Of a DNA stretch of 59,041 bases, positions 1-59,041 are shown in pieces. A program made the translations under genes and the position numbers. The notes beneath the pieces are model-generated. The model saw only the letters and a list, made by a program, of their open reading frames with translations. It made no database searches and was not told where the DNA came from. Each line of letters opens with the position of its first letter. The first letter of the stretch is position 1. The stretch is from Gammaproteobacteria bacterium (GTDB lineage Bacteria > Pseudomonadota > Gammaproteobacteria > SG8-11): NCBI GenBank assembly GCA_024641505.1, contig JAHECY010000014.1, forward strand, positions 1 to 59,041. The letters are read 5' to 3'.

Positions 1-1
1 A

Positions 2-2146
2 ACGCGAATTATTTTTCCTGTACTTGCTCCGGTGATAGAAGCATAAAGATGTCACTATGAATATGCCGAGTAATTCCGCTGTCACGCGTAGGTGCAGTAT
101 GCAATAGATGATCGGACTAAGCATAAAACGCGTAACCGTTTTGAGTGCAGGGTGCTGACTGATTATGGCTGCTGCGGATGGGGAATGAGTATAGTAAAAG
201 TCGACTAATTGGCGTCCCCAGCCATGAGTTAGTAGGAATTTATCACGGAAGGAACGCAGCGCGACCACATGTTTTTCCAGAGGCGAACCGTACGCCGCTG
301 TGGCGATAAAACATCGCTGATCATGTTTTCCGGATGCGGCTGCGCTATCCTGGTCGGTTAGTGGCGCCGGGGCCTCAACAACCACACTGCGCACCGCCGG
401 TGTGGCGGCGTTTCCCGCCTGGTCGGTCACGGTGTAGGTCACGGAATAGGAACCTGGAAGCGATGTGTCGACGTTACTTGTGCTGACAACCTGGGAGCTG
501 ATGTCGCCGTCCAGATTATCCGTGGCGGTGGCGCCGTCATCGTTGTAATCGGTTCCGACCAGTAGTCTTATCAGGCTGGCGCCACGGATGGTGATGACAG
601 GCGCGATGGTGTCTGCCTTGACTGTCAGCAGCAAGTTGAACACGTTGCTATTGTCCCAACCGTCGCTGATCGTGAGGGGAATGATAATATCGCCGACCAC
701 TCCTGGCAGGGGTGTTACGGTGGTGCCGTTTTTGCTATATCCCGTAGCATCCTGGACCGTGAGCACCAGTGTAGTGGGATCGCTGTCCGGATCGTGCGTA
801 TGCAGGTCGGCGATCGTTATATTAATTGATGTGCGTTCCAGCGTGACCAGCGCCTGTTGACCGGTGATTATCGGCGGGTCGTTCACCGGAGCCACATTAA
901 GGCTGAGATTAAATACTGCGCTTTCCAATCCACCGTCGCTGACGCTCACCGGGATAACCAATTCGCCAAAATAGTCGTGCCGCGGAGTGATGGTACGCTC
1001 GTGCCATGTATAATTATCACCGTCATGCACTCTAAGGGCGTATGCAACATGGTAGTCAGGAATTACATCCAGATCACTTATTGTTAAAAATTCGGTGGCC
1101 AGGGTTAACGTGGAGTCTTCAAGGATGTTCAAGGCGAGCTGACCCTCAATCACTGGCATATTGTTTGGCCTGGGTGAATTGCCGACGCCAAAGCCGCGGT
1201 TACTTTCAAGATGCAGGGTTAGCCAGGGTACCAGCGCGTAGGACTCCGGATCCACGTAACCGGCGCCGTCTTCAGCGCGCAATTCACTGCGAATATCATC
1301 GTAGATGAACAGGCTGTTTTTGTAACCCAGTTCAGTTACTTCCGGGTAGGTGACATCACCGAACAATTCGATTGTCGGTCCCCACCAGGAGCAGTCCAGC
1401 AATCCGCAGTCGTTTTTGTTTTGGCGGTAATTGTGTTCCCAGATCAAGTCCCACTGGGCTTCACAGAAATTCCAAAGGTACACGGCATTTTTCCAGGCAG
1501 CCGGATCTTCGTTGTCGAGTTTGTCGGAATGGTGCGCGTAGTGCATGACCAGTTGACTGTGCCCACCCGCGTCTACGTCATTGCTGATATTGCATGGTAG
1601 TTGTGTCATAGGATAGTAGAACTGCCAGCTGTTGCTGGTAGAACCATTGGGGCAGGGGTAATCTATGCTGCATGGGCGTGCGTAAACGCCGAGTAGACCA
1701 TACACATCTGACCAGCTGCGATACATGCCCACCACTTCGGTCGATTGGTCGACACGATTTGTCGCCGGCGTATAGATCCAGTTGGGTAATGCGCCGGCGT
1801 CCAGCCCGGACGGGTAGACGAACATGAGGGTATGCAAGTGCGCGCTACGTTGAACCGTGTAATGTCCCGCAAGGTAGTGGATGCCGATAAAACCGGATCC
1901 CGGTGCCGGAGGTTCGTCAGTGACCACCGCATTGGTCGCGTTGGGTGCAGCTGTTCGTTTCGCTGCGGCCGCGGCTGCGGCAGGAGGCAGAAAAAGATGA
2001 CGCACATCGTTAACCGCGGCGCATGTATTGGTGTAAGGCTCGAGCAAAAAGCCAGTAGCGCATAGCGGTTCTGCGCCCCATACAACATGTGGTCCCGCGA
2101 CAACCAGGACTAAGAGCCAATATAACCGTAATTTTCCTGCGTTCAT
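2..2146 (-). CDS. Secreted surface protein with Ig/cadherin-like repeats and CFIATAAYGS tail (3' end off window)
   Basis: The minus-strand frame is open from an ATG at 2146 to the window edge (715 codons, no stop), so the C-terminus is missing. The N-terminus is a signal peptide (about residues 1-25, ending VVWGAE). Residues about 30-320 form a Cys- and Trp-containing domain I do not recognise. Two cadherin-like repeats follow (ends LTLATEFLTISDLD and INITIADLHTHDPDSDP), then a DUF5011-type Ig domain ending SVTYTVTDQAGNAA. Near the end comes CFIATAAYGS, a motif common near the C-terminus of exported bacterial proteins, followed by a hydrophobic stretch. The likely location is the cell surface or periplasm, and the substrate is unknown. 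The gene is divergent from the dehydrogenase fusion at 2703. Confidence is high that it is a real gene and low on its role. Confidence 0.8.
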   Translation of the reverse strand, partial: MNAGKLRLYWLLVLVVAGPHVVWGAEPLCATGFLLEPYTNTCAAVNDVRHLFLPPAAAAAAAKRTAAPNATNAVVTDEPPAPGSGFIGIHYLAGHYTVQRSAHLHTLMFVYPSGLDAGALPNWIYTPATNRVDQSTEVVGMYRSWSDVYGLLGVYARPCSIDYPCPNGSTSNSWQFYYPMTQLPCNISNDVDAGGHSQLVMHYAHHSDKLDNEDPAAWKNAVYLWNFCEAQWDLIWEHNYRQNKNDCGLLDCSWWGPTIELFGDVTYPEVTELGYKNSLFIYDDIRSELRAEDGAGYVDPESYALVPWLTLHLESNRGFGVGNSPRPNNMPVIEGQLALNILEDSTLTLATEFLTISDLDVIPDYHVAYALRVHDGDNYTWHERTITPRHDYFGELVIPVSVSDGGLESAVFNLSLNVAPVNDPPIITGQQALVTLERTSINITIADLHTHDPDSDPTTLVLTVQDATGYSKNGTTVTPLPGVVGDIIIPLTISDGWDNSNVFNLLLTVKADTIAPVITIRGASLIRLLVGTDYNDDGATATDNLDGDISSQVVSTSNVDTSLPGSYSVTYTVTDQAGNAATPAVRSVVVEAPAPLTDQDSAAASGKHDQRCFIATAAYGSPLEKHVVALRSFRDKFLLTHGWGRQLVDFYYTHSPSAAAIISQHPALKTVTRFMLSPIIYCILHLRVTAELLGIFIVTSLCFYHRSKYRKNNSR

Positions 2147-2702
2147 AAGGCCAGTTTAGCGGCGTCAAAAAATGGCTTCCTTAGTATTTCTACGCAAGGC
2201 AACGAATTTACATTTACCGATAAAAAAATTGGATCGCAAGTGATCTATCCGCAAAATGAATTATCGCTTGATCCTCGTTGCGCCCGGGACATCGATTGAT
2301 GTTGAAGTGCGCATCCCAATATCGTTATTTTTATGGATCAGCGGGAATTGCGGAATAATACGCCAAATTATGATAAATAATTCGAGCCACGAGAGGGGCT
2401 AACGGGAAGTAACTGACGACGCAGCTGGGGATTGATTGTACTCGACTCTCCAGGTACCCGAATTTTTCAGTCCGTAGTTTCCTTGGCTTGGAACCAGGCC
2501 GTACAGCCTACACCAGCGTGTTATATTGGCATAAAGATGTATTATGTGAAATATTCTGGCTTGCGTTGGTGGAGGGCCTATACTAATAAGGCTTGGCAGG
2601 CCTGAAATCGATAATTTCAGGTGCGAGTCGCCAGCAACATACACACGCTGTATATAGCAGCGAGTGCTACGGATCACGAAAAACAGGCAGGAAGCAGTAC
2701 AC
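2147..2702. other. Divergent intergenic region with an 8-bp inverted repeat
   Basis: This 556-base AT-rich gap separates two divergent exported-protein genes, so promoters for both should lie here. I see no convincing gene. A perfect inverted repeat at 2601-2621 (CCTGAAAT, 5-base loop, ATTTCAGG) sits about 80 bases before the plus-strand start and could be an operator or a hairpin in the leader. No run of T follows, so it is not a terminator. Confidence 0.4.
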
Positions 2703-5700
2703 ATGGAACAGAAGTCGTCGAGCACAGTATTCAACACATCACTTCGCTGCCTTGTTTTATATTCGATGCCCGCCTTGCTGGCGGCGATTGTCTTTTTTGG
2801 GCCGACAGTCGCTTGCGCCGATTACGGTTTTGACAGCGCGGTACCGGTGGCGCCGTTCTTGAACGGAGCGTTTCCCCAACAAACGCCAAGCGCGCCGGGA
2901 ACTGTTACTTGGTTGGTGACCCCCGCATTTCCCAACATAAAAGTCGACAATGCGCTGGTAATCGTGCCCAATCCCGTCAACAATCGACTGTATGTCGGTT
3001 CCCGCGGCGGAGAAATTCGTTCTTTCATCAATGATCAGACGGTGGTATCCAGTACCTTGTTTCTTGATCTGCAAGACCGTGTCGAGGCCATATGGGACGG
3101 TGGATTTCTGGGAATGGTCTTTCACCCGCAATTCGGTGTCACTGGCTCCCCTTATCGCAATTATTTCTATGTTTATTATTCATCGAATTGCGCTCTCGAT
3201 TCGACGGACAGTACGCGCGTCGACCTCAAGTCCTGCAAGGCAATCTCAACCGACTTCACTTCAGGTTTCTTTGGCGCGTATTTACGGTTATCGCGCTTCG
3301 CTGTAGTCGACGGTTCACCGAGTGACAATCCCCTCGCCGATCCGGCGTCTGAATATGTCATGCTGAATATTCGGCTGTATAACGGCTCGCATCGTGGTGG
3401 CGGTATGCTGTTCGGCAAAGACGGCTATTTTTATCTGACCATCGGCGACCAATTTCGCTATGATACCGCCCAGGATATCGCGCAAACCCTTGAAGGCGGC
3501 ACTTTCCGTCTTGACCTTGATGTCATCGAAGACGTCGATGGAGCCTGGTCCTGCCGTGGCGACAACCACAAAGCGCCGCGCACTTATCCCGTCCCGGCGT
3601 TGTTGAACACCGGGAAAGCGCCATTGATGGGTCAACACTTTGTCGACGAAATATCAGGCCAGCGCTATTGCATACCGGCCGACAATCCCTGGGTGGGGGA
3701 GTCCGGCGTATTCGAGGAGTACAACAGCCTGGGGCATCGCAACCCACACCGTCTCGCCATGGACACGATCACCGGTCGAATGTGGTCGGGCGAGGTGGGA
3801 GAAGACACACGCGAAGAAATCAACGTAATTCAATCCGGGCACAACTATGGTTGGCCCTATTATGAAGGTTTGTTACCGTTCCGCCCGCTCCCTGCAAACT
3901 ATGTGTTTCGTGGTGAACTCACCCCGCCGGTAATCGATTTCGTACGCGCCGAGGCCAATGCCATCATCGGTGGTTATGTGTACCGCGGCAGCCGTTACCC
4001 GGAGCTCGCCGGGCGTTATCTGGCAGGTGATTATGGCAGCGGCAAGATTTGGGCGATCACCCTCGACGAAGCCTCCATGACCGCGACCAAGGAAGAAATC
4101 GCATCTTTCGCGGGGATCGGCAGTCTCGGTACTTGGGGGCAGGACCGGCAAGGCGAGGTCTACCTGGGAAATGTCGGCGCGCTAAGCGACAATCTGTACC
4201 AGTTGACCAAGAGCAATGATGTGACGCAGCAACCGCTCGCATGGCTGTCGGAAACGGGTGCCCTTACTGATATGGTCGGGTTTCAGGTGTCTGATTTCCT
4301 GGTTCCGTACGCCTTGAATGAACCGTTCTGGTCCGATGGCGCACTGAAGAGCCGTTGGATCGCGGTACCTAATGATGGGGTGCGTGACACCGCCGATGAG
4401 AAAATAGGTTTTTCCGCCACCGCGAATTGGGTCTACCCGGTGGGTACGGTGTTGATGAAACAGTTCAACCTGGCGCTCCAGGAAAACAATCCTGGCAGCG
4501 CCGTCCGACTGGAAACCCGTTTTCTGGTGCTGGGCAACGACCACCGCTGGTACGGATTGACCTATCGCTGGTTGGATGATCAGTCCGATGCCCGGTTACT
4601 GACCGGCGCCGAAGTCCAGGATTTTCAAATCACTACCGCCGATGGCGGGACTCGCACCCAGACCTGGCTGTTTCCCGACCGGCAACTATGCTTGAGTTGC
4701 CATAACAACGCCGCCGGCGGCGTGCTGGGGCCGCGTACCCACCAGATCAATGGCGATTTCACCTATCCCGGTACTCGCCGCAAAGACAATCAGTTGAAAA
4801 CCTGGAATCACGTCGGCATGTTCGATCCGGCGCTGGATGAGGCCGCCATTTCCGGCATGCTGCATTCCGCCGCTAAAAATGACCTGACCGCCTCGTTGGA
4901 AACGCGGGCTCGTTCTTACCTGGATGCCAACTGTTCCTATTGCCACCGCCCCGGCACCGGCAATCGCGCGTTCTTTGACATGCGTTTTACCACGCCCTTG
5001 CCGCGCCAGGGCCTGATCAATGGCGGTGTCATCGATAATCTCGAACTGGCGGGCGCACATGTCATCACGCCGGGAAATCCGGATACTTCGGTAGCGTATT
5101 TGCGCGCCGGCACCACCGGCCGTGATGCCATGCCACCGATTGCCAAATCCCTGGTAGATACCGCGGGGGTAACTCTGCTGCGCGAGTGGATCCTCGCGAT
5201 AGACGCCAGCGTTTATGAAGATCGCGCACTGGGCCAGCCAGCCGTCGCCTCCTCACTGGAAGGCGCGGAATTCGCCGCAGCGGCGGCCGTCGATGGTGAC
5301 AACGCCACCCGTTGGGCCAGCGCTCCCGGTCATGATCCCGAGTGGATATACGTAGACCTTGGTCGTGACTTCTTTGTGAATCACGTGATCCTCAACTGGG
5401 AGGCCGCCTACGGCAAGGGCTACCAGATCGAGGTATCGGCGGATGCGAAGATCTGGCAGACGGTCTTTAGCGAAACCGCCGGCGACGGTGGTATTGACAA
5501 CATCGTTTTTGAATCCGCTCCCGCCCGCTATATTCGTGTATATGGCACCGAACGCGGATTAATTCCGGCGGGGTATTCCCTGTGGGATCTCGAAGTCTAC
5601 GGGCCGGTTTATTCCGGTCCGCCGGCACTGGCATCCATTAGTGTTGCGCCAGCCACGGCCACCGTCGCGATTGGCGAAAGCCTGGATTTTGTCGCAGGCG

Positions 5701-6344
5701 GCTTTGATCAATACGGCGCCGAGATTCCTGTCGTGGTGGATTGGAGTATATCGGGCGGGGGTACCATTGATGCCAATGGCGTGTTTAGCGCCGGGCAGGC
5801 GGGCGGACCGTACACCATTACCGCCCGAAGCAAAGACAATTCTGCGATCATCGGCACGGCGATGGTGTCCGTATCGGGCGTAGTGGCCGAAGTGGACACC
5901 ACGCCCGATGCGTTTAACTTGCCCGACGTCAGCGACGCCCTGCTCGGCAGTCCTTATGCGCAAAGCATTGTCGTATCCGGGATCAACGCCCCGGCGGCGA
6001 TTACTGTCTCCGGCGGTGAATATAGCGTTAATGACAGCATTTATGGTGCAGCGCCCGGCACGGTTAATAACGGCGACACGGTATCGCTGCGGGTGCAATC
6101 CGCATCCGCATACGCCACGCCGGTAACCGCCACTCTGGCGATTGGCGGAGTCGAGGCGCAGTTTACCGTAACCACCATGGCGGAACCTGCGGCAACCGAT
6201 CGGGTCGTCGACAGCAATTACAAAAAACGTGGCGGTGGCGGACTGGATCCGGTGTTTTACGTCATGCTTATGCTTGCGGCGGCAGTGTCGCGCCGCCGCA
6301 GGTCAGGCAGGCGGAGGAGCGTGATCTGCAAGCATGTGAGCTAA
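2703..6344 (+). CDS. PQQ-dependent dehydrogenase / dihaem / discoidin fusion with C-terminal sorting tail
   Basis: Exported protein of 1213 residues. The ATG at 2703 is chosen because AGGAAG lies about 10 bases upstream; a GTG at 2664 is also in frame. After a signal peptide (to about residue 40), residues about 60-500 match the glucose/sorbosone dehydrogenase propeller fold (HRGGGMLFGKDGYFYLTIGD, GHRNPHRLAMD, HNYGWPYYEG), which in this family binds PQQ and oxidises sugars or alcohols. Two haem motifs follow: CLSCH at C663 and CSYCH at C744. Residues about 840-965 are an F5/8 type C (discoidin) carbohydrate-binding domain, then a bacterial Ig-like domain (about 975-1060). The tail has GGGG-LDP, a hydrophobic helix and an Arg cluster, like GlyGly-CTERM sorting signals. 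I infer a surface-displayed oxidase passing electrons to its own haems. The substrate is unknown. Confidence 0.85.
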   Translation: MEQKSSSTVFNTSLRCLVLYSMPALLAAIVFFGPTVACADYGFDSAVPVAPFLNGAFPQQTPSAPGTVTWLVTPAFPNIKVDNALVIVPNPVNNRLYVGSRGGEIRSFINDQTVVSSTLFLDLQDRVEAIWDGGFLGMVFHPQFGVTGSPYRNYFYVYYSSNCALDSTDSTRVDLKSCKAISTDFTSGFFGAYLRLSRFAVVDGSPSDNPLADPASEYVMLNIRLYNGSHRGGGMLFGKDGYFYLTIGDQFRYDTAQDIAQTLEGGTFRLDLDVIEDVDGAWSCRGDNHKAPRTYPVPALLNTGKAPLMGQHFVDEISGQRYCIPADNPWVGESGVFEEYNSLGHRNPHRLAMDTITGRMWSGEVGEDTREEINVIQSGHNYGWPYYEGLLPFRPLPANYVFRGELTPPVIDFVRAEANAIIGGYVYRGSRYPELAGRYLAGDYGSGKIWAITLDEASMTATKEEIASFAGIGSLGTWGQDRQGEVYLGNVGALSDNLYQLTKSNDVTQQPLAWLSETGALTDMVGFQVSDFLVPYALNEPFWSDGALKSRWIAVPNDGVRDTADEKIGFSATANWVYPVGTVLMKQFNLALQENNPGSAVRLETRFLVLGNDHRWYGLTYRWLDDQSDARLLTGAEVQDFQITTADGGTRTQTWLFPDRQLCLSCHNNAAGGVLGPRTHQINGDFTYPGTRRKDNQLKTWNHVGMFDPALDEAAISGMLHSAAKNDLTASLETRARSYLDANCSYCHRPGTGNRAFFDMRFTTPLPRQGLINGGVIDNLELAGAHVITPGNPDTSVAYLRAGTTGRDAMPPIAKSLVDTAGVTLLREWILAIDASVYEDRALGQPAVASSLEGAEFAAAAAVDGDNATRWASAPGHDPEWIYVDLGRDFFVNHVILNWEAAYGKGYQIEVSADAKIWQTVFSETAGDGGIDNIVFESAPARYIRVYGTERGLIPAGYSLWDLEVYGPVYSGPPALASISVAPATATVAIGESLDFVAGGFDQYGAEIPVVVDWSISGGGTIDANGVFSAGQAGGPYTITARSKDNSAIIGTAMVSVSGVVAEVDTTPDAFNLPDVSDALLGSPYAQSIVVSGINAPAAITVSGGEYSVNDSIYGAAPGTVNNGDTVSLRVQSASAYATPVTATLAIGGVEAQFTVTTMAEPAATDRVVDSNYKKRGGGGLDPVFYVMLMLAAAVSRRRRSGRRRSVICKHVS

Positions 6345-6394
6345 GGGGTAAATGGTCAGGTTTACACTGGCAATGGTTAACGTTCCGCCGGCTG

Positions 6395-8152
6395 CTAGGC
6401 TTTGGCCAGTATTACCCCGGTGCCGGCATGCACATGGTATGAATTGCTGGCAGCGGCGATGCCTGGGATGCCACGATGATTGACTTCTATTTTCAGACCG
6501 TCCGCCAACACTTTCCAGCGCCCTTTCGGCAGATGAAAGTCCGCGCCTGTGTGGCTGCCGTTGAGCAGTACTACAATAGAGGAACGCTGTATTTTCAGAT
6601 CCGTGCCGCCGTAGGGTGATCGTAAAATAAAGCCAAGAGCGTTCACGTTGTCGCGATGGGGATGTCCGGTTGGGTAAATCCAGTTGATATCCCAATTCTT
6701 CTTGTGATGTTCGTATTCACGTAGTTGGGTTGTATATTTGAAATGCGGCAAACGCTTGCGCAAATCTATGAGGCCGGCCACGGCCGCCACCAGAGATTTA
6801 TATTTGCGCGCATTGTTCCAATCGAGTTGGTTGAGGTCCGGTCGGTCATAGGAGTTGTCATGGCCGTTCTTGGAAAACATCATCTCCGAGCCTTCGCCCA
6901 GCATCGGTACGCCTTGCGCGGTAAGCACCATCAGGATGCCGAGAAACTGACGTTGTTGGTTTTTGTTCACCAGGTCGGCGAGTGTTTTGCCGTCGTGAGA
7001 CGAGAGGTAGTTGATGCATTGCTGCGGTCGCTTGGCCCAGCCGCCATCCCGTATGTTGGTGCCCTTGATGGCAAGCATTAAACGGTCGCGATTATAAAAA
7101 TCGCCTTGCCCCATAAGAAAGGTGCGGCCGGGTTCGCGAAAATCGTCATTCCACACGGCCCAGCGCGTATGCGCGAATACGTGCGCCATATCGCCTTTAC
7201 CCCATTGCGTGCCGCCTAATGCCCAGGGCTCCGCGATCAAATAGACATGATTGGGCAGGCGCCGGTCGATTTCCAGCATGGTGTCTTTGTCATGCAAGGC
7301 GCCCAGATCAAATCGAAAGCCGTCAATACGATAATCATGCACCAGGTGTTGCAGGGTGTCGATAATGGTCTCGCGGATCAATGGATGTTCGGTGCGAATG
7401 GTGGGGCCGCAGCCGGAACCATGACAGAAATCACCATTGTCGTGCCGGCGATAGACGATATCTTCGCCCCAGGCTTTCACCAGCAACTCACCGCCGTGGT
7501 TAAACACCACATCGAGCAACACGGGAATGCCCCTGCGGTGCATGGCATCGATCAGGGCCATGACCTCGCGATTGGTTTCATGTACATCGTGTGCGTAGCT
7601 CTCCCGCAGGGCGCGAAATGATGTGGAATAGTATCCCCAGTCCTGGCCCAGAAACTGGTCGCTGGCATGCAGTGGTAAGAATTCAACGGCAACATGCAGT
7701 TTCTGCAGGTATTCCAATACCGCCGGTGAACGCGCGCCATCATAAGTGCCGCGCTGGCTTTCCCGTTCCACCGGAGTGCTGGGGTGGCGGCTCAGTGCCG
7801 GTAAATGTGCTTCATAGATTACCAGGTCACGAAACGGCGGTGTCGGAAACCGGCGGTGTTGCCAGCGGTAGTTAAGATCGCTGAATATCGACACCAACCC
7901 GTGTTCCTTGCGCTCCGTGCGGTGCGCCAAGGGATCCGGGATGGTAACTGTCGTGTCATTCCTGTGTACCATGAAATAGTACGCGCGTCCGTTGAGGTCG
8001 CGCAGGGTCAAGTGCAGACGGCGCATCCAGTTGCCACGCCGGTCTGGCCGCAACGGCCAGGTCTCACTGTAGCCGTCGATAACCAGGGAAACCGCATCCG
8101 CTTCAGGGCAGTGCAATTGCACAACAGGACGTCGCCAAAACAGCCAGGTCAT
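6395..8152 (-). CDS. GH13 family glycosidase (isoamylase/debranching-like)
   Basis: Cytoplasmic alpha-glucan-acting enzyme of 585 residues without a signal peptide. The N-terminal ~90 residues resemble the CBM48/isoamylase N-domain. The four GH13 motifs follow in order: DVVFNH (region I), GFRFDLGA with nucleophile D282 (II), LIAEPWA with acid/base E308 (III) and YLSSHDG (IV). The all-beta C-domain ends near residue 580. The motif pattern and N-domain suggest glycogen debranching or a related alpha-1,6 or alpha-1,4 hydrolase, but specificity cannot be read from sequence. The ATG at 8152 has AAGGA upstream. It is convergent with the dehydrogenase fusion (50 bases apart). A second GH13 enzyme lies at 44777. 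Confidence 0.87.
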   Translation of the reverse strand: MTWLFWRRPVVQLHCPEADAVSLVIDGYSETWPLRPDRRGNWMRRLHLTLRDLNGRAYYFMVHRNDTTVTIPDPLAHRTERKEHGLVSIFSDLNYRWQHRRFPTPPFRDLVIYEAHLPALSRHPSTPVERESQRGTYDGARSPAVLEYLQKLHVAVEFLPLHASDQFLGQDWGYYSTSFRALRESYAHDVHETNREVMALIDAMHRRGIPVLLDVVFNHGGELLVKAWGEDIVYRRHDNGDFCHGSGCGPTIRTEHPLIRETIIDTLQHLVHDYRIDGFRFDLGALHDKDTMLEIDRRLPNHVYLIAEPWALGGTQWGKGDMAHVFAHTRWAVWNDDFREPGRTFLMGQGDFYNRDRLMLAIKGTNIRDGGWAKRPQQCINYLSSHDGKTLADLVNKNQQRQFLGILMVLTAQGVPMLGEGSEMMFSKNGHDNSYDRPDLNQLDWNNARKYKSLVAAVAGLIDLRKRLPHFKYTTQLREYEHHKKNWDINWIYPTGHPHRDNVNALGFILRSPYGGTDLKIQRSSIVVLLNGSHTGADFHLPKGRWKVLADGLKIEVNHRGIPGIAAASNSYHVHAGTGVILAKA

Positions 8153-8820
8153 ATATACAGTCCTTCAGTGTCAACCAGGGTCGATTTCAGGCGCTACTAT
8201 AATCGCGCCTCATGCAGTTAGAGAATACCCGACTTTTATAGTAGCACAACAAGAAATTTTTGATCGCCGTTTCATGCTGAACAAGTCATTGATTATGTAG
8301 AATTAAGTCGGGATTTGTCACGATTCCTTGAGCGCGATTCACAATTTTTTTAGATTCTTTACCGACTTCTGGATTGAACGACGAATATAGCCACACATGC
8401 CATGTTATGAGTTTAAATATCAATAATATGGGTAAAAAAGCCGCTGTCTTGGCTATTCATAACTTACTTTTTCCGCGCTTATTGAAAACCCTTAATCCAT
8501 TCATTATTGACCACACTTAACAAGGTATTAACATCAGAAATGCCTGCTATTTAATAAAACAGTCCTGAGCATCACCGCACGTCGTTCCCGGTCGTTGCCC
8601 GTCACTGCGCTTCTCCGAACGGACTCGCATGCGTTTCCGGCCGCTCCCTGTAAGGAATTTAAGCCCCTGAGATCGGCTGCTATGAACCAAGCTGAGGGGA
8701 TCGCGCATCAAGCGCACTCTACTTTCACTTTTTTGGCACCTGAAGATATTGGGTAGAGGTCCGCGCCAAGATCTTATGAAGTAACGGCCATGCTCGCGAT
8801 GATGGTGAGAATATCCTGCG
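8153..8820. other. AT-rich intergenic region, no gene seen
   Basis: A 668-base stretch upstream of the GH13 gene and downstream of the large lipoprotein gene, both on the minus strand. I find no supported gene, tRNA or riboswitch. Close to the GH13 start, an inverted repeat AGGCGC-N10-GCGCCT (about 8197-8218) encloses a TATAGT-like element and could be an operator around the promoter. This is weak evidence. Confidence 0.3.
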
Positions 8821-11805
8821 CTATTGCAGGCTGTATGAAGTCAACTCCCAGATAATAGTGCCGGGTTGTGGGGTAATAACCGTTTCGATTTCCTTCAGTA
8901 CGCCTTTGTCAGAGACATAAATTTCGCTGGTTCCCGTGCTGGTAGTGGTGCCGTCCGTGGAATCCCATTGTGAGTCCACTTTGACGGCATTGGTGAATGT
9001 CCCGGCCGGAACCGTGACCGTCGTCGCCTTAGTCACGGCGGTGATGGTGATGGTGTCGGTCCCTGTCACATTGCCGTTAGCATCCCGGTCTTGCGCCGTG
9101 ACTTTTAAATTCACCGGCGGTGGCGGACAATAAGGCAGTGGCGGCGAGTATGTTCTTACAGTGGTGGCATCGTCGACTTCAGTCAGAAATATGGTGCCAT
9201 CCACGATCGACATTTTCGTAATAATCACATCCGATGATACGGAATTTGTGGTCTGCGTCTCGACCATTGCGCCGTCATTCTTGGTAACGGTCTCCGTGTT
9301 CGAAATGGTTATCGGGGTGCCCTCCAGGTTAGTAACGCTCGTCCATTGGTCGCCGACCTTCAGCTGCGGGCAGACTATCAGCGTGGATATGAGATTGAAG
9401 GTGGCAGTACAGGTTTTCGGGCCGTCCATCAGCACGCTACCGGTCATCGAGCAGTCGCCGGACCACCCGGCAAATTCTGAACCCGTTGACGGACTCGCGA
9501 CCAACTGATCGGTGATGCCCGCATCCACATACGCTTCGCACTGGGCATCTGCGCAATGCAAATTATAATCATCATAGACGTAGCCGGCGCCCGTACCCTG
9601 CATTTTGAGAGTCAACAGGTGCTGCAAACCCGGATTGAAGTCTACGGTCACGACTTTATTGCTCGTCATCTGCACTACGCAACCGTTTGCCGTCGGTGGC
9701 TCCGAACAGCCGCTCCAGTTAACCGTGCGATTGCCGCCACCCGGCTGCGGGGTCAGTGCAACGCGCACGTCGCGGTTGTAACGAGCCTTGCAGGTATTGA
9801 CGTTGCCGTCCTGACTGGCGCAACTCAAGGTGCCCGGCGAGCCGGTAACAGTGCCGGCATCGGAAACCTGCAAGCTGAGCTCAAAGCTGGTGGCTTTGAA
9901 CAGCGCGCTGCAGTTTTGCCGTGCGCTGACGTTAACGGTAGCCCGGCGCAGAGAATCCTCCGGCATTTCCACGCAATCGCCCGCCCAGCGATCGAAAACC
10001 GAAAATTCGTCAGGCGTGGGCGTGAGCGTCACTATGGCGTCCAACGCGTACACCTGGTTGCAGTCGATTCCGCAATTGATGCCGTTATCATCGCTGACCA
10101 CCGTGCCTTTGCCGTCGCCCCCTTTGGTAACCGTCAATGACAAGCCTTGCACCGGTCGTGCGATCGGCGCCACCGGGGGCGGGCCGGTGTTTTCTTTTAC
10201 ATATATCGGATTCGGTGCGATATATAAGTGCTTATCCGTTGCTTGGGTAAACGCCACCAATTCACCGTCGGCGCTGAGCGAAGCACCGATGCCGGAAATG
10301 GCGCTGTGGTCGGAGCGATTCTCCACGGTGGCCAACTCACCCGTGGTCACGTCCTTGACATAAACCGTGGCGTTGTCCGTGTGCGGGACATTGTCGGTAA
10401 CATAGGCCGAACCGTAGAGAAATGCGACGTAGAGGTGGGATCCGCTGCCGGCAAGAGACGGTGCAAATGCGGTATGCCCCTCGACGTTTAAAGGAATTCC
10501 GGCGCGATCGGTGCTGATCAATTGCAAGGTATGCGTATCACGATGGTAGAGATAAATGTCCGAAACATCGTTGGTGTCCAGCTCATCCAGCGGGTCGATA
10601 CTGTCGAATACGACATAATTTCCATCGAAACTGATGTCATGGGCCGGAATGCCCAGCGTCGCGTAGCTGGTCATCAACTGTTTGGTGCCCGTGGAACGAT
10701 TGTAAATCCAGGTCTGATTGCTGGCGTCGTCCTTACGATATACCACCCAGGCGCCGTCACCGCTGATGCGCGGCATCCAGCCGCTGTCCACATGAACGTT
10801 GCGCAAGCCTCCCGCGCTGCGATCTACCAGAAACACACCGGTGTTGTCGTCGGCGGTGAGGGATGCATTGGTGTAAAAAGCTATATAGTTGCCGTCATGG
10901 GATATGGTCGGGTAGGCGCTGAACTGGTCCAGTTCCAAGCCGCTGGCGGTGACGCTGATGCGCGTGGTTTGGTGACTGGCAATGTCCTTGAGGAAAATGT
11001 CGCTGACATTATTGGTGTCATTACCGGCACCCAAAAGATTGTCGGCACGGGAAGCGAATACCGCCACATCGGCAGCACCGGATACGGCACCATAGGTTAA
11101 CTCGTTGTTGCCGATATTGCCGTCACTGTCCGTGTGTAGGTTGTGGATGGCGCCGGATACCAGATCCTTGATGAAAAAATCGATACTCTTATTGTTGTCC
11201 GGTTGCGAGGTTAGGTTGCTGGACTTGGAGTGAAACGCCACCTGCCGGTTATCATTGCTGAACGTGGCGACGCCGCTGGATTCGTCACCTGGGGTGCCGT
11301 CACTGCTGGCATCAACTTGATTGAGATCATAAACAATTTTGTGCGTTATCGCGCCCACGGGTGCCAGCAACAAGGGCATATGCACCGTGCGGCCGGGCAG
11401 GACCATGTCAAGCGATTGTACATCCCGGTAAACGGCGGTATCGGGACTGCTTTCTGTAAATGCTTCTCCCAATACAAACAGTTTTATACTCGCCGGTACC
11501 TTAAAGGAGAGTTTGCCTTGTTCCAGGAGATCTGCCTGGGCCAGAATATTTTCCCGGCTATCGCTGATAGTGACAATGATGCTGGTAACGTCCGGTGGCA
11601 AGTTGCCGTCGGTGCTCGCAGTTGACCGGCTGGCCAAGTGTTGACTGGTACCGCCCAGGGCGACCGTCAAGGTGGCGGAGGCTTCCGGATCGGACGGTCC
11701 TGCACACCCGAAAAGCAACGCTGAGATCAAAAATGTCCCAAACAATAAGCAGTCAGCCGACCAGTAACGATCCGCACCAATGTACAATCTCTTATCCTTC
11801 GACAC
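8821..11805 (-). CDS. Lipoprotein with PD40-type beta-propeller and Cys-paired repeat domains
   Basis: Predicted 994-residue lipoprotein: a hydrophobic segment ends in the lipobox ALLFGCAG with C34 as the lipidated residue. The start is GTG with AGAGAGG about 6 bases upstream. Residues about 140-560 contain repeated PD40/TolB-like propeller blades (FSNDNRQVAFHSKSSN, FASRADNLLGAGND, ISHDGNYIAFYTNAS). Then come three divergent InlB/bacterial-type repeats, each with GxGTV-like turns and paired cysteines (INCGIDCNQVYA, FDRWAGDC; ADAQCEAYVDAG, FAGWSGDC). A C-terminal domain of about 130 residues begins LKVGDQWTSVTN. It is probably surface-anchored and scaffold-like. No catalytic motif is visible. 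Confidence 0.8.
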   Translation of the reverse strand: MSKDKRLYIGADRYWSADCLLFGTFLISALLFGCAGPSDPEASATLTVALGGTSQHLASRSTASTDGNLPPDVTSIIVTISDSRENILAQADLLEQGKLSFKVPASIKLFVLGEAFTESSPDTAVYRDVQSLDMVLPGRTVHMPLLLAPVGAITHKIVYDLNQVDASSDGTPGDESSGVATFSNDNRQVAFHSKSSNLTSQPDNNKSIDFFIKDLVSGAIHNLHTDSDGNIGNNELTYGAVSGAADVAVFASRADNLLGAGNDTNNVSDIFLKDIASHQTTRISVTASGLELDQFSAYPTISHDGNYIAFYTNASLTADDNTGVFLVDRSAGGLRNVHVDSGWMPRISGDGAWVVYRKDDASNQTWIYNRSTGTKQLMTSYATLGIPAHDISFDGNYVVFDSIDPLDELDTNDVSDIYLYHRDTHTLQLISTDRAGIPLNVEGHTAFAPSLAGSGSHLYVAFLYGSAYVTDNVPHTDNATVYVKDVTTGELATVENRSDHSAISGIGASLSADGELVAFTQATDKHLYIAPNPIYVKENTGPPPVAPIARPVQGLSLTVTKGGDGKGTVVSDDNGINCGIDCNQVYALDAIVTLTPTPDEFSVFDRWAGDCVEMPEDSLRRATVNVSARQNCSALFKATSFELSLQVSDAGTVTGSPGTLSCASQDGNVNTCKARYNRDVRVALTPQPGGGNRTVNWSGCSEPPTANGCVVQMTSNKVVTVDFNPGLQHLLTLKMQGTGAGYVYDDYNLHCADAQCEAYVDAGITDQLVASPSTGSEFAGWSGDCSMTGSVLMDGPKTCTATFNLISTLIVCPQLKVGDQWTSVTNLEGTPITISNTETVTKNDGAMVETQTTNSVSSDVIITKMSIVDGTIFLTEVDDATTVRTYSPPLPYCPPPPVNLKVTAQDRDANGNVTGTDTITITAVTKATTVTVPAGTFTNAVKVDSQWDSTDGTTTSTGTSEIYVSDKGVLKEIETVITPQPGTIIWELTSYSLQ

Positions 11806-12138
11806 AGCAACCTCTCTTACGTCTGCCGATATGCATCCTGTTTACATTACTTTACGTCAGCGCCTGCCCTTACCGCTGGAGACGCCAATAAAAGTAGTAT
11901 TGAGACTGCGCCAGGCGCACTTACTTTGGACTTAAATCTGCGCCGGTGTAATAAGGCATTATGTTAATAATCTGAAACCTACTGGTGCGGAATTTTCGGC
12001 GTTGACACCGCCAACCATGCCTGTTGCCGGGCGGAGCTCCGGTTCATTTAACAATTGTCGTTCAGGTCGCTTATATCGATAATTACGGATATTGCTCGGG
12101 AGTAGTTGTTGCGTGTCTGCGGAACACCGGCATTGGGC
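11806..12138. other. Intergenic leader region of the large lipoprotein gene
   Basis: A 333-base gap between two minus-strand genes. It should contain the promoter of the lipoprotein gene that starts at 11805. I see no gene, no T-tailed hairpin after the upstream flavoprotein gene and no riboswitch fold that I recognise. Confidence 0.3.
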
Positions 12139-13017
12139 TCAGGCGAACGCTTCCAGGGTCAGCGCTTGTTTCAGTTCCGCGTAGCTAAACACCGGTCCGT
12201 CTTTACACACGAATTTTTCACCGAGCTGACAATGGCCGCAATGACCCAAGCCGCAATGCATATTGCGTTCCATGCTGATATATATTGAATTATCGCCAAG
12301 CCCTTTTCCGGTAAGTATCGCGGTTGTCGCTTGCATCATGGCTTGAGGTCCACACATCAAAGCGACGGTGTTGGCGATGTCGGCTATCGGTAAATCTTCC
12401 ACCAGCGTGGTGATGAGTCCCTTGTGGTGGCGCCAACCTGCGCCGGCTTCCATTGATGTAATGCCCACTTCGGTATTGGGCGCCGACGACCAGTCTTGAT
12501 ATTGCCGGCTGAAAATATGTCCTGCGTCATGGGTTACGCCCTGCAGTATCGACAAGCGACCATAGCAGTCCCGGTTGCGCATTAATTCATCAATGGCGGC
12601 GACCACGGGCGCGATGGCAATACCTCCGGTAATTACCAGAATATCTTTTCCCTGAATTTTATTAATCGGCCATCCCTGTCCGAACGGTCCGCGTAAACCC
12701 AGGGAATCCCCTTCCTTCAAAGCTCCCAACGCGCGTGTGACCTCACCCACCGTGCGCACCGTGTGCAGATATCCCTGGGCCGTCCCGTGCCCCGACACGA
12801 TGGAGATCGGCGCTTCACCGCCGCCACAGTAAAGCATATTGAATTGCCCCGGTTGAAAACTGTAGTCAAGATTTGCAGCCGGGTTGGCAAATACCAGGTA
12901 CAGAGAGACGATGTCCTGCGCCTCCTGGACGCGCCGTGCGACAAAAACCTCATGTGGCAAGTAGGGGTCCGCGAAAATATTTTTATCGATCATTGTCTGA
13001 CTCGCTGCATAACTCAT
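12139..13017 (-). CDS. FAD/NAD(P)-binding oxidoreductase with C-terminal [2Fe-2S] site (AsrB/HydG-like)
   Basis: A 292-residue flavoprotein of the ferredoxin-NADP reductase superfamily, closest in architecture to the gamma subunit of sulfhydrogenases (HydG) and to anaerobic sulfite reductase subunit B. An N-terminal FAD barrel (PGQFNMLYCGGGEAPISI) is followed by an NAD-binding half (VITGGIAIAPVVAAIDEL and VALMCGPQAMMQ) and a C-terminal cluster CGLGHCGHCQLGEKFVC, which binds [2Fe-2S] in this family. The start at 13017 has GGAAG 7 bases upstream, and the gene overlaps the preceding one by 35 bases, implying translational coupling. I infer that it takes electrons from NAD(P)H and passes them to the iron-sulfur partner. 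No hydrogenase or sulfite reductase catalytic subunit is nearby. Confidence 0.85.
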   Translation of the reverse strand: MSYAASQTMIDKNIFADPYLPHEVFVARRVQEAQDIVSLYLVFANPAANLDYSFQPGQFNMLYCGGGEAPISIVSGHGTAQGYLHTVRTVGEVTRALGALKEGDSLGLRGPFGQGWPINKIQGKDILVITGGIAIAPVVAAIDELMRNRDCYGRLSILQGVTHDAGHIFSRQYQDWSSAPNTEVGITSMEAGAGWRHHKGLITTLVEDLPIADIANTVALMCGPQAMMQATTAILTGKGLGDNSIYISMERNMHCGLGHCGHCQLGEKFVCKDGPVFSYAELKQALTLEAFA

Positions 13018-14101
13018 GTAGTTCTTCCGTTACATCAATACCGACAGGGCACCAGGTGATGCAACGTCCGCAACCTACACAACCACTGATCACCGCGTAT
13101 TGTTCCAACCAATGCACGAATTTGTGACTGAGCCATTGCCGATAACGACTTCTTTTGTCCTTGTTAACGACATTGCCGTGAACATAGCTGTGTTGTTCGC
13201 TGAAACAGGAGTCCCATTCGCGCAGGTGTTCCGCGCCGCTGCCATCCAACGCCGGAAAATCCACCTTTTTATGGCAGAAACAAGTTGGGCATACCTGAGT
13301 GCACGTTCCGCAGGAAGTGCAACGTTCAGCGATGTGGTCCCATCGGGGATGGTATTGTTGCGCCAACAGGCCGTTGCGCAGATTTTCTGGCGAGGGAATG
13401 TCGCGTTGTTGGTCCTTTTTTGCCTGCATGATACTTTCTTCCGCGAAAGCGACATGCGCCGGACTTGCCTGTTTCAAGTCCAGGCTTTGCAGAACGCTCT
13501 TGCCGTTGTCGCTGCCGGCGCGTACCACAAAGCCATCGTGTAATTCCGTCATCGCCACATCGAAGCCATGCTCCGCTTTTGGACCGTAACCCGCTGCCAC
13601 GCAAAAACAATTCCCCGAGGCATAACTGCAATTGACCACTACCGTGAACAGGTTCGCGCGCCGCCCTTGGTATCTTGGGTCAATGTGGTTGTCATTGAGA
13701 AATACCTTATCTTGTACCAGCATCGCCTGTATGTCGCAGGGGCGTACACCAATCAACGCTTGCGCAGTCGTTGCGGGCTCCGGCTGAAAATGCAGGCGGC
13801 CATTTTCGGCTTTGTTGACCCGCCACAGGATTTCCTGCTGCTTGAACAGAAACGGCTTGATTGAAGACGGCCCATTTGACCAGGCGAAGGCGCGCTCGTC
13901 GCCGCCGGTTTTCGTCAGTTGATATTGCCCGGGACGTTGCTTGTCGCTGTATCCCCAGGGCAATTTCGCGCTGTCGCGAAGGGGGCCATAAACAATGCTG
14001 TCACCTCGTACCCCGGGCGCAATGCATTGATAGCCCCGGTCTTCGAGGACGTTAAAAAGTTGTTGTAGCGATATACGGGGTAAAAAATACTGAGTTTCCA
14101 T
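12983..14101 (-). CDS. 4Fe-4S dicluster electron-transfer protein (AsrA/HydB-like)
   Basis: A 372-residue soluble protein of the AsrA / sulfhydrogenase beta-subunit family. The N-terminal half carries the family fold with a conserved Cys stretch (NCSYASGNCFCVA). Two ferredoxin-type motifs lie in the last 130 residues: CTSCGTCTQVCPTCFC and CVGCGRCITWCPVG. The second is a full CxxCxxCxxxCP site. In relatives it relays electrons between a flavoprotein and a catalytic subunit. Here it sits between hcp and the flavoprotein gene, so I infer that it feeds the hybrid cluster protein. The ATG at 14101 has AGAAG upstream. Confidence 0.85.
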   Translation of the reverse strand: METQYFLPRISLQQLFNVLEDRGYQCIAPGVRGDSIVYGPLRDSAKLPWGYSDKQRPGQYQLTKTGGDERAFAWSNGPSSIKPFLFKQQEILWRVNKAENGRLHFQPEPATTAQALIGVRPCDIQAMLVQDKVFLNDNHIDPRYQGRRANLFTVVVNCSYASGNCFCVAAGYGPKAEHGFDVAMTELHDGFVVRAGSDNGKSVLQSLDLKQASPAHVAFAEESIMQAKKDQQRDIPSPENLRNGLLAQQYHPRWDHIAERCTSCGTCTQVCPTCFCHKKVDFPALDGSGAEHLREWDSCFSEQHSYVHGNVVNKDKRSRYRQWLSHKFVHWLEQYAVISGCVGCGRCITWCPVGIDVTEELHELCSESDNDR

Positions 14102-14136
14102 GGAAAACTTCTGGCAGAAAAATCAGGAACCGACGG

Positions 14137-14159
14137 GGCCGGCACCAGAGGTGCCGGCC
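14137..14159. repeat. Perfect 10-bp hairpin between hcp and the iron-sulfur gene
   Basis: GGCCGGCACC and its exact complement are separated by a three-base loop, in the gap of about 83 bases after the hcp stop codon. There is no T-run directly after it on the minus strand (five Ts come about 13 bases later), so it is not a classical terminator. It could stabilise the hcp message or tune expression of the two downstream genes. Confidence 0.6.
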
Positions 14160-14184
14160 GATGCAGATAAAGAGCAAGAATACG

Positions 14185-15840
14185 CTATGCGGCTTGTATC
14201 GCCGCGAGATCTTCCTCCGCCGACTTGATTGGCTTGATGTCGTAATTCTTGACCAGTACGTCCAGCACATTCGGCGTCAAAAAGGCGGGTAACGATGGCC
14301 CTAAACGTATGCCTTTGATTCCCAAATGCAGCAGGGTCAACAGCACCGCCACGGCTTTTTGCTCAAACCAGGAGATTATCATAGACAGCGGAAGTTGATT
14401 GACTTCACACTCGAAAGCGTTAGCCAGGGCAACCGCTATTTGAATCGCTGAATAAGCGTCGTTGCACTGTCCAATATCGAGTAATCTTGGAATGCCGCCG
14501 ATGTCGCCGAAATTTTGTTTGTTAAATCGATACTTGCCGCACCCCAGTGTCAATATGATGCTGTCTTGCGGTACGTTCGCGGCAAAATCCGTGAAATAAT
14601 TGCGTCCGGTTTTGGCGCCGTCGCAGCCACCGACAAGGTAAAAATGCTTGATGGCGCCGCTTTTCACGGCATCGATGACCTTGTCGGCGACGCCTAACAC
14701 GGTGTTTCGACCGAAACCAATGGTAATTGTCTGTGCATCACTCTCGTTGGTGAATCCCGGTGCCGCCTGCGCGCTATTGATAACCGCCGTGTAATCATCG
14801 TTGGGTACGTGTTTGACGCCAGGCCAGGCCACAGGGCCGGTGGTGAATATTCTTTCCTTATAGCTTGCTTTGGGCTCGATGATACAGTTACTGGTCATGA
14901 CAATGGCGCCGGGAAACGCGTCAAACTCCTGCTGCTGGTCTTGCCAGGCCCCGCCGTAATTACCCGCCAAATGAGGGTACGACTTGATCTCGGGATATGC
15001 ATGAGCCGGCAGTAGCTCGCCGTGAGTATATACCTGAATGCCTTTGCCCGCGGTTTGATCCAGTATGGTCTTCAAGTCGTGGATATCGTGACCGCTGACC
15101 AATATTGCTTTGCCGGTGATGGCGGTGGTGCGTACGGCCGTGGGTTCGGGGTGACCGAAGGTTTCCGTATGGCCGGCATCCAACAATCCCATTACCGTGA
15201 GATTGAGCTCGCCAAGTTTGAGGCTCCACGCCAACAATTCATCCAGCGCGGGATCTTTTTTCAGTAAAAAATCCAGGCACTGGTACAATGTCGCGTACAC
15301 TTCATCGGCACGTTTGCCCAGGGTTTGAGCGTGCGCGGCATATGCGGCAACGCCTTTGATGCCGAAAGTTACCAATGCAACCAAGCCAGCAATGTCTTCG
15401 TTGCTGTGCGCTCTTTGATTCATCAAGCCCACTTGGGTGCCTTGTTTGATCAGTCCGGAAATATCATTGGCGGGCTGCCAGTTGGCGGGTCCTTCCAGTT
15501 TTTCAGCGGTGGTTCCGGTCTTGACGCAGGCTTGTTCATAATCATGCTTTATGGCGTCACGCATCTTGGCGGCGGTTAACAGCCAAGCCCGCAGGTTTTC
15601 ATTGTCGAAATTAACATTGGTCAGGGTGGTAAATAAACTGGAAAGTAAAAAGTCATCGACTTCGTGGTTGACCACCCCGCAATTTCGGGCGCGAGTCGCA
15701 TATTGCGCAATACCCTTGGCGGCATATACGATCAAGTCCTGCAGGGCCGCAGCATCTCCTTTCTTGCCGCATACCCCTTCAATGGTGCATCCATCCCCCA
15801 TGGGGCTTCTTGTTGTTTGTTCGCACTGATTACAAAACAT
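14185..15840 (-). CDS. hcp: Hybrid cluster protein (hydroxylamine reductase / NO reductase)
   Basis: A 551-residue hybrid cluster protein. The start at 15840 gives the canonical N-terminus MFCNQCEQT with AGAGGG upstream; longer frames lack this match. The N-terminal cysteines C3, C6, C18 and C24 bind the proximal iron-sulfur cluster. The hybrid Fe-S-O cluster ligands lie in the C-terminal half, around GGCDGAK, LGCGKYRFNK and DIGQCNDAYSA. Family members reduce hydroxylamine in vitro, and in E. coli Hcp acts as a high-affinity NO reductase protecting against nitrosative stress. Its usual partner Hcr is absent. Instead two AsrA/AsrB-like genes follow on the same strand. The protein is probably cytoplasmic. 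Confidence 0.95.
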   Translation of the reverse strand: MFCNQCEQTTRSPMGDGCTIEGVCGKKGDAAALQDLIVYAAKGIAQYATRARNCGVVNHEVDDFLLSSLFTTLTNVNFDNENLRAWLLTAAKMRDAIKHDYEQACVKTGTTAEKLEGPANWQPANDISGLIKQGTQVGLMNQRAHSNEDIAGLVALVTFGIKGVAAYAAHAQTLGKRADEVYATLYQCLDFLLKKDPALDELLAWSLKLGELNLTVMGLLDAGHTETFGHPEPTAVRTTAITGKAILVSGHDIHDLKTILDQTAGKGIQVYTHGELLPAHAYPEIKSYPHLAGNYGGAWQDQQQEFDAFPGAIVMTSNCIIEPKASYKERIFTTGPVAWPGVKHVPNDDYTAVINSAQAAPGFTNESDAQTITIGFGRNTVLGVADKVIDAVKSGAIKHFYLVGGCDGAKTGRNYFTDFAANVPQDSIILTLGCGKYRFNKQNFGDIGGIPRLLDIGQCNDAYSAIQIAVALANAFECEVNQLPLSMIISWFEQKAVAVLLTLLHLGIKGIRLGPSLPAFLTPNVLDVLVKNYDIKPIKSAEEDLAAIQAA

Positions 15841-16206
15841 AGTGATTCCCTCTGAATAAGCCAAATAAAACCCGCGTGTCAATCCCGGTAGCAGTATGTT
15901 GACGTATGATTAGTCGGAACTTAATTTGGGAGTGCGCGCGTAAAAAAATAGACGTTTAGCCGAGTGCGCTTTGCCTGTGGTTGCCGCGAGAGGTGCTGAA
16001 GAGTGAATGTAGACTCAAGAGCTAAGGTATAGTGTCTGTTTCGTCTTCATTTTTTTGCTCTGGTGGTCGTTCCGCGTGTCAATGGAGCAAAGGCAATAAG
16101 TAGATCTTCCGGATACTGAAATATTATTATTGGAGTTTTATGTATTGGCAAGATCGTTGCAGTCGGCTCGGTCCACGTGCAACTAATCCGGGACCCGGGA
16201 TTAGGA
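15841..16206. other. Upstream region of hcp with a 12-bp direct repeat spaced 200 bp
   Basis: This 366-base gap lies between the 3' end of cbbO and the 5' end of hcp, both minus strand. CCGCGTGTCAAT occurs exactly at 15872-15883 and 16072-16083, 200 bases apart. An inverted repeat at 16183-16204 (CTAATCC, 8-base loop, GGATTAG) lies on the far side from hcp, close to the cbbO stop codon at 16207. I see no gene and no clear FNR-type palindrome. Confidence 0.5.
16183..16204. repeat. Inverted repeat just after cbbO
   Basis: CTAATCC and GGATTAG flank an 8-base GC-rich loop two bases beyond the cbbO stop codon. The position fits a transcript-end hairpin, but no T-run follows, so rho-independent termination is not supported. 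Confidence 0.4.
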
Positions 16207-18471
16207 TCAAGATGTCAGCGCCATGAACAACTGCGGAAGTTTTTCCGGCAGGCGTTCAATCTTGTCGATCACCATGTACTGCTTGCCGAAGATGTCCGCC
16301 ACATAGGCGTCGGCCTGGGGGTCGAGATTGATGCAATAGGTATAGATGGCCTGCTGATCCAACTCCTGCACCGCCTTGTGGGCATCCTCGATAAGCGTGC
16401 GCGGATCGCTGGCATCAATGTCCGAGGGTTCACCATCGGTGAGCACCAGCAGCAATTTTTTATCCGCTTTGCGATTACCCAGATAATGGGCGGCATGACG
16501 CAGGGCGGCACCCATACGCGTGGAGTAACCCGCTTCCATGGCGGCAAGCCGCGATTTTACCTCGTCATTCCAGTGTTCGCTGTATCCCTTGATATGCTGA
16601 TAGCGCACTTCATGGCGGCCATTAGACGAAAAACCGGCGATGGCGAAAGCATCCCCCAGCTGTTCGATGGCCCAGGCGAGCAAGGCTACGGCTTCCTGGC
16701 TGAGCTCGAGAATGCTCTGGCTGCAACCTTCCGGGACCTCGCTCAATGATGCCGACAAATCAAGCAGCAGCATCACGGCGATGTCCCGACCATCGTGGCG
16801 ATGGCTCATATTGATGCGCGGGTCGGGCCGGGCGCCGCTTTTGTAATCTATAAGCGAGCGAATCGCCACATCCAGGTCAAGTTCGCTGCCTTCCTCTTGA
16901 TAGCGCACGCGCACATACCGTTGAGGCTTTAACAGGTCCAGCAGCCGTTTGAGTTGCTTCGCCAAACGGCTGTGCTTGGCCAGCAGTTTGTCAATGACAG
17001 CGGCATCCCCGGGCGGATGCAGGCTTTCGTACAGACTCACCCAGTCCGGCAGATAAGTCTGGGAGTGATAATCCCATTCGGGATAGTGACGCGGCGGTAA
17101 CCCTTGCGGGTGCTCCTCGTCCAGCATTTCCTGTTTGTCGTGTTCATCGAAGGACTCTTCCTCATCGCCCATTTCGATGAATTTCCATAAATGCCGGTTG
17201 TCGTCCCGGTAATCCACTTCGGTGTCGGTAAAATGCACCCTGGGCAGTTGATCCGATTGTACGCGCGTGCACGCCGCGAAGCTGATGGCTAACTCCGCGA
17301 TCTCAGCGGTGCTGCCCGGACCCTGAGCCAGAAGCTCATGAAAGCGCTGCACAAATTCCAGTAGCACCGGATTCCGGTAACCGTGATCGGCATTCAGCAG
17401 CGCATAGGAGAGCGTGGTGAGTCGATGGCGAATACAGGATTCGGTGGCGGTATCGCAGGCGTCTTCCCGCGGCACCGGGTGCAAGGCGATGAACAAGCGC
17501 CGCAGCCCGGGGTATTGCCGTGCCGCCAGATTTTCCACCCGGCAGTCCTCGAAGGTTTCGATGGTAAGCCGTTGAAACGGGCTGAAGTTATCGGCGATAA
17601 TGCCGGTACTCCAGCGCCGGTGGGCGCTCATGTGCGCGAGCACGGCGCGGTAACGATCGATGCCCGGAATACCCTGACGATCATCATAGACATCGGGCAC
17701 GCGCATGCCCAGGTGATCATAGTAGGGCACCGGTTTGCGCACCTGGTCAAAGGCATGGGAATACGGCACCAGGTGGTCCCGATCCAACCACAGCGCCTGC
17801 AAATATAAATCCAGTTGGCGCTCGCAATCCATGAACAAAGTACCGTGCCGCTCCCGTTGCAGGATAGCCCGACTGTCCGCCGATTGCAGGCTGAAATAAT
17901 CCTGTTGCCGTTCCGGGTGGTTACTGTAGTGGCGCACCCCGTAATCAATCCAGTTCTTGAGGCCCGCGAGCGATAACTGGCTTAACAATGCCGGCATCTG
18001 TTGCAGCAACACCGGCAGTCCGGGACTCGGGATGGTGCTGTGAAATCCGTGGATGGAACTGGTGGTGCGTTCCATCATATCCAGGATCACCTTGATATAG
18101 CTTTCCAGGGACTGCGCGCTGCCCAGGCGGCGGCCGGCTTGGGCTATGGTCTGCAAAAATGGCGGAATCGCCTTGCCGTTGGGCGATCGCGACAGCTTCC
18201 ACACGGTTTGCGACACCAGGCTGAGGGTGGACTCCCCGAGCTTCGCCGCCACCTGGGGCATCTCCTCCAGATACACCAGCACCGGTTCGAAACCGCGACC
18301 GATCATGCAAATCAGGGACGCGCCTTCCAGGTAATCCTTGACACCGGTAGCTGATAACACCGCCAGCGCTTCCTGCATGCAGTCATCGAATACTTGATCC
18401 AACTGGCCGAAGCTGCACTTCAATTGATCACGATAGAGTTGCAGATCAGGATTACTTGGTGGTTTTTGCAT
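16207..18471 (-). CDS. cbbO: RuBisCO activase adaptor CbbO (VWA domain)
   Basis: A 754-residue CbbO-type protein, related to NorD. The large N-terminal domain of about 500 residues is family-specific. An acidic linker (EMGDEEESFDEHDKQE) leads into a C-terminal von Willebrand A domain whose MIDAS motif DLSAS lies near residue 568. In characterised systems CbbO forms a complex with the AAA+ ATPase CbbQ; its VWA domain contacts RuBisCO so that inhibitory sugar phosphates are released. The ATG at 18471 has GAGC 8 bases upstream; an in-frame GTG at 18507 is possible. It is the last gene of the cbbM-cbbQ-cbbO set and is separated from cbbQ by a palindromic repeat. Confidence 0.92.
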   Translation of the reverse strand: MQKPPSNPDLQLYRDQLKCSFGQLDQVFDDCMQEALAVLSATGVKDYLEGASLICMIGRGFEPVLVYLEEMPQVAAKLGESTLSLVSQTVWKLSRSPNGKAIPPFLQTIAQAGRRLGSAQSLESYIKVILDMMERTTSSIHGFHSTIPSPGLPVLLQQMPALLSQLSLAGLKNWIDYGVRHYSNHPERQQDYFSLQSADSRAILQRERHGTLFMDCERQLDLYLQALWLDRDHLVPYSHAFDQVRKPVPYYDHLGMRVPDVYDDRQGIPGIDRYRAVLAHMSAHRRWSTGIIADNFSPFQRLTIETFEDCRVENLAARQYPGLRRLFIALHPVPREDACDTATESCIRHRLTTLSYALLNADHGYRNPVLLEFVQRFHELLAQGPGSTAEIAELAISFAACTRVQSDQLPRVHFTDTEVDYRDDNRHLWKFIEMGDEEESFDEHDKQEMLDEEHPQGLPPRHYPEWDYHSQTYLPDWVSLYESLHPPGDAAVIDKLLAKHSRLAKQLKRLLDLLKPQRYVRVRYQEEGSELDLDVAIRSLIDYKSGARPDPRINMSHRHDGRDIAVMLLLDLSASLSEVPEGCSQSILELSQEAVALLAWAIEQLGDAFAIAGFSSNGRHEVRYQHIKGYSEHWNDEVKSRLAAMEAGYSTRMGAALRHAAHYLGNRKADKKLLLVLTDGEPSDIDASDPRTLIEDAHKAVQELDQQAIYTYCINLDPQADAYVADIFGKQYMVIDKIERLPEKLPQLFMALTS

Positions 18472-18507
18472 TGGCTTAAGCTCGGTTATTTCATGGATAA
18501 AAAACAC

Positions 18508-18779
18508 GGTGCGTCATACGCACCCTACGCTCCGGCTGCTCTTTGGTTGATGCACAGAGGAACGTGACGCACCACACTCCCGCCTGTGGAGTCGGTGGGG
18601 GTGGCGTTGCCAGGACGTCAAGCGCCAGGGATGGCGCTTGCGAGCCCCCAGGGATGGGTTCACGGCGTTCCTGGCAATGGCACCTCCACCGGCACGTAAG
18701 CTGGCGGGATTTCCGGAACGGAGTCACCTATTAAAGGTTCTTCGTTCTTGTTGTCAAAAGCCGGTGCATCATTCGCACC
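18508..18779. repeat. Composite palindromic (REP-like) element between cbbQ and cbbO
   Basis: The region is bounded by two near-copies of one motif: GGTGCGT-CAT-ACGCACC (18508-18524, a perfect 7-bp palindrome) and GGTGCATCATTCGCACC (18763-18779, two changes). Between them lies a large imperfect palindrome (about 18601-18686) whose arms contain TTGCCAGGA and TCCTGGCAA. Nested in it is a perfect inner hairpin AAGCGCCA-GGGA-TGGCGCTT. No reading frame of interest is present. The organisation resembles dispersed REP/BIME or non-autonomous palindromic elements. It splits an otherwise standard operon. Confidence 0.6.
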
Positions 18780-18821
18780 CTGCATCACACAGCGCATCCA
18801 CGCGAACTGCTCTGCATTCAA

Positions 18822-19628
18822 TCAAAACACCGAATCGATGGCGTGGTACAGGGTGCCACGGATATCACCGTCATCGGTAATCGGATCCACCAGGGCCATG
18901 CGGCAGGCGGACTGGGCGGCGATGCCTTTTTGCATCAAGGTTGCCGCGTACACCAGCAGACGGGTGGAAACCCCCTCATCCAGGCCATGGCCCTTGAGAT
19001 TCCGGGCCGCGCCGCCGATCTGCACCAACTTGGCGGCGATGCCGGCATCGATACCGGTTTCCCGGGCAAGGATGCCGGTTTCCACGTCGACATCGGCATA
19101 ATCGAAATTCAAGGCAACGAAGCGCTGCTTGGTGGACTGCTTCAGGTCCTTCATCAGACTCTGGTAACCGGGATTGTAGGAAATCACCAGTTGAAAATCC
19201 GCGTGGGCGTCAATGAGTTCGCCTTTCTTGTCCAGCGGCAAGGTGCGCCGGTGATCGGTCAAGGGATGGATCACCACTGTGGTATCCTGGCGTGCTTCCA
19301 CGATTTCATCCAGGTAGCATATCGCTCCCAGGCGTGCGGCCACGGTGAGCGGCCCGTCCAACCAGCGCGTACCGCCGGCATCCAGTAAATACCGGCCCAC
19401 CAGATCCGAAGCGGTCATGTCTTCGTTGCAGGCCACGGTTATCAGCGGCTTGCCCAACTTCCAGGCCATATATTCGATGAAGCGTGATTTCCCACAACCG
19501 GTGGGACCTTTGATCATGACCGGCAGGCGTGCCTGATACGCCGCCTCATAGAACGCGACTTCCTGATGTTGCGATTGATAGTAGGGTTCTTTACGAATTT
19601 TATATTGCTCGATGCTGGTATCGTTCAT
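18822..19628 (-). CDS. cbbQ: RuBisCO activase ATPase CbbQ (MoxR-type AAA+)
   Basis: A 268-residue AAA+ protein of the MoxR/CbbQ family. Walker A is GPTGCGKS (residues 41-48) and Walker B is ICYLDEI (about 105). Downstream are the sensor region FQLVISYNPGYQ and the CbbQ signature around STKQRFVALNFDY. CbbQ hexamers hydrolyse ATP and, with CbbO, remodel RuBisCO to remove tight-binding inhibitors. The ATG at 19628 follows AGG by 8 bases; a GTG lies immediately before it. It lies 90 bases downstream of cbbM, across a strong terminator, so its expression should be lower than that of cbbM. Confidence 0.95.
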   Translation of the reverse strand: MNDTSIEQYKIRKEPYYQSQHQEVAFYEAAYQARLPVMIKGPTGCGKSRFIEYMAWKLGKPLITVACNEDMTASDLVGRYLLDAGGTRWLDGPLTVAARLGAICYLDEIVEARQDTTVVIHPLTDHRRTLPLDKKGELIDAHADFQLVISYNPGYQSLMKDLKQSTKQRFVALNFDYADVDVETGILARETGIDAGIAAKLVQIGGAARNLKGHGLDEGVSTRLLVYAATLMQKGIAAQSACRMALVDPITDDGDIRGTLYHAIDSVF

Positions 19629-19660
19629 CACTGACCTGTCGAGTTTTAAATGAGTTAGAG

Positions 19661-19690
19661 AAAAAAGCCCCCGCTGTCAGGCAGGGGCTT
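19661..19690 (-). terminator. Rho-independent terminator after cbbM
   Basis: Read on the minus strand, AAGCCCC-TGCC...GGGGGCTTTTTT forms a GC-rich stem followed immediately by six T. It lies between the cbbM stop codon and the cbbQ start. Partial read-through would give high RuBisCO and low activase from a single promoter. Confidence 0.85.
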
Positions 19691-19717
19691 CTTGTTACCG
19701 CTTACTGAACATGCGAA

Positions 19718-21103
19718 TTACTTGTGCACGCCCAGTTTTTCACGCCAGCCGGGGTACAGCTTGTCGGCATCACCCGGGAAGGATTCGAAAGCCCGGGCGA
19801 ATTCCTTGTGCTCCTTAGCGAATTGGATGGGATCGGCGCCCGCTTTCCAGCACTCGTAGGCCTGACGCAGGGAAATGGCGCCCGCTGCCGGACTGTCGAT
19901 GTGGCCGTAAGCGCCGCCACCGGCGGTGTTGATGACATTGCCGTGGCCCAGGTTTTCAAAGAAGCCGGGAAGACGCAGCGCGTTCATGCCACCGGAGATG
20001 ATCGGGGTGGTAGGCTTCATGCCGTACCATTCCTGATGGTAGAAAGGACCGTCGGCACTATCACGTTCGATCATGTAGGCGATGTTGCGGTCATCGGCTT
20101 CACCTTCCATCTTGCCATAGCCCATGGTACCCACATGAATACCGGATGCGCCTTGCAGGCGGGACATCTTCGCCAGTACAAAGGCGGTGTAGCCACGCTT
20201 GGCGGACGGCGAGGTCACGGCGCCGTGGCCGGCGCGATGATAATGCAGGTACTGATTGGCGAAATGACGGCGCGCCAGGGTCACCATGCCGGGACCGCCC
20301 ACATATCCGTCCACCAGGAAGGCGACATGGCTGGCGAACTCGCCAAAAGTGTCCAAAATATATTCGCCGCGGGCGATCATTTCAAAGGGATCATCGGCGG
20401 TTATATTGGCGGAGAACAGTTTGGCTTCGCCGGTTTCGTCCTGGGCACGGCGCATGGCGTCGGCCACCAGGGGAATGACCTTCTTCATCGGCGCGAACAC
20501 TTGGTTACCCTGGGGCTCGTCATTCTTGATGAAGTCGCCACCGAGCCAGAACTGGTACGCCGCGTGGGCGAAGGGTTCCGGACGCAGGCCGAGCTTGGGC
20601 TTGATGATAGTACCCGCGACGTAACCGCCATCGACGATCGGACGGCCCAGAATACGCCACATGTCGCTGATATCCTTGGAAGGACCGTCGAACAATTGCA
20701 GATACTTGGGTGGCACGTAAAAGTCCCACATTTTGGCGTATTCGATATCGCCCATGCCCTGGTTGTTGCCAATGGCCAGGGTCAGAAAGGAAACGATCAT
20801 GGCGCGACCGTCGGTGATGTTGCGGTCGAACAGATCCACCGGATAGGCGATCTTCATGATTTCTTTGGCTTCGTTGATCTCGTAGACCAGCGCATCCACA
20901 CCTTTAGTGAAGTCGTCGGTGGTGCAAACCTCAACGTTCGTGCCAGTGGAAGATTCCGCGGCGAAATGGGCCGCTGCTTCCAGATAACCATGGCCAGCTT
21001 TGGGTTTCATAATATAAGCCACCAGCACATGGTTGCCTCCGGCGATTAACGCATCTTCTTTGAGGCTGAGATCGGCATAGCGGTTGGTTTGGTCTAAAGC
21101 CAT
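19718..21103 (-). CDS. cbbM: Ribulose-1,5-bisphosphate carboxylase/oxygenase, form II
   Basis: A 461-residue form II RuBisCO large subunit, the CO2-fixing enzyme of the Calvin cycle; form II works without small subunits. The start at 21103 ([12 protein letters not shown]) has AGGAGAG upstream and matches form II N-termini. Catalytic residues are visible: K168 in IIKPKLG and the carbamylated K193 followed by D195 and E196 in FIKNDEPQG. These correspond to K166, K191, D193 and E194 of the Rhodospirillum enzyme. Length and motifs are normal. Form II enzymes have low CO2/O2 specificity and suit CO2-rich, low-oxygen settings. cbbQ and cbbO follow. No small-subunit gene and no cbbR are seen in the window. 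Confidence 0.98.
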
Positions 21104-21553
21104 AAATACTCTCCTAGGATTCACCTAATTAAAATAAAACTTTATATAAACAACGATTAATAGTTTTCTATAGATCAATAACTTAGTAAAACCATCAACA
21201 TTTACCATTAAATAAGTATGGGCACTATACGGAAGAATTCTCATAATTTGAACCAAAAATAACTAATTATTACTATAAGTAAATTCTTATGAATGGTCGG
21301 TGGTATACCACGCCCGATGTCTGCCAGGCACCTCTCTGATGAAAACTCACCGCAAAATAGTGGTGACCACCACGTGCTTGGGACGCATCTCCGTGCCCAT
21401 GGTAATGGTTACCGAATAGAGGGCCAGTCTGGAGAGCAGAGTATCAAGGCCTTGAAAGTGCCAGTTCTATCCGAGGCATTTTTTACGCGGAGACGCTCAC
21501 GCTGAGGATCCGGATATGTGTATCATCATTCGATTCTATTGACGGAGGAAACC
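21104..21553. other. AT-rich divergent region between cbbM and aspA
   Basis: A 450-base non-coding region carrying the control signals for cbbM (minus) and aspA (plus). The half nearer cbbM is strongly AT-rich. An inverted repeat AATAA-N4-TTATT occurs around 21257-21270, the type of site LysR-family regulators such as CbbR can use, but it is too short and AT-rich to be convincing. No LysR gene lies in this gap. Confidence 0.4.
21224..21252 (-). promoter_or_regulatory. Candidate sigma-70 promoter of cbbM
   Basis: On the minus strand, TTCAAA (21247-21252) is followed after 17 bases by TATAGT (21224-21229). This predicts a leader of roughly 115 bases before the cbbM start. The spacing is ideal; the -35 matches the consensus at four of six positions. 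Confidence 0.35.
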
Positions 21554-22960
21554 ATGTCTACGAGGATAGAAAAGGATTTCCTCGGTACCAGGGAGATCCC
21601 TGTTGACGCCTATTACGGCGTGCACACCGCGCGCGCCATGGATAATTTTACGGTGTCGGGCGTTCACATCAGTCATTTCCCCCGCTTTATCATGGCACTG
21701 GCGATAGTGAAGAAGGCGTCGGTGGCTGCTAATTTGGAATTTCGGCTGTTACCGGAGGAAAAAGCCCGCGCTATCGATCAAGCCTGTGATGAAATCATCG
21801 ATGGCAAACTGCACGAACACTTTGTCGTCGACCTGATTCAGGGTGGCGCCGGCACTTCGACGAACATGAACGCCAACGAAGTCATCGCCAATCGTGCCCT
21901 TGAAATCCTCGGCCACGCAAAAGGCAATTACACACACCTGCACCCGAATGACCATGTCAATCTGTCGCAATCGACCAACGATGTTTATCCCACGGCTTTT
22001 CGTATCGGTCTATTGCTGAGTCATGCGGGAGTATTGGAGGCGTTGGAACACTTGATCGGTTGTTTTGAAGAGCGTGCGCGATTCTTCCGGGCAATTTATA
22101 AAATTGGCCGCACCCAATTACAGGATGCGGTACCCATGACGCTTGGCCAGGAATTTCAGGCCTTTGCCGATACATTGCGAGAAGAAACCCAACGCTTTCG
22201 CGACTTGGAAAATCTGCTGGGCGAAGTAGGATTGGGCGGCACGGCCATCGGTACCGGCGTCAATACGCCCAAAGGTTATGCCAGCGTGGTATGCCGGCAC
22301 CTGGCGGCCATTAGCGGCTTCTCGGTAACAACCGCCTCCAATCCCATCGAAGCCACCTCTGATACCGGCGTCTATCTCGCTTGGTCAAGCGTGTTGCGTC
22401 GTACCGCCACCAAGCTGTCGAAGATCTGCAATGACTTGCGTCTGCTGGCATCAGGCCCGCGCGCCGGATTGGGCGAAATTCGATTGCCACCGGTGCAGGC
22501 GGGTTCGTCCATTATGCCGGGCAAAGTTAATCCGGTGATTCCGGAAATGGTCAACCAGGTCGCTTATCAGGTCATGGGTAACGACTTAACGGTGATGCTT
22601 GCCTGTGAGGGCGGGCAGTTGCAGTTGAACGCGTTCGAACCTGTGATGGTGGCCAATCTTTTCCAGTCCATCGATATCATGAAGCGCGCTATGCGCATCC
22701 TTGGCGATCGTTGCGTTATCGGCATTACGGCAAATATCGATCAATGCCAAAAGAATTTGGACGCCAGCATTACGCTTGTTACCCTGCTGAATCCGCAACT
22801 GGGTTATGAAGTCTCGTCGGAGCTGGCGGTGGAGGCGCTCGCTTCCAACCGCACCATCCGAGATTTGGTGCTGGAGCGGGAACTGATGACCGGTGATGTC
22901 TACGATGCGCTGGTGAAGGATTCGGCCGCACTTGAAGATGTACGTGAGTGGCAACGGTAA
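21554..22960 (+). CDS. aspA: Aspartate ammonia-lyase
   Basis: A 468-residue member of the fumarase/aspartase superfamily. The ATG at 21554 has a strong GGAGG RBS (GACGGAGGAAACC). AspA-type signatures are present: GGAGTSTNMNANEVIANRA, the His-containing HPNDHVNLSQSTND, and the SS-loop motif GSSIMPGKVNPVIPEM; PVIPEM rather than PTQCE favours aspartase over fumarase C. It reversibly deaminates L-aspartate to fumarate and ammonia in the cytoplasm. It is divergent from cbbM and is followed at once by a decayed gene. Confidence 0.92.
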   Translation: MSTRIEKDFLGTREIPVDAYYGVHTARAMDNFTVSGVHISHFPRFIMALAIVKKASVAANLEFRLLPEEKARAIDQACDEIIDGKLHEHFVVDLIQGGAGTSTNMNANEVIANRALEILGHAKGNYTHLHPNDHVNLSQSTNDVYPTAFRIGLLLSHAGVLEALEHLIGCFEERARFFRAIYKIGRTQLQDAVPMTLGQEFQAFADTLREETQRFRDLENLLGEVGLGGTAIGTGVNTPKGYASVVCRHLAAISGFSVTTASNPIEATSDTGVYLAWSSVLRRTATKLSKICNDLRLLASGPRAGLGEIRLPPVQAGSSIMPGKVNPVIPEMVNQVAYQVMGNDLTVMLACEGGQLQLNAFEPVMVANLFQSIDIMKRAMRILGDRCVIGITANIDQCQKNLDASITLVTLLNPQLGYEVSSELAVEALASNRTIRDLVLERELMTGDVYDALVKDSAALEDVREWQR

Positions 22961-23200
22961 AAGCGTTTACGCTGTCGAATGGGCCCGCTGTGAGGTCGAC
23001 GCCCCCTATCCCGAGCTGGTTAAACGGTTCCGCATGTAGCATTTGAAGTGGAGGAGCTGCAGGCGGCAATCATCGGCAAGCAGGTGACTATCGCGCCCAA
23101 TAACCCCAGTCCTGGCGTGTGGGTGGCATTTATCGAGGATCATGGCGCACCGATCGAGTTTCTGCAAATAGATCGCACCATCGCCGAGCCGGGAATCTAG
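22961..23200 (+). pseudogene. Frameshifted C-terminal remnant of a VOC-family protein
   Basis: Directly after aspA, one frame reads VEWARCEVDAPYPELVKRF and ends at a TAG near 23039. The next frame continues from about 23030 as PHVAFEVEELQAAIIGKQV, then PSPGVWVAFIEDHGAPIEFL, ending at TAG 23198-23200. Joined by a single-base shift these make a coherent C-terminal half of a vicinal oxygen chelate (glyoxalase-like) protein, with the metal-ligand-like Glu in PIEFLQ. The N-terminal half is missing. Both truncation and frameshift point to a dead gene. Confidence 0.7.
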
Positions 23201-23462
23201 ACCGCGCCAGGGACGCCAGGCTCGTCACGCCGGCATGACGTGACAGATCAAATCGGCAACGATATCCATATAATGAATTCGGGGTCGGGGTCGGGAGCCA
23301 GTAGCGAGTTCCCACTGCTCTCCAATTTCGCAAAATATGACGCTGCACCAATGGGATATTGAACACCTTCCGGCGGCCAATCGTGGTCGAACCGAATTTA
23401 CAAATTTACACGCCGGTTTGAGTTGGGTTAACCTGCGTTATCTTCGTGTGCGGTGTTTTATC
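23201..23462. other. Intergenic region downstream of the VOC remnant
   Basis: About 260 bases with no supported gene. An inverted repeat GTCACG-N9-CGTGAC lies near 23225-23250. Codons upstream of 23463 stay open in the frame of the next gene but lack coding character. Confidence 0.3.
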
Positions 23463-23819
23463 ATGGATAACGGTCGTCTGAAAATTGAAAATTATAAGGG
23501 TGTGATGTACTGCGAAGCCTATCTTGATGCGGAATATACGGTCGACGACATCAAGGTCATGCTTGCGGAAGCACGCGCAAACTTTATTCCTCCGGTGGAT
23601 GTTATTCTGAAAAAGACGGGTTCCTATTCCCTGACTCTCGATGCGCAGCTTTTGCTTGCGCGGCATGTCGCGGAATTCAGGGAATTCGTCTATGTGGTGG
23701 ACAATGTAACAAAGAAATCGAGCGCTGAATACGCCATCGCGACCTATATGAAAGTATACAATACGCGTATTGCCGGCAGCAAAGAAGAAGCTTATGAGTT
23801 GCTGGCCGGAAACAACTGA
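23463..23819 (+). CDS. Small hypothetical protein (possible STAS/SpoIIAA-like fold)
   Basis: A 118-residue soluble protein. The ATG at 23463 (MDNGRLKIENYKG) is preferred because the sequence before it lacks protein character, although the RBS is weak. The alternation of strands and helices (KIENYKGVMYCEAY, EYTVDDIKVMLAEA, VDVILKKTGSYSLT, FREFVYVVDN, KEEAYELL) resembles STAS/SpoIIAA-like proteins, which act as small regulatory or binding modules. I do not recognise a specific family and assign no function. It is convergent with the barrel gene, with 10 bases between stops. Confidence 0.6.
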   Translation: MDNGRLKIENYKGVMYCEAYLDAEYTVDDIKVMLAEARANFIPPVDVILKKTGSYSLTLDAQLLLARHVAEFREFVYVVDNVTKKSSAEYAIATYMKVYNTRIAGSKEEAYELLAGNN

Positions 23820-23829
23820 GGTCGCGGCA

Positions 23830-25089
23830 TTAGAATTCCCAGGGATAGTCAAACCAGAGTGAGGGCTGCACGCCTTCCTGACCGGCGGCGATGTCGGCCC
23901 TGAATACCACGCCGGAAGCGGTTATTACCCGGGCCCCGACACCCGCGACCGAACGGATATCGTCCCACAAGTCCCGATAGCGGTCGGCGATGGTGCCGGC
24001 TTCCAGAAAGAACGCCACTTGGAACGTGGTGCGCACATCTTTGATTACGTAGAAATTAAACGGCGTAAATTCTTCGGTAAGATTCCAGCGAAATTCGGTT
24101 GCCAGAAAACGGGTATGGGCACCGTGGTATCGACCTTCGGGATAGGCCCGTAACCGGTTGAAGCCACCAAGATTGCTGGCGTTACCATAGCGGTTGGCGG
24201 CGATGATATTGTCAATATATTCATCGCAGGCGGCGCGATCAGCGGTGTCGGTAATGGCCGCGCAGTTGAGTCCGAGTTCGTTTTCCAGTGCCGTGCGGTC
24301 GGTTTCGCCTTGCCGTGTGACATGCGCGTCGGACTGCAGATAGTTCAGTGCCCAGGTGCTGCGTTTGCCCATGGGGAAATACGCTGTGGTATTGACATCC
24401 ACCAGGGTGTACTCCGGTCCGCTCCCCCGCTGCGGTGAGCGCCACCCGCTGATATCGACACGCAAGCCGTGTCGCGGGTCCGAAAAGTCATCGGTCAAAT
24501 CAAGACGCCCGCCGAAAATGTTCTGGCCGCCCTTGATCTTGCCGCCATCTTCCGCTTTCGCGATCAGCTTGCCGTCCGCATCGCGGATACTCTTCAAGCG
24601 GGCGCTGACCAGGTAGCGGGCGCCGTAGAATTCCAGGCGCCGCTGAAACAGACTGCCGGTCAGTCGACCGCCGTAGGCATTGATGTCAGCGACTTCGATG
24701 TTGGTGTAATTGTCCGGATCAGAGCGTATGCCGCGTTCATTGTAGCTGGTGAAGCTGCCGCGATTGATGTCGGTGTATCCCAGATCAAAAAACAGATGCT
24801 CTGGAACCAGGTGCACCTCGCTGATACCCAGAGCGCTGCCCCTGATGTCGCCGCCGAGAACTACGGCATAAATATCGGTATAACCGTTGAAGGCGTTCTG
24901 GACCGCGCCAATGGCGGTAACACCGGAACCGATGCCGGGAAGGGAATAAGGCATGGGGAACAGCGCATAACCGGTTTCGGTCTGGAACTGGGATTGGCGG
25001 CGCTCGGGCACCCATTCGTCGGCAGCGCTGGCGATACTCGTGGCCAGGATCAAGGTGATGGCGCCGATCTTGTGCAATAGGTGCAACAA
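23830..25089 (-). CDS. Omp85/BamA-family outer-membrane beta-barrel protein
   Basis: A 419-residue exported protein. The start is TTG at 25089 with AGGAGAT about 5 bases upstream. The signal peptide ends ATSIASA-AD. The rest is a beta-barrel rich in alternating hydrophobic and aromatic residues, ending PSLWFDYPWEF, an aromatic C-terminus suited to BAM insertion. The loop sequence FNRLRAYPEGRY resembles the Omp85 L6 (V/I)RG(F/Y) motif, and FNFYVIKDVRTTFQVAFFLEAG resembles the final barrel strands of surface-antigen proteins. No POTRA domain is seen, as in short Omp85 relatives of the patatin/TamA type. It may be a pore or assembly factor; substrate unknown. Confidence 0.75.
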   Translation of the reverse strand: MLHLLHKIGAITLILATSIASAADEWVPERRQSQFQTETGYALFPMPYSLPGIGSGVTAIGAVQNAFNGYTDIYAVVLGGDIRGSALGISEVHLVPEHLFFDLGYTDINRGSFTSYNERGIRSDPDNYTNIEVADINAYGGRLTGSLFQRRLEFYGARYLVSARLKSIRDADGKLIAKAEDGGKIKGGQNIFGGRLDLTDDFSDPRHGLRVDISGWRSPQRGSGPEYTLVDVNTTAYFPMGKRSTWALNYLQSDAHVTRQGETDRTALENELGLNCAAITDTADRAACDEYIDNIIAANRYGNASNLGGFNRLRAYPEGRYHGAHTRFLATEFRWNLTEEFTPFNFYVIKDVRTTFQVAFFLEAGTIADRYRDLWDDIRSVAGVGARVITASGVVFRADIAAGQEGVQPSLWFDYPWEF

Positions 25090-25517
25090 GTTATCTCCTT
25101 TTGCCGACCATGGGAACTTCCAGGAACACGAACATGCTGACGCGACGATATCAAAGGTCTATCTATCATGCAATTGGTTGTGGCGCCAAGGCGGGGCAGT
25201 GACGTCTTTTACGGCGACGCCGTACCTCGAGAAATGAATCTACAACACTCGTTTTCCAGGTGCCATGGTAAATGTGCAGCCCAGAATGTGATGGGCGGGA
25301 GTGCATTGGCCGTGCTGCCAAAACCGTAAGTGAATTCCGGGATGGATGAAAGTGGCGCATAATTGGAGTAACCTTGGGTGTGAGTCAAACGACAGGGTAT
25401 ACCGTCAGGCGGGGCCAGCGGGAGGGAAGCGGCCCTTGAGGGTGAGGATCTTCCGACCCATTGCCGGGTTAGCCTTTGATGCCTGTCGGACGAAACCTAT
25501 AGTAAGTGGTGACGAAT
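25090..25517. other. Divergent leader region between the barrel and protease genes
   Basis: A 428-base non-coding stretch between two divergent envelope genes. GC-rich, hairpin-prone sequence lies at about 25405-25490 before the protease start. I compared it by eye with cyclic-di-GMP and cobalamin riboswitch consensus cores and found no match. Confidence 0.3.
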
Positions 25518-28500
25518 ATGGATTTTCATTTGACCTTTCCCCTTGCCGGTAGCGCAGCAACGTCGGGCGTTAAGCGACACGGGATTCTTGGTGGATCCAT
25601 AAAGCGATCGAGATTCTCTGTTTTGCGCCAATCTCTGATGGTGTTCACAGTCCTTGTTTTTCTTGGAGCTTGCACCGGTAACCAGGATTCCAACAACGGC
25701 GATATTGCAGGTGACGATGCGCGCAAGGGTGGTTCTGAATCACGCGTCATTAAAGTATCGTTTGCACCGCTGGATGCGGCGGGACTTGCTCGGCACATTG
25801 TATTGCTTGCGCAACCGGGGTCAGCCGCAGAGAAATCCTATCCGCTAACGGATATCCAGTCGCAAAACCTGGGTTGGATAAAAGTTGATGTTGAATTGCT
25901 CGCTGCAGGGCTTCATGCTTTACAATTGGCATATTACTTGGACCATCCCGAATTTGGACTGGTGCTGGTGGCCAAGAGCGATATCGTGGAAGAAGTCTGG
26001 GATGTTGACAGTATTCATGATTTGGACTTGAGCAAAATCGAGATTCATTTCACTGATAATGACAACGACGCCTGCGCAGATATCGTGGAAGTTACAAGAA
26101 ACTCTTCTCCGCATGATGGCGCCGCATTGCCGCCGCCCGAAACGCCAGTCGGTATCTCCTTGCTGGCAACGCCCGGCCAGATTTCCTTGAGTTGGTCGGC
26201 CGTAGCATGTGTCGCCGGGTATGCCATCTACTACAATACCGTTGGCGGTGTCACCATTGACGATGAAAAATTGGACAATATTGCCGCGACCCCGAGCGGG
26301 ACACGGGTAAGCTTTTCCCATTCCGGGCTGGCGTCGGGCACCGAGTATTTCTATCGCGTGATTTCCTATAATGCACTTGGCGAGAGTCCCCTGTCCGATG
26401 AGGTTAAGGGTTCGACGCCAGCGGACGGAACTCCCGGAGGCGGTTCGCAAACGGAGTTTACGATTTCCGGTGTTGTTCATGCCACTGCCGGAGGCCTTGC
26501 CGACAGTGATGTCAACGATCCAAATGCGTTTTACCGCAGCAATGATAATGCCGCGGACTTTCAATCCGTATCCAATCCCGTAACCATCGGCGGATTTGCC
26601 AGTGCTGTCGGTACCGGGGTGTCCGGTGATCGATTTGCGGGTACCGGCGACATAGTGGATACCTATCGTGTGGCATTGGCCGCAGGGCAATGGGTAAATG
26701 TTCAAATAGCGGATTTTAACCCGGCCAATCCAGCGCTAACCGATTTGGATCTTTATCTCTACCTGCCACAGGCTTCCCTGCCCGTGGTTTCTTCCGAATG
26801 TGATGTCAATGACAGCGAGTCGGTGTCCGCCCCGGCGGCCGGCGACTATGATGTGGTGGTGGTCGCTCGTTCCGGAATCACCAACTATGTTCTTGATGTC
26901 GGCGCACCCAGCGGGCAGCCATGCCCCACACTGGCAGTGCAATACGATTTCGTGCCGGGAGAAGCCATAGTCGACTACCGGTCCGATACGCGGACCGCTG
27001 CGGGTCAATCGGGCAAGGCGGTGCGGGTATTGATGTCAGAGTCACAACCGGCGGCCACCACGGTAGTGGCCGGCTATCGCCCGCCACGATACGCTGTCAC
27101 CAAGACCGATGCCGCCCTGCAAGTCAAACTCGATACCATTCAGTTCGTTAAATCTCTGCGCGCCCGGGCGGACGTTCTATCCGCGGACCTGAACTTTTTG
27201 CGCAAACCTTACCTGCAACCCAATGACCCCTACTATGCGCAGCAATGGCACTACCCGCTGATCAATCTGCAACAGGCATGGGACCAGACCACGGGCAGTA
27301 GCGATGTCGTGGTGGCGGTGGTGGATACCGGAATTGATATGGATCACCCTGATCTTGCGCAAAACATTGCGAGTTATGGCTATGACTTCATATCGGATCC
27401 CGGCATGTCGGGCGATGGTGATGGCATTGACAGTAATCCGGACGATCCCGGCGACCGACTCAATGGTGGCTCCAGCAGTTTTCACGGTACTCATGTGGCG
27501 GGCACTATCGCTGCCGTTGGCGACAACGGTATTGGGGTGACAGGCATTGCCTGGAACAGCAAAATAATGCCGTTGCGGGTGCTGGGTTCCGGTGGTGGTA
27601 CCGATTACGACATTATTCAAGCTGTTCGTTACGCCATTCAACTGCCCAATGACGCCAATATTGTGCCAGCTCAGCAGGCCCGGATCATCAATTTCAGCCT
27701 GGGAGGACCGGGTTTTTCTGCGGCCCTGCAGTCCGCCATGCAAGATGCGCGCAACGCGGGAGTGATCATCATCGCCGCAGCGGGAAACGAGGGTGTCGCC
27801 ATGCCTTCGTATCCGGCGGCTTTCGATGGCGTGATTTCGGTGGCTGCGGTCGATGTGGGAAAAAATCACGCCTATTACTCAAACTTCGGTGCCACCATTG
27901 ATATTGCCGCACCGGGCGGGGATCAACGTAAGGACGTGCGCGAAGGAATACTCAGTACCTTGGTGGATGACGCGGGAGCCGTCCCGAAGGCGAGCTATGG
28001 CTTTTATCAGGGCACTTCCATGGCGGCACCGCATATGGCAGGCGTAGTGGCGCTGATGAAATCGGTTTATCCCGCGCTGACCCCGGATGAGCTGGATGTC
28101 TTGATTTCTGCAGGCGCTGTTACTGAAGATCTGGCTGCTGATGGACCGGCCACCCGGGATGACAATTTCGGCTATGGCCTGATCGACGCCTTAAAAGCGG
28201 TACAGCACGCCCGGCAGCTCGGTAATGGTGGTGTGTTGCCACCGGTCTTGCGGGTAACCCCCAACCGGCTGGATTTCGGGTTTGGGGTGGATTCGATTGC
28301 ATTAACTACCGCGAACAGCGGCGGCGGCACATTGAGTATTCAGTCGATTGTCGCCGACGCGCCATGGCTGAGCGTCGCTGAATCCGCGGTTGATCAAAAC
28401 AAACTGGGGATTTATCTGGCGGCGGTAAACCGCGGCAACTTGCCGAATTCCGTTTATACCGCCAAGTTACGGGTGAGCACGAATGTCGGAGTGGTCGATC

Positions 28501-28865
28501 TACCCGTCACAATGCAAGTGGGGAAACCGATTTCGCAAGGCGACGCCGGGTTTCAATATATGTTGCTTGTGCATGCTGCTACCCGGAGTGTGTCGGGAGA
28601 GGTATCCTCCGCGGGTAACAACGGGAATTATCCGTTTTCATTTAAGGCAGTGTCGGCTGGCGAATACTATCTCATATCCGGATCTGATATGGATAATGAT
28701 GCCTTTATCTGTGACGCGGGTGAATCCTGCGGGGGGTATCCGTCCCTGGGCGGGCCGCAAAAAATCATAATCCAGAATGCAGATGTCAAGGGTCTGGAAT
28801 TTTACGTGAATTTTGCCATCGATTTTGGCGCCAATGCGCAATTCTATGGCGCTTATCGCCATTGA
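25518..28865 (+). CDS. Lipoprotein subtilisin-like serine protease (S8) with FN3 and PPC-like domains
   Basis: An 1115-residue predicted lipoprotein with lipobox FLGAC (C52). Domains in order: a linker; a fibronectin type III domain (about 210-300, ISLSWSAVACVAGYAIYY); a pre-peptidase-type beta domain (about 315-465, DLDLYLYLPQ, YDVVVVARSG); a propeptide-like region; and the peptidase S8 domain (about 565-900). The catalytic triad is complete: D603 in VVDTGID, H659 in HGTHVAGT and S834 in GTSMAAPH, with the oxyanion Asn in AAAGNEG. A C-terminal beta-sandwich follows. The ATG at 25518 is chosen; a GTG is 9 bases upstream. It is probably an outer-membrane-anchored endopeptidase for nutrient acquisition or surface-protein processing. 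Confidence 0.92.
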   Translation: MDFHLTFPLAGSAATSGVKRHGILGGSIKRSRFSVLRQSLMVFTVLVFLGACTGNQDSNNGDIAGDDARKGGSESRVIKVSFAPLDAAGLARHIVLLAQPGSAAEKSYPLTDIQSQNLGWIKVDVELLAAGLHALQLAYYLDHPEFGLVLVAKSDIVEEVWDVDSIHDLDLSKIEIHFTDNDNDACADIVEVTRNSSPHDGAALPPPETPVGISLLATPGQISLSWSAVACVAGYAIYYNTVGGVTIDDEKLDNIAATPSGTRVSFSHSGLASGTEYFYRVISYNALGESPLSDEVKGSTPADGTPGGGSQTEFTISGVVHATAGGLADSDVNDPNAFYRSNDNAADFQSVSNPVTIGGFASAVGTGVSGDRFAGTGDIVDTYRVALAAGQWVNVQIADFNPANPALTDLDLYLYLPQASLPVVSSECDVNDSESVSAPAAGDYDVVVVARSGITNYVLDVGAPSGQPCPTLAVQYDFVPGEAIVDYRSDTRTAAGQSGKAVRVLMSESQPAATTVVAGYRPPRYAVTKTDAALQVKLDTIQFVKSLRARADVLSADLNFLRKPYLQPNDPYYAQQWHYPLINLQQAWDQTTGSSDVVVAVVDTGIDMDHPDLAQNIASYGYDFISDPGMSGDGDGIDSNPDDPGDRLNGGSSSFHGTHVAGTIAAVGDNGIGVTGIAWNSKIMPLRVLGSGGGTDYDIIQAVRYAIQLPNDANIVPAQQARIINFSLGGPGFSAALQSAMQDARNAGVIIIAAAGNEGVAMPSYPAAFDGVISVAAVDVGKNHAYYSNFGATIDIAAPGGDQRKDVREGILSTLVDDAGAVPKASYGFYQGTSMAAPHMAGVVALMKSVYPALTPDELDVLISAGAVTEDLAADGPATRDDNFGYGLIDALKAVQHARQLGNGGVLPPVLRVTPNRLDFGFGVDSIALTTANSGGGTLSIQSIVADAPWLSVAESAVDQNKLGIYLAAVNRGNLPNSVYTAKLRVSTNVGVVDLPVTMQVGKPISQGDAGFQYMLLVHAATRSVSGEVSSAGNNGNYPFSFKAVSAGEYYLISGSDMDNDAFICDAGESCGGYPSLGGPQKIIIQNADVKGLEFYVNFAIDFGANAQFYGAYRH

Positions 28866-28985
28866 CGATATTGCGGTTGGCGTGAAGCGCGCATGGAAAA
28901 GGTATCTGTGTAATCGTCACCGCGGACATTTACCCGGGATCTTGCTTCCATCCGCGCCACCCCTGGGTGGGCACTCAATTGGTAG

Positions 28986-30230
28986 TTACAGGATCCAGGG
29001 CAGAAACCGGTATTTCACTTTACGCATGTATTCCCGGTATTCGGGGAAATGCTTTAAATGCCGTTCCTCGGTAAAAGCGCGGGCGATATAGATCCAGGCC
29101 CAGGCAATGTAGCCGACAATGTATTTTGCCTGCCAGAAATTTCGATAGAACACCGCCTGCATGAGCCAGAACAGCAATTTGGTGCTGACGCCGGGATGGC
29201 GTACCACGCCATAAGGTCCGCGGGTTTGCAGTTTGCGCAGGGTGACATTGGCTACCGAAGTGCCCAGGGACAGGCCGCAGCATACATGGATGAATAGTAG
29301 CAGAGCTTCCAGGCCCTTCATCACGTAGAGCCAGGTCATGTCGTTGACCACCAGATCCTGAGTTTGGTAGGTGACCACCGAGGGGGCGAATGGCAGCAGG
29401 GAGCCGGTAATGAAATTCAGCGGTGCGTAACACATGAAACATACCAGCCAGCCGCTGACCGTCAGGTCGATGGAGCGCGAGCGATTTTCCAGCCAGCGAC
29501 TTTCCATGAAATAGGCGAGGCTGGCATTGATAACATCCAACAGCCAGGCGCAGGAGGTGAGCACCAGCAACAAAGTCAACCACTCATGATCGCTGCGGTA
29601 TTGACCGTACCACTGGAGGCCGTAGAACAGATTGTAATACACTTGGGTGACCAATAGCGGAATGAAATACAGGCGCATCAAAAAAATCAACAGTACTTTG
29701 CGATTATAGCGCTTGCGCAAAACCCGAAACACTTGGCCCAGAGGAGCGCCTTTGGCCAGTTGCAGGCTGATCTGCTTCGCGATATGAATCAGCCGAATCG
29801 CCGGATCGTAAAAGTCTTCGCGGGCGGAATGCTTGCAAATCAAAGTTAAGGCGAAATACGGCAATCCCAGGATGAGATAATAGTGCAGAAATTTTTCGAA
29901 CAACCACTGGTTGGCGCGGAAAGTCTCCCCGGCGTAATACGGTTCCAGGCGATAAAAAAGATAGGCACCGTAAATGAGAATCAGCCACACCACGTAGCGT
30001 GCCAGCACCCGGCGCGCGAAACTCTGCCAGTTCCCGGGCAGCTGGAAACGGAACAGGCCGTGGCCGGTCAGTTGGCGGTACATATTCAGGGTGGCATAGA
30101 CCACCGCCAGCGCCACCAGCGTCCAAAGCCAGTTCCATTGCGTCAGGCCGAAATGGTGAAAGGTCAGCAAGCTCAAGCAAACCAGCAGGACATTGCACGG
30201 AATAAGAACGCTGGGGGGCAGTTGGTGCAT
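28986..30230 (-). CDS. Polytopic membrane protein with ICMT/PEMT-like C-terminus
   Basis: About 414 residues with many hydrophobic helices. The last ~90 residues match the isoprenylcysteine carboxyl methyltransferase / phospholipid methyltransferase family pattern: LRKLQTRGPYGVVRHPGVSTK, then FTEERHLKHFPEYREYM ending FLPWI. In that family the RHP and EE motifs bind S-adenosylmethionine at the membrane face. The N-terminal ~300 residues are a long extra membrane region I do not recognise. The start is uncertain: ATG 30230 has AAGAGAAG upstream, while an in-frame GTG at 30287 lacks an RBS. It is divergent from the multihaem cytochrome operon. Methyltransferase activity is inferred only from the C-terminal motif. 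Confidence 0.65.
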   Translation of the reverse strand: MHQLPPSVLIPCNVLLVCLSLLTFHHFGLTQWNWLWTLVALAVVYATLNMYRQLTGHGLFRFQLPGNWQSFARRVLARYVVWLILIYGAYLFYRLEPYYAGETFRANQWLFEKFLHYYLILGLPYFALTLICKHSAREDFYDPAIRLIHIAKQISLQLAKGAPLGQVFRVLRKRYNRKVLLIFLMRLYFIPLLVTQVYYNLFYGLQWYGQYRSDHEWLTLLLVLTSCAWLLDVINASLAYFMESRWLENRSRSIDLTVSGWLVCFMCYAPLNFITGSLLPFAPSVVTYQTQDLVVNDMTWLYVMKGLEALLLFIHVCCGLSLGTSVANVTLRKLQTRGPYGVVRHPGVSTKLLFWLMQAVFYRNFWQAKYIVGYIAWAWIYIARAFTEERHLKHFPEYREYMRKVKYRFLPWIL

Positions 30231-30344
30231 GGGGATGATCGACTTCTCTTGCGCTGGATGGAAGGAACGATAACCGGATTTAAACACATTTTATTATATA
30301 AATATCAGCAGCGGGTATATGGCTGCCTTGACGGCACGAAAAAC

Positions 30345-30375
30345 CGGCAGCATTGGGCTGCTTTTGGCCGGTGAG
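30345..30375 (+). promoter_or_regulatory. Hairpin in the leader of the multihaem cytochrome operon
   Basis: GCAGC-ATTGG-GCTGC followed by TTTT, enclosed by outer arms ACCGGC and GCCGGT, lies about 65 bases before the cytochrome start on the plus strand. It could be a leader attenuator or a promoter-proximal operator. No known riboswitch is recognised. Confidence 0.35.
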
Positions 30376-30438
30376 AGATTTTTTATGTTACCGATATTAA
30401 ACCTTAAAGTTTCGGGGTGAAAGGCCGAAGACCTAACG

Positions 30439-33042
30439 ATGTTGTGTGTGATTTTCGGGGGCAAGGTGCATCTTTCGCGTCGGACGTTATGGGTATGCTT
30501 TTTTATATTGGGTGGCATGTCAGGGATGGCGTATGCCGTGAATACGTTGCCAAGCAATCGCGTGTCCGATGTCGCCAATACCCGCCATAATTTCTCCGCC
30601 GCCGTGACACCGAATTTGCCCCCGGGTGAAAGCCGTAATGTACGTGCGGTCAGTGAGCAACAGATATGCGTTTTTTGTCATACGCCTCATGGTGGTCAGC
30701 TGCAGGCGTCGGTGCCCACCCCGATATGGAACCGCAGTCTATCCGCGGCGAGTTATGTGCCCTACAGCTCCGGATCGATTGATGCCACGGACATCAATCA
30801 ACCTGGCGGCGTCTCCAAGCTCTGCTTATCCTGCCACGATGGTACCCTGGCGATCGGCGCGGTCAACGTCCTGAATGGTGCATTTACCGACAAGAATCCC
30901 AGTACCGCTGATATCACCATGTCCGGCACCGACGGTCTTGGCCACATGCCCGCGGGTGCCGGTGTTACCACGGGGTTCACCCGCAATCTGGGTACCGATC
31001 TCACCAATGATCATCCGATATCCTTCACCTTCGACAGCAATCTCGCCAGCCGTGATGGAGAATTACGTGATCCGGCGCAGGTCTCGCATCTGGGCAATCG
31101 GGTGCCGGGGAAAGCGGCGCCGCTGGTACCGTTGGACAATAACCAAGTGCAATGCAGCAGCTGCCATGATCCACACATTCGGGATCAGGACCCCACGCAG
31201 AACATCAAGTTTCTGCGCCTGAACCGGTTTCAAAAACAAGCGCCGGTGGCCGGCGCGTTCAATGAAACCACGAATATCATTTGCCTGGCTTGCCATGACA
31301 AGGCCGGCTGGGTGGGTTCCGCGCACGCCAATCCCGATGTTGCCGATGAACGTTATTCCAATGCGGCGGCGGATCTGCGCCAGTTCCCCCGCGCCATGCA
31401 GGTCTGGGAATCCGCCTGCCTGACCTGCCATGACACGCATACCGTGCAGGGTGCGCGGCGCCTGCTGCGTGAGGGCGTCGAAAGCAAGGGCAGTCCCAAA
31501 GTCGGTGGCGCGCCGGCGTTGGAAGAAACATGCTATGCCTGCCATTCCGCCGACGGCAATACCTTAACCGCCCAGGGATACAATACCCAGGTGCCGGACA
31601 TCAAGACCGACTTCACCACGCTCTCGGTGCGCATGCCAATTTCCTCCTCCGACCAGCCCGCGGGTGAAGAACGGCATAACATCGGCAGCGTGACGCTGTC
31701 CGATCCGCTGGCGGCCCGCGATCACGCCGGCGCGGATTTCATCGAAGGCCGTGCCACCCTGGGCAAGGGCAATCTGCTCAACCGGCACGTGGAATGTACC
31801 GATTGTCACAACCCGCACCGGGTGATCAAGAACCGGCAATTCAACGGCAATCCCGCGGTGCCGGATGCCGCCGGCACGCACAATCATGGGGCCACGCATT
31901 CAAATCTCGCCTCCGGCGTGCTGCGCGGCGCATGGGGCGTGGAGCCGGTGTATACCAGCAATTCTTTTCACGTCGAACCCACGGATTTTCAAGTGAAGCG
32001 CGGCAATCCCCCGGTGGGTGGCGGCACCGCGGTCACCCAGAGTTATGTGACGCGCGAGTATCAGGTATGTTTGAAATGCCATTCCAATTATGGCTACGAC
32101 AAACCGCCGATGTTGGGATCCTTCGCCGGTGGCACCTCCCCGAACACCAATAATATGACTCAGTACACCAATCAGGCGCGGGAATACAATGCGCCCGTGA
32201 CTCACAAAGGCGAAAACATCAGCCGCGGCACCGATGGCGGCGCGGATTCAGCGTATAATTCGGGTAATCATCGTGGTTGGCATCCGGTGCTGCGCGAGAC
32301 CGGTCGTGACGCGGCGACCCGTCAGGCGGATGCCAATAACTGGATTGCACCGTATAACGGATCCAACCTGGGTGTTCAGACCATGTATTGTACCGATTGC
32401 CACGGTTCCGGCACGGCGCCCGGTACCGTGGCGCCTGATGGCGGAGAGAATGGCAAGCCCTGGGGACCGCACGGCTCCAATAACAATTTTCTGCTCAAAG
32501 GTCCGTGGAGTGGTGCCCGTAATGGTGGTACCGGGGAAGCTCAGTTCAACAGCAGTGATACACGTGACCATTTGTGTTTCAAGTGTCACGTCTATGATCA
32601 ATATGCCAATCCCAACGCTCCCGTCGTGCAGGACAGTGGGTTTTCCGGAGGCGGCGGCATGTGCATGGGCATGTGCGGTGGCGGCATGGGTGGTGGCATG
32701 GGCGGTGCGTTCAATAATCTGCACATTTTCCACGCCAATGTGGTGAGCGCCTTCCGCTGCAATTTGTGTCATGTCGCGGTGCCCCATGGCTGGAAAAATA
32801 AAGCGCTGTTGGTGAATCTCAACGATGTGGGGCCGGAAGGTGGCTATCCGGGTACCGGCAATGAGGTGCGTTTTACCACCGCGGGTTATGTCAACGGCCC
32901 CTATTACAATCGGGCGGCGCTGAAGGTGGTAAGTTTCGCGCCCAGTGGCACCTGGTCCCCGGGTAACTGCGGTTCCCGCAGCGGTCCCACGGGCGTGGCA
33001 TGGATGACCAGCGCCCAGCAGGGGTGCCAGAATGTACCTTGA
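30439..33042 (+). CDS. Undecahaem c-type cytochrome
   Basis: An 867-residue exported protein. The signal peptide ends about GMAYA-VN. Eleven CxxCH haem-binding motifs begin at C77, C129, C239, C282, C327, C365, C453, C544, C651, C713 and C774. Many are followed by HxPH- or xDPH-like patterns (CHTPHGG, CHDPHIR, CHNPHRV), typical of multihaem cytochromes of the NrfB/OmcA/DmsE type. Between haems 10 and 11 lies a Gly/Met/Cys-rich insert (residues 737-756, with CMGMCGGGMGG) that could bind copper or act as a flexible loop. It probably conducts electrons in the periplasm or at the surface. The next genes encode a propeller protein and a system II-type haem-attachment set, so I infer a dedicated locus. 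The exact redox partner is unknown. Confidence 0.92.
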   Translation: MLCVIFGGKVHLSRRTLWVCFFILGGMSGMAYAVNTLPSNRVSDVANTRHNFSAAVTPNLPPGESRNVRAVSEQQICVFCHTPHGGQLQASVPTPIWNRSLSAASYVPYSSGSIDATDINQPGGVSKLCLSCHDGTLAIGAVNVLNGAFTDKNPSTADITMSGTDGLGHMPAGAGVTTGFTRNLGTDLTNDHPISFTFDSNLASRDGELRDPAQVSHLGNRVPGKAAPLVPLDNNQVQCSSCHDPHIRDQDPTQNIKFLRLNRFQKQAPVAGAFNETTNIICLACHDKAGWVGSAHANPDVADERYSNAAADLRQFPRAMQVWESACLTCHDTHTVQGARRLLREGVESKGSPKVGGAPALEETCYACHSADGNTLTAQGYNTQVPDIKTDFTTLSVRMPISSSDQPAGEERHNIGSVTLSDPLAARDHAGADFIEGRATLGKGNLLNRHVECTDCHNPHRVIKNRQFNGNPAVPDAAGTHNHGATHSNLASGVLRGAWGVEPVYTSNSFHVEPTDFQVKRGNPPVGGGTAVTQSYVTREYQVCLKCHSNYGYDKPPMLGSFAGGTSPNTNNMTQYTNQAREYNAPVTHKGENISRGTDGGADSAYNSGNHRGWHPVLRETGRDAATRQADANNWIAPYNGSNLGVQTMYCTDCHGSGTAPGTVAPDGGENGKPWGPHGSNNNFLLKGPWSGARNGGTGEAQFNSSDTRDHLCFKCHVYDQYANPNAPVVQDSGFSGGGGMCMGMCGGGMGGGMGGAFNNLHIFHANVVSAFRCNLCHVAVPHGWKNKALLVNLNDVGPEGGYPGTGNEVRFTTAGYVNGPYYNRAALKVVSFAPSGTWSPGNCGSRSGPTGVAWMTSAQQGCQNVP

Positions 33043-33175
33043 AAAATAGCGTCACTCTTGCCGCGAAGCAAGGCGCGCCATATCGCCAGGGGGTCCGGTT
33101 GTCGGCCGCGGTCGGGCCAGTTCCTGCGTACGTTCAAAGAGCATGGTATTCGCCACAATGCAAAGTTGGCCATTG

Positions 33176-35314
33176 ATGAAACAGCGCTGCAAACTGTCCA
33201 TGCCGCACCCCAGGTTCGGAACGTGGTGGCTGATTGGTGTGGCGCTGTCGCTGCCAGTGTCGGTGGAGGCGCAGCCCACGGTGGCGTATTCCGTCAATGC
33301 CCAGGAGAGCAGTCTGTCGATTTACGATGTGCGGGATGACGGTACCTTGCGATACCGACGACATCATGTGCTGCCCAAGGCGCCCTCGTCGGTACTGTTG
33401 CATCCGAATCACCGATTTCTTTATGCGCTGGCCAAGGCCTCCGATCAGATAGCCATCTATCGGGTCGCCGCCGACAGCGGCGATATTACGGAAATTCCCG
33501 GTTCACCGGTGACCATCAACGCCCGGTCGCCCTTTGATCTGGCGTTCCATCCCAATGGCGAATTTCTCTACGTTGCCGCGCGCTTCAGCGGCGTGGCGGC
33601 GTTGCGTGTCAACGGCGCCACCGGCGCCATCGAAGAGCTCGCGGGCTCGCCGTTTCCCGCCCAGGAACGTACCCGCTCCCTGGCGGTGCATCCCTCGGGG
33701 CGCTTTCTTTACGCGACCAACGCCTACAGCAACAGCGTGTCCGTGTTCACGATCGAGCAGCAATCCGGGCGTCTGTTGCCACAACCGGACCTGACCGTGA
33801 GCAGCGGCCAGCAGCAACCGGCGCCGCGCCAGGCGTTACGTCTGCAGGACATGCCGGCGCTCGGCGGCGGGGTCCCGTATCAAATTGTGGTGCATCCCGG
33901 TGGACGCTATGCGTTTGTCAGTAATTGGGCGGGGGCCAGCATTTCGGTATTCATGATCAACGCCGAGGATGGCGCGTTGCGGCTGTTGCACGGCAAGCCA
34001 GTGGCGACCGGGCTCAATCCCTATGCGCTGGCGGTGCATCCTTCGGGAAAGTATATCTATGTCGGTTACTGGGGTGACAACAAAGTCGCGGGTTACCGGT
34101 TTGATGAAACGGATGGCGGTTTGCGGGAATTACCCGGTTCGCCGTTTGACAGTGCCGGTACGGCGCCGGTAGCGATACGTTGCACCGATGCCGATCATTG
34201 CTACGTGGTGAACAGCTGGAGTAACAGCATTACTTTATTGCAGGTGCGCAGCGACGGTACCCTGGTGCCGCACAATACTACACAGACCCGGTCCGGTCCG
34301 GTGCAATTGGCCTTTGGGCCAGCGGCCGAACAGTCGGTACCACGGGAAGATGTCCTGTTGTTGACCGCGGGCGGCGGCACGGTGGCGTGGTGGCATGGGT
34401 CACGCCCGGAACAATTTTCCGTGGTGCCGGGAGTGCCGGTCTTCGATGATCTGGCGGTGTTTCCCGAGGCCGGTCTGGTCTATCTGATCCCGCGGTCCGA
34501 GCCTGCATTGCGTGCTTACCGGATGTCTCCCGACGCCGGTACCTGGGAGACGCTTGCCGACATCGGTATGGATCAGCAACCCACGGCATTGCTGGCGGAC
34601 CGGCGTGCAGGATTCTTATATGTTTACGATGCCAATGGCGCGATCACGGCCTATGCTCTTGATGCGGCCACCGGCACGTTGCACCAGAGCCAGTATTCCT
34701 TGCAACCGGGAATCGGCGTGGTGGCCTCGGCCCTGGACGCAGCCTCCCGTTACTTATTCACCGCCGGTGGCACGCCACCGTTGTTGCGCTTGTTTCGCTA
34801 CGGCGACGCCTGGGGGCCGGTGATGTCGGACATGACGCTGTACGGACCCCCGGTGGCGTTGCTGGCGCGGCCGACCGCCCTGCTCACGGATCCATCCGCC
34901 AATTTTCTGCTGGTAGGCACCGGGGCGCCCAATCGGATCAGCGTCTATCGTCATCATTTTCAGAGTGGTCTATTGGACGATACCACGGTGCGCCAACAGG
35001 CGCTGACCGGTGAACCGCGCGCCCTGGCCATGAACGATGCCGGCGACACCCTCGGGGTCGTGACCGGAAGTCCGAATACCCTGGTAAGTTACCGTTTCCA
35101 CAACCTGGACGGACGTTTGGAACGGTTGACAACCCTGCCCTTATCCGGGGTACCGAAGGGCGTGCAGGCCGGGGCGCAGGGTTTATACGTGCTATTGGCA
35201 GGGGAAATACAGGTCTATATGCCGGAGGCAGTCACCGGTACAATGTCGCTACGCCAACGATTACCGTTGGCATTCGAGGTTAACCATATAGAGTTGTTGC
35301 CCGTGGGGCGTTGA
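33176..35314 (+). CDS. Exported YVTN/lactonase-type beta-propeller protein
   Basis: About 712 residues. The ATG at 33176 is chosen since it begins the signal peptide MKQRCKLSMPHPRF...SVEA-Q; the RBS is weak and ATG 33197 is an alternative. The mature protein is a repeated propeller with blades of the type SLAVHPSGRFLYATNAYSNSV, YQIVVHPGGRYAFVSNWAG and YALAVHPSGKYIYVGYW, as in YVTN and 6-phosphogluconolactonase-like (lactonase_2) proteins. The length suggests two propellers. No enzymatic motif is certain. Its position between the multihaem cytochrome and ResB suggests a structural or docking partner of the cytochrome. Confidence 0.82.
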   Translation: MKQRCKLSMPHPRFGTWWLIGVALSLPVSVEAQPTVAYSVNAQESSLSIYDVRDDGTLRYRRHHVLPKAPSSVLLHPNHRFLYALAKASDQIAIYRVAADSGDITEIPGSPVTINARSPFDLAFHPNGEFLYVAARFSGVAALRVNGATGAIEELAGSPFPAQERTRSLAVHPSGRFLYATNAYSNSVSVFTIEQQSGRLLPQPDLTVSSGQQQPAPRQALRLQDMPALGGGVPYQIVVHPGGRYAFVSNWAGASISVFMINAEDGALRLLHGKPVATGLNPYALAVHPSGKYIYVGYWGDNKVAGYRFDETDGGLRELPGSPFDSAGTAPVAIRCTDADHCYVVNSWSNSITLLQVRSDGTLVPHNTTQTRSGPVQLAFGPAAEQSVPREDVLLLTAGGGTVAWWHGSRPEQFSVVPGVPVFDDLAVFPEAGLVYLIPRSEPALRAYRMSPDAGTWETLADIGMDQQPTALLADRRAGFLYVYDANGAITAYALDAATGTLHQSQYSLQPGIGVVASALDAASRYLFTAGGTPPLLRLFRYGDAWGPVMSDMTLYGPPVALLARPTALLTDPSANFLLVGTGAPNRISVYRHHFQSGLLDDTTVRQQALTGEPRALAMNDAGDTLGVVTGSPNTLVSYRFHNLDGRLERLTTLPLSGVPKGVQAGAQGLYVLLAGEIQVYMPEAVTGTMSLRQRLPLAFEVNHIELLPVGR

Positions 35315-35321
35315 GTGTTGC

Positions 35322-36329
35322 ATGCGTTTTTTAGCTTCCCTGAAAATTACCCTGCTGGGTATGATATTGCTGGCGCTGGCTGCGGCCCTGAGCTACGGCA
35401 ATCCCGCCGATGTATCCGTGTGGGTGTTGGTTGCGCCGCTGGTCCTGCTGGCGGCGAATTTGACGGCGGCCATTTTCACCAACCCGCGTATTAATCGCCA
35501 AACCGGTCTGCTGGTGTTTCACGTGGGGCTGCTGGGATTAGTGATCCTGGTGGCCATCGGGCGCCTCACGCACCTGGATGCGCACATCGAATTGACTCAA
35601 GACCAGGAGTTTTCTCCGGACCTGTTGCTCGATACCAAAGCGGGACCGCTGCATGCGGGGAGTATTGGTCAGGTTATTTTTCGCCAGGGCCCTTACACCG
35701 TGGATTATGAAGTGGGTATGAAGCGGGGCTTGACCTTCAGTCATGTGCTGGTGCCGCAGGCCGACGGCAGCGCGCGCGAAGAAGTCATTGGAGATGATCG
35801 ACCTCTGGTGTTGCAGGGGTACCGGTTTTACACCTCGTTCAACAAAGGATTTTCGGTATTGCTCACCTGGGAGCCGGATGGCGGTGTACCCATCAGCGGT
35901 ACGGTGAATATGCCATCCTACCCGTTATTTGATTATCGACAGGACAATGTGTGGCAGGCGCCGGGAGGGCCGGAGGTCAAGTTTTGGCTGCAATTACAGA
36001 CCGGCATCACGGAAAAGCAGGCCTGGACCCTGGATGGCCGCAACTCCCAGGGGGTGCTGGTGGTCACAAGTGACGAGCTGCGCACGGAATTGCGGCCCGG
36101 CGAGGCGGTGACATTGCCCGGCGGGCAGTTGCGGTATGAACGCCTGCTGACCTGGATGGGGTATGCGGTGTTTTATGACCCCACCATCCGCTGGTTGTTT
36201 TTTGTCGCGATCATCAGTGTAATCGGTTTGGGGTGGCATTATTGGGTGAAAATGGGATCGCGCCTGTTGCCGTCGGCACACGAGTTGCGGCCGGAGGGGC
36301 TTAGCGACGCGGTGGAGAGGAGTAGTTGA
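35322..36329 (+). CDS. resB: ResB-like cytochrome c biogenesis protein (system II)
   Basis: A 335-residue membrane protein with three N-terminal membrane helices (residues about 8-25, 30-50 and 63-81), a large periplasmic domain, and a final helix near 290-310 (WLFFVAIISVIGLGWHYW). This matches ResB/Ccs1, which together with CcsA/ResC exports haem and ligates it to apocytochrome c. Conserved ResB features include the FHVGLLGLV region and YDPTIRWLFF near the end. It is shorter than the typical ResB (about 450), as in some dedicated CcsBA systems. It lies 7 bases after the propeller gene and just before ccsA. Confidence 0.85.
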   Translation: MRFLASLKITLLGMILLALAAALSYGNPADVSVWVLVAPLVLLAANLTAAIFTNPRINRQTGLLVFHVGLLGLVILVAIGRLTHLDAHIELTQDQEFSPDLLLDTKAGPLHAGSIGQVIFRQGPYTVDYEVGMKRGLTFSHVLVPQADGSAREEVIGDDRPLVLQGYRFYTSFNKGFSVLLTWEPDGGVPISGTVNMPSYPLFDYRQDNVWQAPGGPEVKFWLQLQTGITEKQAWTLDGRNSQGVLVVTSDELRTELRPGEAVTLPGGQLRYERLLTWMGYAVFYDPTIRWLFFVAIISVIGLGWHYWVKMGSRLLPSAHELRPEGLSDAVERSS

Positions 36330-36330
36330 G

Positions 36331-37188
36331 GTGACAGAACAGAGTTTTGCCAGTGAATTGCCCTGGTTATGGGCCGGATTGTGCGCTTATGCATTGGCGA
36401 CGTTCACTTCCGTCTGGGGGGTGGTGACCGTGCAAATGCGCGGTCTGTTGGTGCACGAAAAACGCTATGAACAGCTGGTACTGGCCCTGCTGGTGACCGG
36501 TGTTGTGTTATTAACCCTGGCCATTACCGCACGTTGGGTGCGCATCGGTCACGGTCCATGGATATCCTTGTTCGAATTGCTGGTCAGCCAGCTTTGGAGT
36601 TTGGGGCTGGTGTTTTCCCTGGTCTACTGGCGGGTGCCGGCACTGCGTGCCAGCGCCGTGGTGGCGTTGCCGGTGATGTGGGTATTGGGTACCTGGGTGC
36701 TGACTCTGGAGCCCACCGCCAGTCATTTTCCGGCCACCTACTATAACAACTGGAAATGGGTGCACGTGCTGCTGGGTAAAGCGTATCTGGCATGTTTGCT
36801 GATTGGCGTGGGGCTGAGCGGTGTCATGATGGCGCGCCGTTTCTTCCCGGCGAGTCGCCGCTGGTTCGCCATTATGCCCGGCGATGACATTATCGACCGC
36901 ATCGCCTGGCGTGTGATGATACTGGCTCTGGTATTCGATAGCTTGATGCTGATCGCCGGCGCCGTCTGGGCGCAGGACGCCTGGGGCAGGTATTGGTCCT
37001 GGGATGCGTTGGAAACTTCGGCGTTCCTGACCTGGCTCGGTTTGGCGGTGGGTTTGCATTTGCGCGCGACGTACAAGATTCCCTACTGGGTGGGCGGCGC
37101 AATTATCTGGGGAGTATTTTTCCTGGCGTTTACAACCTATTTTGGTACGCCTTATCTGAGTCCCGCGGCCCATAAAGGGGTGGTATGA
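36331..37188 (+). CDS. ccsA: CcsA/ResC-type haem handling protein (system II cytochrome c synthase subunit)
   Basis: A 285-residue integral membrane protein with about eight helices. It carries the tryptophan-rich WWD signature WGRYWSWDALETSAF, which presents haem on the periplasmic face, plus conserved histidines in NWKWVHVLLGKAY and GLAVGLHLRATY. The start is GTG, one base after the resB stop, and the 3' end overlaps the next gene by four bases (ATGA). With ResB it would form a system II haem lyase. The genome also encodes system I (50536-57563), so this pair is probably dedicated to the adjacent multihaem cytochrome. Confidence 0.9.
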   Translation: MTEQSFASELPWLWAGLCAYALATFTSVWGVVTVQMRGLLVHEKRYEQLVLALLVTGVVLLTLAITARWVRIGHGPWISLFELLVSQLWSLGLVFSLVYWRVPALRASAVVALPVMWVLGTWVLTLEPTASHFPATYYNNWKWVHVLLGKAYLACLLIGVGLSGVMMARRFFPASRRWFAIMPGDDIIDRIAWRVMILALVFDSLMLIAGAVWAQDAWGRYWSWDALETSAFLTWLGLAVGLHLRATYKIPYWVGGAIIWGVFFLAFTTYFGTPYLSPAAHKGVV

Positions 37189-37868
37189 AAGCGCAACGTC
37201 CGATCAGTGAATTTCAAAATGTGGTCAATCTGATATCGCTCCTGGCGGTGCTGGTCATTGGTGGTTTGATCGCCGATTTGAGTCGCAGTCCGGGTTTACG
37301 GTTTCAATATCCGTTGTCCGGTCCGCAGCAGCAGCCACGCCAGTTTGCGCAGCTGAACCCGGCCGTTAGACACGAGGCCCAGGAGCGCTTCGATCAGGGT
37401 GTTGCCCTGCTGCACGCCAAACGCTACGACTACGCGGTCACCGCGTTGACGCGCGTGGTGGAACTGGTGCCGAACATGCCGGAAGCCTATGTAAACCTAG
37501 GCTTTGCCCTGCTGGGTCAGGAACAGTATGAACAGGCCGGGGAGTATTTCAATCAGGCCACGGTGATGCGTCCCAATCAGGCCAATGCTTACTGGGGGCT
37601 CGCCAATGCCCTGGAAGGTATGCAAGATTATGAAGGAGCGCTTGGCGCCATGCGCAGTTATATTCATTTATCGCAAGCCGGTGATCCCTTCGTCGTCAAG
37701 GCACGCGCCGCCCTTTGGGAGTACGAGGCGCGCCTGGGCCGTATCAAGGGTGTGACCATTGATGATAAAAATCAGTTCACGCAAGTACCCCAGACTGCCG
37801 TACCACCCCAAGGCGCCGCCGGAGCTCAGGATCAAACCGGTAAGGCGGCACCCGCGACCGCGCCGTGA
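37185..37868 (+). CDS. Membrane-anchored TPR protein
   Basis: A 227-residue protein with one N-terminal membrane helix (residues about 15-32) and TPR repeats between about 65 and 165 (RFDQGVALLHAKRYDYAV, AYVNLGFALLGQEQYEQA, AYWGLANALEGMQDYEGA), then a disordered Pro/Gln/Ala tail. TPRs bind other proteins. In system I the TPR domain of CcmI (NrfG in nitrite reductase assembly) holds the apocytochrome C-terminus, so the same chaperone role is inferred here. It overlaps ccsA by four bases (ATGA) and the next gene by four bases (GTGA), showing tight coupling. Confidence 0.85.
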   Translation: MKAQRPISEFQNVVNLISLLAVLVIGGLIADLSRSPGLRFQYPLSGPQQQPRQFAQLNPAVRHEAQERFDQGVALLHAKRYDYAVTALTRVVELVPNMPEAYVNLGFALLGQEQYEQAGEYFNQATVMRPNQANAYWGLANALEGMQDYEGALGAMRSYIHLSQAGDPFVVKARAALWEYEARLGRIKGVTIDDKNQFTQVPQTAVPPQGAAGAQDQTGKAAPATAP

Positions 37869-38410
37869 ACAAGTCGCGTCACCTCCGGTGGCGGCATCTG
37901 GTGGCGATGGGAGTCGCGTTGCTGCTGATGGCTTGCGATCATGATGCACCGCCCCCCGCATTGAAGGTGCAACTCGGCGCAACATTTCCGTTACTGCATT
38001 TGGAAGATCTGCAAGGCAAGGCCGTGGACACGTCGGAGCTGCGGGGCAAACCCTGGGTGCTCAATGTCTGGGCCACCTGGTGTCCCCCCTGCCGCAAGGA
38101 ACTGCCCAGTTTGCAGCGCATGCAAGCATTATTGAAAGACGATGGCGTGGTGGTGCTGGGGATGGCTGTTGATGATGACGCGCACCGGGTACGGGAATAT
38201 CTCATCGATCGCGCGATTCAGTTCATGTCTTACCGTGATCCTCAAATGCGCGTCGCCAACGAGGTTCTGGGAGTGCGTATGTATCCGGCGACGTTCATCG
38301 TTGATCGCAATGGCGTGTTGAGTCTGATTGTCGAAGGTGAACGGGAATGGGATCGGGGTGTTACGCTAGGGCGGGTGCGCCAGGTGCTCGGGCTGACATC
38401 GACCCGGTGA
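37865..38410 (+). CDS. TlpA/ResA-like lipoprotein thioredoxin
   Basis: A 181-residue periplasmic thiol-disulfide oxidoreductase. The lipobox LLMAC (C24) predicts membrane anchoring. The thioredoxin fold has the active site WCPPC (C73, C76) and a cis-Pro near YPATFIVD. ResA and CcmG proteins of this type reduce the CxxC of apocytochromes before haem attachment. Being the fourth and last gene of the ResB-CcsA-TPR set, it supplies reductant to the same assembly. The start is GTG with a four-base overlap. Confidence 0.9.
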   Translation: MNKSRHLRWRHLVAMGVALLLMACDHDAPPPALKVQLGATFPLLHLEDLQGKAVDTSELRGKPWVLNVWATWCPPCRKELPSLQRMQALLKDDGVVVLGMAVDDDAHRVREYLIDRAIQFMSYRDPQMRVANEVLGVRMYPATFIVDRNGVLSLIVEGEREWDRGVTLGRVRQVLGLTSTR

Positions 38411-38447
38411 GTAACGGGTCCGAATCGATGTCACCCGGCAGCAAAGC

Positions 38448-38660
38448 TTATTGCGCGGCCTTCTCCATGGCTTTGGCCTTGTCCTCGGCTTCTTTGTCGG
38501 CATCATGCGCGGCGGTCTTGGCGCTATCTAACGCTTGCGTCTGGGACTTTAACATGCCATCGCCGGCGGCTTGACTGTCCTTGCCGGGTTCGTTGTTGCC
38601 ACTGCAACTGATCATTGTCATCACTAACAATGATACGAAAACTGCGTACGCTAATTTCAT
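38448..38660 (-). CDS. Small Ala/Lys/Glu-rich lipoprotein
   Basis: A 70-residue lipoprotein starting at 38660 with a strong AAGGAG RBS. Lipobox MISCS (C19). The mature part is a charged, helix-favouring Ala/Lys/Asp/Glu sequence (KTAAHDADKEAEDKAKAMEKAAQ), like small envelope lipoproteins of the Lpp/YdbL size class. Convergent with the TlpA-like gene. No function assigned. Confidence 0.75.
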   Translation of the reverse strand: MKLAYAVFVSLLVMTMISCSGNNEPGKDSQAAGDGMLKSQTQALDSAKTAAHDADKEAEDKAKAMEKAAQ

Positions 38661-38859
38661 GGTACTGAATCTCCTTTGATACTTGACGGCTAACGAGTCC
38701 TGATGGGGCGATATTGCGTTGCCCATATCAGGGTGGGCATTATGTAAAAATTTTCTGAATTCAATATTAATAAGGTGATTTAATTCGGTGCCCAAGGGGG
38801 CGGACACAGATGGCCCAGTGGTGATGGCGATTGTCTTTATACCGAGGAGTGCCGTATCT

Positions 38860-39349
38860 GACCTGGGATATAAACGGTTGTGGTGCTCCCTGGCGGATCG
38901 TTTACCGTATGGCGAACCATCAAACCTTTTTTTTCTTAAGAAATTATTTCGGTCGCTCGCCGGTATCCTGCACAGTCAGGGCGCCCGCATCATCAACAGC
39001 TTTCCCGCCTGCGCCCTGGTGCATGATAAGGCCCAGGTCACCTACCATTTTGCTGCGCTCCGGCATTCCCACGCCACGTTCATTCATCACCGGTTACGTG
39101 CAGCAGACCATGCTGGAGTTGGCAAGCAGCGCCGTTGTCGTCAAGCCACACCGGGGTGCCTACGGTGAGGGGGTCAGTATCCACCGTTCTTTCGACGCAT
39201 TGCCGCAGAGATACGCCAAGGGCGGCTATTTCGCCCAGGAACTCAAGGAATCCGGCGGTTTTGATTTGAAAGTCTATGTGGTTGGCGATTTACCGCTGCT
39301 GAAATTGATTATGACGTTAGCGGTTTCGCATCCTGCTGTTTGTCCATAA
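38860..39349 (+). pseudogene. Frameshifted ATP-grasp (RimK-like) gene fragment
   Basis: One plus-strand frame reads SNLFFLKKLFRSLAGILHSQ then GARIINSFPACALVHDKAQVTYHFA, typical of the N-terminal part of a RimK-type ATP-grasp ligase. At about 39050 the homology moves to the next frame: RSGIPTPRSFITGY, then VVVKPHRGAYGEGVSIHRS and FAQELKESGGFDLKVYVVGD, which are the ATP-binding Lys/Gly loop and the grasp core. The C-terminal third is missing and the frame ends in unrelated sequence at 39349. The gene is both frameshifted and truncated, hence non-functional. Confidence 0.75.
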
Positions 39350-39654
39350 AAGCTGGCTATTGTCGGTATTGCGGTTTATTGATTTGTGGTCAAAGTACGG
39401 GGCGACTACGGGCTTGGGTGTGACCAGGTGATGGTTACGCCGGAGCTCGCCGTGCGTGACGCGGGCAAAGCAGGGGGTGTGTCAACGGAGTCTGCTATAA
39501 TCGCCCCGGTTAGGCAGCTGGCGAGCGACAACTGGATCATGGGTCGCCCCACGCGGTGTACCGCGGGTGGTGGCGCTGGTATAAAAATTCTGTGTTGCCC
39601 CGTAGCGACGATGGTGGCCGTGGGCGGTGGCATGATGACAAGGAACCGGAACAG
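39350..39654. other. Non-coding stretch between the ATP-grasp remnant and djlA
   Basis: About 305 bases with no gene. It contains the likely djlA promoter (39493-39501). Some of it may be further decayed ATP-grasp sequence, but I cannot align any of it by eye. Confidence 0.3.
39493..39501 (+). promoter_or_regulatory. Extended -10 promoter upstream of djlA
   Basis: TGCTATAAT is a perfect extended -10 (TGnTATAAT) element. No good -35 sits 17 bases upstream, which is tolerated for extended -10 promoters. It predicts a leader of about 150 bases for djlA. Confidence 0.45.
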
Positions 39655-40473
39655 ATGAGTTGGTGGGGAAAACTGGTCGGTGGTGCTTTTGGTTTCATGT
39701 TGGGCGGGCCCTTGGGCGCCATGCTCGGCGCGGCCATTGGTCACAAGCTTGATCTGGGTCTGGGTGCCCTGGACCAGGCGCAACTCGGATTGGGCGATAC
39801 GGAGCGGGTGCAACAGGCGTTTTTCGCGGCGACTTTTTCCATGATGGGACATCTGGCCAAGGCTGATGGGCGGGTGTCGGATGCGGAGATCGCCGCTGCG
39901 CGCCATGTCATGCGTCATATGCAACTCAATGAAGAGCAAAAACTGGCGGCAATGCGTTTGTTCAACGAAGGTAAGCGGGATGCGTTTCCGGCTGACGAAG
40001 TGCTGCAGCAGTTGCATCGAGAATGCGTGCACCGGCGCAATCTGATTCAGATGTTTCTGGAAATCCAGATCGCCACGGTGCTGGCGGATCAGCATGTGCA
40101 TCCGCAGGAACGGTCGAAATTGCACTATATTGGAAATTTTCTTGGTTTTGCGCCGACAGATATCGACCACTTGATTGAAATGGTACAGGCTCAGGAGTAT
40201 TACGCTGGGGCCGGCCAGGGTTCACATCGGGCGTCCGGCGCGCAAGCGCGCGATCAGTTGGCGCAGGCGTACACGCTGCTGGGTATCGAGGCGCAGGCAA
40301 CGGATAAGGAAGTCAAAACCGCATACCGCCGCTTGATGAATCAGCATCATCCGGACAAGCTGGTATCGAAAGGTCTGCCCGAGGAAATGATGAAGCTGGC
40401 GACGGAAAAAACCCAGGAAATCAAAGCGGCCTACGAAACCATCGTGGCGGCGCGCAGCAGCGCCGGGCATTGA
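39655..40473 (+). CDS. djlA: Co-chaperone DjlA (TerB plus J-domain)
   Basis: A 272-residue DjlA-type protein, the usual family length. An N-terminal Gly/Ala-rich membrane helix (VGGAFGFMLGGPLGAMLGAAIG) is followed by a TerB-like helical domain (about 50-165, FSMMGHLAKADGRVSDAEIA). The C-terminal J-domain (about 205-272) keeps the HPD motif (NQHHPDKL) needed to stimulate DnaK ATPase. DjlA is anchored in the inner membrane and helps DnaK in envelope-linked folding. The ATG at 39655 gives the standard MSWWGK N-terminus. Confidence 0.93.
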   Translation: MSWWGKLVGGAFGFMLGGPLGAMLGAAIGHKLDLGLGALDQAQLGLGDTERVQQAFFAATFSMMGHLAKADGRVSDAEIAAARHVMRHMQLNEEQKLAAMRLFNEGKRDAFPADEVLQQLHRECVHRRNLIQMFLEIQIATVLADQHVHPQERSKLHYIGNFLGFAPTDIDHLIEMVQAQEYYAGAGQGSHRASGAQARDQLAQAYTLLGIEAQATDKEVKTAYRRLMNQHHPDKLVSKGLPEEMMKLATEKTQEIKAAYETIVAARSSAGH

Positions 40474-40892
40474 CGCCGACATAGCACGTTTGTTCAGAAC
40501 AAAGCCGAGTTTCCGGCAGGCGTTGCCGGCGGTTTGGGCTTGGGCGTGCCGTAATTCCCCGCAACAATTTGCGTGATAAATTGTGATAAATTGCAAATAA
40601 TTGTGAAATTTCCCCTTTGACCCTCTGATTTTCTAAGAATTTCCTGGCGTAAAACGCTAGATAGTTAACTGCTTGATAACCTGCCGCTGTTATCGCTGGC
40701 GGGCGCGATGGCTGGGTCCAGGTACCAGGTACCCGATGGTGAGAATAATAGGCCGTGCTGAGTCCTGATCAGTGAACCCCTAGCCCAGGCGGTTATGGTT
40801 AGTGCCGGTTCAAAAACCCGCGGCTTTATCATTTGGGAAAGTCAGGGGATCGAGGTCATGTGGTTGGAAAAAAATAAATTTTAAAATCGACG
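40474..40892. other. Intergenic region before the histidine kinase
   Basis: A 419-base AT-rich gap. It contains a hairpin CCGGCA-GGCGT-TGCCGG near 40514-40530 without a T-run, and a short tandem TGATAAATTGTGATAAATTG near 40573. No gene or known RNA element is recognised. Confidence 0.35.
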
Positions 40893-43800
40893 ATGAAAAT
40901 GACGATGCTGCATACTTCGGTGAAAGCCAGGATATTACTTGTTTTGGGGTTGCTGGTGCTGGTTCAAGTCATCTACGCCATTTCCTATTTGAAATCAAGC
41001 CAAGAAACGCATATCGAAAATGACGGCAGGCAGCGCCTGGCGCAAACATTGTTACGGCTCAGTGGCACCCTGGAGTATCTGTTCAGTGAAAACAAGCTGA
41101 TGCAAGTCAGAGAAGAAATCACGGCGCTGGACACCGAGCCGGAAATCAGTGCGGCCTTTTTGGTCCGCGGAGATAACACAATTTTCGCTTCCCTCGGGCA
41201 GCAGCATATTGGTGATTCCCTGGACCTTGTGGTGCGTGATTGGCGCACGGATGATAGTGCGCGATTGAAGTTATTGATCAACGATGGCGCTGCCGAGAAT
41301 GCTTGGATTGCGGGGTCCGGAACAGCGGTCATCGGCGTGTTGCCCGTTTTCATGGGAGAAGCTGCCGTGTCACCGGGCGGTTCTGGTCAAGGCGGCGGTT
41401 TTCTGGTGCTCAAGTATAGTCTTACTGAAACCAAAAACGAAGCTATCAACAAGGTCTACCAGCAATGTATCTGGCAGATTTTATTGATGGTGATGGCCGC
41501 CGTTGTTGTCTATACACAGTTCAGCCGCGGAGTTCAGCGCTCAGAAAAATCCGTCGACAGCGTCGGTGACTCGCTATTGAAAGCGTCGCTCATGGCCGGT
41601 GGCAATGAAGATTTTACGGAATTTGGCGTGGCGGCGACGTCGCAGCGTTATCGTGCCGGCAAGGAAAAAATACAGCGGCACTTGAAGCACATGGAGGCAA
41701 TTCTGAACGCGACGGCGGAAGGCATTATCGGTTTTGACGCCGATGGCGTCTGTGTATTTGCCAACCGTGCTGCGCATAAGATTCTGCGGCTGGGTCCAGG
41801 GACGGATCTTGAGGGTCTCGCTGTTGCAGACATTTTCCAGCTTGCTGAGGGTGGGGGTCACGGTTCGCCTTGGCTGGCTTTTCAAGCACAATGCAGTACC
41901 GACTGTCGTTATCAGTTGTGTGTTTACACCCGTGCGCATGTGCAAATAGATTTGGAAATCAACTGTTACCCAATGGGTGATGACCGCGGTAGTGCGGGTC
42001 TGGTCGCTTCTTTCCTTGACGTCACGGAAAGAAAAATCATGGCGGGCCATTTGATGGTGAAAAATTATGCCATCGATGCCTCGATCAACGGCATTATGTT
42101 TACGGACTTGGACGGGAAAATAAATTACATCAATAAGGCTTTTACCCTCATGTGGGCACTTGAGCAGCCGGATCGGGTGCTTGGTGAAGACGCTTTCATT
42201 TTCCTTGGTCCTCAGGGGCTGGACAGATCCCTGATTTCCGTGGTTAAAAGTCAAGGTTACTGGCGGGGCAAGGTGGTGACGGCGCTGGAAGCAGGTGGTT
42301 ACCTCCACGTGCAGTTGTTGGTGAGTCTGATTAAGGATGAGAACGACACGCCCATATTGTTGATGTTTTCATTTATGGACATATCCGAGATGGTGCATGT
42401 GCAGGAGGCGTTGCGGCAAAGCAAGGAAACCTATGCCAAAGCTGAAGCGATAGCGCATATTGGCAGCTGGGACTGGGAGATTTCAACGGGTGAGCTGCGC
42501 TGGACCGATGAGATTTATCGAATCTTCGGCCAGGAACCGCAAAGTTTTGGCGCGACCTATGACGCATTTCTCGAGACCATACACCCGGATGATCGACAGC
42601 ACGTGGTGGACGCGGTCGGTGCGGCCGTTGCCGATCCACAAGTGGCATACGCCATAGAACATAGAATCATTCGGTCGCGAACCAAGGAGGAGCGCACGGT
42701 CCAGGAACGAGGTAAAGTTTATCGGGATAGTGACGGCAGACCGATTCGGATGATCGGTACGGTGTATGATATCACGGAGCAAAAACAAGTTCAGAAGGCG
42801 CTATACGAAGAACGAAACTTCGTGTCGGCAATTCTGGAATCGGTGGGTGCACTTGTTGTCGTGTATGACAGGTTTGGCGTGATCAGGAAGTTTAATCGCG
42901 CATGCGAGCGCACTACCGGTTTTGCGGCCGGGGAGATTATCGGAAGATATGTCTGGGATCATCTCATTGTTGATGCACAGATGGACGCGGAACGATCCAA
43001 ATTCAAGGCCATGACCGCCGATGCGATGATCTCAGAGTATGAAAATTACTGGATCACCCGGAAGGGTGATCAGCGTTTGCTGGCGTGGTCCAATACAGTG
43101 CTTAAGTCACCGGACGGAGAAGTTGAACATGTGATCGCCGTCGGCAGGGATATAACTGAAAGTGAGCTGGCGGCCCGGGAGTTGGCCAGGCACCGAGGAC
43201 ATCTGGAAGAAATGGTCGCCGAACGTACCGAGGAGCTGCGCCAGACACAATCGCAATTGATGAAAAAGGAACGATTGGCGACGTTGGGCCAACTTACCGC
43301 CACCGTAAGTCACGAGTTGCGTAATCCTCTGGGGGCGATGAAAGCCGCCTTGTTTGTGGTTAGCAAGAAATTGTCGATTGAAGACCAGCGCCTGAATGAG
43401 GCTGTATCAAGGTTGCAGCGGAATGTTGATCGTTGCGACCATATTATCGACGAGTTGTTGGATTTCACTCGGATCACCGAGCTGGAGTTGCGCCACACTT
43501 TGCTGCAGCACTGGTTGGATTCGGCTATTCAGGACGTACGTGTGCCGGAAAAGGTGACTCTGGAACGCGACTATCAGTGCCCGGACTTGGTGGTCAGAGT
43601 CGACGTGGATCGTCTGCGGCGCGCGATCATCAATGTAGTGGAGAACGCCTACCAGGCGGCATTGGAAAACACTAAAAACGCGCGTCATCAGCTCGTGATC
43701 ACGGTGCGCAGGGAAGGAGACAGGGTTTTGCTGCAGATCAAGGACAACGGCGTCGGCATGGCCAAGGAGGTTCAGGCGCGTATCTTTGAGCCATTATACA

Positions 43801-43982
43801 GTACCAAAGGATTTGGTGTTGGTCTTGGCATGCCGACCGTAAAACAGATCATGGACCAGCACGCGGGCGGCATTGAAGTCGAATCGGAGCCCGGACAAGG
43901 ATCGACGGTCACGCTGTGGTTACCGGGAAATTGCATTGTCGGCAACGATATCGGCATCAGTAGTGACGCTAAGTTCCGTTAA
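40893..43982 (+). CDS. Membrane-bound multi-PAS sensor histidine kinase
   Basis: A 1029-residue sensor kinase. Two membrane helices (about 12-32 and 190-208) bracket a periplasmic sensing domain of about 155 residues. Four PAS-type domains follow (about 260-375, 385-500, 510-640 and 645-760; examples ILNATAEGIIGFDADG, EAIAHIGSWDWEISTGEL, ITEQKQVQKAL). HisKA has the phospho-acceptor H807 in ATVSHELRNPLG. The C-terminal HATPase has N-box NVVENAYQA, DNGVGMA and the G-box GFGVGLGM. No receiver domain and no adjacent response-regulator gene are present, so the output is encoded elsewhere. The ATG start lacks a clear RBS. The signal sensed is unknown. Confidence 0.9.
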   Translation: MKMTMLHTSVKARILLVLGLLVLVQVIYAISYLKSSQETHIENDGRQRLAQTLLRLSGTLEYLFSENKLMQVREEITALDTEPEISAAFLVRGDNTIFASLGQQHIGDSLDLVVRDWRTDDSARLKLLINDGAAENAWIAGSGTAVIGVLPVFMGEAAVSPGGSGQGGGFLVLKYSLTETKNEAINKVYQQCIWQILLMVMAAVVVYTQFSRGVQRSEKSVDSVGDSLLKASLMAGGNEDFTEFGVAATSQRYRAGKEKIQRHLKHMEAILNATAEGIIGFDADGVCVFANRAAHKILRLGPGTDLEGLAVADIFQLAEGGGHGSPWLAFQAQCSTDCRYQLCVYTRAHVQIDLEINCYPMGDDRGSAGLVASFLDVTERKIMAGHLMVKNYAIDASINGIMFTDLDGKINYINKAFTLMWALEQPDRVLGEDAFIFLGPQGLDRSLISVVKSQGYWRGKVVTALEAGGYLHVQLLVSLIKDENDTPILLMFSFMDISEMVHVQEALRQSKETYAKAEAIAHIGSWDWEISTGELRWTDEIYRIFGQEPQSFGATYDAFLETIHPDDRQHVVDAVGAAVADPQVAYAIEHRIIRSRTKEERTVQERGKVYRDSDGRPIRMIGTVYDITEQKQVQKALYEERNFVSAILESVGALVVVYDRFGVIRKFNRACERTTGFAAGEIIGRYVWDHLIVDAQMDAERSKFKAMTADAMISEYENYWITRKGDQRLLAWSNTVLKSPDGEVEHVIAVGRDITESELAARELARHRGHLEEMVAERTEELRQTQSQLMKKERLATLGQLTATVSHELRNPLGAMKAALFVVSKKLSIEDQRLNEAVSRLQRNVDRCDHIIDELLDFTRITELELRHTLLQHWLDSAIQDVRVPEKVTLERDYQCPDLVVRVDVDRLRRAIINVVENAYQAALENTKNARHQLVITVRREGDRVLLQIKDNGVGMAKEVQARIFEPLYSTKGFGVGLGMPTVKQIMDQHAGGIEVESEPGQGSTVTLWLPGNCIVGNDIGISSDAKFR

Positions 43983-44776
43983 CTGCTTGCCGCACCCGGG
44001 TGTTTGGCGGTCACGGATAATGTCGTGAAACCATCGAACATATGCGACCTGATGCAACCATGAAACTTGTCGTTATTTAACCGCGAAAAATTCAGGGGGC
44101 TGTGGTCGAGATACCAGCGATAAATCAGCACCGTTGTGACGTAAAGGTGAATATTGCCGGTCGCGAGCGGACTGAACTCGTGGCTGTCGAGGCGGACGAT
44201 GGCGGCTGTGTTGGTTGGTGTTAACATGACGACGTTCGTTGGCAATTGCTGTCGCCTGATGGTGGTCAGGCGCCGATGGTTCGCGATTTTTCTTACCTAT
44301 TCTGCGCCGAATCTCTCTTTGTCAGACGCCAATGATTTGACTCGCGATGACGCAGCGCATCCCCGGCACCACCTTGACGTCTAGGGTGTGCTGATGTCGT
44401 CATCAGCCGATGATCTGCCGAACCCGAGGTGTCATATTTCAGGCATGGCCAGGGTAAGGCGAATAACAATAATGACTGTGTAATTACCGGATTGACGGTG
44501 ACGTTGCGATCGAGCATGGCTCGCGGGGCGTTTCGCGGCAAGCCGGTACGGCGATGCGCCGGTTGCCAGTGAATAGATTCATTGCGGAAATAGACGCGCA
44601 CTAATAAATCATGTTTTAAAGAAATGTATATAGTGAGCGCTCGGCGTTGATACCTTATTATTACCACGCTTGCACCTGGTGGCGGCTCTGCTAGTCTTGA
44701 TCTGCTAAATCGGTCCTGTCGCAATAGTCATTCCGTCGTTGATTTTTGGAACCACCCGCATGCAAAGGAGAGTTCT
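43983..44776. other. Long intergenic stretch with a possible decayed reading frame
   Basis: 794 bases without a convincing gene. A plus-strand frame from about 44060 to 44320 reads like a short coding sequence (NREKIQGAVVEIP, CDVKVNIAGRERTELVAVEAD) but is broken by TAA at 44222. It then stays open for 30 more codons (WQLLSPDGGQAPMVRDF). It may be a dead small gene or chance. The rest shows no structure I can name. The leader of the GH13 gene ends in AAAGGAG, its RBS. Confidence 0.35.
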
Positions 44777-46858
44777 ATGACACCGAATAAAACTGGCACC
44801 GTCGCAGGAACAGTCACCACAGTCACCGACCCTGCGTTGGCAGCCTTGATGGAAAGATTGGAGATCAGTCGTCTGTCCGCGCCGGTTACGCAAGATCATA
44901 TTTCCGCTGCCACTCCGATGGGTGCGAACCTGGTCGCGGATGGCGCGACTTTCCGCGTTTGGGCGCCCAACGAAACCATTGAGGTTTATCTGCGGGTATC
45001 CGATCGGCACGATACTATCGATGCCGCCGGCGAGAACTGGCAGCCGAATCCGGAGCGACGGCTGCAGAGAAATACCGATAATACCTGGACCGGATTCATC
45101 CGCGGCGTGCGTGACGGCGACTATTACCGGTTTTATATTGCCAATCGGGATGGCCAACCTTACAAGCGCGATCCTTATGCGCGTGAGCTCGAGTTTTATG
45201 GCTATCCCGATTGTGATTGCATCGTGCGCGATGCCAATGGCTATCTCTGGCATGATCAGGGCTTTCGAACACCCCCCTTCAACGATCTCATCATTTATGA
45301 ATTCCATGTCGGAAGATTTTTCGCCGTGGACGAACGCGGCCAGGATGCGCGCCAGTTTCGGGTGGGCAAGTTTCTCGATGTGCTCGATCAGATCCCGCAT
45401 TTGGTGCATTTGGGTGTCAATGCCATCGAGCCGTTACCGATCGTGGAATTTCACAGTCCCTACAGTATGGGTTATAACAGCGCGGATCTGTTTTCGCCGG
45501 AAATGGATTACTGCGTGGAACCCGAAGACCTGGCGCCGTATCTGGCAAAAGTAAATAAATTGCTCGCCAATCGCGGTTGCCAGCTGATTGCCCGCAGGCA
45601 ATTGGAGGGGCAGGTCAATCAATTGAAGGCTTTAATCGATATCTGTCATCTCTATGGCATTGCCGTGATATTGGATGTCGTCTATAACCATGCCGGGCAG
45701 TTCAGTGAAGACGACGAAGGAATTTACTTTTTCGATCGCGCCAATAACGGCAATGATAACGATAGTCAGTATTTCACCAACGACGGTTGGGCGGGCGGCA
45801 AGGTCTTTGCTTATTGGAAAAAAGAAGTCAGGCAGTTTCTTATCGATAACGCCATCTCTTTTCTCAGAGAATATCATGTCGACGGGTTGCGTTACGATGA
45901 AGTCACGGTAATCGACCGTTTTGGAGGCTGGGATTTTCTTAAAGACCTGACCAACACCGTCAAATACATCAAGCCGGAATCCATTCATATCGCGGAATAC
46001 TGGCAGGATGATCCTACCTGGGTGCTGCGGGACACTCGCGAGAATGGCGCGGGATTCGATGCTGTATGGTATCCCGGGTTGCGCGACGCCGTGCGCCACG
46101 CTGTCGCTCAGGCGGCGGTTGGGCGGGACGCGCACCTTGACATGAACGGTATTAGGGACCAGCTCATGCGGCCGCCGAATTTCCCGGCGGCATGGCGCGC
46201 GGTGCAGCATCTCGAGAACCATGATCTGCAGCGCAAGGAAAATATTAACGATCGTGAACCGCGGATCCCGTCCCTGGCCGACGCCACGGACGCGCGTTCC
46301 TGGTATGCGCGCAGCCGATCTCGCGTCGCCATGAGTTTGTTGTTGACGGCGCCGGGTATTCCGATGCTGTTCATGGGGCAGGAAATACTCGAAGATAAAT
46401 TCTGGAGCGACAGCCCGGATCCCGGCGCCTTTGTCTGGTGGCATGGCCTGCTCCAGGACAAGAGCATGGTCGACCATCTTCGGTTCAGTCGAGATCTCAT
46501 CGGGGTGCGTCGGCGTCAACCGGCGTTACGTGGTGAAGCCATCAATGTCTTCCATGTGCACGAGGATAATCGCATCATCGCGTTTCACCGCTGGCTCGAA
46601 GGCGGTCGGGATGTGGTGGTGGTCGCCAGTCTCAACGAATCGTCGTTCGGGCAATATGATTTGGGATTTCCCCTGCCGGGCGTCTGGTTCGAAGTGTTTA
46701 ACAGCGACGTGTACGAGCACTGGATCAATCCCCAGGTTGTAGGTAACGCCGGCAGCATCGACGTCGACGGTGCCGAGTTGCACGGTATGCCGCATTCCTG
46801 CACCATTGCCATTCCGGCCAACGGTCTGCTGGTGTTTGCGCGCGATCGCGGCGATTGA
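44777..46858 (+). CDS. GH13 alpha-glucan enzyme with CBM48-like N-domain (branching-enzyme-like)
   Basis: A 693-residue cytoplasmic protein with AAAGGAG before the ATG. After a Thr-rich N-terminus, a CBM48-type domain (about 50-140, FRVWAPNETIEVYLRV) leads to the GH13 barrel. Motifs are DVVYNH (I), GLRYDEVTVI with nucleophile D374 (II), IHIAEYW with acid/base E407 (III) and LENHDL (IV). IPMLFMGQE near residue 530 is typical of glycogen branching enzymes and trehalohydrolases. An unusual insertion (about 250-290, KVNKLLANRGCQLIARRQLEG) separates the early barrel strands. Specificity is uncertain: branching, trehalohydrolase or maltogenic. It is convergent with argC. Confidence 0.85.
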   Translation: MTPNKTGTVAGTVTTVTDPALAALMERLEISRLSAPVTQDHISAATPMGANLVADGATFRVWAPNETIEVYLRVSDRHDTIDAAGENWQPNPERRLQRNTDNTWTGFIRGVRDGDYYRFYIANRDGQPYKRDPYARELEFYGYPDCDCIVRDANGYLWHDQGFRTPPFNDLIIYEFHVGRFFAVDERGQDARQFRVGKFLDVLDQIPHLVHLGVNAIEPLPIVEFHSPYSMGYNSADLFSPEMDYCVEPEDLAPYLAKVNKLLANRGCQLIARRQLEGQVNQLKALIDICHLYGIAVILDVVYNHAGQFSEDDEGIYFFDRANNGNDNDSQYFTNDGWAGGKVFAYWKKEVRQFLIDNAISFLREYHVDGLRYDEVTVIDRFGGWDFLKDLTNTVKYIKPESIHIAEYWQDDPTWVLRDTRENGAGFDAVWYPGLRDAVRHAVAQAAVGRDAHLDMNGIRDQLMRPPNFPAAWRAVQHLENHDLQRKENINDREPRIPSLADATDARSWYARSRSRVAMSLLLTAPGIPMLFMGQEILEDKFWSDSPDPGAFVWWHGLLQDKSMVDHLRFSRDLIGVRRRQPALRGEAINVFHVHEDNRIIAFHRWLEGGRDVVVVASLNESSFGQYDLGFPLPGVWFEVFNSDVYEHWINPQVVGNAGSIDVDGAELHGMPHSCTIAIPANGLLVFARDRGD

Positions 46859-46863
46859 TATCT

Positions 46864-46909
46864 TTGCGCTGCCATTCCGGCGTCAGCCGGGATGGCGCCC
46901 AAAGCGCAA
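46864..46909. repeat. Long palindrome between GH13 gene and argC
   Basis: The inner stem GCCATTCCGGC-GTCA-GCCGGGATGGC (one G-T pair) is flanked by outer arms TTGCGCT and AGCGCAA. It lies across the end of argC, including its stop codon. The inner sequence resembles dispersed GCCATTCCGGC repeats found in many proteobacteria. It may act as a two-way transcript-end structure for the convergent genes, although no T-runs are present. Confidence 0.65.
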
Positions 46910-47941
46910 CAGCCCGGCGCCGCGCTCCAGTCCGAACATCAAGTTCATGTTCTCCACGCCCACTTGCGCGCCCCCTTTCCCCAGGCTGTCCAACACGCTG
47001 AATACCACGATGCGTTGGCGGCGCTCATCGACGTCCAGACCGAGGTGACAATAATTGGTGCCCGCCACCGCCTTGACCTGCGGGTAGGGGCGGTACTGCC
47101 ATGCGGCGTTGGGCTCCGCGGGAGCGTCGTGGATCTTGACGAACGGCGTGGCCTGATAGAAATCCCGAAACAGCTTCAGCAATTGCGGCCGGGACACCGG
47201 TGCCGTGGCAAACACATGACTGATACACAATATGCCACGGATCAACGGCGCATAGGTCGGTGTGAAATGCACATTGACCGGCGCGCCCGCCAGCAGCGAT
47301 AGTTCCTGTTCCATTTCATAGCTGTGACGATGATCCACGACATTGTAAGCCACAATATTGTCGGCCATGGCCGGATGATGCGTCACCGCGGACGGCTCCG
47401 CACCGGCGCCGGCGGTGCCGGAAATGCCGGTGATCGCGATGTGTCGCGTATCGATCGGGAGGTGTTGCATTAAAGGCGCCAACGCAAGGATCGCGGCGGA
47501 GGCGAAGCAGCCGGGATTGGCCACCAAGCGTTGTTCGGCAACGTCGTTGCCATGTAATTCAGTAATGCCATACACGGCCTCCTGCGCCAGGTGCCAGTGG
47601 GTGTGCGGCATGTTGTAAACACGTTCCCAGTGCGCGCGTTCGCGCAAGCGAAAAGCGGCGCCCAGGTCGATCACGCGGGTGCCGATGTCCAGCAGTTGTT
47701 GGCTTGCCGTCAGTGACGCTTCCGTGGGTAACGCCAGCAGTGCGACATCGCAGGGGGTGATGTCCTCGGCGGCGATGGTGTGCAGCCCGCAGCCGAACAG
47801 ATTGGGGTGGTGGTCGCTGACCGGTCCCGGAGTGCGGCTGGTCAACCAGGCCAGGTCGACATTGGGATGATCCAGCAAAACGCGCAGCGCTTCACCGCCC
47901 ATATAGCCATTGGCTCCCATGATACCGACACGAATTTTCAT
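46883..47941 (-). CDS. argC: N-acetyl-gamma-glutamyl-phosphate reductase
   Basis: A 352-residue ArgC of the long (type 1) form. The ATG at 47941 has a strong AGGAGG RBS and gives the NADP-binding N-terminus VGIMGANGYMGGEALR. The catalytic cysteine is C145 in VANPGCFASA. Later motifs include GISGTAGAGAEPS and HRHSYEMEQEL. It reduces N-acetylglutamyl phosphate to the semialdehyde, the third step of arginine synthesis. It lies 20 bases downstream of the aminotransferase gene, so the two are probably co-transcribed. Confidence 0.95.
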   Translation of the reverse strand: MKIRVGIMGANGYMGGEALRVLLDHPNVDLAWLTSRTPGPVSDHHPNLFGCGLHTIAAEDITPCDVALLALPTEASLTASQQLLDIGTRVIDLGAAFRLRERAHWERVYNMPHTHWHLAQEAVYGITELHGNDVAEQRLVANPGCFASAAILALAPLMQHLPIDTRHIAITGISGTAGAGAEPSAVTHHPAMADNIVAYNVVDHRHSYEMEQELSLLAGAPVNVHFTPTYAPLIRGILCISHVFATAPVSRPQLLKLFRDFYQATPFVKIHDAPAEPNAAWQYRPYPQVKAVAGTNYCHLGLDVDERRQRIVVFSVLDSLGKGGAQVGVENMNLMFGLERGAGLLRFGRHPG

Positions 47942-47960
47942 GCACCGACCTCCTGGTAAT

Positions 47961-48824
47961 CTACCGTTGGGTATGTTCCGCAACAAATTGATAGAAGGCG
48001 TTGCTGATGCGCTCGAACACCGGAAACGGACGCTCAGGCAGTACCTGGTTATCTACCTGACGCACCGGGACTAATTCGATGCCGGTGCCGGTGAGAAAAC
48101 ATTCGTCGGCTTCGTAAAGATCTTTCGGGGTCAGGCTGCGTTCTTCGGTCGCTATGCCTGCGGCGTCGGCCAGGGTCAGGATTACACCGCGAGTGATGCC
48201 CTCCAGGGCGCCGTCACTGGCCGGTGGCGTCAGTAACACGCCCCCTTGTACGATGAAAATATTATTGGTGGCGCCTTCGCTGATGTTGCCCTGCTGATTG
48301 AGCATGATGCCTTCGTCGGCGCCGGCGGCGCGGGCCTGCATGCTGGTCAGTACGTTATTCAGGTAATTCAGCGACTTGATGCGGCTATCCCAGCAATTGT
48401 TGGGGACGCGCCGCGTGGCCACGATGGTGGCATGCACCCCCTTATGGCGCAATGCCGGAGACAGCATTTGCAACTGATCGGCGATGATGAATACCGTGGG
48501 ACGTGGGCAATTAGCCGGATTGACCCCTAGCGGTCCGCTGCCCCGGGTAAGCACTAGTCGCAGATAACCATCGACCAGGCCGCTGGCGTTGATGGTGTCT
48601 CGCAGCGCCGCCGACAGCATGTCGAGGTCATAGGGCATTGCCAAATGCAACGCTTGCGCCGAACGCGCGAGGCGTGCCAGATGGGCGTCGAGCATGAAAC
48701 AGCGACCGTTGTAAAACCGGATGCCCTCGAATACACCATCGCCGTACAACAGGCCGTGATCGAAAACACTGATGGTGGCGGTGCTGTTGGTGGTCACGAC
48801 GCCGTTGAGCCAGCATGCGGGCAT
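47961..48824 (-). CDS. Class IV PLP aminotransferase (branched-chain type)
   Basis: A 287-residue fold-type IV PLP enzyme. N-terminal signature FDHGLLYGDGVFEGIRFYNG; the PLP lysine is K150 in DSRIKSLNYLNNV; the phosphate-binding region is QGNISEGATNNIFIV. This fits branched-chain or D-amino-acid aminotransferases and aminodeoxychorismate lyase. The GVFEGIR and RIKSLNYLNN motifs favour an IlvE-like reaction between 2-oxoglutarate and branched-chain amino acids. The ATG at 48824 has GGAGC upstream. It is divergent from a MocR regulator, which may control it. Confidence 0.9.
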   Translation of the reverse strand: MPACWLNGVVTTNSTATISVFDHGLLYGDGVFEGIRFYNGRCFMLDAHLARLARSAQALHLAMPYDLDMLSAALRDTINASGLVDGYLRLVLTRGSGPLGVNPANCPRPTVFIIADQLQMLSPALRHKGVHATIVATRRVPNNCWDSRIKSLNYLNNVLTSMQARAAGADEGIMLNQQGNISEGATNNIFIVQGGVLLTPPASDGALEGITRGVILTLADAAGIATEERSLTPKDLYEADECFLTGTGIELVPVRQVDNQVLPERPFPVFERISNAFYQFVAEHTQR

Positions 48825-48909
48825 GGGTTGCTCCGTTAGAATGATGAGATTGTCAGTCTGCTATCCTAGCGATTTGCTGGAGTGTAAAACAGATACAGCG
48901 TAAGATGAA

Positions 48910-50394
48910 ATGGACCAGTACAGATTCGGAGGTGGCATAGTAGTGGTGCGGGCGCCAAACTTTATCTATCAACAGCTGGCCGGTGATCTGGCGCAAGCGA
49001 TCCGTGACGGTGTCTATGGGCCGACTGAACGCATGCCGTCATTGCGGCGCGTCGCGGCTCATTACCGGGTCAGCCTGGCAACGGTGGTGCAGGCATTTGC
49101 GCAGCTGGAGGCCGCGGGGTTGATAGTGGCCCGACCCAAGTCGGGCTATTTCGTGCAGCCGCGTCCACAGGAGTCTTTGGCGTCGCCGGCCGTGACGCGT
49201 CCGTCGAAACACCCGACCGCGGTCAACGTGGGGCAGTTGGCGCTGTCGCTGGTCAATGAAAGCAAGACGCAAAATTTGCTGAAGCTGGGGGCTGCGGTAC
49301 CGGGCATGGATCTGTTGCCGGTGCGTAATTTGTCACGGATGCTCGCGGGCGCGGCACGCGGTCATTGGCGCGATGCCTGCGTATATGAACTGGCGCAGGG
49401 TGCCTTGCCCTTGCGGCGGCAGATTGCGCGTTTGATGCGACAAGCGGGTTGCCGCGCGACCCCTGATGACATCGTGATTACCAATGGCTGCCTGGAAGCG
49501 CTGTCTCTGGCATTGCGCGCGGTAAGCAGCCTCGGTGATACCATCGTCATCGAGTCGCCGACCTATTTCGGCGTGTTGCAGGTGATTGAATCGCTGGGAC
49601 TAAAAGCGCTGGAAATCGCGACCCATGCGGAATCCGGTATCGACGTTGATGCCTTGGAGAAAGCGCTGAACAGCGGCCGTGTACGCGCGTGCATATTGCT
49701 GCCCACGCAAGCTAATCCTACCGGTGCCACCATGCCTGATGTGGCAAAGCAACGGGTGGCGGAATTATTGGCGCAGAAGGGCGTCCCGTTGATCGAGGAT
49801 GATGTGTACGGACCCTTGAGTTATCGGCAGCCGCGTCCTAAGGCGCTCAAGGCCTGGGATGCTACCGGCAATGTGCTATTGTGTTCGTCGTTTTCCAAGA
49901 CCTTGGCGCCGGGCTATCGCATCGGTTGGGTATACAACGAAAAATACCGGGAACAGTTGCTCTACCAGAAATTTTTAGCGAACATCAGCACCGCATCATT
50001 GCCGCAACTGGCGTTGGCGGAGTTTTTGACGCGCGGCGGGTATAGCCGCAGTTTACGGTTTCAAACACCGATCTACCGGCAGCGCATGGAGCGACTGCGC
50101 CAGTGGATTTATCAATACTTTCCCGAGGGCACGCGGGTGTCCCAGCCGGCGGGCGGTTTCGTGTGCTGGGTGGAATTGCCGTCCGCGGTGGATTGCCTGG
50201 CGTTGTACCAGCGTGCCATGGCGCGCCGCATCGCCATCAGTCCGGGTGTTTTGTTCTGCGCCCGGGGTCAATACCGCCATCATATCCGCATGAGTTGTGG
50301 CGCGGTGGAAGGAGAGCAGATGCGTGTGGCGGTACAGATACTGGGGGATATGGCGAGGCGGATCGCGGGTGAGGGTGCCCGCGCGGGCCGGTAA
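48910..50394 (+). CDS. MocR/PdxR-type GntR regulator with aminotransferase domain
   Basis: A 494-residue fusion: a winged-helix GntR domain (about 15-85, MPSLRRVAAHYRVSLATVVQAF, SGYFV) followed by a fold-type I aminotransferase domain with PLP lysine K330 in SSFSKTLAPGYR. MocR proteins bind PLP or an amino-acid adduct and regulate nearby genes, often divergent ones. The class IV aminotransferase gene begins 85 bases away on the opposite strand, making it the probable target. The aminotransferase half probably acts as a ligand sensor rather than as an enzyme. Confidence 0.9.
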   Translation: MDQYRFGGGIVVVRAPNFIYQQLAGDLAQAIRDGVYGPTERMPSLRRVAAHYRVSLATVVQAFAQLEAAGLIVARPKSGYFVQPRPQESLASPAVTRPSKHPTAVNVGQLALSLVNESKTQNLLKLGAAVPGMDLLPVRNLSRMLAGAARGHWRDACVYELAQGALPLRRQIARLMRQAGCRATPDDIVITNGCLEALSLALRAVSSLGDTIVIESPTYFGVLQVIESLGLKALEIATHAESGIDVDALEKALNSGRVRACILLPTQANPTGATMPDVAKQRVAELLAQKGVPLIEDDVYGPLSYRQPRPKALKAWDATGNVLLCSSFSKTLAPGYRIGWVYNEKYREQLLYQKFLANISTASLPQLALAEFLTRGGYSRSLRFQTPIYRQRMERLRQWIYQYFPEGTRVSQPAGGFVCWVELPSAVDCLALYQRAMARRIAISPGVLFCARGQYRHHIRMSCGAVEGEQMRVAVQILGDMARRIAGEGARAGR

Positions 50395-50468
50395 CCCTGG
50401 TCGCTGTGGGGGGTAACGTTCCCGATGTTTCGCTGTACCTGCCAGAATGCTACACTTGCCCGGCGTTG

Positions 50469-50497
50469 TTGCGTGCAAAATAACCATAAATTATAAG
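50469..50497 (+). promoter_or_regulatory. Candidate promoter of the ccm operon
   Basis: TTGCGT (50469-50474), 17 bases, then TATAAG (50492-50497), lies about 40 bases before the ccmA start. The -10 matches the consensus at five of six positions and the -35 at three. Confidence 0.35.
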
Positions 50498-50535
50498 ATA
50501 TTAAGTGAGTTGTCTGTGGGATTGGTAGATCGGTA

Positions 50536-51153
50536 ATGCTGGAAATTCAACAACTGGAATGTACGCGCGGTGACCATGTTCTGTTCAGTAACCTGAACTT
50601 TTCCCTGCGTGACGGCGAAATTCTCCATGTGCGCGGTTCCAATGGCAGCGGCAAAACGAGCCTGCTGCGCATTGTTTGCGGATTATTGCTGCCGAGCGCC
50701 GGGCAGGTGCGTTGGGCCGGGGAGAATATCCGCAGTTTGCGTGAAGAGTACACGGGCGACGTGACTTACCTGGGTCACCTCAATGGCATCAAAGGTGATT
50801 TGAGCGGCCTGGAAAACCTGCAACTGGGTGGCAAGCTGGACGGGCTGGACGTTGCGGAGCAGGAGGCTCTGGGTGTTCTGGGAAAAATGGGTTTAAGGGG
50901 GCGTGAAGATTTGCCCACTAAAGTGCTGTCCCAAGGCCAGAAACGGCGGGTTGCCTTGGCGCGTTTGTTGTTATGTAAAACCAAACTCTGGATACTGGAT
51001 GAGCCTTTTGTTGCCCTGGATGTGAAGGCAGTGGCCTACTTGCAGTCGGTGATTCAACAGCACCTTGAACGCAATGGCATGGTGATTTTCACCACACATC
51101 AGGAAGTGGAAATTAACACGGGCCGTGCCCATCATATCGATCTGGATTTATGA
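50536..51153 (+). CDS. ccmA: Haem exporter ATP-binding protein CcmA
   Basis: A 205-residue ABC ATPase with Walker A GSNGSGKT (34-41), signature LSQGQKRRVALAR and Walker B LWILDEP followed by the H-loop TTHQ. With CcmB and CcmC it drives release of haem-loaded CcmE on the periplasmic side in system I cytochrome c maturation. It is the first gene of ccmABCDEFGHI and overlaps ccmB by four bases. Confidence 0.97.
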   Translation: MLEIQQLECTRGDHVLFSNLNFSLRDGEILHVRGSNGSGKTSLLRIVCGLLLPSAGQVRWAGENIRSLREEYTGDVTYLGHLNGIKGDLSGLENLQLGGKLDGLDVAEQEALGVLGKMGLRGREDLPTKVLSQGQKRRVALARLLLCKTKLWILDEPFVALDVKAVAYLQSVIQQHLERNGMVIFTTHQEVEINTGRAHHIDLDL

Positions 51154-51833
51154 GTCGACCGGGAGTGTTTGACGCTTTTCGCGCCGTAGTCGCCCGGGAT
51201 ATGACCCTGGCTATGCGCCGTAAGACCGATGTGCTCAACGCGCTGGCCTTCTTTATTATAGCGGTCACCTTGTTTCCTCTGGGGGTTGGGCCGGAAATCG
51301 AGACGCTGCGGGCGATCGCGCCGGGAGTCATCTGGGTGGCGGCGCTGCTGGCGGCCATGATGTCTCTGGGACGAATTTTTTCCGGCGATTATGAAGACGG
51401 CACCTTGGAGCAAATGCTGTTAGGCAATTTTCCGGTTTCAATCATGGTATTGGGAAAAGTTTTTGCCCACTGGTTGTTAACTGGCGTACCGCTGGTATTA
51501 TTGTCCCCTTTGCTCGGTATGCAGCTGGGGCTTGGGGAAGAAGCCCTGTGGGTGTTGATCTATACCCTGCTATTGGGTACTCCGGTGCTGAGCTTGATCG
51601 GTTCCGTGGGTGCGGCACTTACCCTCGGGGTGCGGGGGGGTGGGGTGTTAATCTCGTTGTTAGTGCTGCCTCTTTATGTGCCGATATTGATCTTCGGCGC
51701 TGGTGCGGTCGAGGCATTGGGAACCCCCAGTGGTATTCAGCCGTACTTATCGATACAGGGAGCCATTTTGGCCCTGAGTGTGGCCTTGACACCCATGGCA
51801 ACCGCCGCGGCACTGCGTATTAGTATGGAGTAG
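51150..51833 (+). CDS. ccmB: Haem exporter membrane subunit CcmB
   Basis: A 227-residue integral membrane protein with six helices and the CcmB motifs FSGDYEDGTLEQMLL and ALTLGVRGGGVLISLLVLPLY (split in the middle of one helix). It pairs with CcmA as the transporter core. ATG overlaps the ccmA stop. Confidence 0.96.
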   Translation: MSRPGVFDAFRAVVARDMTLAMRRKTDVLNALAFFIIAVTLFPLGVGPEIETLRAIAPGVIWVAALLAAMMSLGRIFSGDYEDGTLEQMLLGNFPVSIMVLGKVFAHWLLTGVPLVLLSPLLGMQLGLGEEALWVLIYTLLLGTPVLSLIGSVGAALTLGVRGGGVLISLLVLPLYVPILIFGAGAVEALGTPSGIQPYLSIQGAILALSVALTPMATAAALRISME

Positions 51834-51841
51834 GACAGGAC

Positions 51842-52588
51842 ATGGCGAAATCCCAAACATGGTTATATTTTTCCTCACCTAAGACATTTTACCCGTTAGC
51901 CGGAAAATTGATTCCCTGGTTTACCGCCCTGGCCATCGTGCTAACCGTTATCGGGTTGTACATGGGGTTTTTTGTCGCGCCAACGGACTATAAGCAGGGC
52001 GACAGCTACCGCATCATTTTTATTCACGTGGCCGCCGCGTGGATGTCCATGTTCATTTACGCGGTGATGGCAGGGTATGCGGTTATCGGTCTCGTCTGGA
52101 ATGTGAAGCTGTCGGAAATGATGGCCTCATCGCTGGCCCCAACGGGCGCCATTTTTACATTTCTCGCGTTGTGGACCGGCGCCTTATGGGGCAGGCCTAC
52201 CTGGGGAGCCTATTGGGTGTGGGATGCGCGCCTGACGTCTGAATTGATTTTGTTATTCCTTTATATTGGTTATATGGCCCTACAATCCGCAATTGATGAT
52301 CCCCGGCGTGCCTCCCGGGCGAGCGCACTTTTGGCGATCGTCGGAGTCATAAACCTACCAATAATTTACTTTTCCGTACGGTGGTGGAACACGCTGCATC
52401 AGGGAGCGTCCGTGAGCCCGGAAATGGCCCCGAAAATGGCCGCGGACATGAAGACAACCATGATGGTGATGGTGTTCGCGTTTTGGATGTATGCCATTGC
52501 CATTGTGTTGGCACGGGTACGGACGCTGATTCTGGAAAGGGAAAAAAATACCGCTTGGGTCGTGGAGTTATTGGAGGCGAAACAATGA
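51842..52588 (+). CDS. ccmC: Haem handling protein CcmC
   Basis: A 248-residue, six-helix membrane protein. It carries the WWD haem-presenting motif (WGAYWVWDARLTSE) and flanking histidines (FIHVAAAWMSMF, RWWNTLHQG). CcmC loads haem onto CcmE. It begins 8 bases after ccmB and its stop overlaps the ccmD start. Confidence 0.97.
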   Translation: MAKSQTWLYFSSPKTFYPLAGKLIPWFTALAIVLTVIGLYMGFFVAPTDYKQGDSYRIIFIHVAAAWMSMFIYAVMAGYAVIGLVWNVKLSEMMASSLAPTGAIFTFLALWTGALWGRPTWGAYWVWDARLTSELILLFLYIGYMALQSAIDDPRRASRASALLAIVGVINLPIIYFSVRWWNTLHQGASVSPEMAPKMAADMKTTMMVMVFAFWMYAIAIVLARVRTLILEREKNTAWVVELLEAKQ

Positions 52589-52773
52589 GCCAGTGGCATA
52601 GCATTGGCGAATTTTTCGCGATGGGTGGGTACGGGTTCTATGTATGGGGCTCCTATCTGGTTACCTTCGGATTCATTATTGCTGAAATATTTCTGGTGCG
52701 TAAACAGCGTCGCGATGTGCGCAAACAGATTGCCCGACTGGCACGGCTAAACGACAAGGTGGATGAAACATGA
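52585..52773 (+). CDS. ccmD: Small haem exporter accessory protein CcmD
   Basis: A 62-residue protein with GGAGG before the ATG, overlapping the ccmC stop. One membrane helix (VWGSYLVTFGFIIAEIFLV) follows the conserved FFAMGGYGFYVW stretch, and the tail is basic. It fits CcmD, which releases holo-CcmE from CcmABC. Confidence 0.9.
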   Translation: MSQWHSIGEFFAMGGYGFYVWGSYLVTFGFIIAEIFLVRKQRRDVRKQIARLARLNDKVDET

Positions 52774-53237
52774 AAGCACGTGAGAAGCGATTGGCTATGG
52801 TCATCGGCGGTTTAACCGCCTTGGGCGCGGCCGCGGGATTGGTTTTTTATGCTCTGGGCAGTGGCGTGTCATTTTATTACAGCCCTACCCAGGTGAAAAA
52901 TAACGAGGCTCCCCTGGACCGGACGATTCGTCTGGGCGGCTTGGTGCAAAAGGGTTCCTTGCAGCGGGAAAACGATGGTCTCACGGTACATTTCGTGGTG
53001 ACCGACTATGCGCAAAACGTCGATGTCACCTTTAAGGGAATTCTCCCGGACCTGTTCCAGGAAGGTCAAGGCGTGGTGGCCCAGGGCAAGATGGCGAGCA
53101 ATGGCGGATTCACCGCCATGGAAGTGCTGGCCAAGCACGACGAAAACTACATGCCACCGGAAGTGGCGGACATGCTGAAAAAAGGTGAGCAAGCCAACAA
53201 GGGTGCTGCTGCCACCCCAGTGAGTACTCAAAACTAG
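52770..53237 (+). CDS. ccmE: Haem chaperone CcmE
   Basis: A 155-residue periplasmic haem chaperone with an N-terminal membrane anchor and OB-fold. The haem-binding motif HxxxY is H123-Y127 in AKHDENYMP. Covalent haem on this histidine is passed to CcmF/H for attachment. Overlaps ccmD by four bases. Confidence 0.97.
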   Translation: MKAREKRLAMVIGGLTALGAAAGLVFYALGSGVSFYYSPTQVKNNEAPLDRTIRLGGLVQKGSLQRENDGLTVHFVVTDYAQNVDVTFKGILPDLFQEGQGVVAQGKMASNGGFTAMEVLAKHDENYMPPEVADMLKKGEQANKGAAATPVSTQN

Positions 53238-53248
53238 GAGACTAAAAG

Positions 53249-55261
53249 ATGATTCCGGAAATTGGTCATTTCGCATTGGTGATTGCCCTGTGTATTTCAC
53301 TGGTGCAGGCAATATTTCCCATCTGGGGTGCTTCCATGGGCATTAACCCTTATATGGCCCTGGCCCGGCCGGCGGCACAGGCGCAACTGGTGTTCATTGT
53401 GCTGGCGTTCGTGTGTCTGGCCTATGCCTTTTTGCACGATGATTTCTCCGTGCTCTACGTGGCGAGTCAGTCCAATAGCGCGCTGCCGACGCCTTACAAG
53501 ATTTCCGCTATCTGGGGTGGTCATGAAGGATCCATGTTGTTGTGGATGTTGATGCTCTCCGGCTGGATGGCGGCGGTGTCCCTGTTCAGCCGTAATCTAC
53601 CGGTGGACATGGTGGCGCGGGTGTTGGGTATCATGGGCTTTATCTCCGTGGGCTTCCTGCTGTTTATTCTCCTGACGTCCAACCCTTTCGATCGTTTGAT
53701 TCCCGCCGCCGCTGATGGCCGGGATTTGAACCCGCTGCTGCAAGATCCGGGTCTGGTCATTCATCCGCCCATGTTGTACATGGGGTACGTCGGGTTTTCC
53801 GTGGCCTTCGCGTTCGCTTTGGCGGCATTGTTGAGTGGCCGTTTTGACGCCGCGTGGGCCCGTTGGTCACGCCCCTGGACCACGGTCGCCTGGGTGTTTC
53901 TGACCATTGGTATTGCGCTGGGCAGTTGGTGGGCTTACTACGAATTGGGCTGGGGCGGCTGGTGGTTCTGGGATCCGGTGGAAAATGCCTCGTTCATGCC
54001 GTGGCTGGTGGGCACGGCCTTGATTCACTCCCTGGCGGTTACCGAAAAACGCGGGGGCTTCAAAAACTGGACTGTGTTGCTGGCGATCTTTTCATTCTCC
54101 CTGAGTTTATTGGGTACCTTCCTGGTGCGTTCCGGAGTACTCACCTCGGTGCATGCGTTTGCCACCGATCCGGAACGGGGCTCGTTTATTCTGGGGTTCC
54201 TGCTGGTCGTGGTCTGTACCAGCCTGGCCCTGTTCGCCTGGCGCGCGCCGAAAGTCGGTGTTGGCGGTCAGTTCAAGCTGATGTCCCGGGAAACGCTGCT
54301 GCTGAGCAATAACGTATTACTGGTCGTGGCCGCGGGTTCCGTGCTGCTGGGAACCCTCTACCCGTTGCTGCTCGACGCTCTGGGTCTGGGTAAAATTTCC
54401 GTGGGTCGGCCGTATTTTAATGCGATGTTCGTGCCGCTGGTGGCATTTATCACCACGATGATGGGTATTGGGCCGCTGGCGCGCTGGAAGCAAGACAGCC
54501 TGCCGGCGATCGCGAAGAAGCTGCGTATCCCATTTGTCGCCGCGTTCATCGGTGCCGTGGGTGCGCCTTTTATCATGGGGGAATGGCATTGGATGGCCAG
54601 TCTCGGCATGCTGATGGCATTCTGGGTGATGTTTACCGTGATCCTCAATATTTGGGACCGGGTACAGCAGTCAAAGAAGCCCGGCGATTTCATCACCAAG
54701 CTCAAGGGGCAGCCGCGCGCTTATTACGGCATGAGCTTGGCCCATTTCGGCGTGAGCATTGTGATCATCGGTATCACCATGGTCAGTAATTACCAGATCG
54801 AAGAGGATCTGCGCATGGAAGTGGGGGATACCAAGAACCTGGGTGGCTATACTTTCAAGTTTGATGGCGCCACCAGGGTGCCGGGTCCTAACTATACCTC
54901 CAATATGGGGCAAATTGTGGTCACCCGCCCTGATGGCTCGGTGGAAAGCGTGCTGCATCCCGAAAAGCGTATTTATCTGGTACAGAGCATGCCGATGACG
55001 GAAGCCGGTATCAATACCGGGCTTACCCGCGATTTGTATGTATCGCTGGGGGAGCCGCTGGAGAACGGCGCCTGGAGCGTGCGTATCTACATCAAACCCT
55101 TTGTTGACTGGATTTGGGGGGGCGCCGGCTTTATGGCCCTGGGTGGCCTGCTGGCGATGTCCGATCGGCGTTATCGTCTGGCGGCAAAGCGCACGGCACA
55201 GCAGCCGACCGGTAAGGAAAACGAAGAAGCCAGTGGCAAGCTGGCCAATGCGGAGTCGTAG
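53249..55261 (+). CDS. ccmF: Cytochrome c haem lyase subunit CcmF
   Basis: A 670-residue membrane protein with many helices and the WWD signature WGGWWFWDPVENASFMPWL. Conserved haem-b histidine regions are present (VIHPPMLYMGYVG, VHAFATDPERGSF). CcmF and CcmH ligate haem from CcmE to apocytochrome. Length and motifs are normal. Confidence 0.97.
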   Translation: MIPEIGHFALVIALCISLVQAIFPIWGASMGINPYMALARPAAQAQLVFIVLAFVCLAYAFLHDDFSVLYVASQSNSALPTPYKISAIWGGHEGSMLLWMLMLSGWMAAVSLFSRNLPVDMVARVLGIMGFISVGFLLFILLTSNPFDRLIPAAADGRDLNPLLQDPGLVIHPPMLYMGYVGFSVAFAFALAALLSGRFDAAWARWSRPWTTVAWVFLTIGIALGSWWAYYELGWGGWWFWDPVENASFMPWLVGTALIHSLAVTEKRGGFKNWTVLLAIFSFSLSLLGTFLVRSGVLTSVHAFATDPERGSFILGFLLVVVCTSLALFAWRAPKVGVGGQFKLMSRETLLLSNNVLLVVAAGSVLLGTLYPLLLDALGLGKISVGRPYFNAMFVPLVAFITTMMGIGPLARWKQDSLPAIAKKLRIPFVAAFIGAVGAPFIMGEWHWMASLGMLMAFWVMFTVILNIWDRVQQSKKPGDFITKLKGQPRAYYGMSLAHFGVSIVIIGITMVSNYQIEEDLRMEVGDTKNLGGYTFKFDGATRVPGPNYTSNMGQIVVTRPDGSVESVLHPEKRIYLVQSMPMTEAGINTGLTRDLYVSLGEPLENGAWSVRIYIKPFVDWIWGGAGFMALGGLLAMSDRRYRLAAKRTAQQPTGKENEEASGKLANAES

Positions 55262-55264
55262 ACG

Positions 55265-55798
55265 ATGTTGAAATGGTACATCCCGCTGGGGATATTTTTA
55301 ATTTTGGCGATATTCCTTGGTATTGGTTTAACCAAGGATCCACGGGAAATTCCCACGCCGTTCATTGGCAAGCCGGCGCCGACATTCAAGTTGTCGCAAT
55401 TGGATGATTTCCAAAAAACCTTCTCGCCCGAGGATATGAAGGGCAAGGTGTGGATGCTGAACGTCTGGGCCTCCTGGTGTGTGGCTTGTCGGGCGGAGCA
55501 TCCGTTGCTGCTGGAAATGGCGCGCCGGGGAGATCTCAATATTTATGGTCTCAACTATAAGGATCAGCCCACGGACGCCAAGAACTGGCTTGCCCAGCAA
55601 GGTGGTAATCCCTACGGGCTCATTGTTGTGGATTTTGACGGCCGGGTGGGTATCGATTATGGGGTTTACGGCGTGCCGGAGACCTTTGTGATCGACAAGC
55701 AGGGTACCATTCGCCACAAAGTCATTGGTCCGATTACCCGGGAAGAGCTTACCACCAAGTTGCTTCCCTTGATCAAACAACTGGAGCAGCAGGGATGA
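55265..55798 (+). CDS. ccmG: Periplasmic thiol reductase CcmG (DsbE)
   Basis: A 177-residue membrane-anchored thioredoxin-like protein with active site WCVAC (C72, C75) and cis-Pro in YGVPETFVID. It keeps the apocytochrome CxxCH reduced. The ATG is 3 bases after the ccmF stop and the gene overlaps ccmH by four bases. Confidence 0.95.
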   Translation: MLKWYIPLGIFLILAIFLGIGLTKDPREIPTPFIGKPAPTFKLSQLDDFQKTFSPEDMKGKVWMLNVWASWCVACRAEHPLLLEMARRGDLNIYGLNYKDQPTDAKNWLAQQGGNPYGLIVVDFDGRVGIDYGVYGVPETFVIDKQGTIRHKVIGPITREELTTKLLPLIKQLEQQG

Positions 55799-56268
55799 GA
55801 AGAGTCGCGGGATTGATTTTTTGCCTGCTATTGCCAATGGCGAGTTTGGCGAAAGAGGCGCAGTTCATGGCATTGGATCCGGAATTGGAAGAGCGCGCCA
55901 ATGCGTTATCCAGTGAATTGCGTTGCCTGGTGTGCCAGAACCAGACCATCGCTGATTCCAACGCGCCCCTGGCCAAGGATTTAAAGCAGCAAGTGCGCGA
56001 GCAATTGAAAGCAGGGCGGACTAACGACGAAATCGTCGATTATATGGTGCAGCGTTACGGAGACTTCGTGCTGTATCGGCCCCCGGTCAAGGCGACCACG
56101 ATTTTGTTATGGACCGGACCCGCGCTCTTGTTGCTGGGTGGCGGTATCTTATTATTTGTATCCATGCGCAGTCGCATAGCGCGCAGTAACGCCACCTCCG
56201 AACTTTCAGTGGAGGATATCAGTCGCGCCGAGCGTTTGTTGCAGTCCGAGCAAGAGGGTAAAGCATAA
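55795..56268 (+). CDS. ccmH: Cytochrome c maturation protein CcmH (short, CcmL type)
   Basis: A 157-residue protein with signal peptide, the LRCLVCQNQ motif (C44, C47) and a C-terminal membrane helix. It forms mixed disulfides with apocytochrome and cooperates with CcmF. The stop overlaps the ccmI start. Confidence 0.95.
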   Translation: MRRVAGLIFCLLLPMASLAKEAQFMALDPELEERANALSSELRCLVCQNQTIADSNAPLAKDLKQQVREQLKAGRTNDEIVDYMVQRYGDFVLYRPPVKATTILLWTGPALLLLGGGILLFVSMRSRIARSNATSELSVEDISRAERLLQSEQEGKA

Positions 56269-57563
56269 TGATAGTTTTCTGGATTGTTGCCATCGCCCTG
56301 GTGGCAGCGGCGTTGTTGTTTCTGTTGCCTCCCCTGCTGACACGCCGTGTGAGCAATGAAACCCTGGATCGCCGCCAGATCAATATCACCATACATCGTG
56401 ACAAGCTGGCGGAGCTGGAGCAGGATTTGGCCGCGGGCGTGTTGGATGATACGCAATACGCGGTCGCGAAAAAAGAAATTGAAGCCGGGTTGCTGGAAGA
56501 CGTGGACGCCGAGCAGAGTGCGGTGCAGGCCCAGGATGAGGCACGGCAAAAAATCTTTGCGCGCAACGGTGTTGTGGCGGTGTCCGTAATCGTGCCCCTG
56601 GTTTCCCTGACCCTGTACGGCATGCTCGGTGGTGGTCCGGCGGCGTTCAATCCCAATGCGGCCGTTCCCAGTAGTGTCAGCGCCGAGGGACACGACGATC
56701 CTATCGAAGGCATGGTAGCGAGTCTGGTGAAGAAGCTGCAGGCGAATCCCGATGACGTCGAAGGCTGGGTGATGCTGGGTCGCTCGTATTACTTTTTAAA
56801 GCAGCACCAGCAAGCGGCTGAGGCATTTGGCAAAGCCGTTGCGCTTGCCGGTGAGACCGATGCCAATTTGCTGGCGGACTATGCCGACACCATGGCGGTG
56901 GCAAATAACCGCAGCATGGCAGGAAAACCCTACGAGCTGGTGCAGAAGGCGTTGGCGCTGGATCCGATGCATGAAAAATCGCTGTGGCTGGCGGGTACGG
57001 CCGCTTATCAGGCCGGTGATCTTAAACAGGCGTATCAGTACTGGCAGCGTCTGCAGCAGATATTTCCTCCCGGGTCGGATAATGCCCAGCAGATCGAGCG
57101 CAATCTCGGTGAGTTGAGCGCCATGATGACGGAGCAAGGCATCGAACCGCCAGCACCAATGGCCGTTGCCGCGCCGGTGGCCAACCCGGTAGCTGCCTCC
57201 GGCAGTGGGATCAGTGGCGCCACTTCGGTTAGCGGTCGCGTCACGCTGGTGGCCGCCTTGGCCGGCGGCGCCGCGCCGGAAGATACCGTGTTCGTGTTTG
57301 CCCGGGCTGCCAAGGGACCCCGCATGCCGCTGGCGATCTTGCGCAAGCAAGTGAAGGATTTGCCGCTGAGCTTTGAGTTGACCGATGCCATGGCGATGAA
57401 TCCGGCCATGAAACTCTCGGCATTTCCGGAAGTGGTGGTGGGTGCCCGCGTCTCGAAAAGCGGCAATGCCATGCCCCAGAGCGGTGATCTAGAAGGTTTG
57501 AGCCCGGTGGTGTCGGTGGGCACCACGGAAATCCCGGTGACTATCAACAGCGTGGTGCCATGA
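56268..57563 (+). CDS. ccmI: Apocytochrome chaperone CcmI (TPR domain)
   Basis: A 431-residue protein with two N-terminal membrane helices (about 2-20 and 95-115) and a periplasmic TPR domain (about 145-290, GWVMLGRSYYFLKQHQQAAE, SLWLAGTAAYQAGDLKQAY). A C-terminal beta-rich domain (VSGRVTLVAALAGGAAPEDT) follows. CcmI binds the apocytochrome C-terminus and delivers it to CcmF/H. It completes a full system I operon. Confidence 0.94.
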   Translation: MIVFWIVAIALVAAALLFLLPPLLTRRVSNETLDRRQINITIHRDKLAELEQDLAAGVLDDTQYAVAKKEIEAGLLEDVDAEQSAVQAQDEARQKIFARNGVVAVSVIVPLVSLTLYGMLGGGPAAFNPNAAVPSSVSAEGHDDPIEGMVASLVKKLQANPDDVEGWVMLGRSYYFLKQHQQAAEAFGKAVALAGETDANLLADYADTMAVANNRSMAGKPYELVQKALALDPMHEKSLWLAGTAAYQAGDLKQAYQYWQRLQQIFPPGSDNAQQIERNLGELSAMMTEQGIEPPAPMAVAAPVANPVAASGSGISGATSVSGRVTLVAALAGGAAPEDTVFVFARAAKGPRMPLAILRKQVKDLPLSFELTDAMAMNPAMKLSAFPEVVVGARVSKSGNAMPQSGDLEGLSPVVSVGTTEIPVTINSVVP

Positions 57564-57567
57564 GCAT

Positions 57568-57873
57568 ATGAAAAACAAATCATTGATAGCGGTAATTCTG
57601 GCCTGTTGTCTGTTGCCTCAGCTGGCGCTGGCGGGTAATGTTTTCAAGGGGCAGGAGGTCTATCAAATTAAGTGCGCCCAATGCCACGGCCAGAGAGGTG
57701 AAGGTATGCTGCTCAATGTGCCGGATTTCAGTCGTGGTGAAACCATACTTAAACCGGAAATGGAATTGGTGATGGTGATTAAAAATGGGAAAGGCATGAT
57801 GCCGGGTTTCATGGGCCAATTGAAAGAAGATCAAATTTCCGACGTTATCGCGTTCATCAGGTCATTATATTGA
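57568..57873 (+). CDS. Small monohaem cytochrome c
   Basis: A 101-residue exported class I cytochrome. Signal peptide to about LALA-GN, haem motif CAQCH (C37) and a likely axial Met in GKGMMPGFMG. It lies 4 bases after the ccmI stop, so it is co-transcribed with the maturation genes. It may be a direct substrate or an electron carrier for the neighbouring propeller protein. Confidence 0.93.
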   Translation: MKNKSLIAVILACCLLPQLALAGNVFKGQEVYQIKCAQCHGQRGEGMLLNVPDFSRGETILKPEMELVMVIKNGKGMMPGFMGQLKEDQISDVIAFIRSLY

Positions 57874-57874
57874 T

Positions 57875-58993
57875 ATGATTTCAAGACTTTCTCCCTGCTT
57901 GTTGTTGTTGCTGGCGCTGAGCGCCTGTTCCGATTCCGACAAAAAAACGGTTTCGAGTGACGCGCCTGCCGACGCCACCGAGCAGCCAACACCAACATCC
58001 AAGAACCGGGATTTTCAGGTGGTGGAGACGTTTGATGTCGGCAACAGCGTTTATGTGCGTTCCATGGGCCTGGATCGGCAGCGCGGCCGCTTATGGATCG
58101 GCACCTCGGTGGGCGCCATCGAGGTGGATGTTGCCACCCGGGATATGGTCGCGACTTACACCCGGGATCATGGTCTGGCAAACGAATATATTTTTACGAT
58201 CATGGCGGCGCAAGACGGTACCAAATGGTTCGGCACTAATGGCGGTGGCGTTTCCCGGCTGCGTGATGGCGCGTGGCAGACCTTTATGCCAATGCACGGG
58301 CTGGCGGACTATTGGGTGTATGCGTTCACCGAAGACCATAATGGTGATGTCTGGATCGGCACCTGGGCGGGGTTAAATGTGTTTCATCCCAAGGATGGCA
58401 CTTTCAAAACCTATCTGAAGGAGCTCGTCAACGAGTGGGTATATGGTCTGGCGGTGGACAGCAAGAATCAAGTTTGGATCGGCACCGAAGGCGGCATCAA
58501 TATGTTTGATGGCAAGACCTGGCATACCTGGACGCACGAAAACGGTCTTGGCGCCGCCAATAAAGACAATTTACCCGTGAGCGCAAACACCGGCCTGGGA
58601 ACCCGTTCACGGCATGATTTAAGCGTAATGATGCAAGGTCTGCCCACTTACAATCCGAATTACGTATTTACGGTCCAGTTGACGCCCGGCGATGGTGTCT
58701 GGGCGGGGACTTGGGGCGGCGGTGCGGCATTTTTTGATGGTGCCAACTGGACCAATTATTCGACACATGATGGTTTGGCGGGCAATATCGTCTACAGTGT
58801 CGCGGTGGTGGATGACACGCGGGTATGGTTTGGCACCAACAACGGCTTATCATATTTTGACGGTAAACAATGGCAGTCCATGACCCGCGACGATGGTCTT
58901 CTGGATGACAACGTCTATGCAATCAGTGTCGCCGATGATGGCGGTGTCTGGGTGGGTACGCGTGGCGGTGTCGCTCTCGTCAAACACAAGTAA
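57875..58993 (+). CDS. Lipoprotein with two-component-regulator-type propeller repeats
   Basis: A 372-residue lipoprotein with lipobox LSACS (C18). The mature part is built of Reg_prop repeats (RLWIGTSVGAIEVD, KWFGTNGGGVSRLRDG, VWIGTWAGLNVF, VWFGTNNGLSYFDGKQW, VWVGTRGGVALV). Such repeats are usually sensor parts of large hybrid kinases; here they stand alone and would sit in the periplasm or on the outer membrane. It starts 1 base after the cytochrome stop codon. Function unknown; binding to the adjacent cytochrome is an inference from position. Confidence 0.88.
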   Translation: MISRLSPCLLLLLALSACSDSDKKTVSSDAPADATEQPTPTSKNRDFQVVETFDVGNSVYVRSMGLDRQRGRLWIGTSVGAIEVDVATRDMVATYTRDHGLANEYIFTIMAAQDGTKWFGTNGGGVSRLRDGAWQTFMPMHGLADYWVYAFTEDHNGDVWIGTWAGLNVFHPKDGTFKTYLKELVNEWVYGLAVDSKNQVWIGTEGGINMFDGKTWHTWTHENGLGAANKDNLPVSANTGLGTRSRHDLSVMMQGLPTYNPNYVFTVQLTPGDGVWAGTWGGGAAFFDGANWTNYSTHDGLAGNIVYSVAVVDDTRVWFGTNNGLSYFDGKQWQSMTRDDGLLDDNVYAISVADDGGVWVGTRGGVALVKHK

Positions 58994-59041
58994 ACTCCGC
59001 GCATGGATGTCGCTACATGACAGGCAGAATTCGCACAAGGG

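Follow-up and report, generated by a model that had tools for sequence, protein, structure and literature searches.

The 59-kb contig stretch analysed here (the window; G000:C192) encodes an undecahaem cytochrome c of the UetJ family together with four cytochrome c maturation genes, resB, ccsA, a TPR gene and tlpA (the quartet), and we consider it likely that this quartet is retained for one task, the loading of haem onto UetJ-family cytochromes, with the Ccm system maturing the other c-type cytochromes. The ResB involved is a short form that constitutes a separate subfamily, found only with a UetJ-type cytochrome within both genome samples that we surveyed. A link between system II genes and the Uet/MHCR cluster is already on record; what is new is this subfamily, exclusive to UetJ, and its tight pairing with the cytochrome. 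The Uet/MHCR literature consulted (PMC9751133, PMC10734462, PMC12575090) describes neither the exclusivity, nor the coupling to resB, nor the short ResB subfamily.

Open reading frames and Pfam matches bear out the six consecutive plus-strand genes recognized in the preliminary description, running from an 11-CxxCH cytochrome to a thioredoxin lipoprotein. The cytochrome (30439..33042; 867 aa) has an N-terminal signal sequence and is followed by a secreted lactonase-type beta-propeller (33143..35314; 723 aa, Pfam PF10282), a gene found with UetJ in some genomes only. The quartet then encodes a short ResB/CcsB (35322..36329; 335 aa, with a partial match to Pfam PF05140 at 34 bits), CcsA (36331..37188; 285 aa, GTG start, Pfam PF01578 Cytochrom_C_asm), a periplasmic TPR protein (37185..37868; 227 aa) with repeats detected by Pfam and a membrane anchor read from the sequence, and a TlpA/ResA-like thioredoxin lipoprotein (37865..38410) with an AhpC-TSA/Redoxin domain in Pfam, a CPPC motif at residue 73 and the lipobox LMAC. 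The cytochrome and propeller genes are separated by 100 nt and the propeller gene and resB by 7 nt; the close coupling of the last four genes is likewise upheld, with 1 nt between resB and ccsA and 4-nt overlaps at both the ccsA-tpr and the tpr-tlpA junctions. A promoter and terminator scan of the locus returned signals at or below chance level. The divergent neighbor on the minus strand (28986..30287) encodes an isoprenylcysteine-methyltransferase-like membrane protein; by eye, a divergent gene resembling it stands directly before resB in three other loci (L082, L163, L164).

A motif scan of the cytochrome found exactly 11 CxxCH and no variant motifs. Apart from it, a single open frame in the window contains two CxxCH and none contains more, which excludes a chance origin of the 11 motifs. 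Relatives with 50-64% identity occur across many proteobacterial genomes (457 matching stretches, from which 79 distinct loci were taken), including a Ca. Tenderia sp. locus (L115) and a biocathode MAG. In the literature on the Uet pathway, UetJ is the name of an undecahaem cytochrome (PMC10734462, PMC5371394, PMC12575090), and by its architecture and relatives, L115 among them, the window cytochrome appears to be close to it. Residues ~45-245 are homologous to OmcE (profile match to 7tfs, E 2.6e-32), a filament-forming cytochrome with inter-subunit His coordination (PMC9473688), and the homology, over the N-terminal ~200 residues of UetJ, includes the TKHDLS-type His. OmcE has four haems and forms filaments, whereas UetJ has 11 and is known here through sequence homology. 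An AlphaFold model of UetJ built with 53 aligned sequences had a mean pLDDT of 52, too low for use.

The ResB and CcsA sequences retain the features of a system II synthase: a CcsA with the WWD motif and three histidines, and a ResB partner with a membrane histidine and a periplasmic domain. The short ResB has four predicted membrane helices, and H67, in the third helix, is invariant across 41 sequences. The best structural match of its AlphaFold model (mean pLDDT 87.9), to the CcsB half of CcsBA 7s9z, has Z 8.6 and an rmsd of 3.4 over 207 residues; the third-ranked match has Z 6.4. CcsA aligns by profile to the Helicobacter hepaticus CcsBA (7s9y; E 6e-21) with the WWD motif intact, and its H145, H243 and H281 correspond to H761, H858 and H897 of 7s9y. 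These histidines are invariant in 31 aligned sequences, as is the WGRYW-WD motif save for one varying neighbor of the Trp motif. From these sequence features we predict haem attachment activity for the quartet, as a compact cytochrome c synthase of the system II type. The preliminary description had called the module self-contained, which does not hold for the thiol-reduction branch: the locus encodes the TlpA-like lipoprotein and neither CcdA nor DsbD, DsbD lies on another contig of the genome, and tlpA is missing from the quartet-type sets of many relatives.

The window also contains a complete Ccm (system I) operon, ccmABC-EFGHI (50536..57563, plus strand), on which the preliminary description was silent. 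With a full system I in the genome, the quartet is an extra set rather than the general maturation machine, and it is probably an additional CcsBA synthase dedicated to the UetJ family. The genome encodes one ResB, that of the quartet, and four Cytochrom_C_asm proteins: CcmF, CcmC, the CcsA of the quartet and one on contig C126 that we take to be YpjD-like. A second UetJ is found on contig C148, within a complete Uet-like cluster that encodes a tetrahaem cytochrome, a PpiC-type isomerase, two trihaem cytochromes, NHL proteins, the 11-haem UetJ and a propeller, with a 629-aa ORF in the porin position; the quartet is absent from this cluster as far as the contig end. The Uet-type content of the window consists of one UetJ copy, the large propeller and the quartet, and no uetA-I genes lie beside this copy, so that the locus is a UetJ+Ccs module and not a full Uet cluster. 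Since the genome has two UetJ genes and one ResB, at least two cytochromes probably share the one set; several relatives likewise have two UetJ-propeller pairs ahead of a single quartet. One quartet therefore probably serves a family of UetJ paralogues and not a single gene. The proposal that the module is the cytochrome's own is accordingly supported for the family, which pairs with ResB-CcsA almost without exception, and not for the individual gene; that one quartet faces two UetJ genes in this genome counts against dedication.

The preliminary description suggested searching genomes for co-occurrence of the cytochrome family and the quartet, and two samples, composed mostly of MAGs, bear out the pairing. 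We distinguished short ResB (320-370 aa) from long ResB in the same class (about 580-750 aa), which is about twice its size. In the first sample (143 genomes, mostly one per family), 17 genomes have a strong UetJ match, and short ResB is present in 16 of these (15 by Pfam HMM and G080 by tblastn) and in none of the 126 genomes without such a match (Fisher p 3e-20, ignoring kinship of the genomes). In the seventeenth UetJ genome (G001, 79% complete), TPR and TlpA are present along with a ccsA-like fragment, weakly matched, where a contig ends. The reverse test used a separate draw of 398 phylum-wide genomes, 24 of them with short ResB. Three of the 23 short resB genes besides that of the window lie at contig ends and were set aside; UetJ is directly upstream of all 20 assessable genes. 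The two samples together rule out a chance neighborhood of cytochrome and quartet, and the pairing spans Gamma-, Alpha- and Betaproteobacteria. Evolutionary distances of UetJ correlate with those of ResB and CcsA (r 0.70 and 0.74, exceeding all of 2000 permutations), as do those of ResB and CcsA with each other (r 0.92); vertical descent in common contributes to this correlation.

Among 77 UetJ genes from named genomes with at least 1 kb of downstream sequence, resB begins within 400 nt of UetJ in 54, and in 27 of these it overlaps the UetJ stop codon by 4 nt (ATGA). For another 11 it lies farther downstream, and for 12 it is missing from the locus, a count that concerns the locus only. The UetJ loci in which resB is absent at this level include L086, L089, L111, L112, L076, L077 and L080; the genomes of L078, L084 and L090 also have a quartet-bearing locus, and for L119 the same contig carries a quartet elsewhere (L155).

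The distribution of system I bears on whether the quartet could instead be a general second maturation system, useful under haem or iron limitation and hitchhiking with the cluster by horizontal transfer. CcmF is present in 15 of the 16 short-ResB genomes, while 25 other genomes have long ResB, and CcmF is missing from 16 of them. Ccm was found in 16 of the 17 UetJ genomes and in 43 of 49 further ones, CcmF being missing from the remaining six. CcmF, CcmC and CcmE were not found in the UetJ carrier G085, a MAG that is 99% complete; this reflects either a gap in the assembly or a true exception with the quartet as the only system, and in the CcmF-less UetJ MAGs (G085 and five others) the quartet might have a general role, unless the genes were lost in assembly. 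These few MAGs and the proposed mobility of the MHCR cluster (PMC9751133) fit a general role, but one would expect to find a general system apart from UetJ as well, and in neither sample was short ResB found so; we regard this explanation as very improbable.

The quartet could also mature all extracellular and periplasmic cytochromes of the Uet/MHCR cluster, namely tetrahaem UetA, trihaem UetD/E/G and UetJ, which would account for the many genomes where it lies within the entire cluster. The MHCR cluster of Ca. Thiomicrorhabdus electrophagus, shared with Ca. Tenderia and Azoarcus, comprises 30 genes; seven multihaem cytochromes, CcmA-I and CcsXAB are among their products (PMC9751133). Against so broad a substrate range, resB is coupled to uetJ specifically; the set in the window travels with UetJ while the uetA-I-like genes are on C148; and genomes that have the OmcE-like tetrahaem gene and the compact relatives with 11 haems possess Ccm but no short ResB. 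Service to the whole cluster is therefore unlikely, although less so than a general role.

In a clade of relatives the set is split. In six loci (L114, L125, L132, L138, L140, L142), from genomes that have Ccm, resB follows UetJ and no adjacent ccsA was detected, and in several genomes the set abuts ccmABC (L082, L155 and L162 have the quartet followed by genes read as ccmA, B and C). Both arrangements would suit a ResB that acts mainly as a UetJ-specific chaperone, passing apo-UetJ to system I, with CcsA optional. Yet all six genomes encode a fourth Cytochrom_C_asm homologue (PF01578), and four of them have a ccsA-TPR pair elsewhere (L157, L158, L159, L161; in L156 and L160 the stretch taken has a TPR match alone). 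That both halves were kept through the rearrangement speaks for a need of every part, and with the catalytic residues of CcsA conserved over the 31 aligned sequences, we give the chaperone explanation very little credence.

If the quartet is a synthase dedicated to the UetJ family, ResB-CcsA would pass haem via the membrane histidines to the periplasmic WWD site, near which the TPR protein would hold secreted apo-UetJ. TlpA, recharged by DsbD, would keep the UetJ cysteine pairs reduced, haem would be attached at all 11 canonical CxxCH sites, and holo-UetJ would then be exported for extracellular electron transfer. We infer the direct action of ResB-CcsA on UetJ to the exclusion of Ccm, the roles of the TPR protein and TlpA, and the export of UetJ.

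Why such a cytochrome should need its own synthase is less evident. A non-canonical haem motif is ruled out as the reason, as all 81 UetJ genes in the named-genome set have 11 canonical CxxCH; by the same token, Ccm could in principle load UetJ, which speaks against dedication. Nor do many haems as such call for CcsBA: three genomes with compact 11-haem relatives of ~570-590 aa (G098, G125, G129) have Ccm and no short ResB. UetJ has ~79 aa per haem against ~52 in these relatives, and the reason may lie in its long loops or in the demands of its folding, the only one that we found in the UetJ sequence. More specifically, the quartet may be a CcsBA isoenzyme that is specific for its substrate although the organism has system I; it would recognize the cytochrome through the structure of the protein, not through an unusual motif, and load haem onto an OmcE-related extracellular conductor, with synthesis of enzyme and substrate coupled by overlapping genes. 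We offer this fuller account tentatively, as less likely than not.

The pairing bears on the puzzle that certain bacteria maintain two systems of cytochrome c maturation in full, and a second system linked to a single cytochrome family, one whose haem motifs are ordinary, makes synthase specificity testable. Production of UetJ in Escherichia coli may need co-expression of resB-ccsA-TPR, and short ResB provides a clean genomic marker for the Uet electron-uptake pathway.

Compared with known systems, the quartet shares the CcsA histidines and WWD motif, the ResB fold and the membrane histidine with the system II synthases CcsBA and ResBC (7s9y, 7s9z and ResBC of Bacillus subtilis). Its ResB differs from long ResB in the same class in being about half as large and in occurring in genomes that have retained system I. 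An adjacency of ccsAB/resBC to cytochrome genes has also been noted in Ramlibacter and other carriers of Ccm (mBio; PMC8805035). The Uet cluster of Ca. Tenderia electrophaga (uetABCDEFGHIJ) and the MHCR cluster combine 11-haem, tetrahaem, trihaem, PPIase, porin and NHL/propeller genes (PMC9751133, PMC10734462, PMC12575090); the C148 cluster matches this gene set minus the quartet, whereas the window has only the UetJ copy, the large lactonase-type propeller and the quartet. A further parallel is that drawn in the preliminary description, with NrfI and CcsA1 of Wolinella, which are likewise extra CcsBA isoenzymes tied to particular multihaem cytochromes. The analogy is apt for the mechanism but does not extend to the substrate: the Wolinella-type enzymes recognize the unusual motifs CXXCK and CX15CH (PMC12285233), whereas the window cytochrome has CxxCH at all 11 sites.

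The C-terminal segment of UetJ, the 11-haem cytochrome of the window (plus strand, 32970-33042), was compared across loci. In nearly all named loci the protein ends in a conserved cysteine and a short tail whose last residue is proline, and a second conserved cysteine lies about 19 residues upstream of the C-terminal one; this terminus varies more in the wider phylum sample than in the named loci. The two cysteines could possibly form a disulfide or be part of a sorting signal.

Residues ~738-756 of the window UetJ (30439-33042, plus strand) form a Gly/Met/Cys-rich insert, GGGMCMGMCGGGMGGGMGG. Similar inserts occur in the UetJ paralogues of C148, another contig of the source genome (G000), and of the sampled genome G001, and none was found in the remaining relatives in one alignment of UetJ relatives. 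The insert also resembles the tails of giant multihaem frames in G000. One of them, on contig C131 (L202:1887-11804, plus strand), is uninterrupted in the assembly from stop to stop, with 3306 aa, a Gly/Met-rich tail and a CxxCH motif every ~26 residues, 129 in all, a very large number for one putative cytochrome. Three other giant frames of this genome, on the minus strand and likewise with Gly-rich tails, contain 79 motifs (L203:4553-10774), 51 in the part covered (L203:2-4408, cut at the stretch edge) and 43 (L204:3427-7002).

In a different cluster, found in L170, L171, L172 and L174, a tetrahaem OmcE-like gene and the gene for a compact 11-haem cytochrome precede genes for 8- and 7-haem proteins; L170 and L172 also have a gene for 23-24 haems close by. 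In the sampled genome G098, this cluster appears to sit within a split ccm operon, with ccmAB before it and ccmC onward after it.

Directly 3' of the UetJ gene at L119:9932-12355 are genes that look like those for RuBisCO and carboxysome shell proteins. Upstream of UetJ in the window is a subtilase with PPC and FN3 domains (25506-28865, plus strand); in Geobacter, OmcZ is processed by the protease OzpA.
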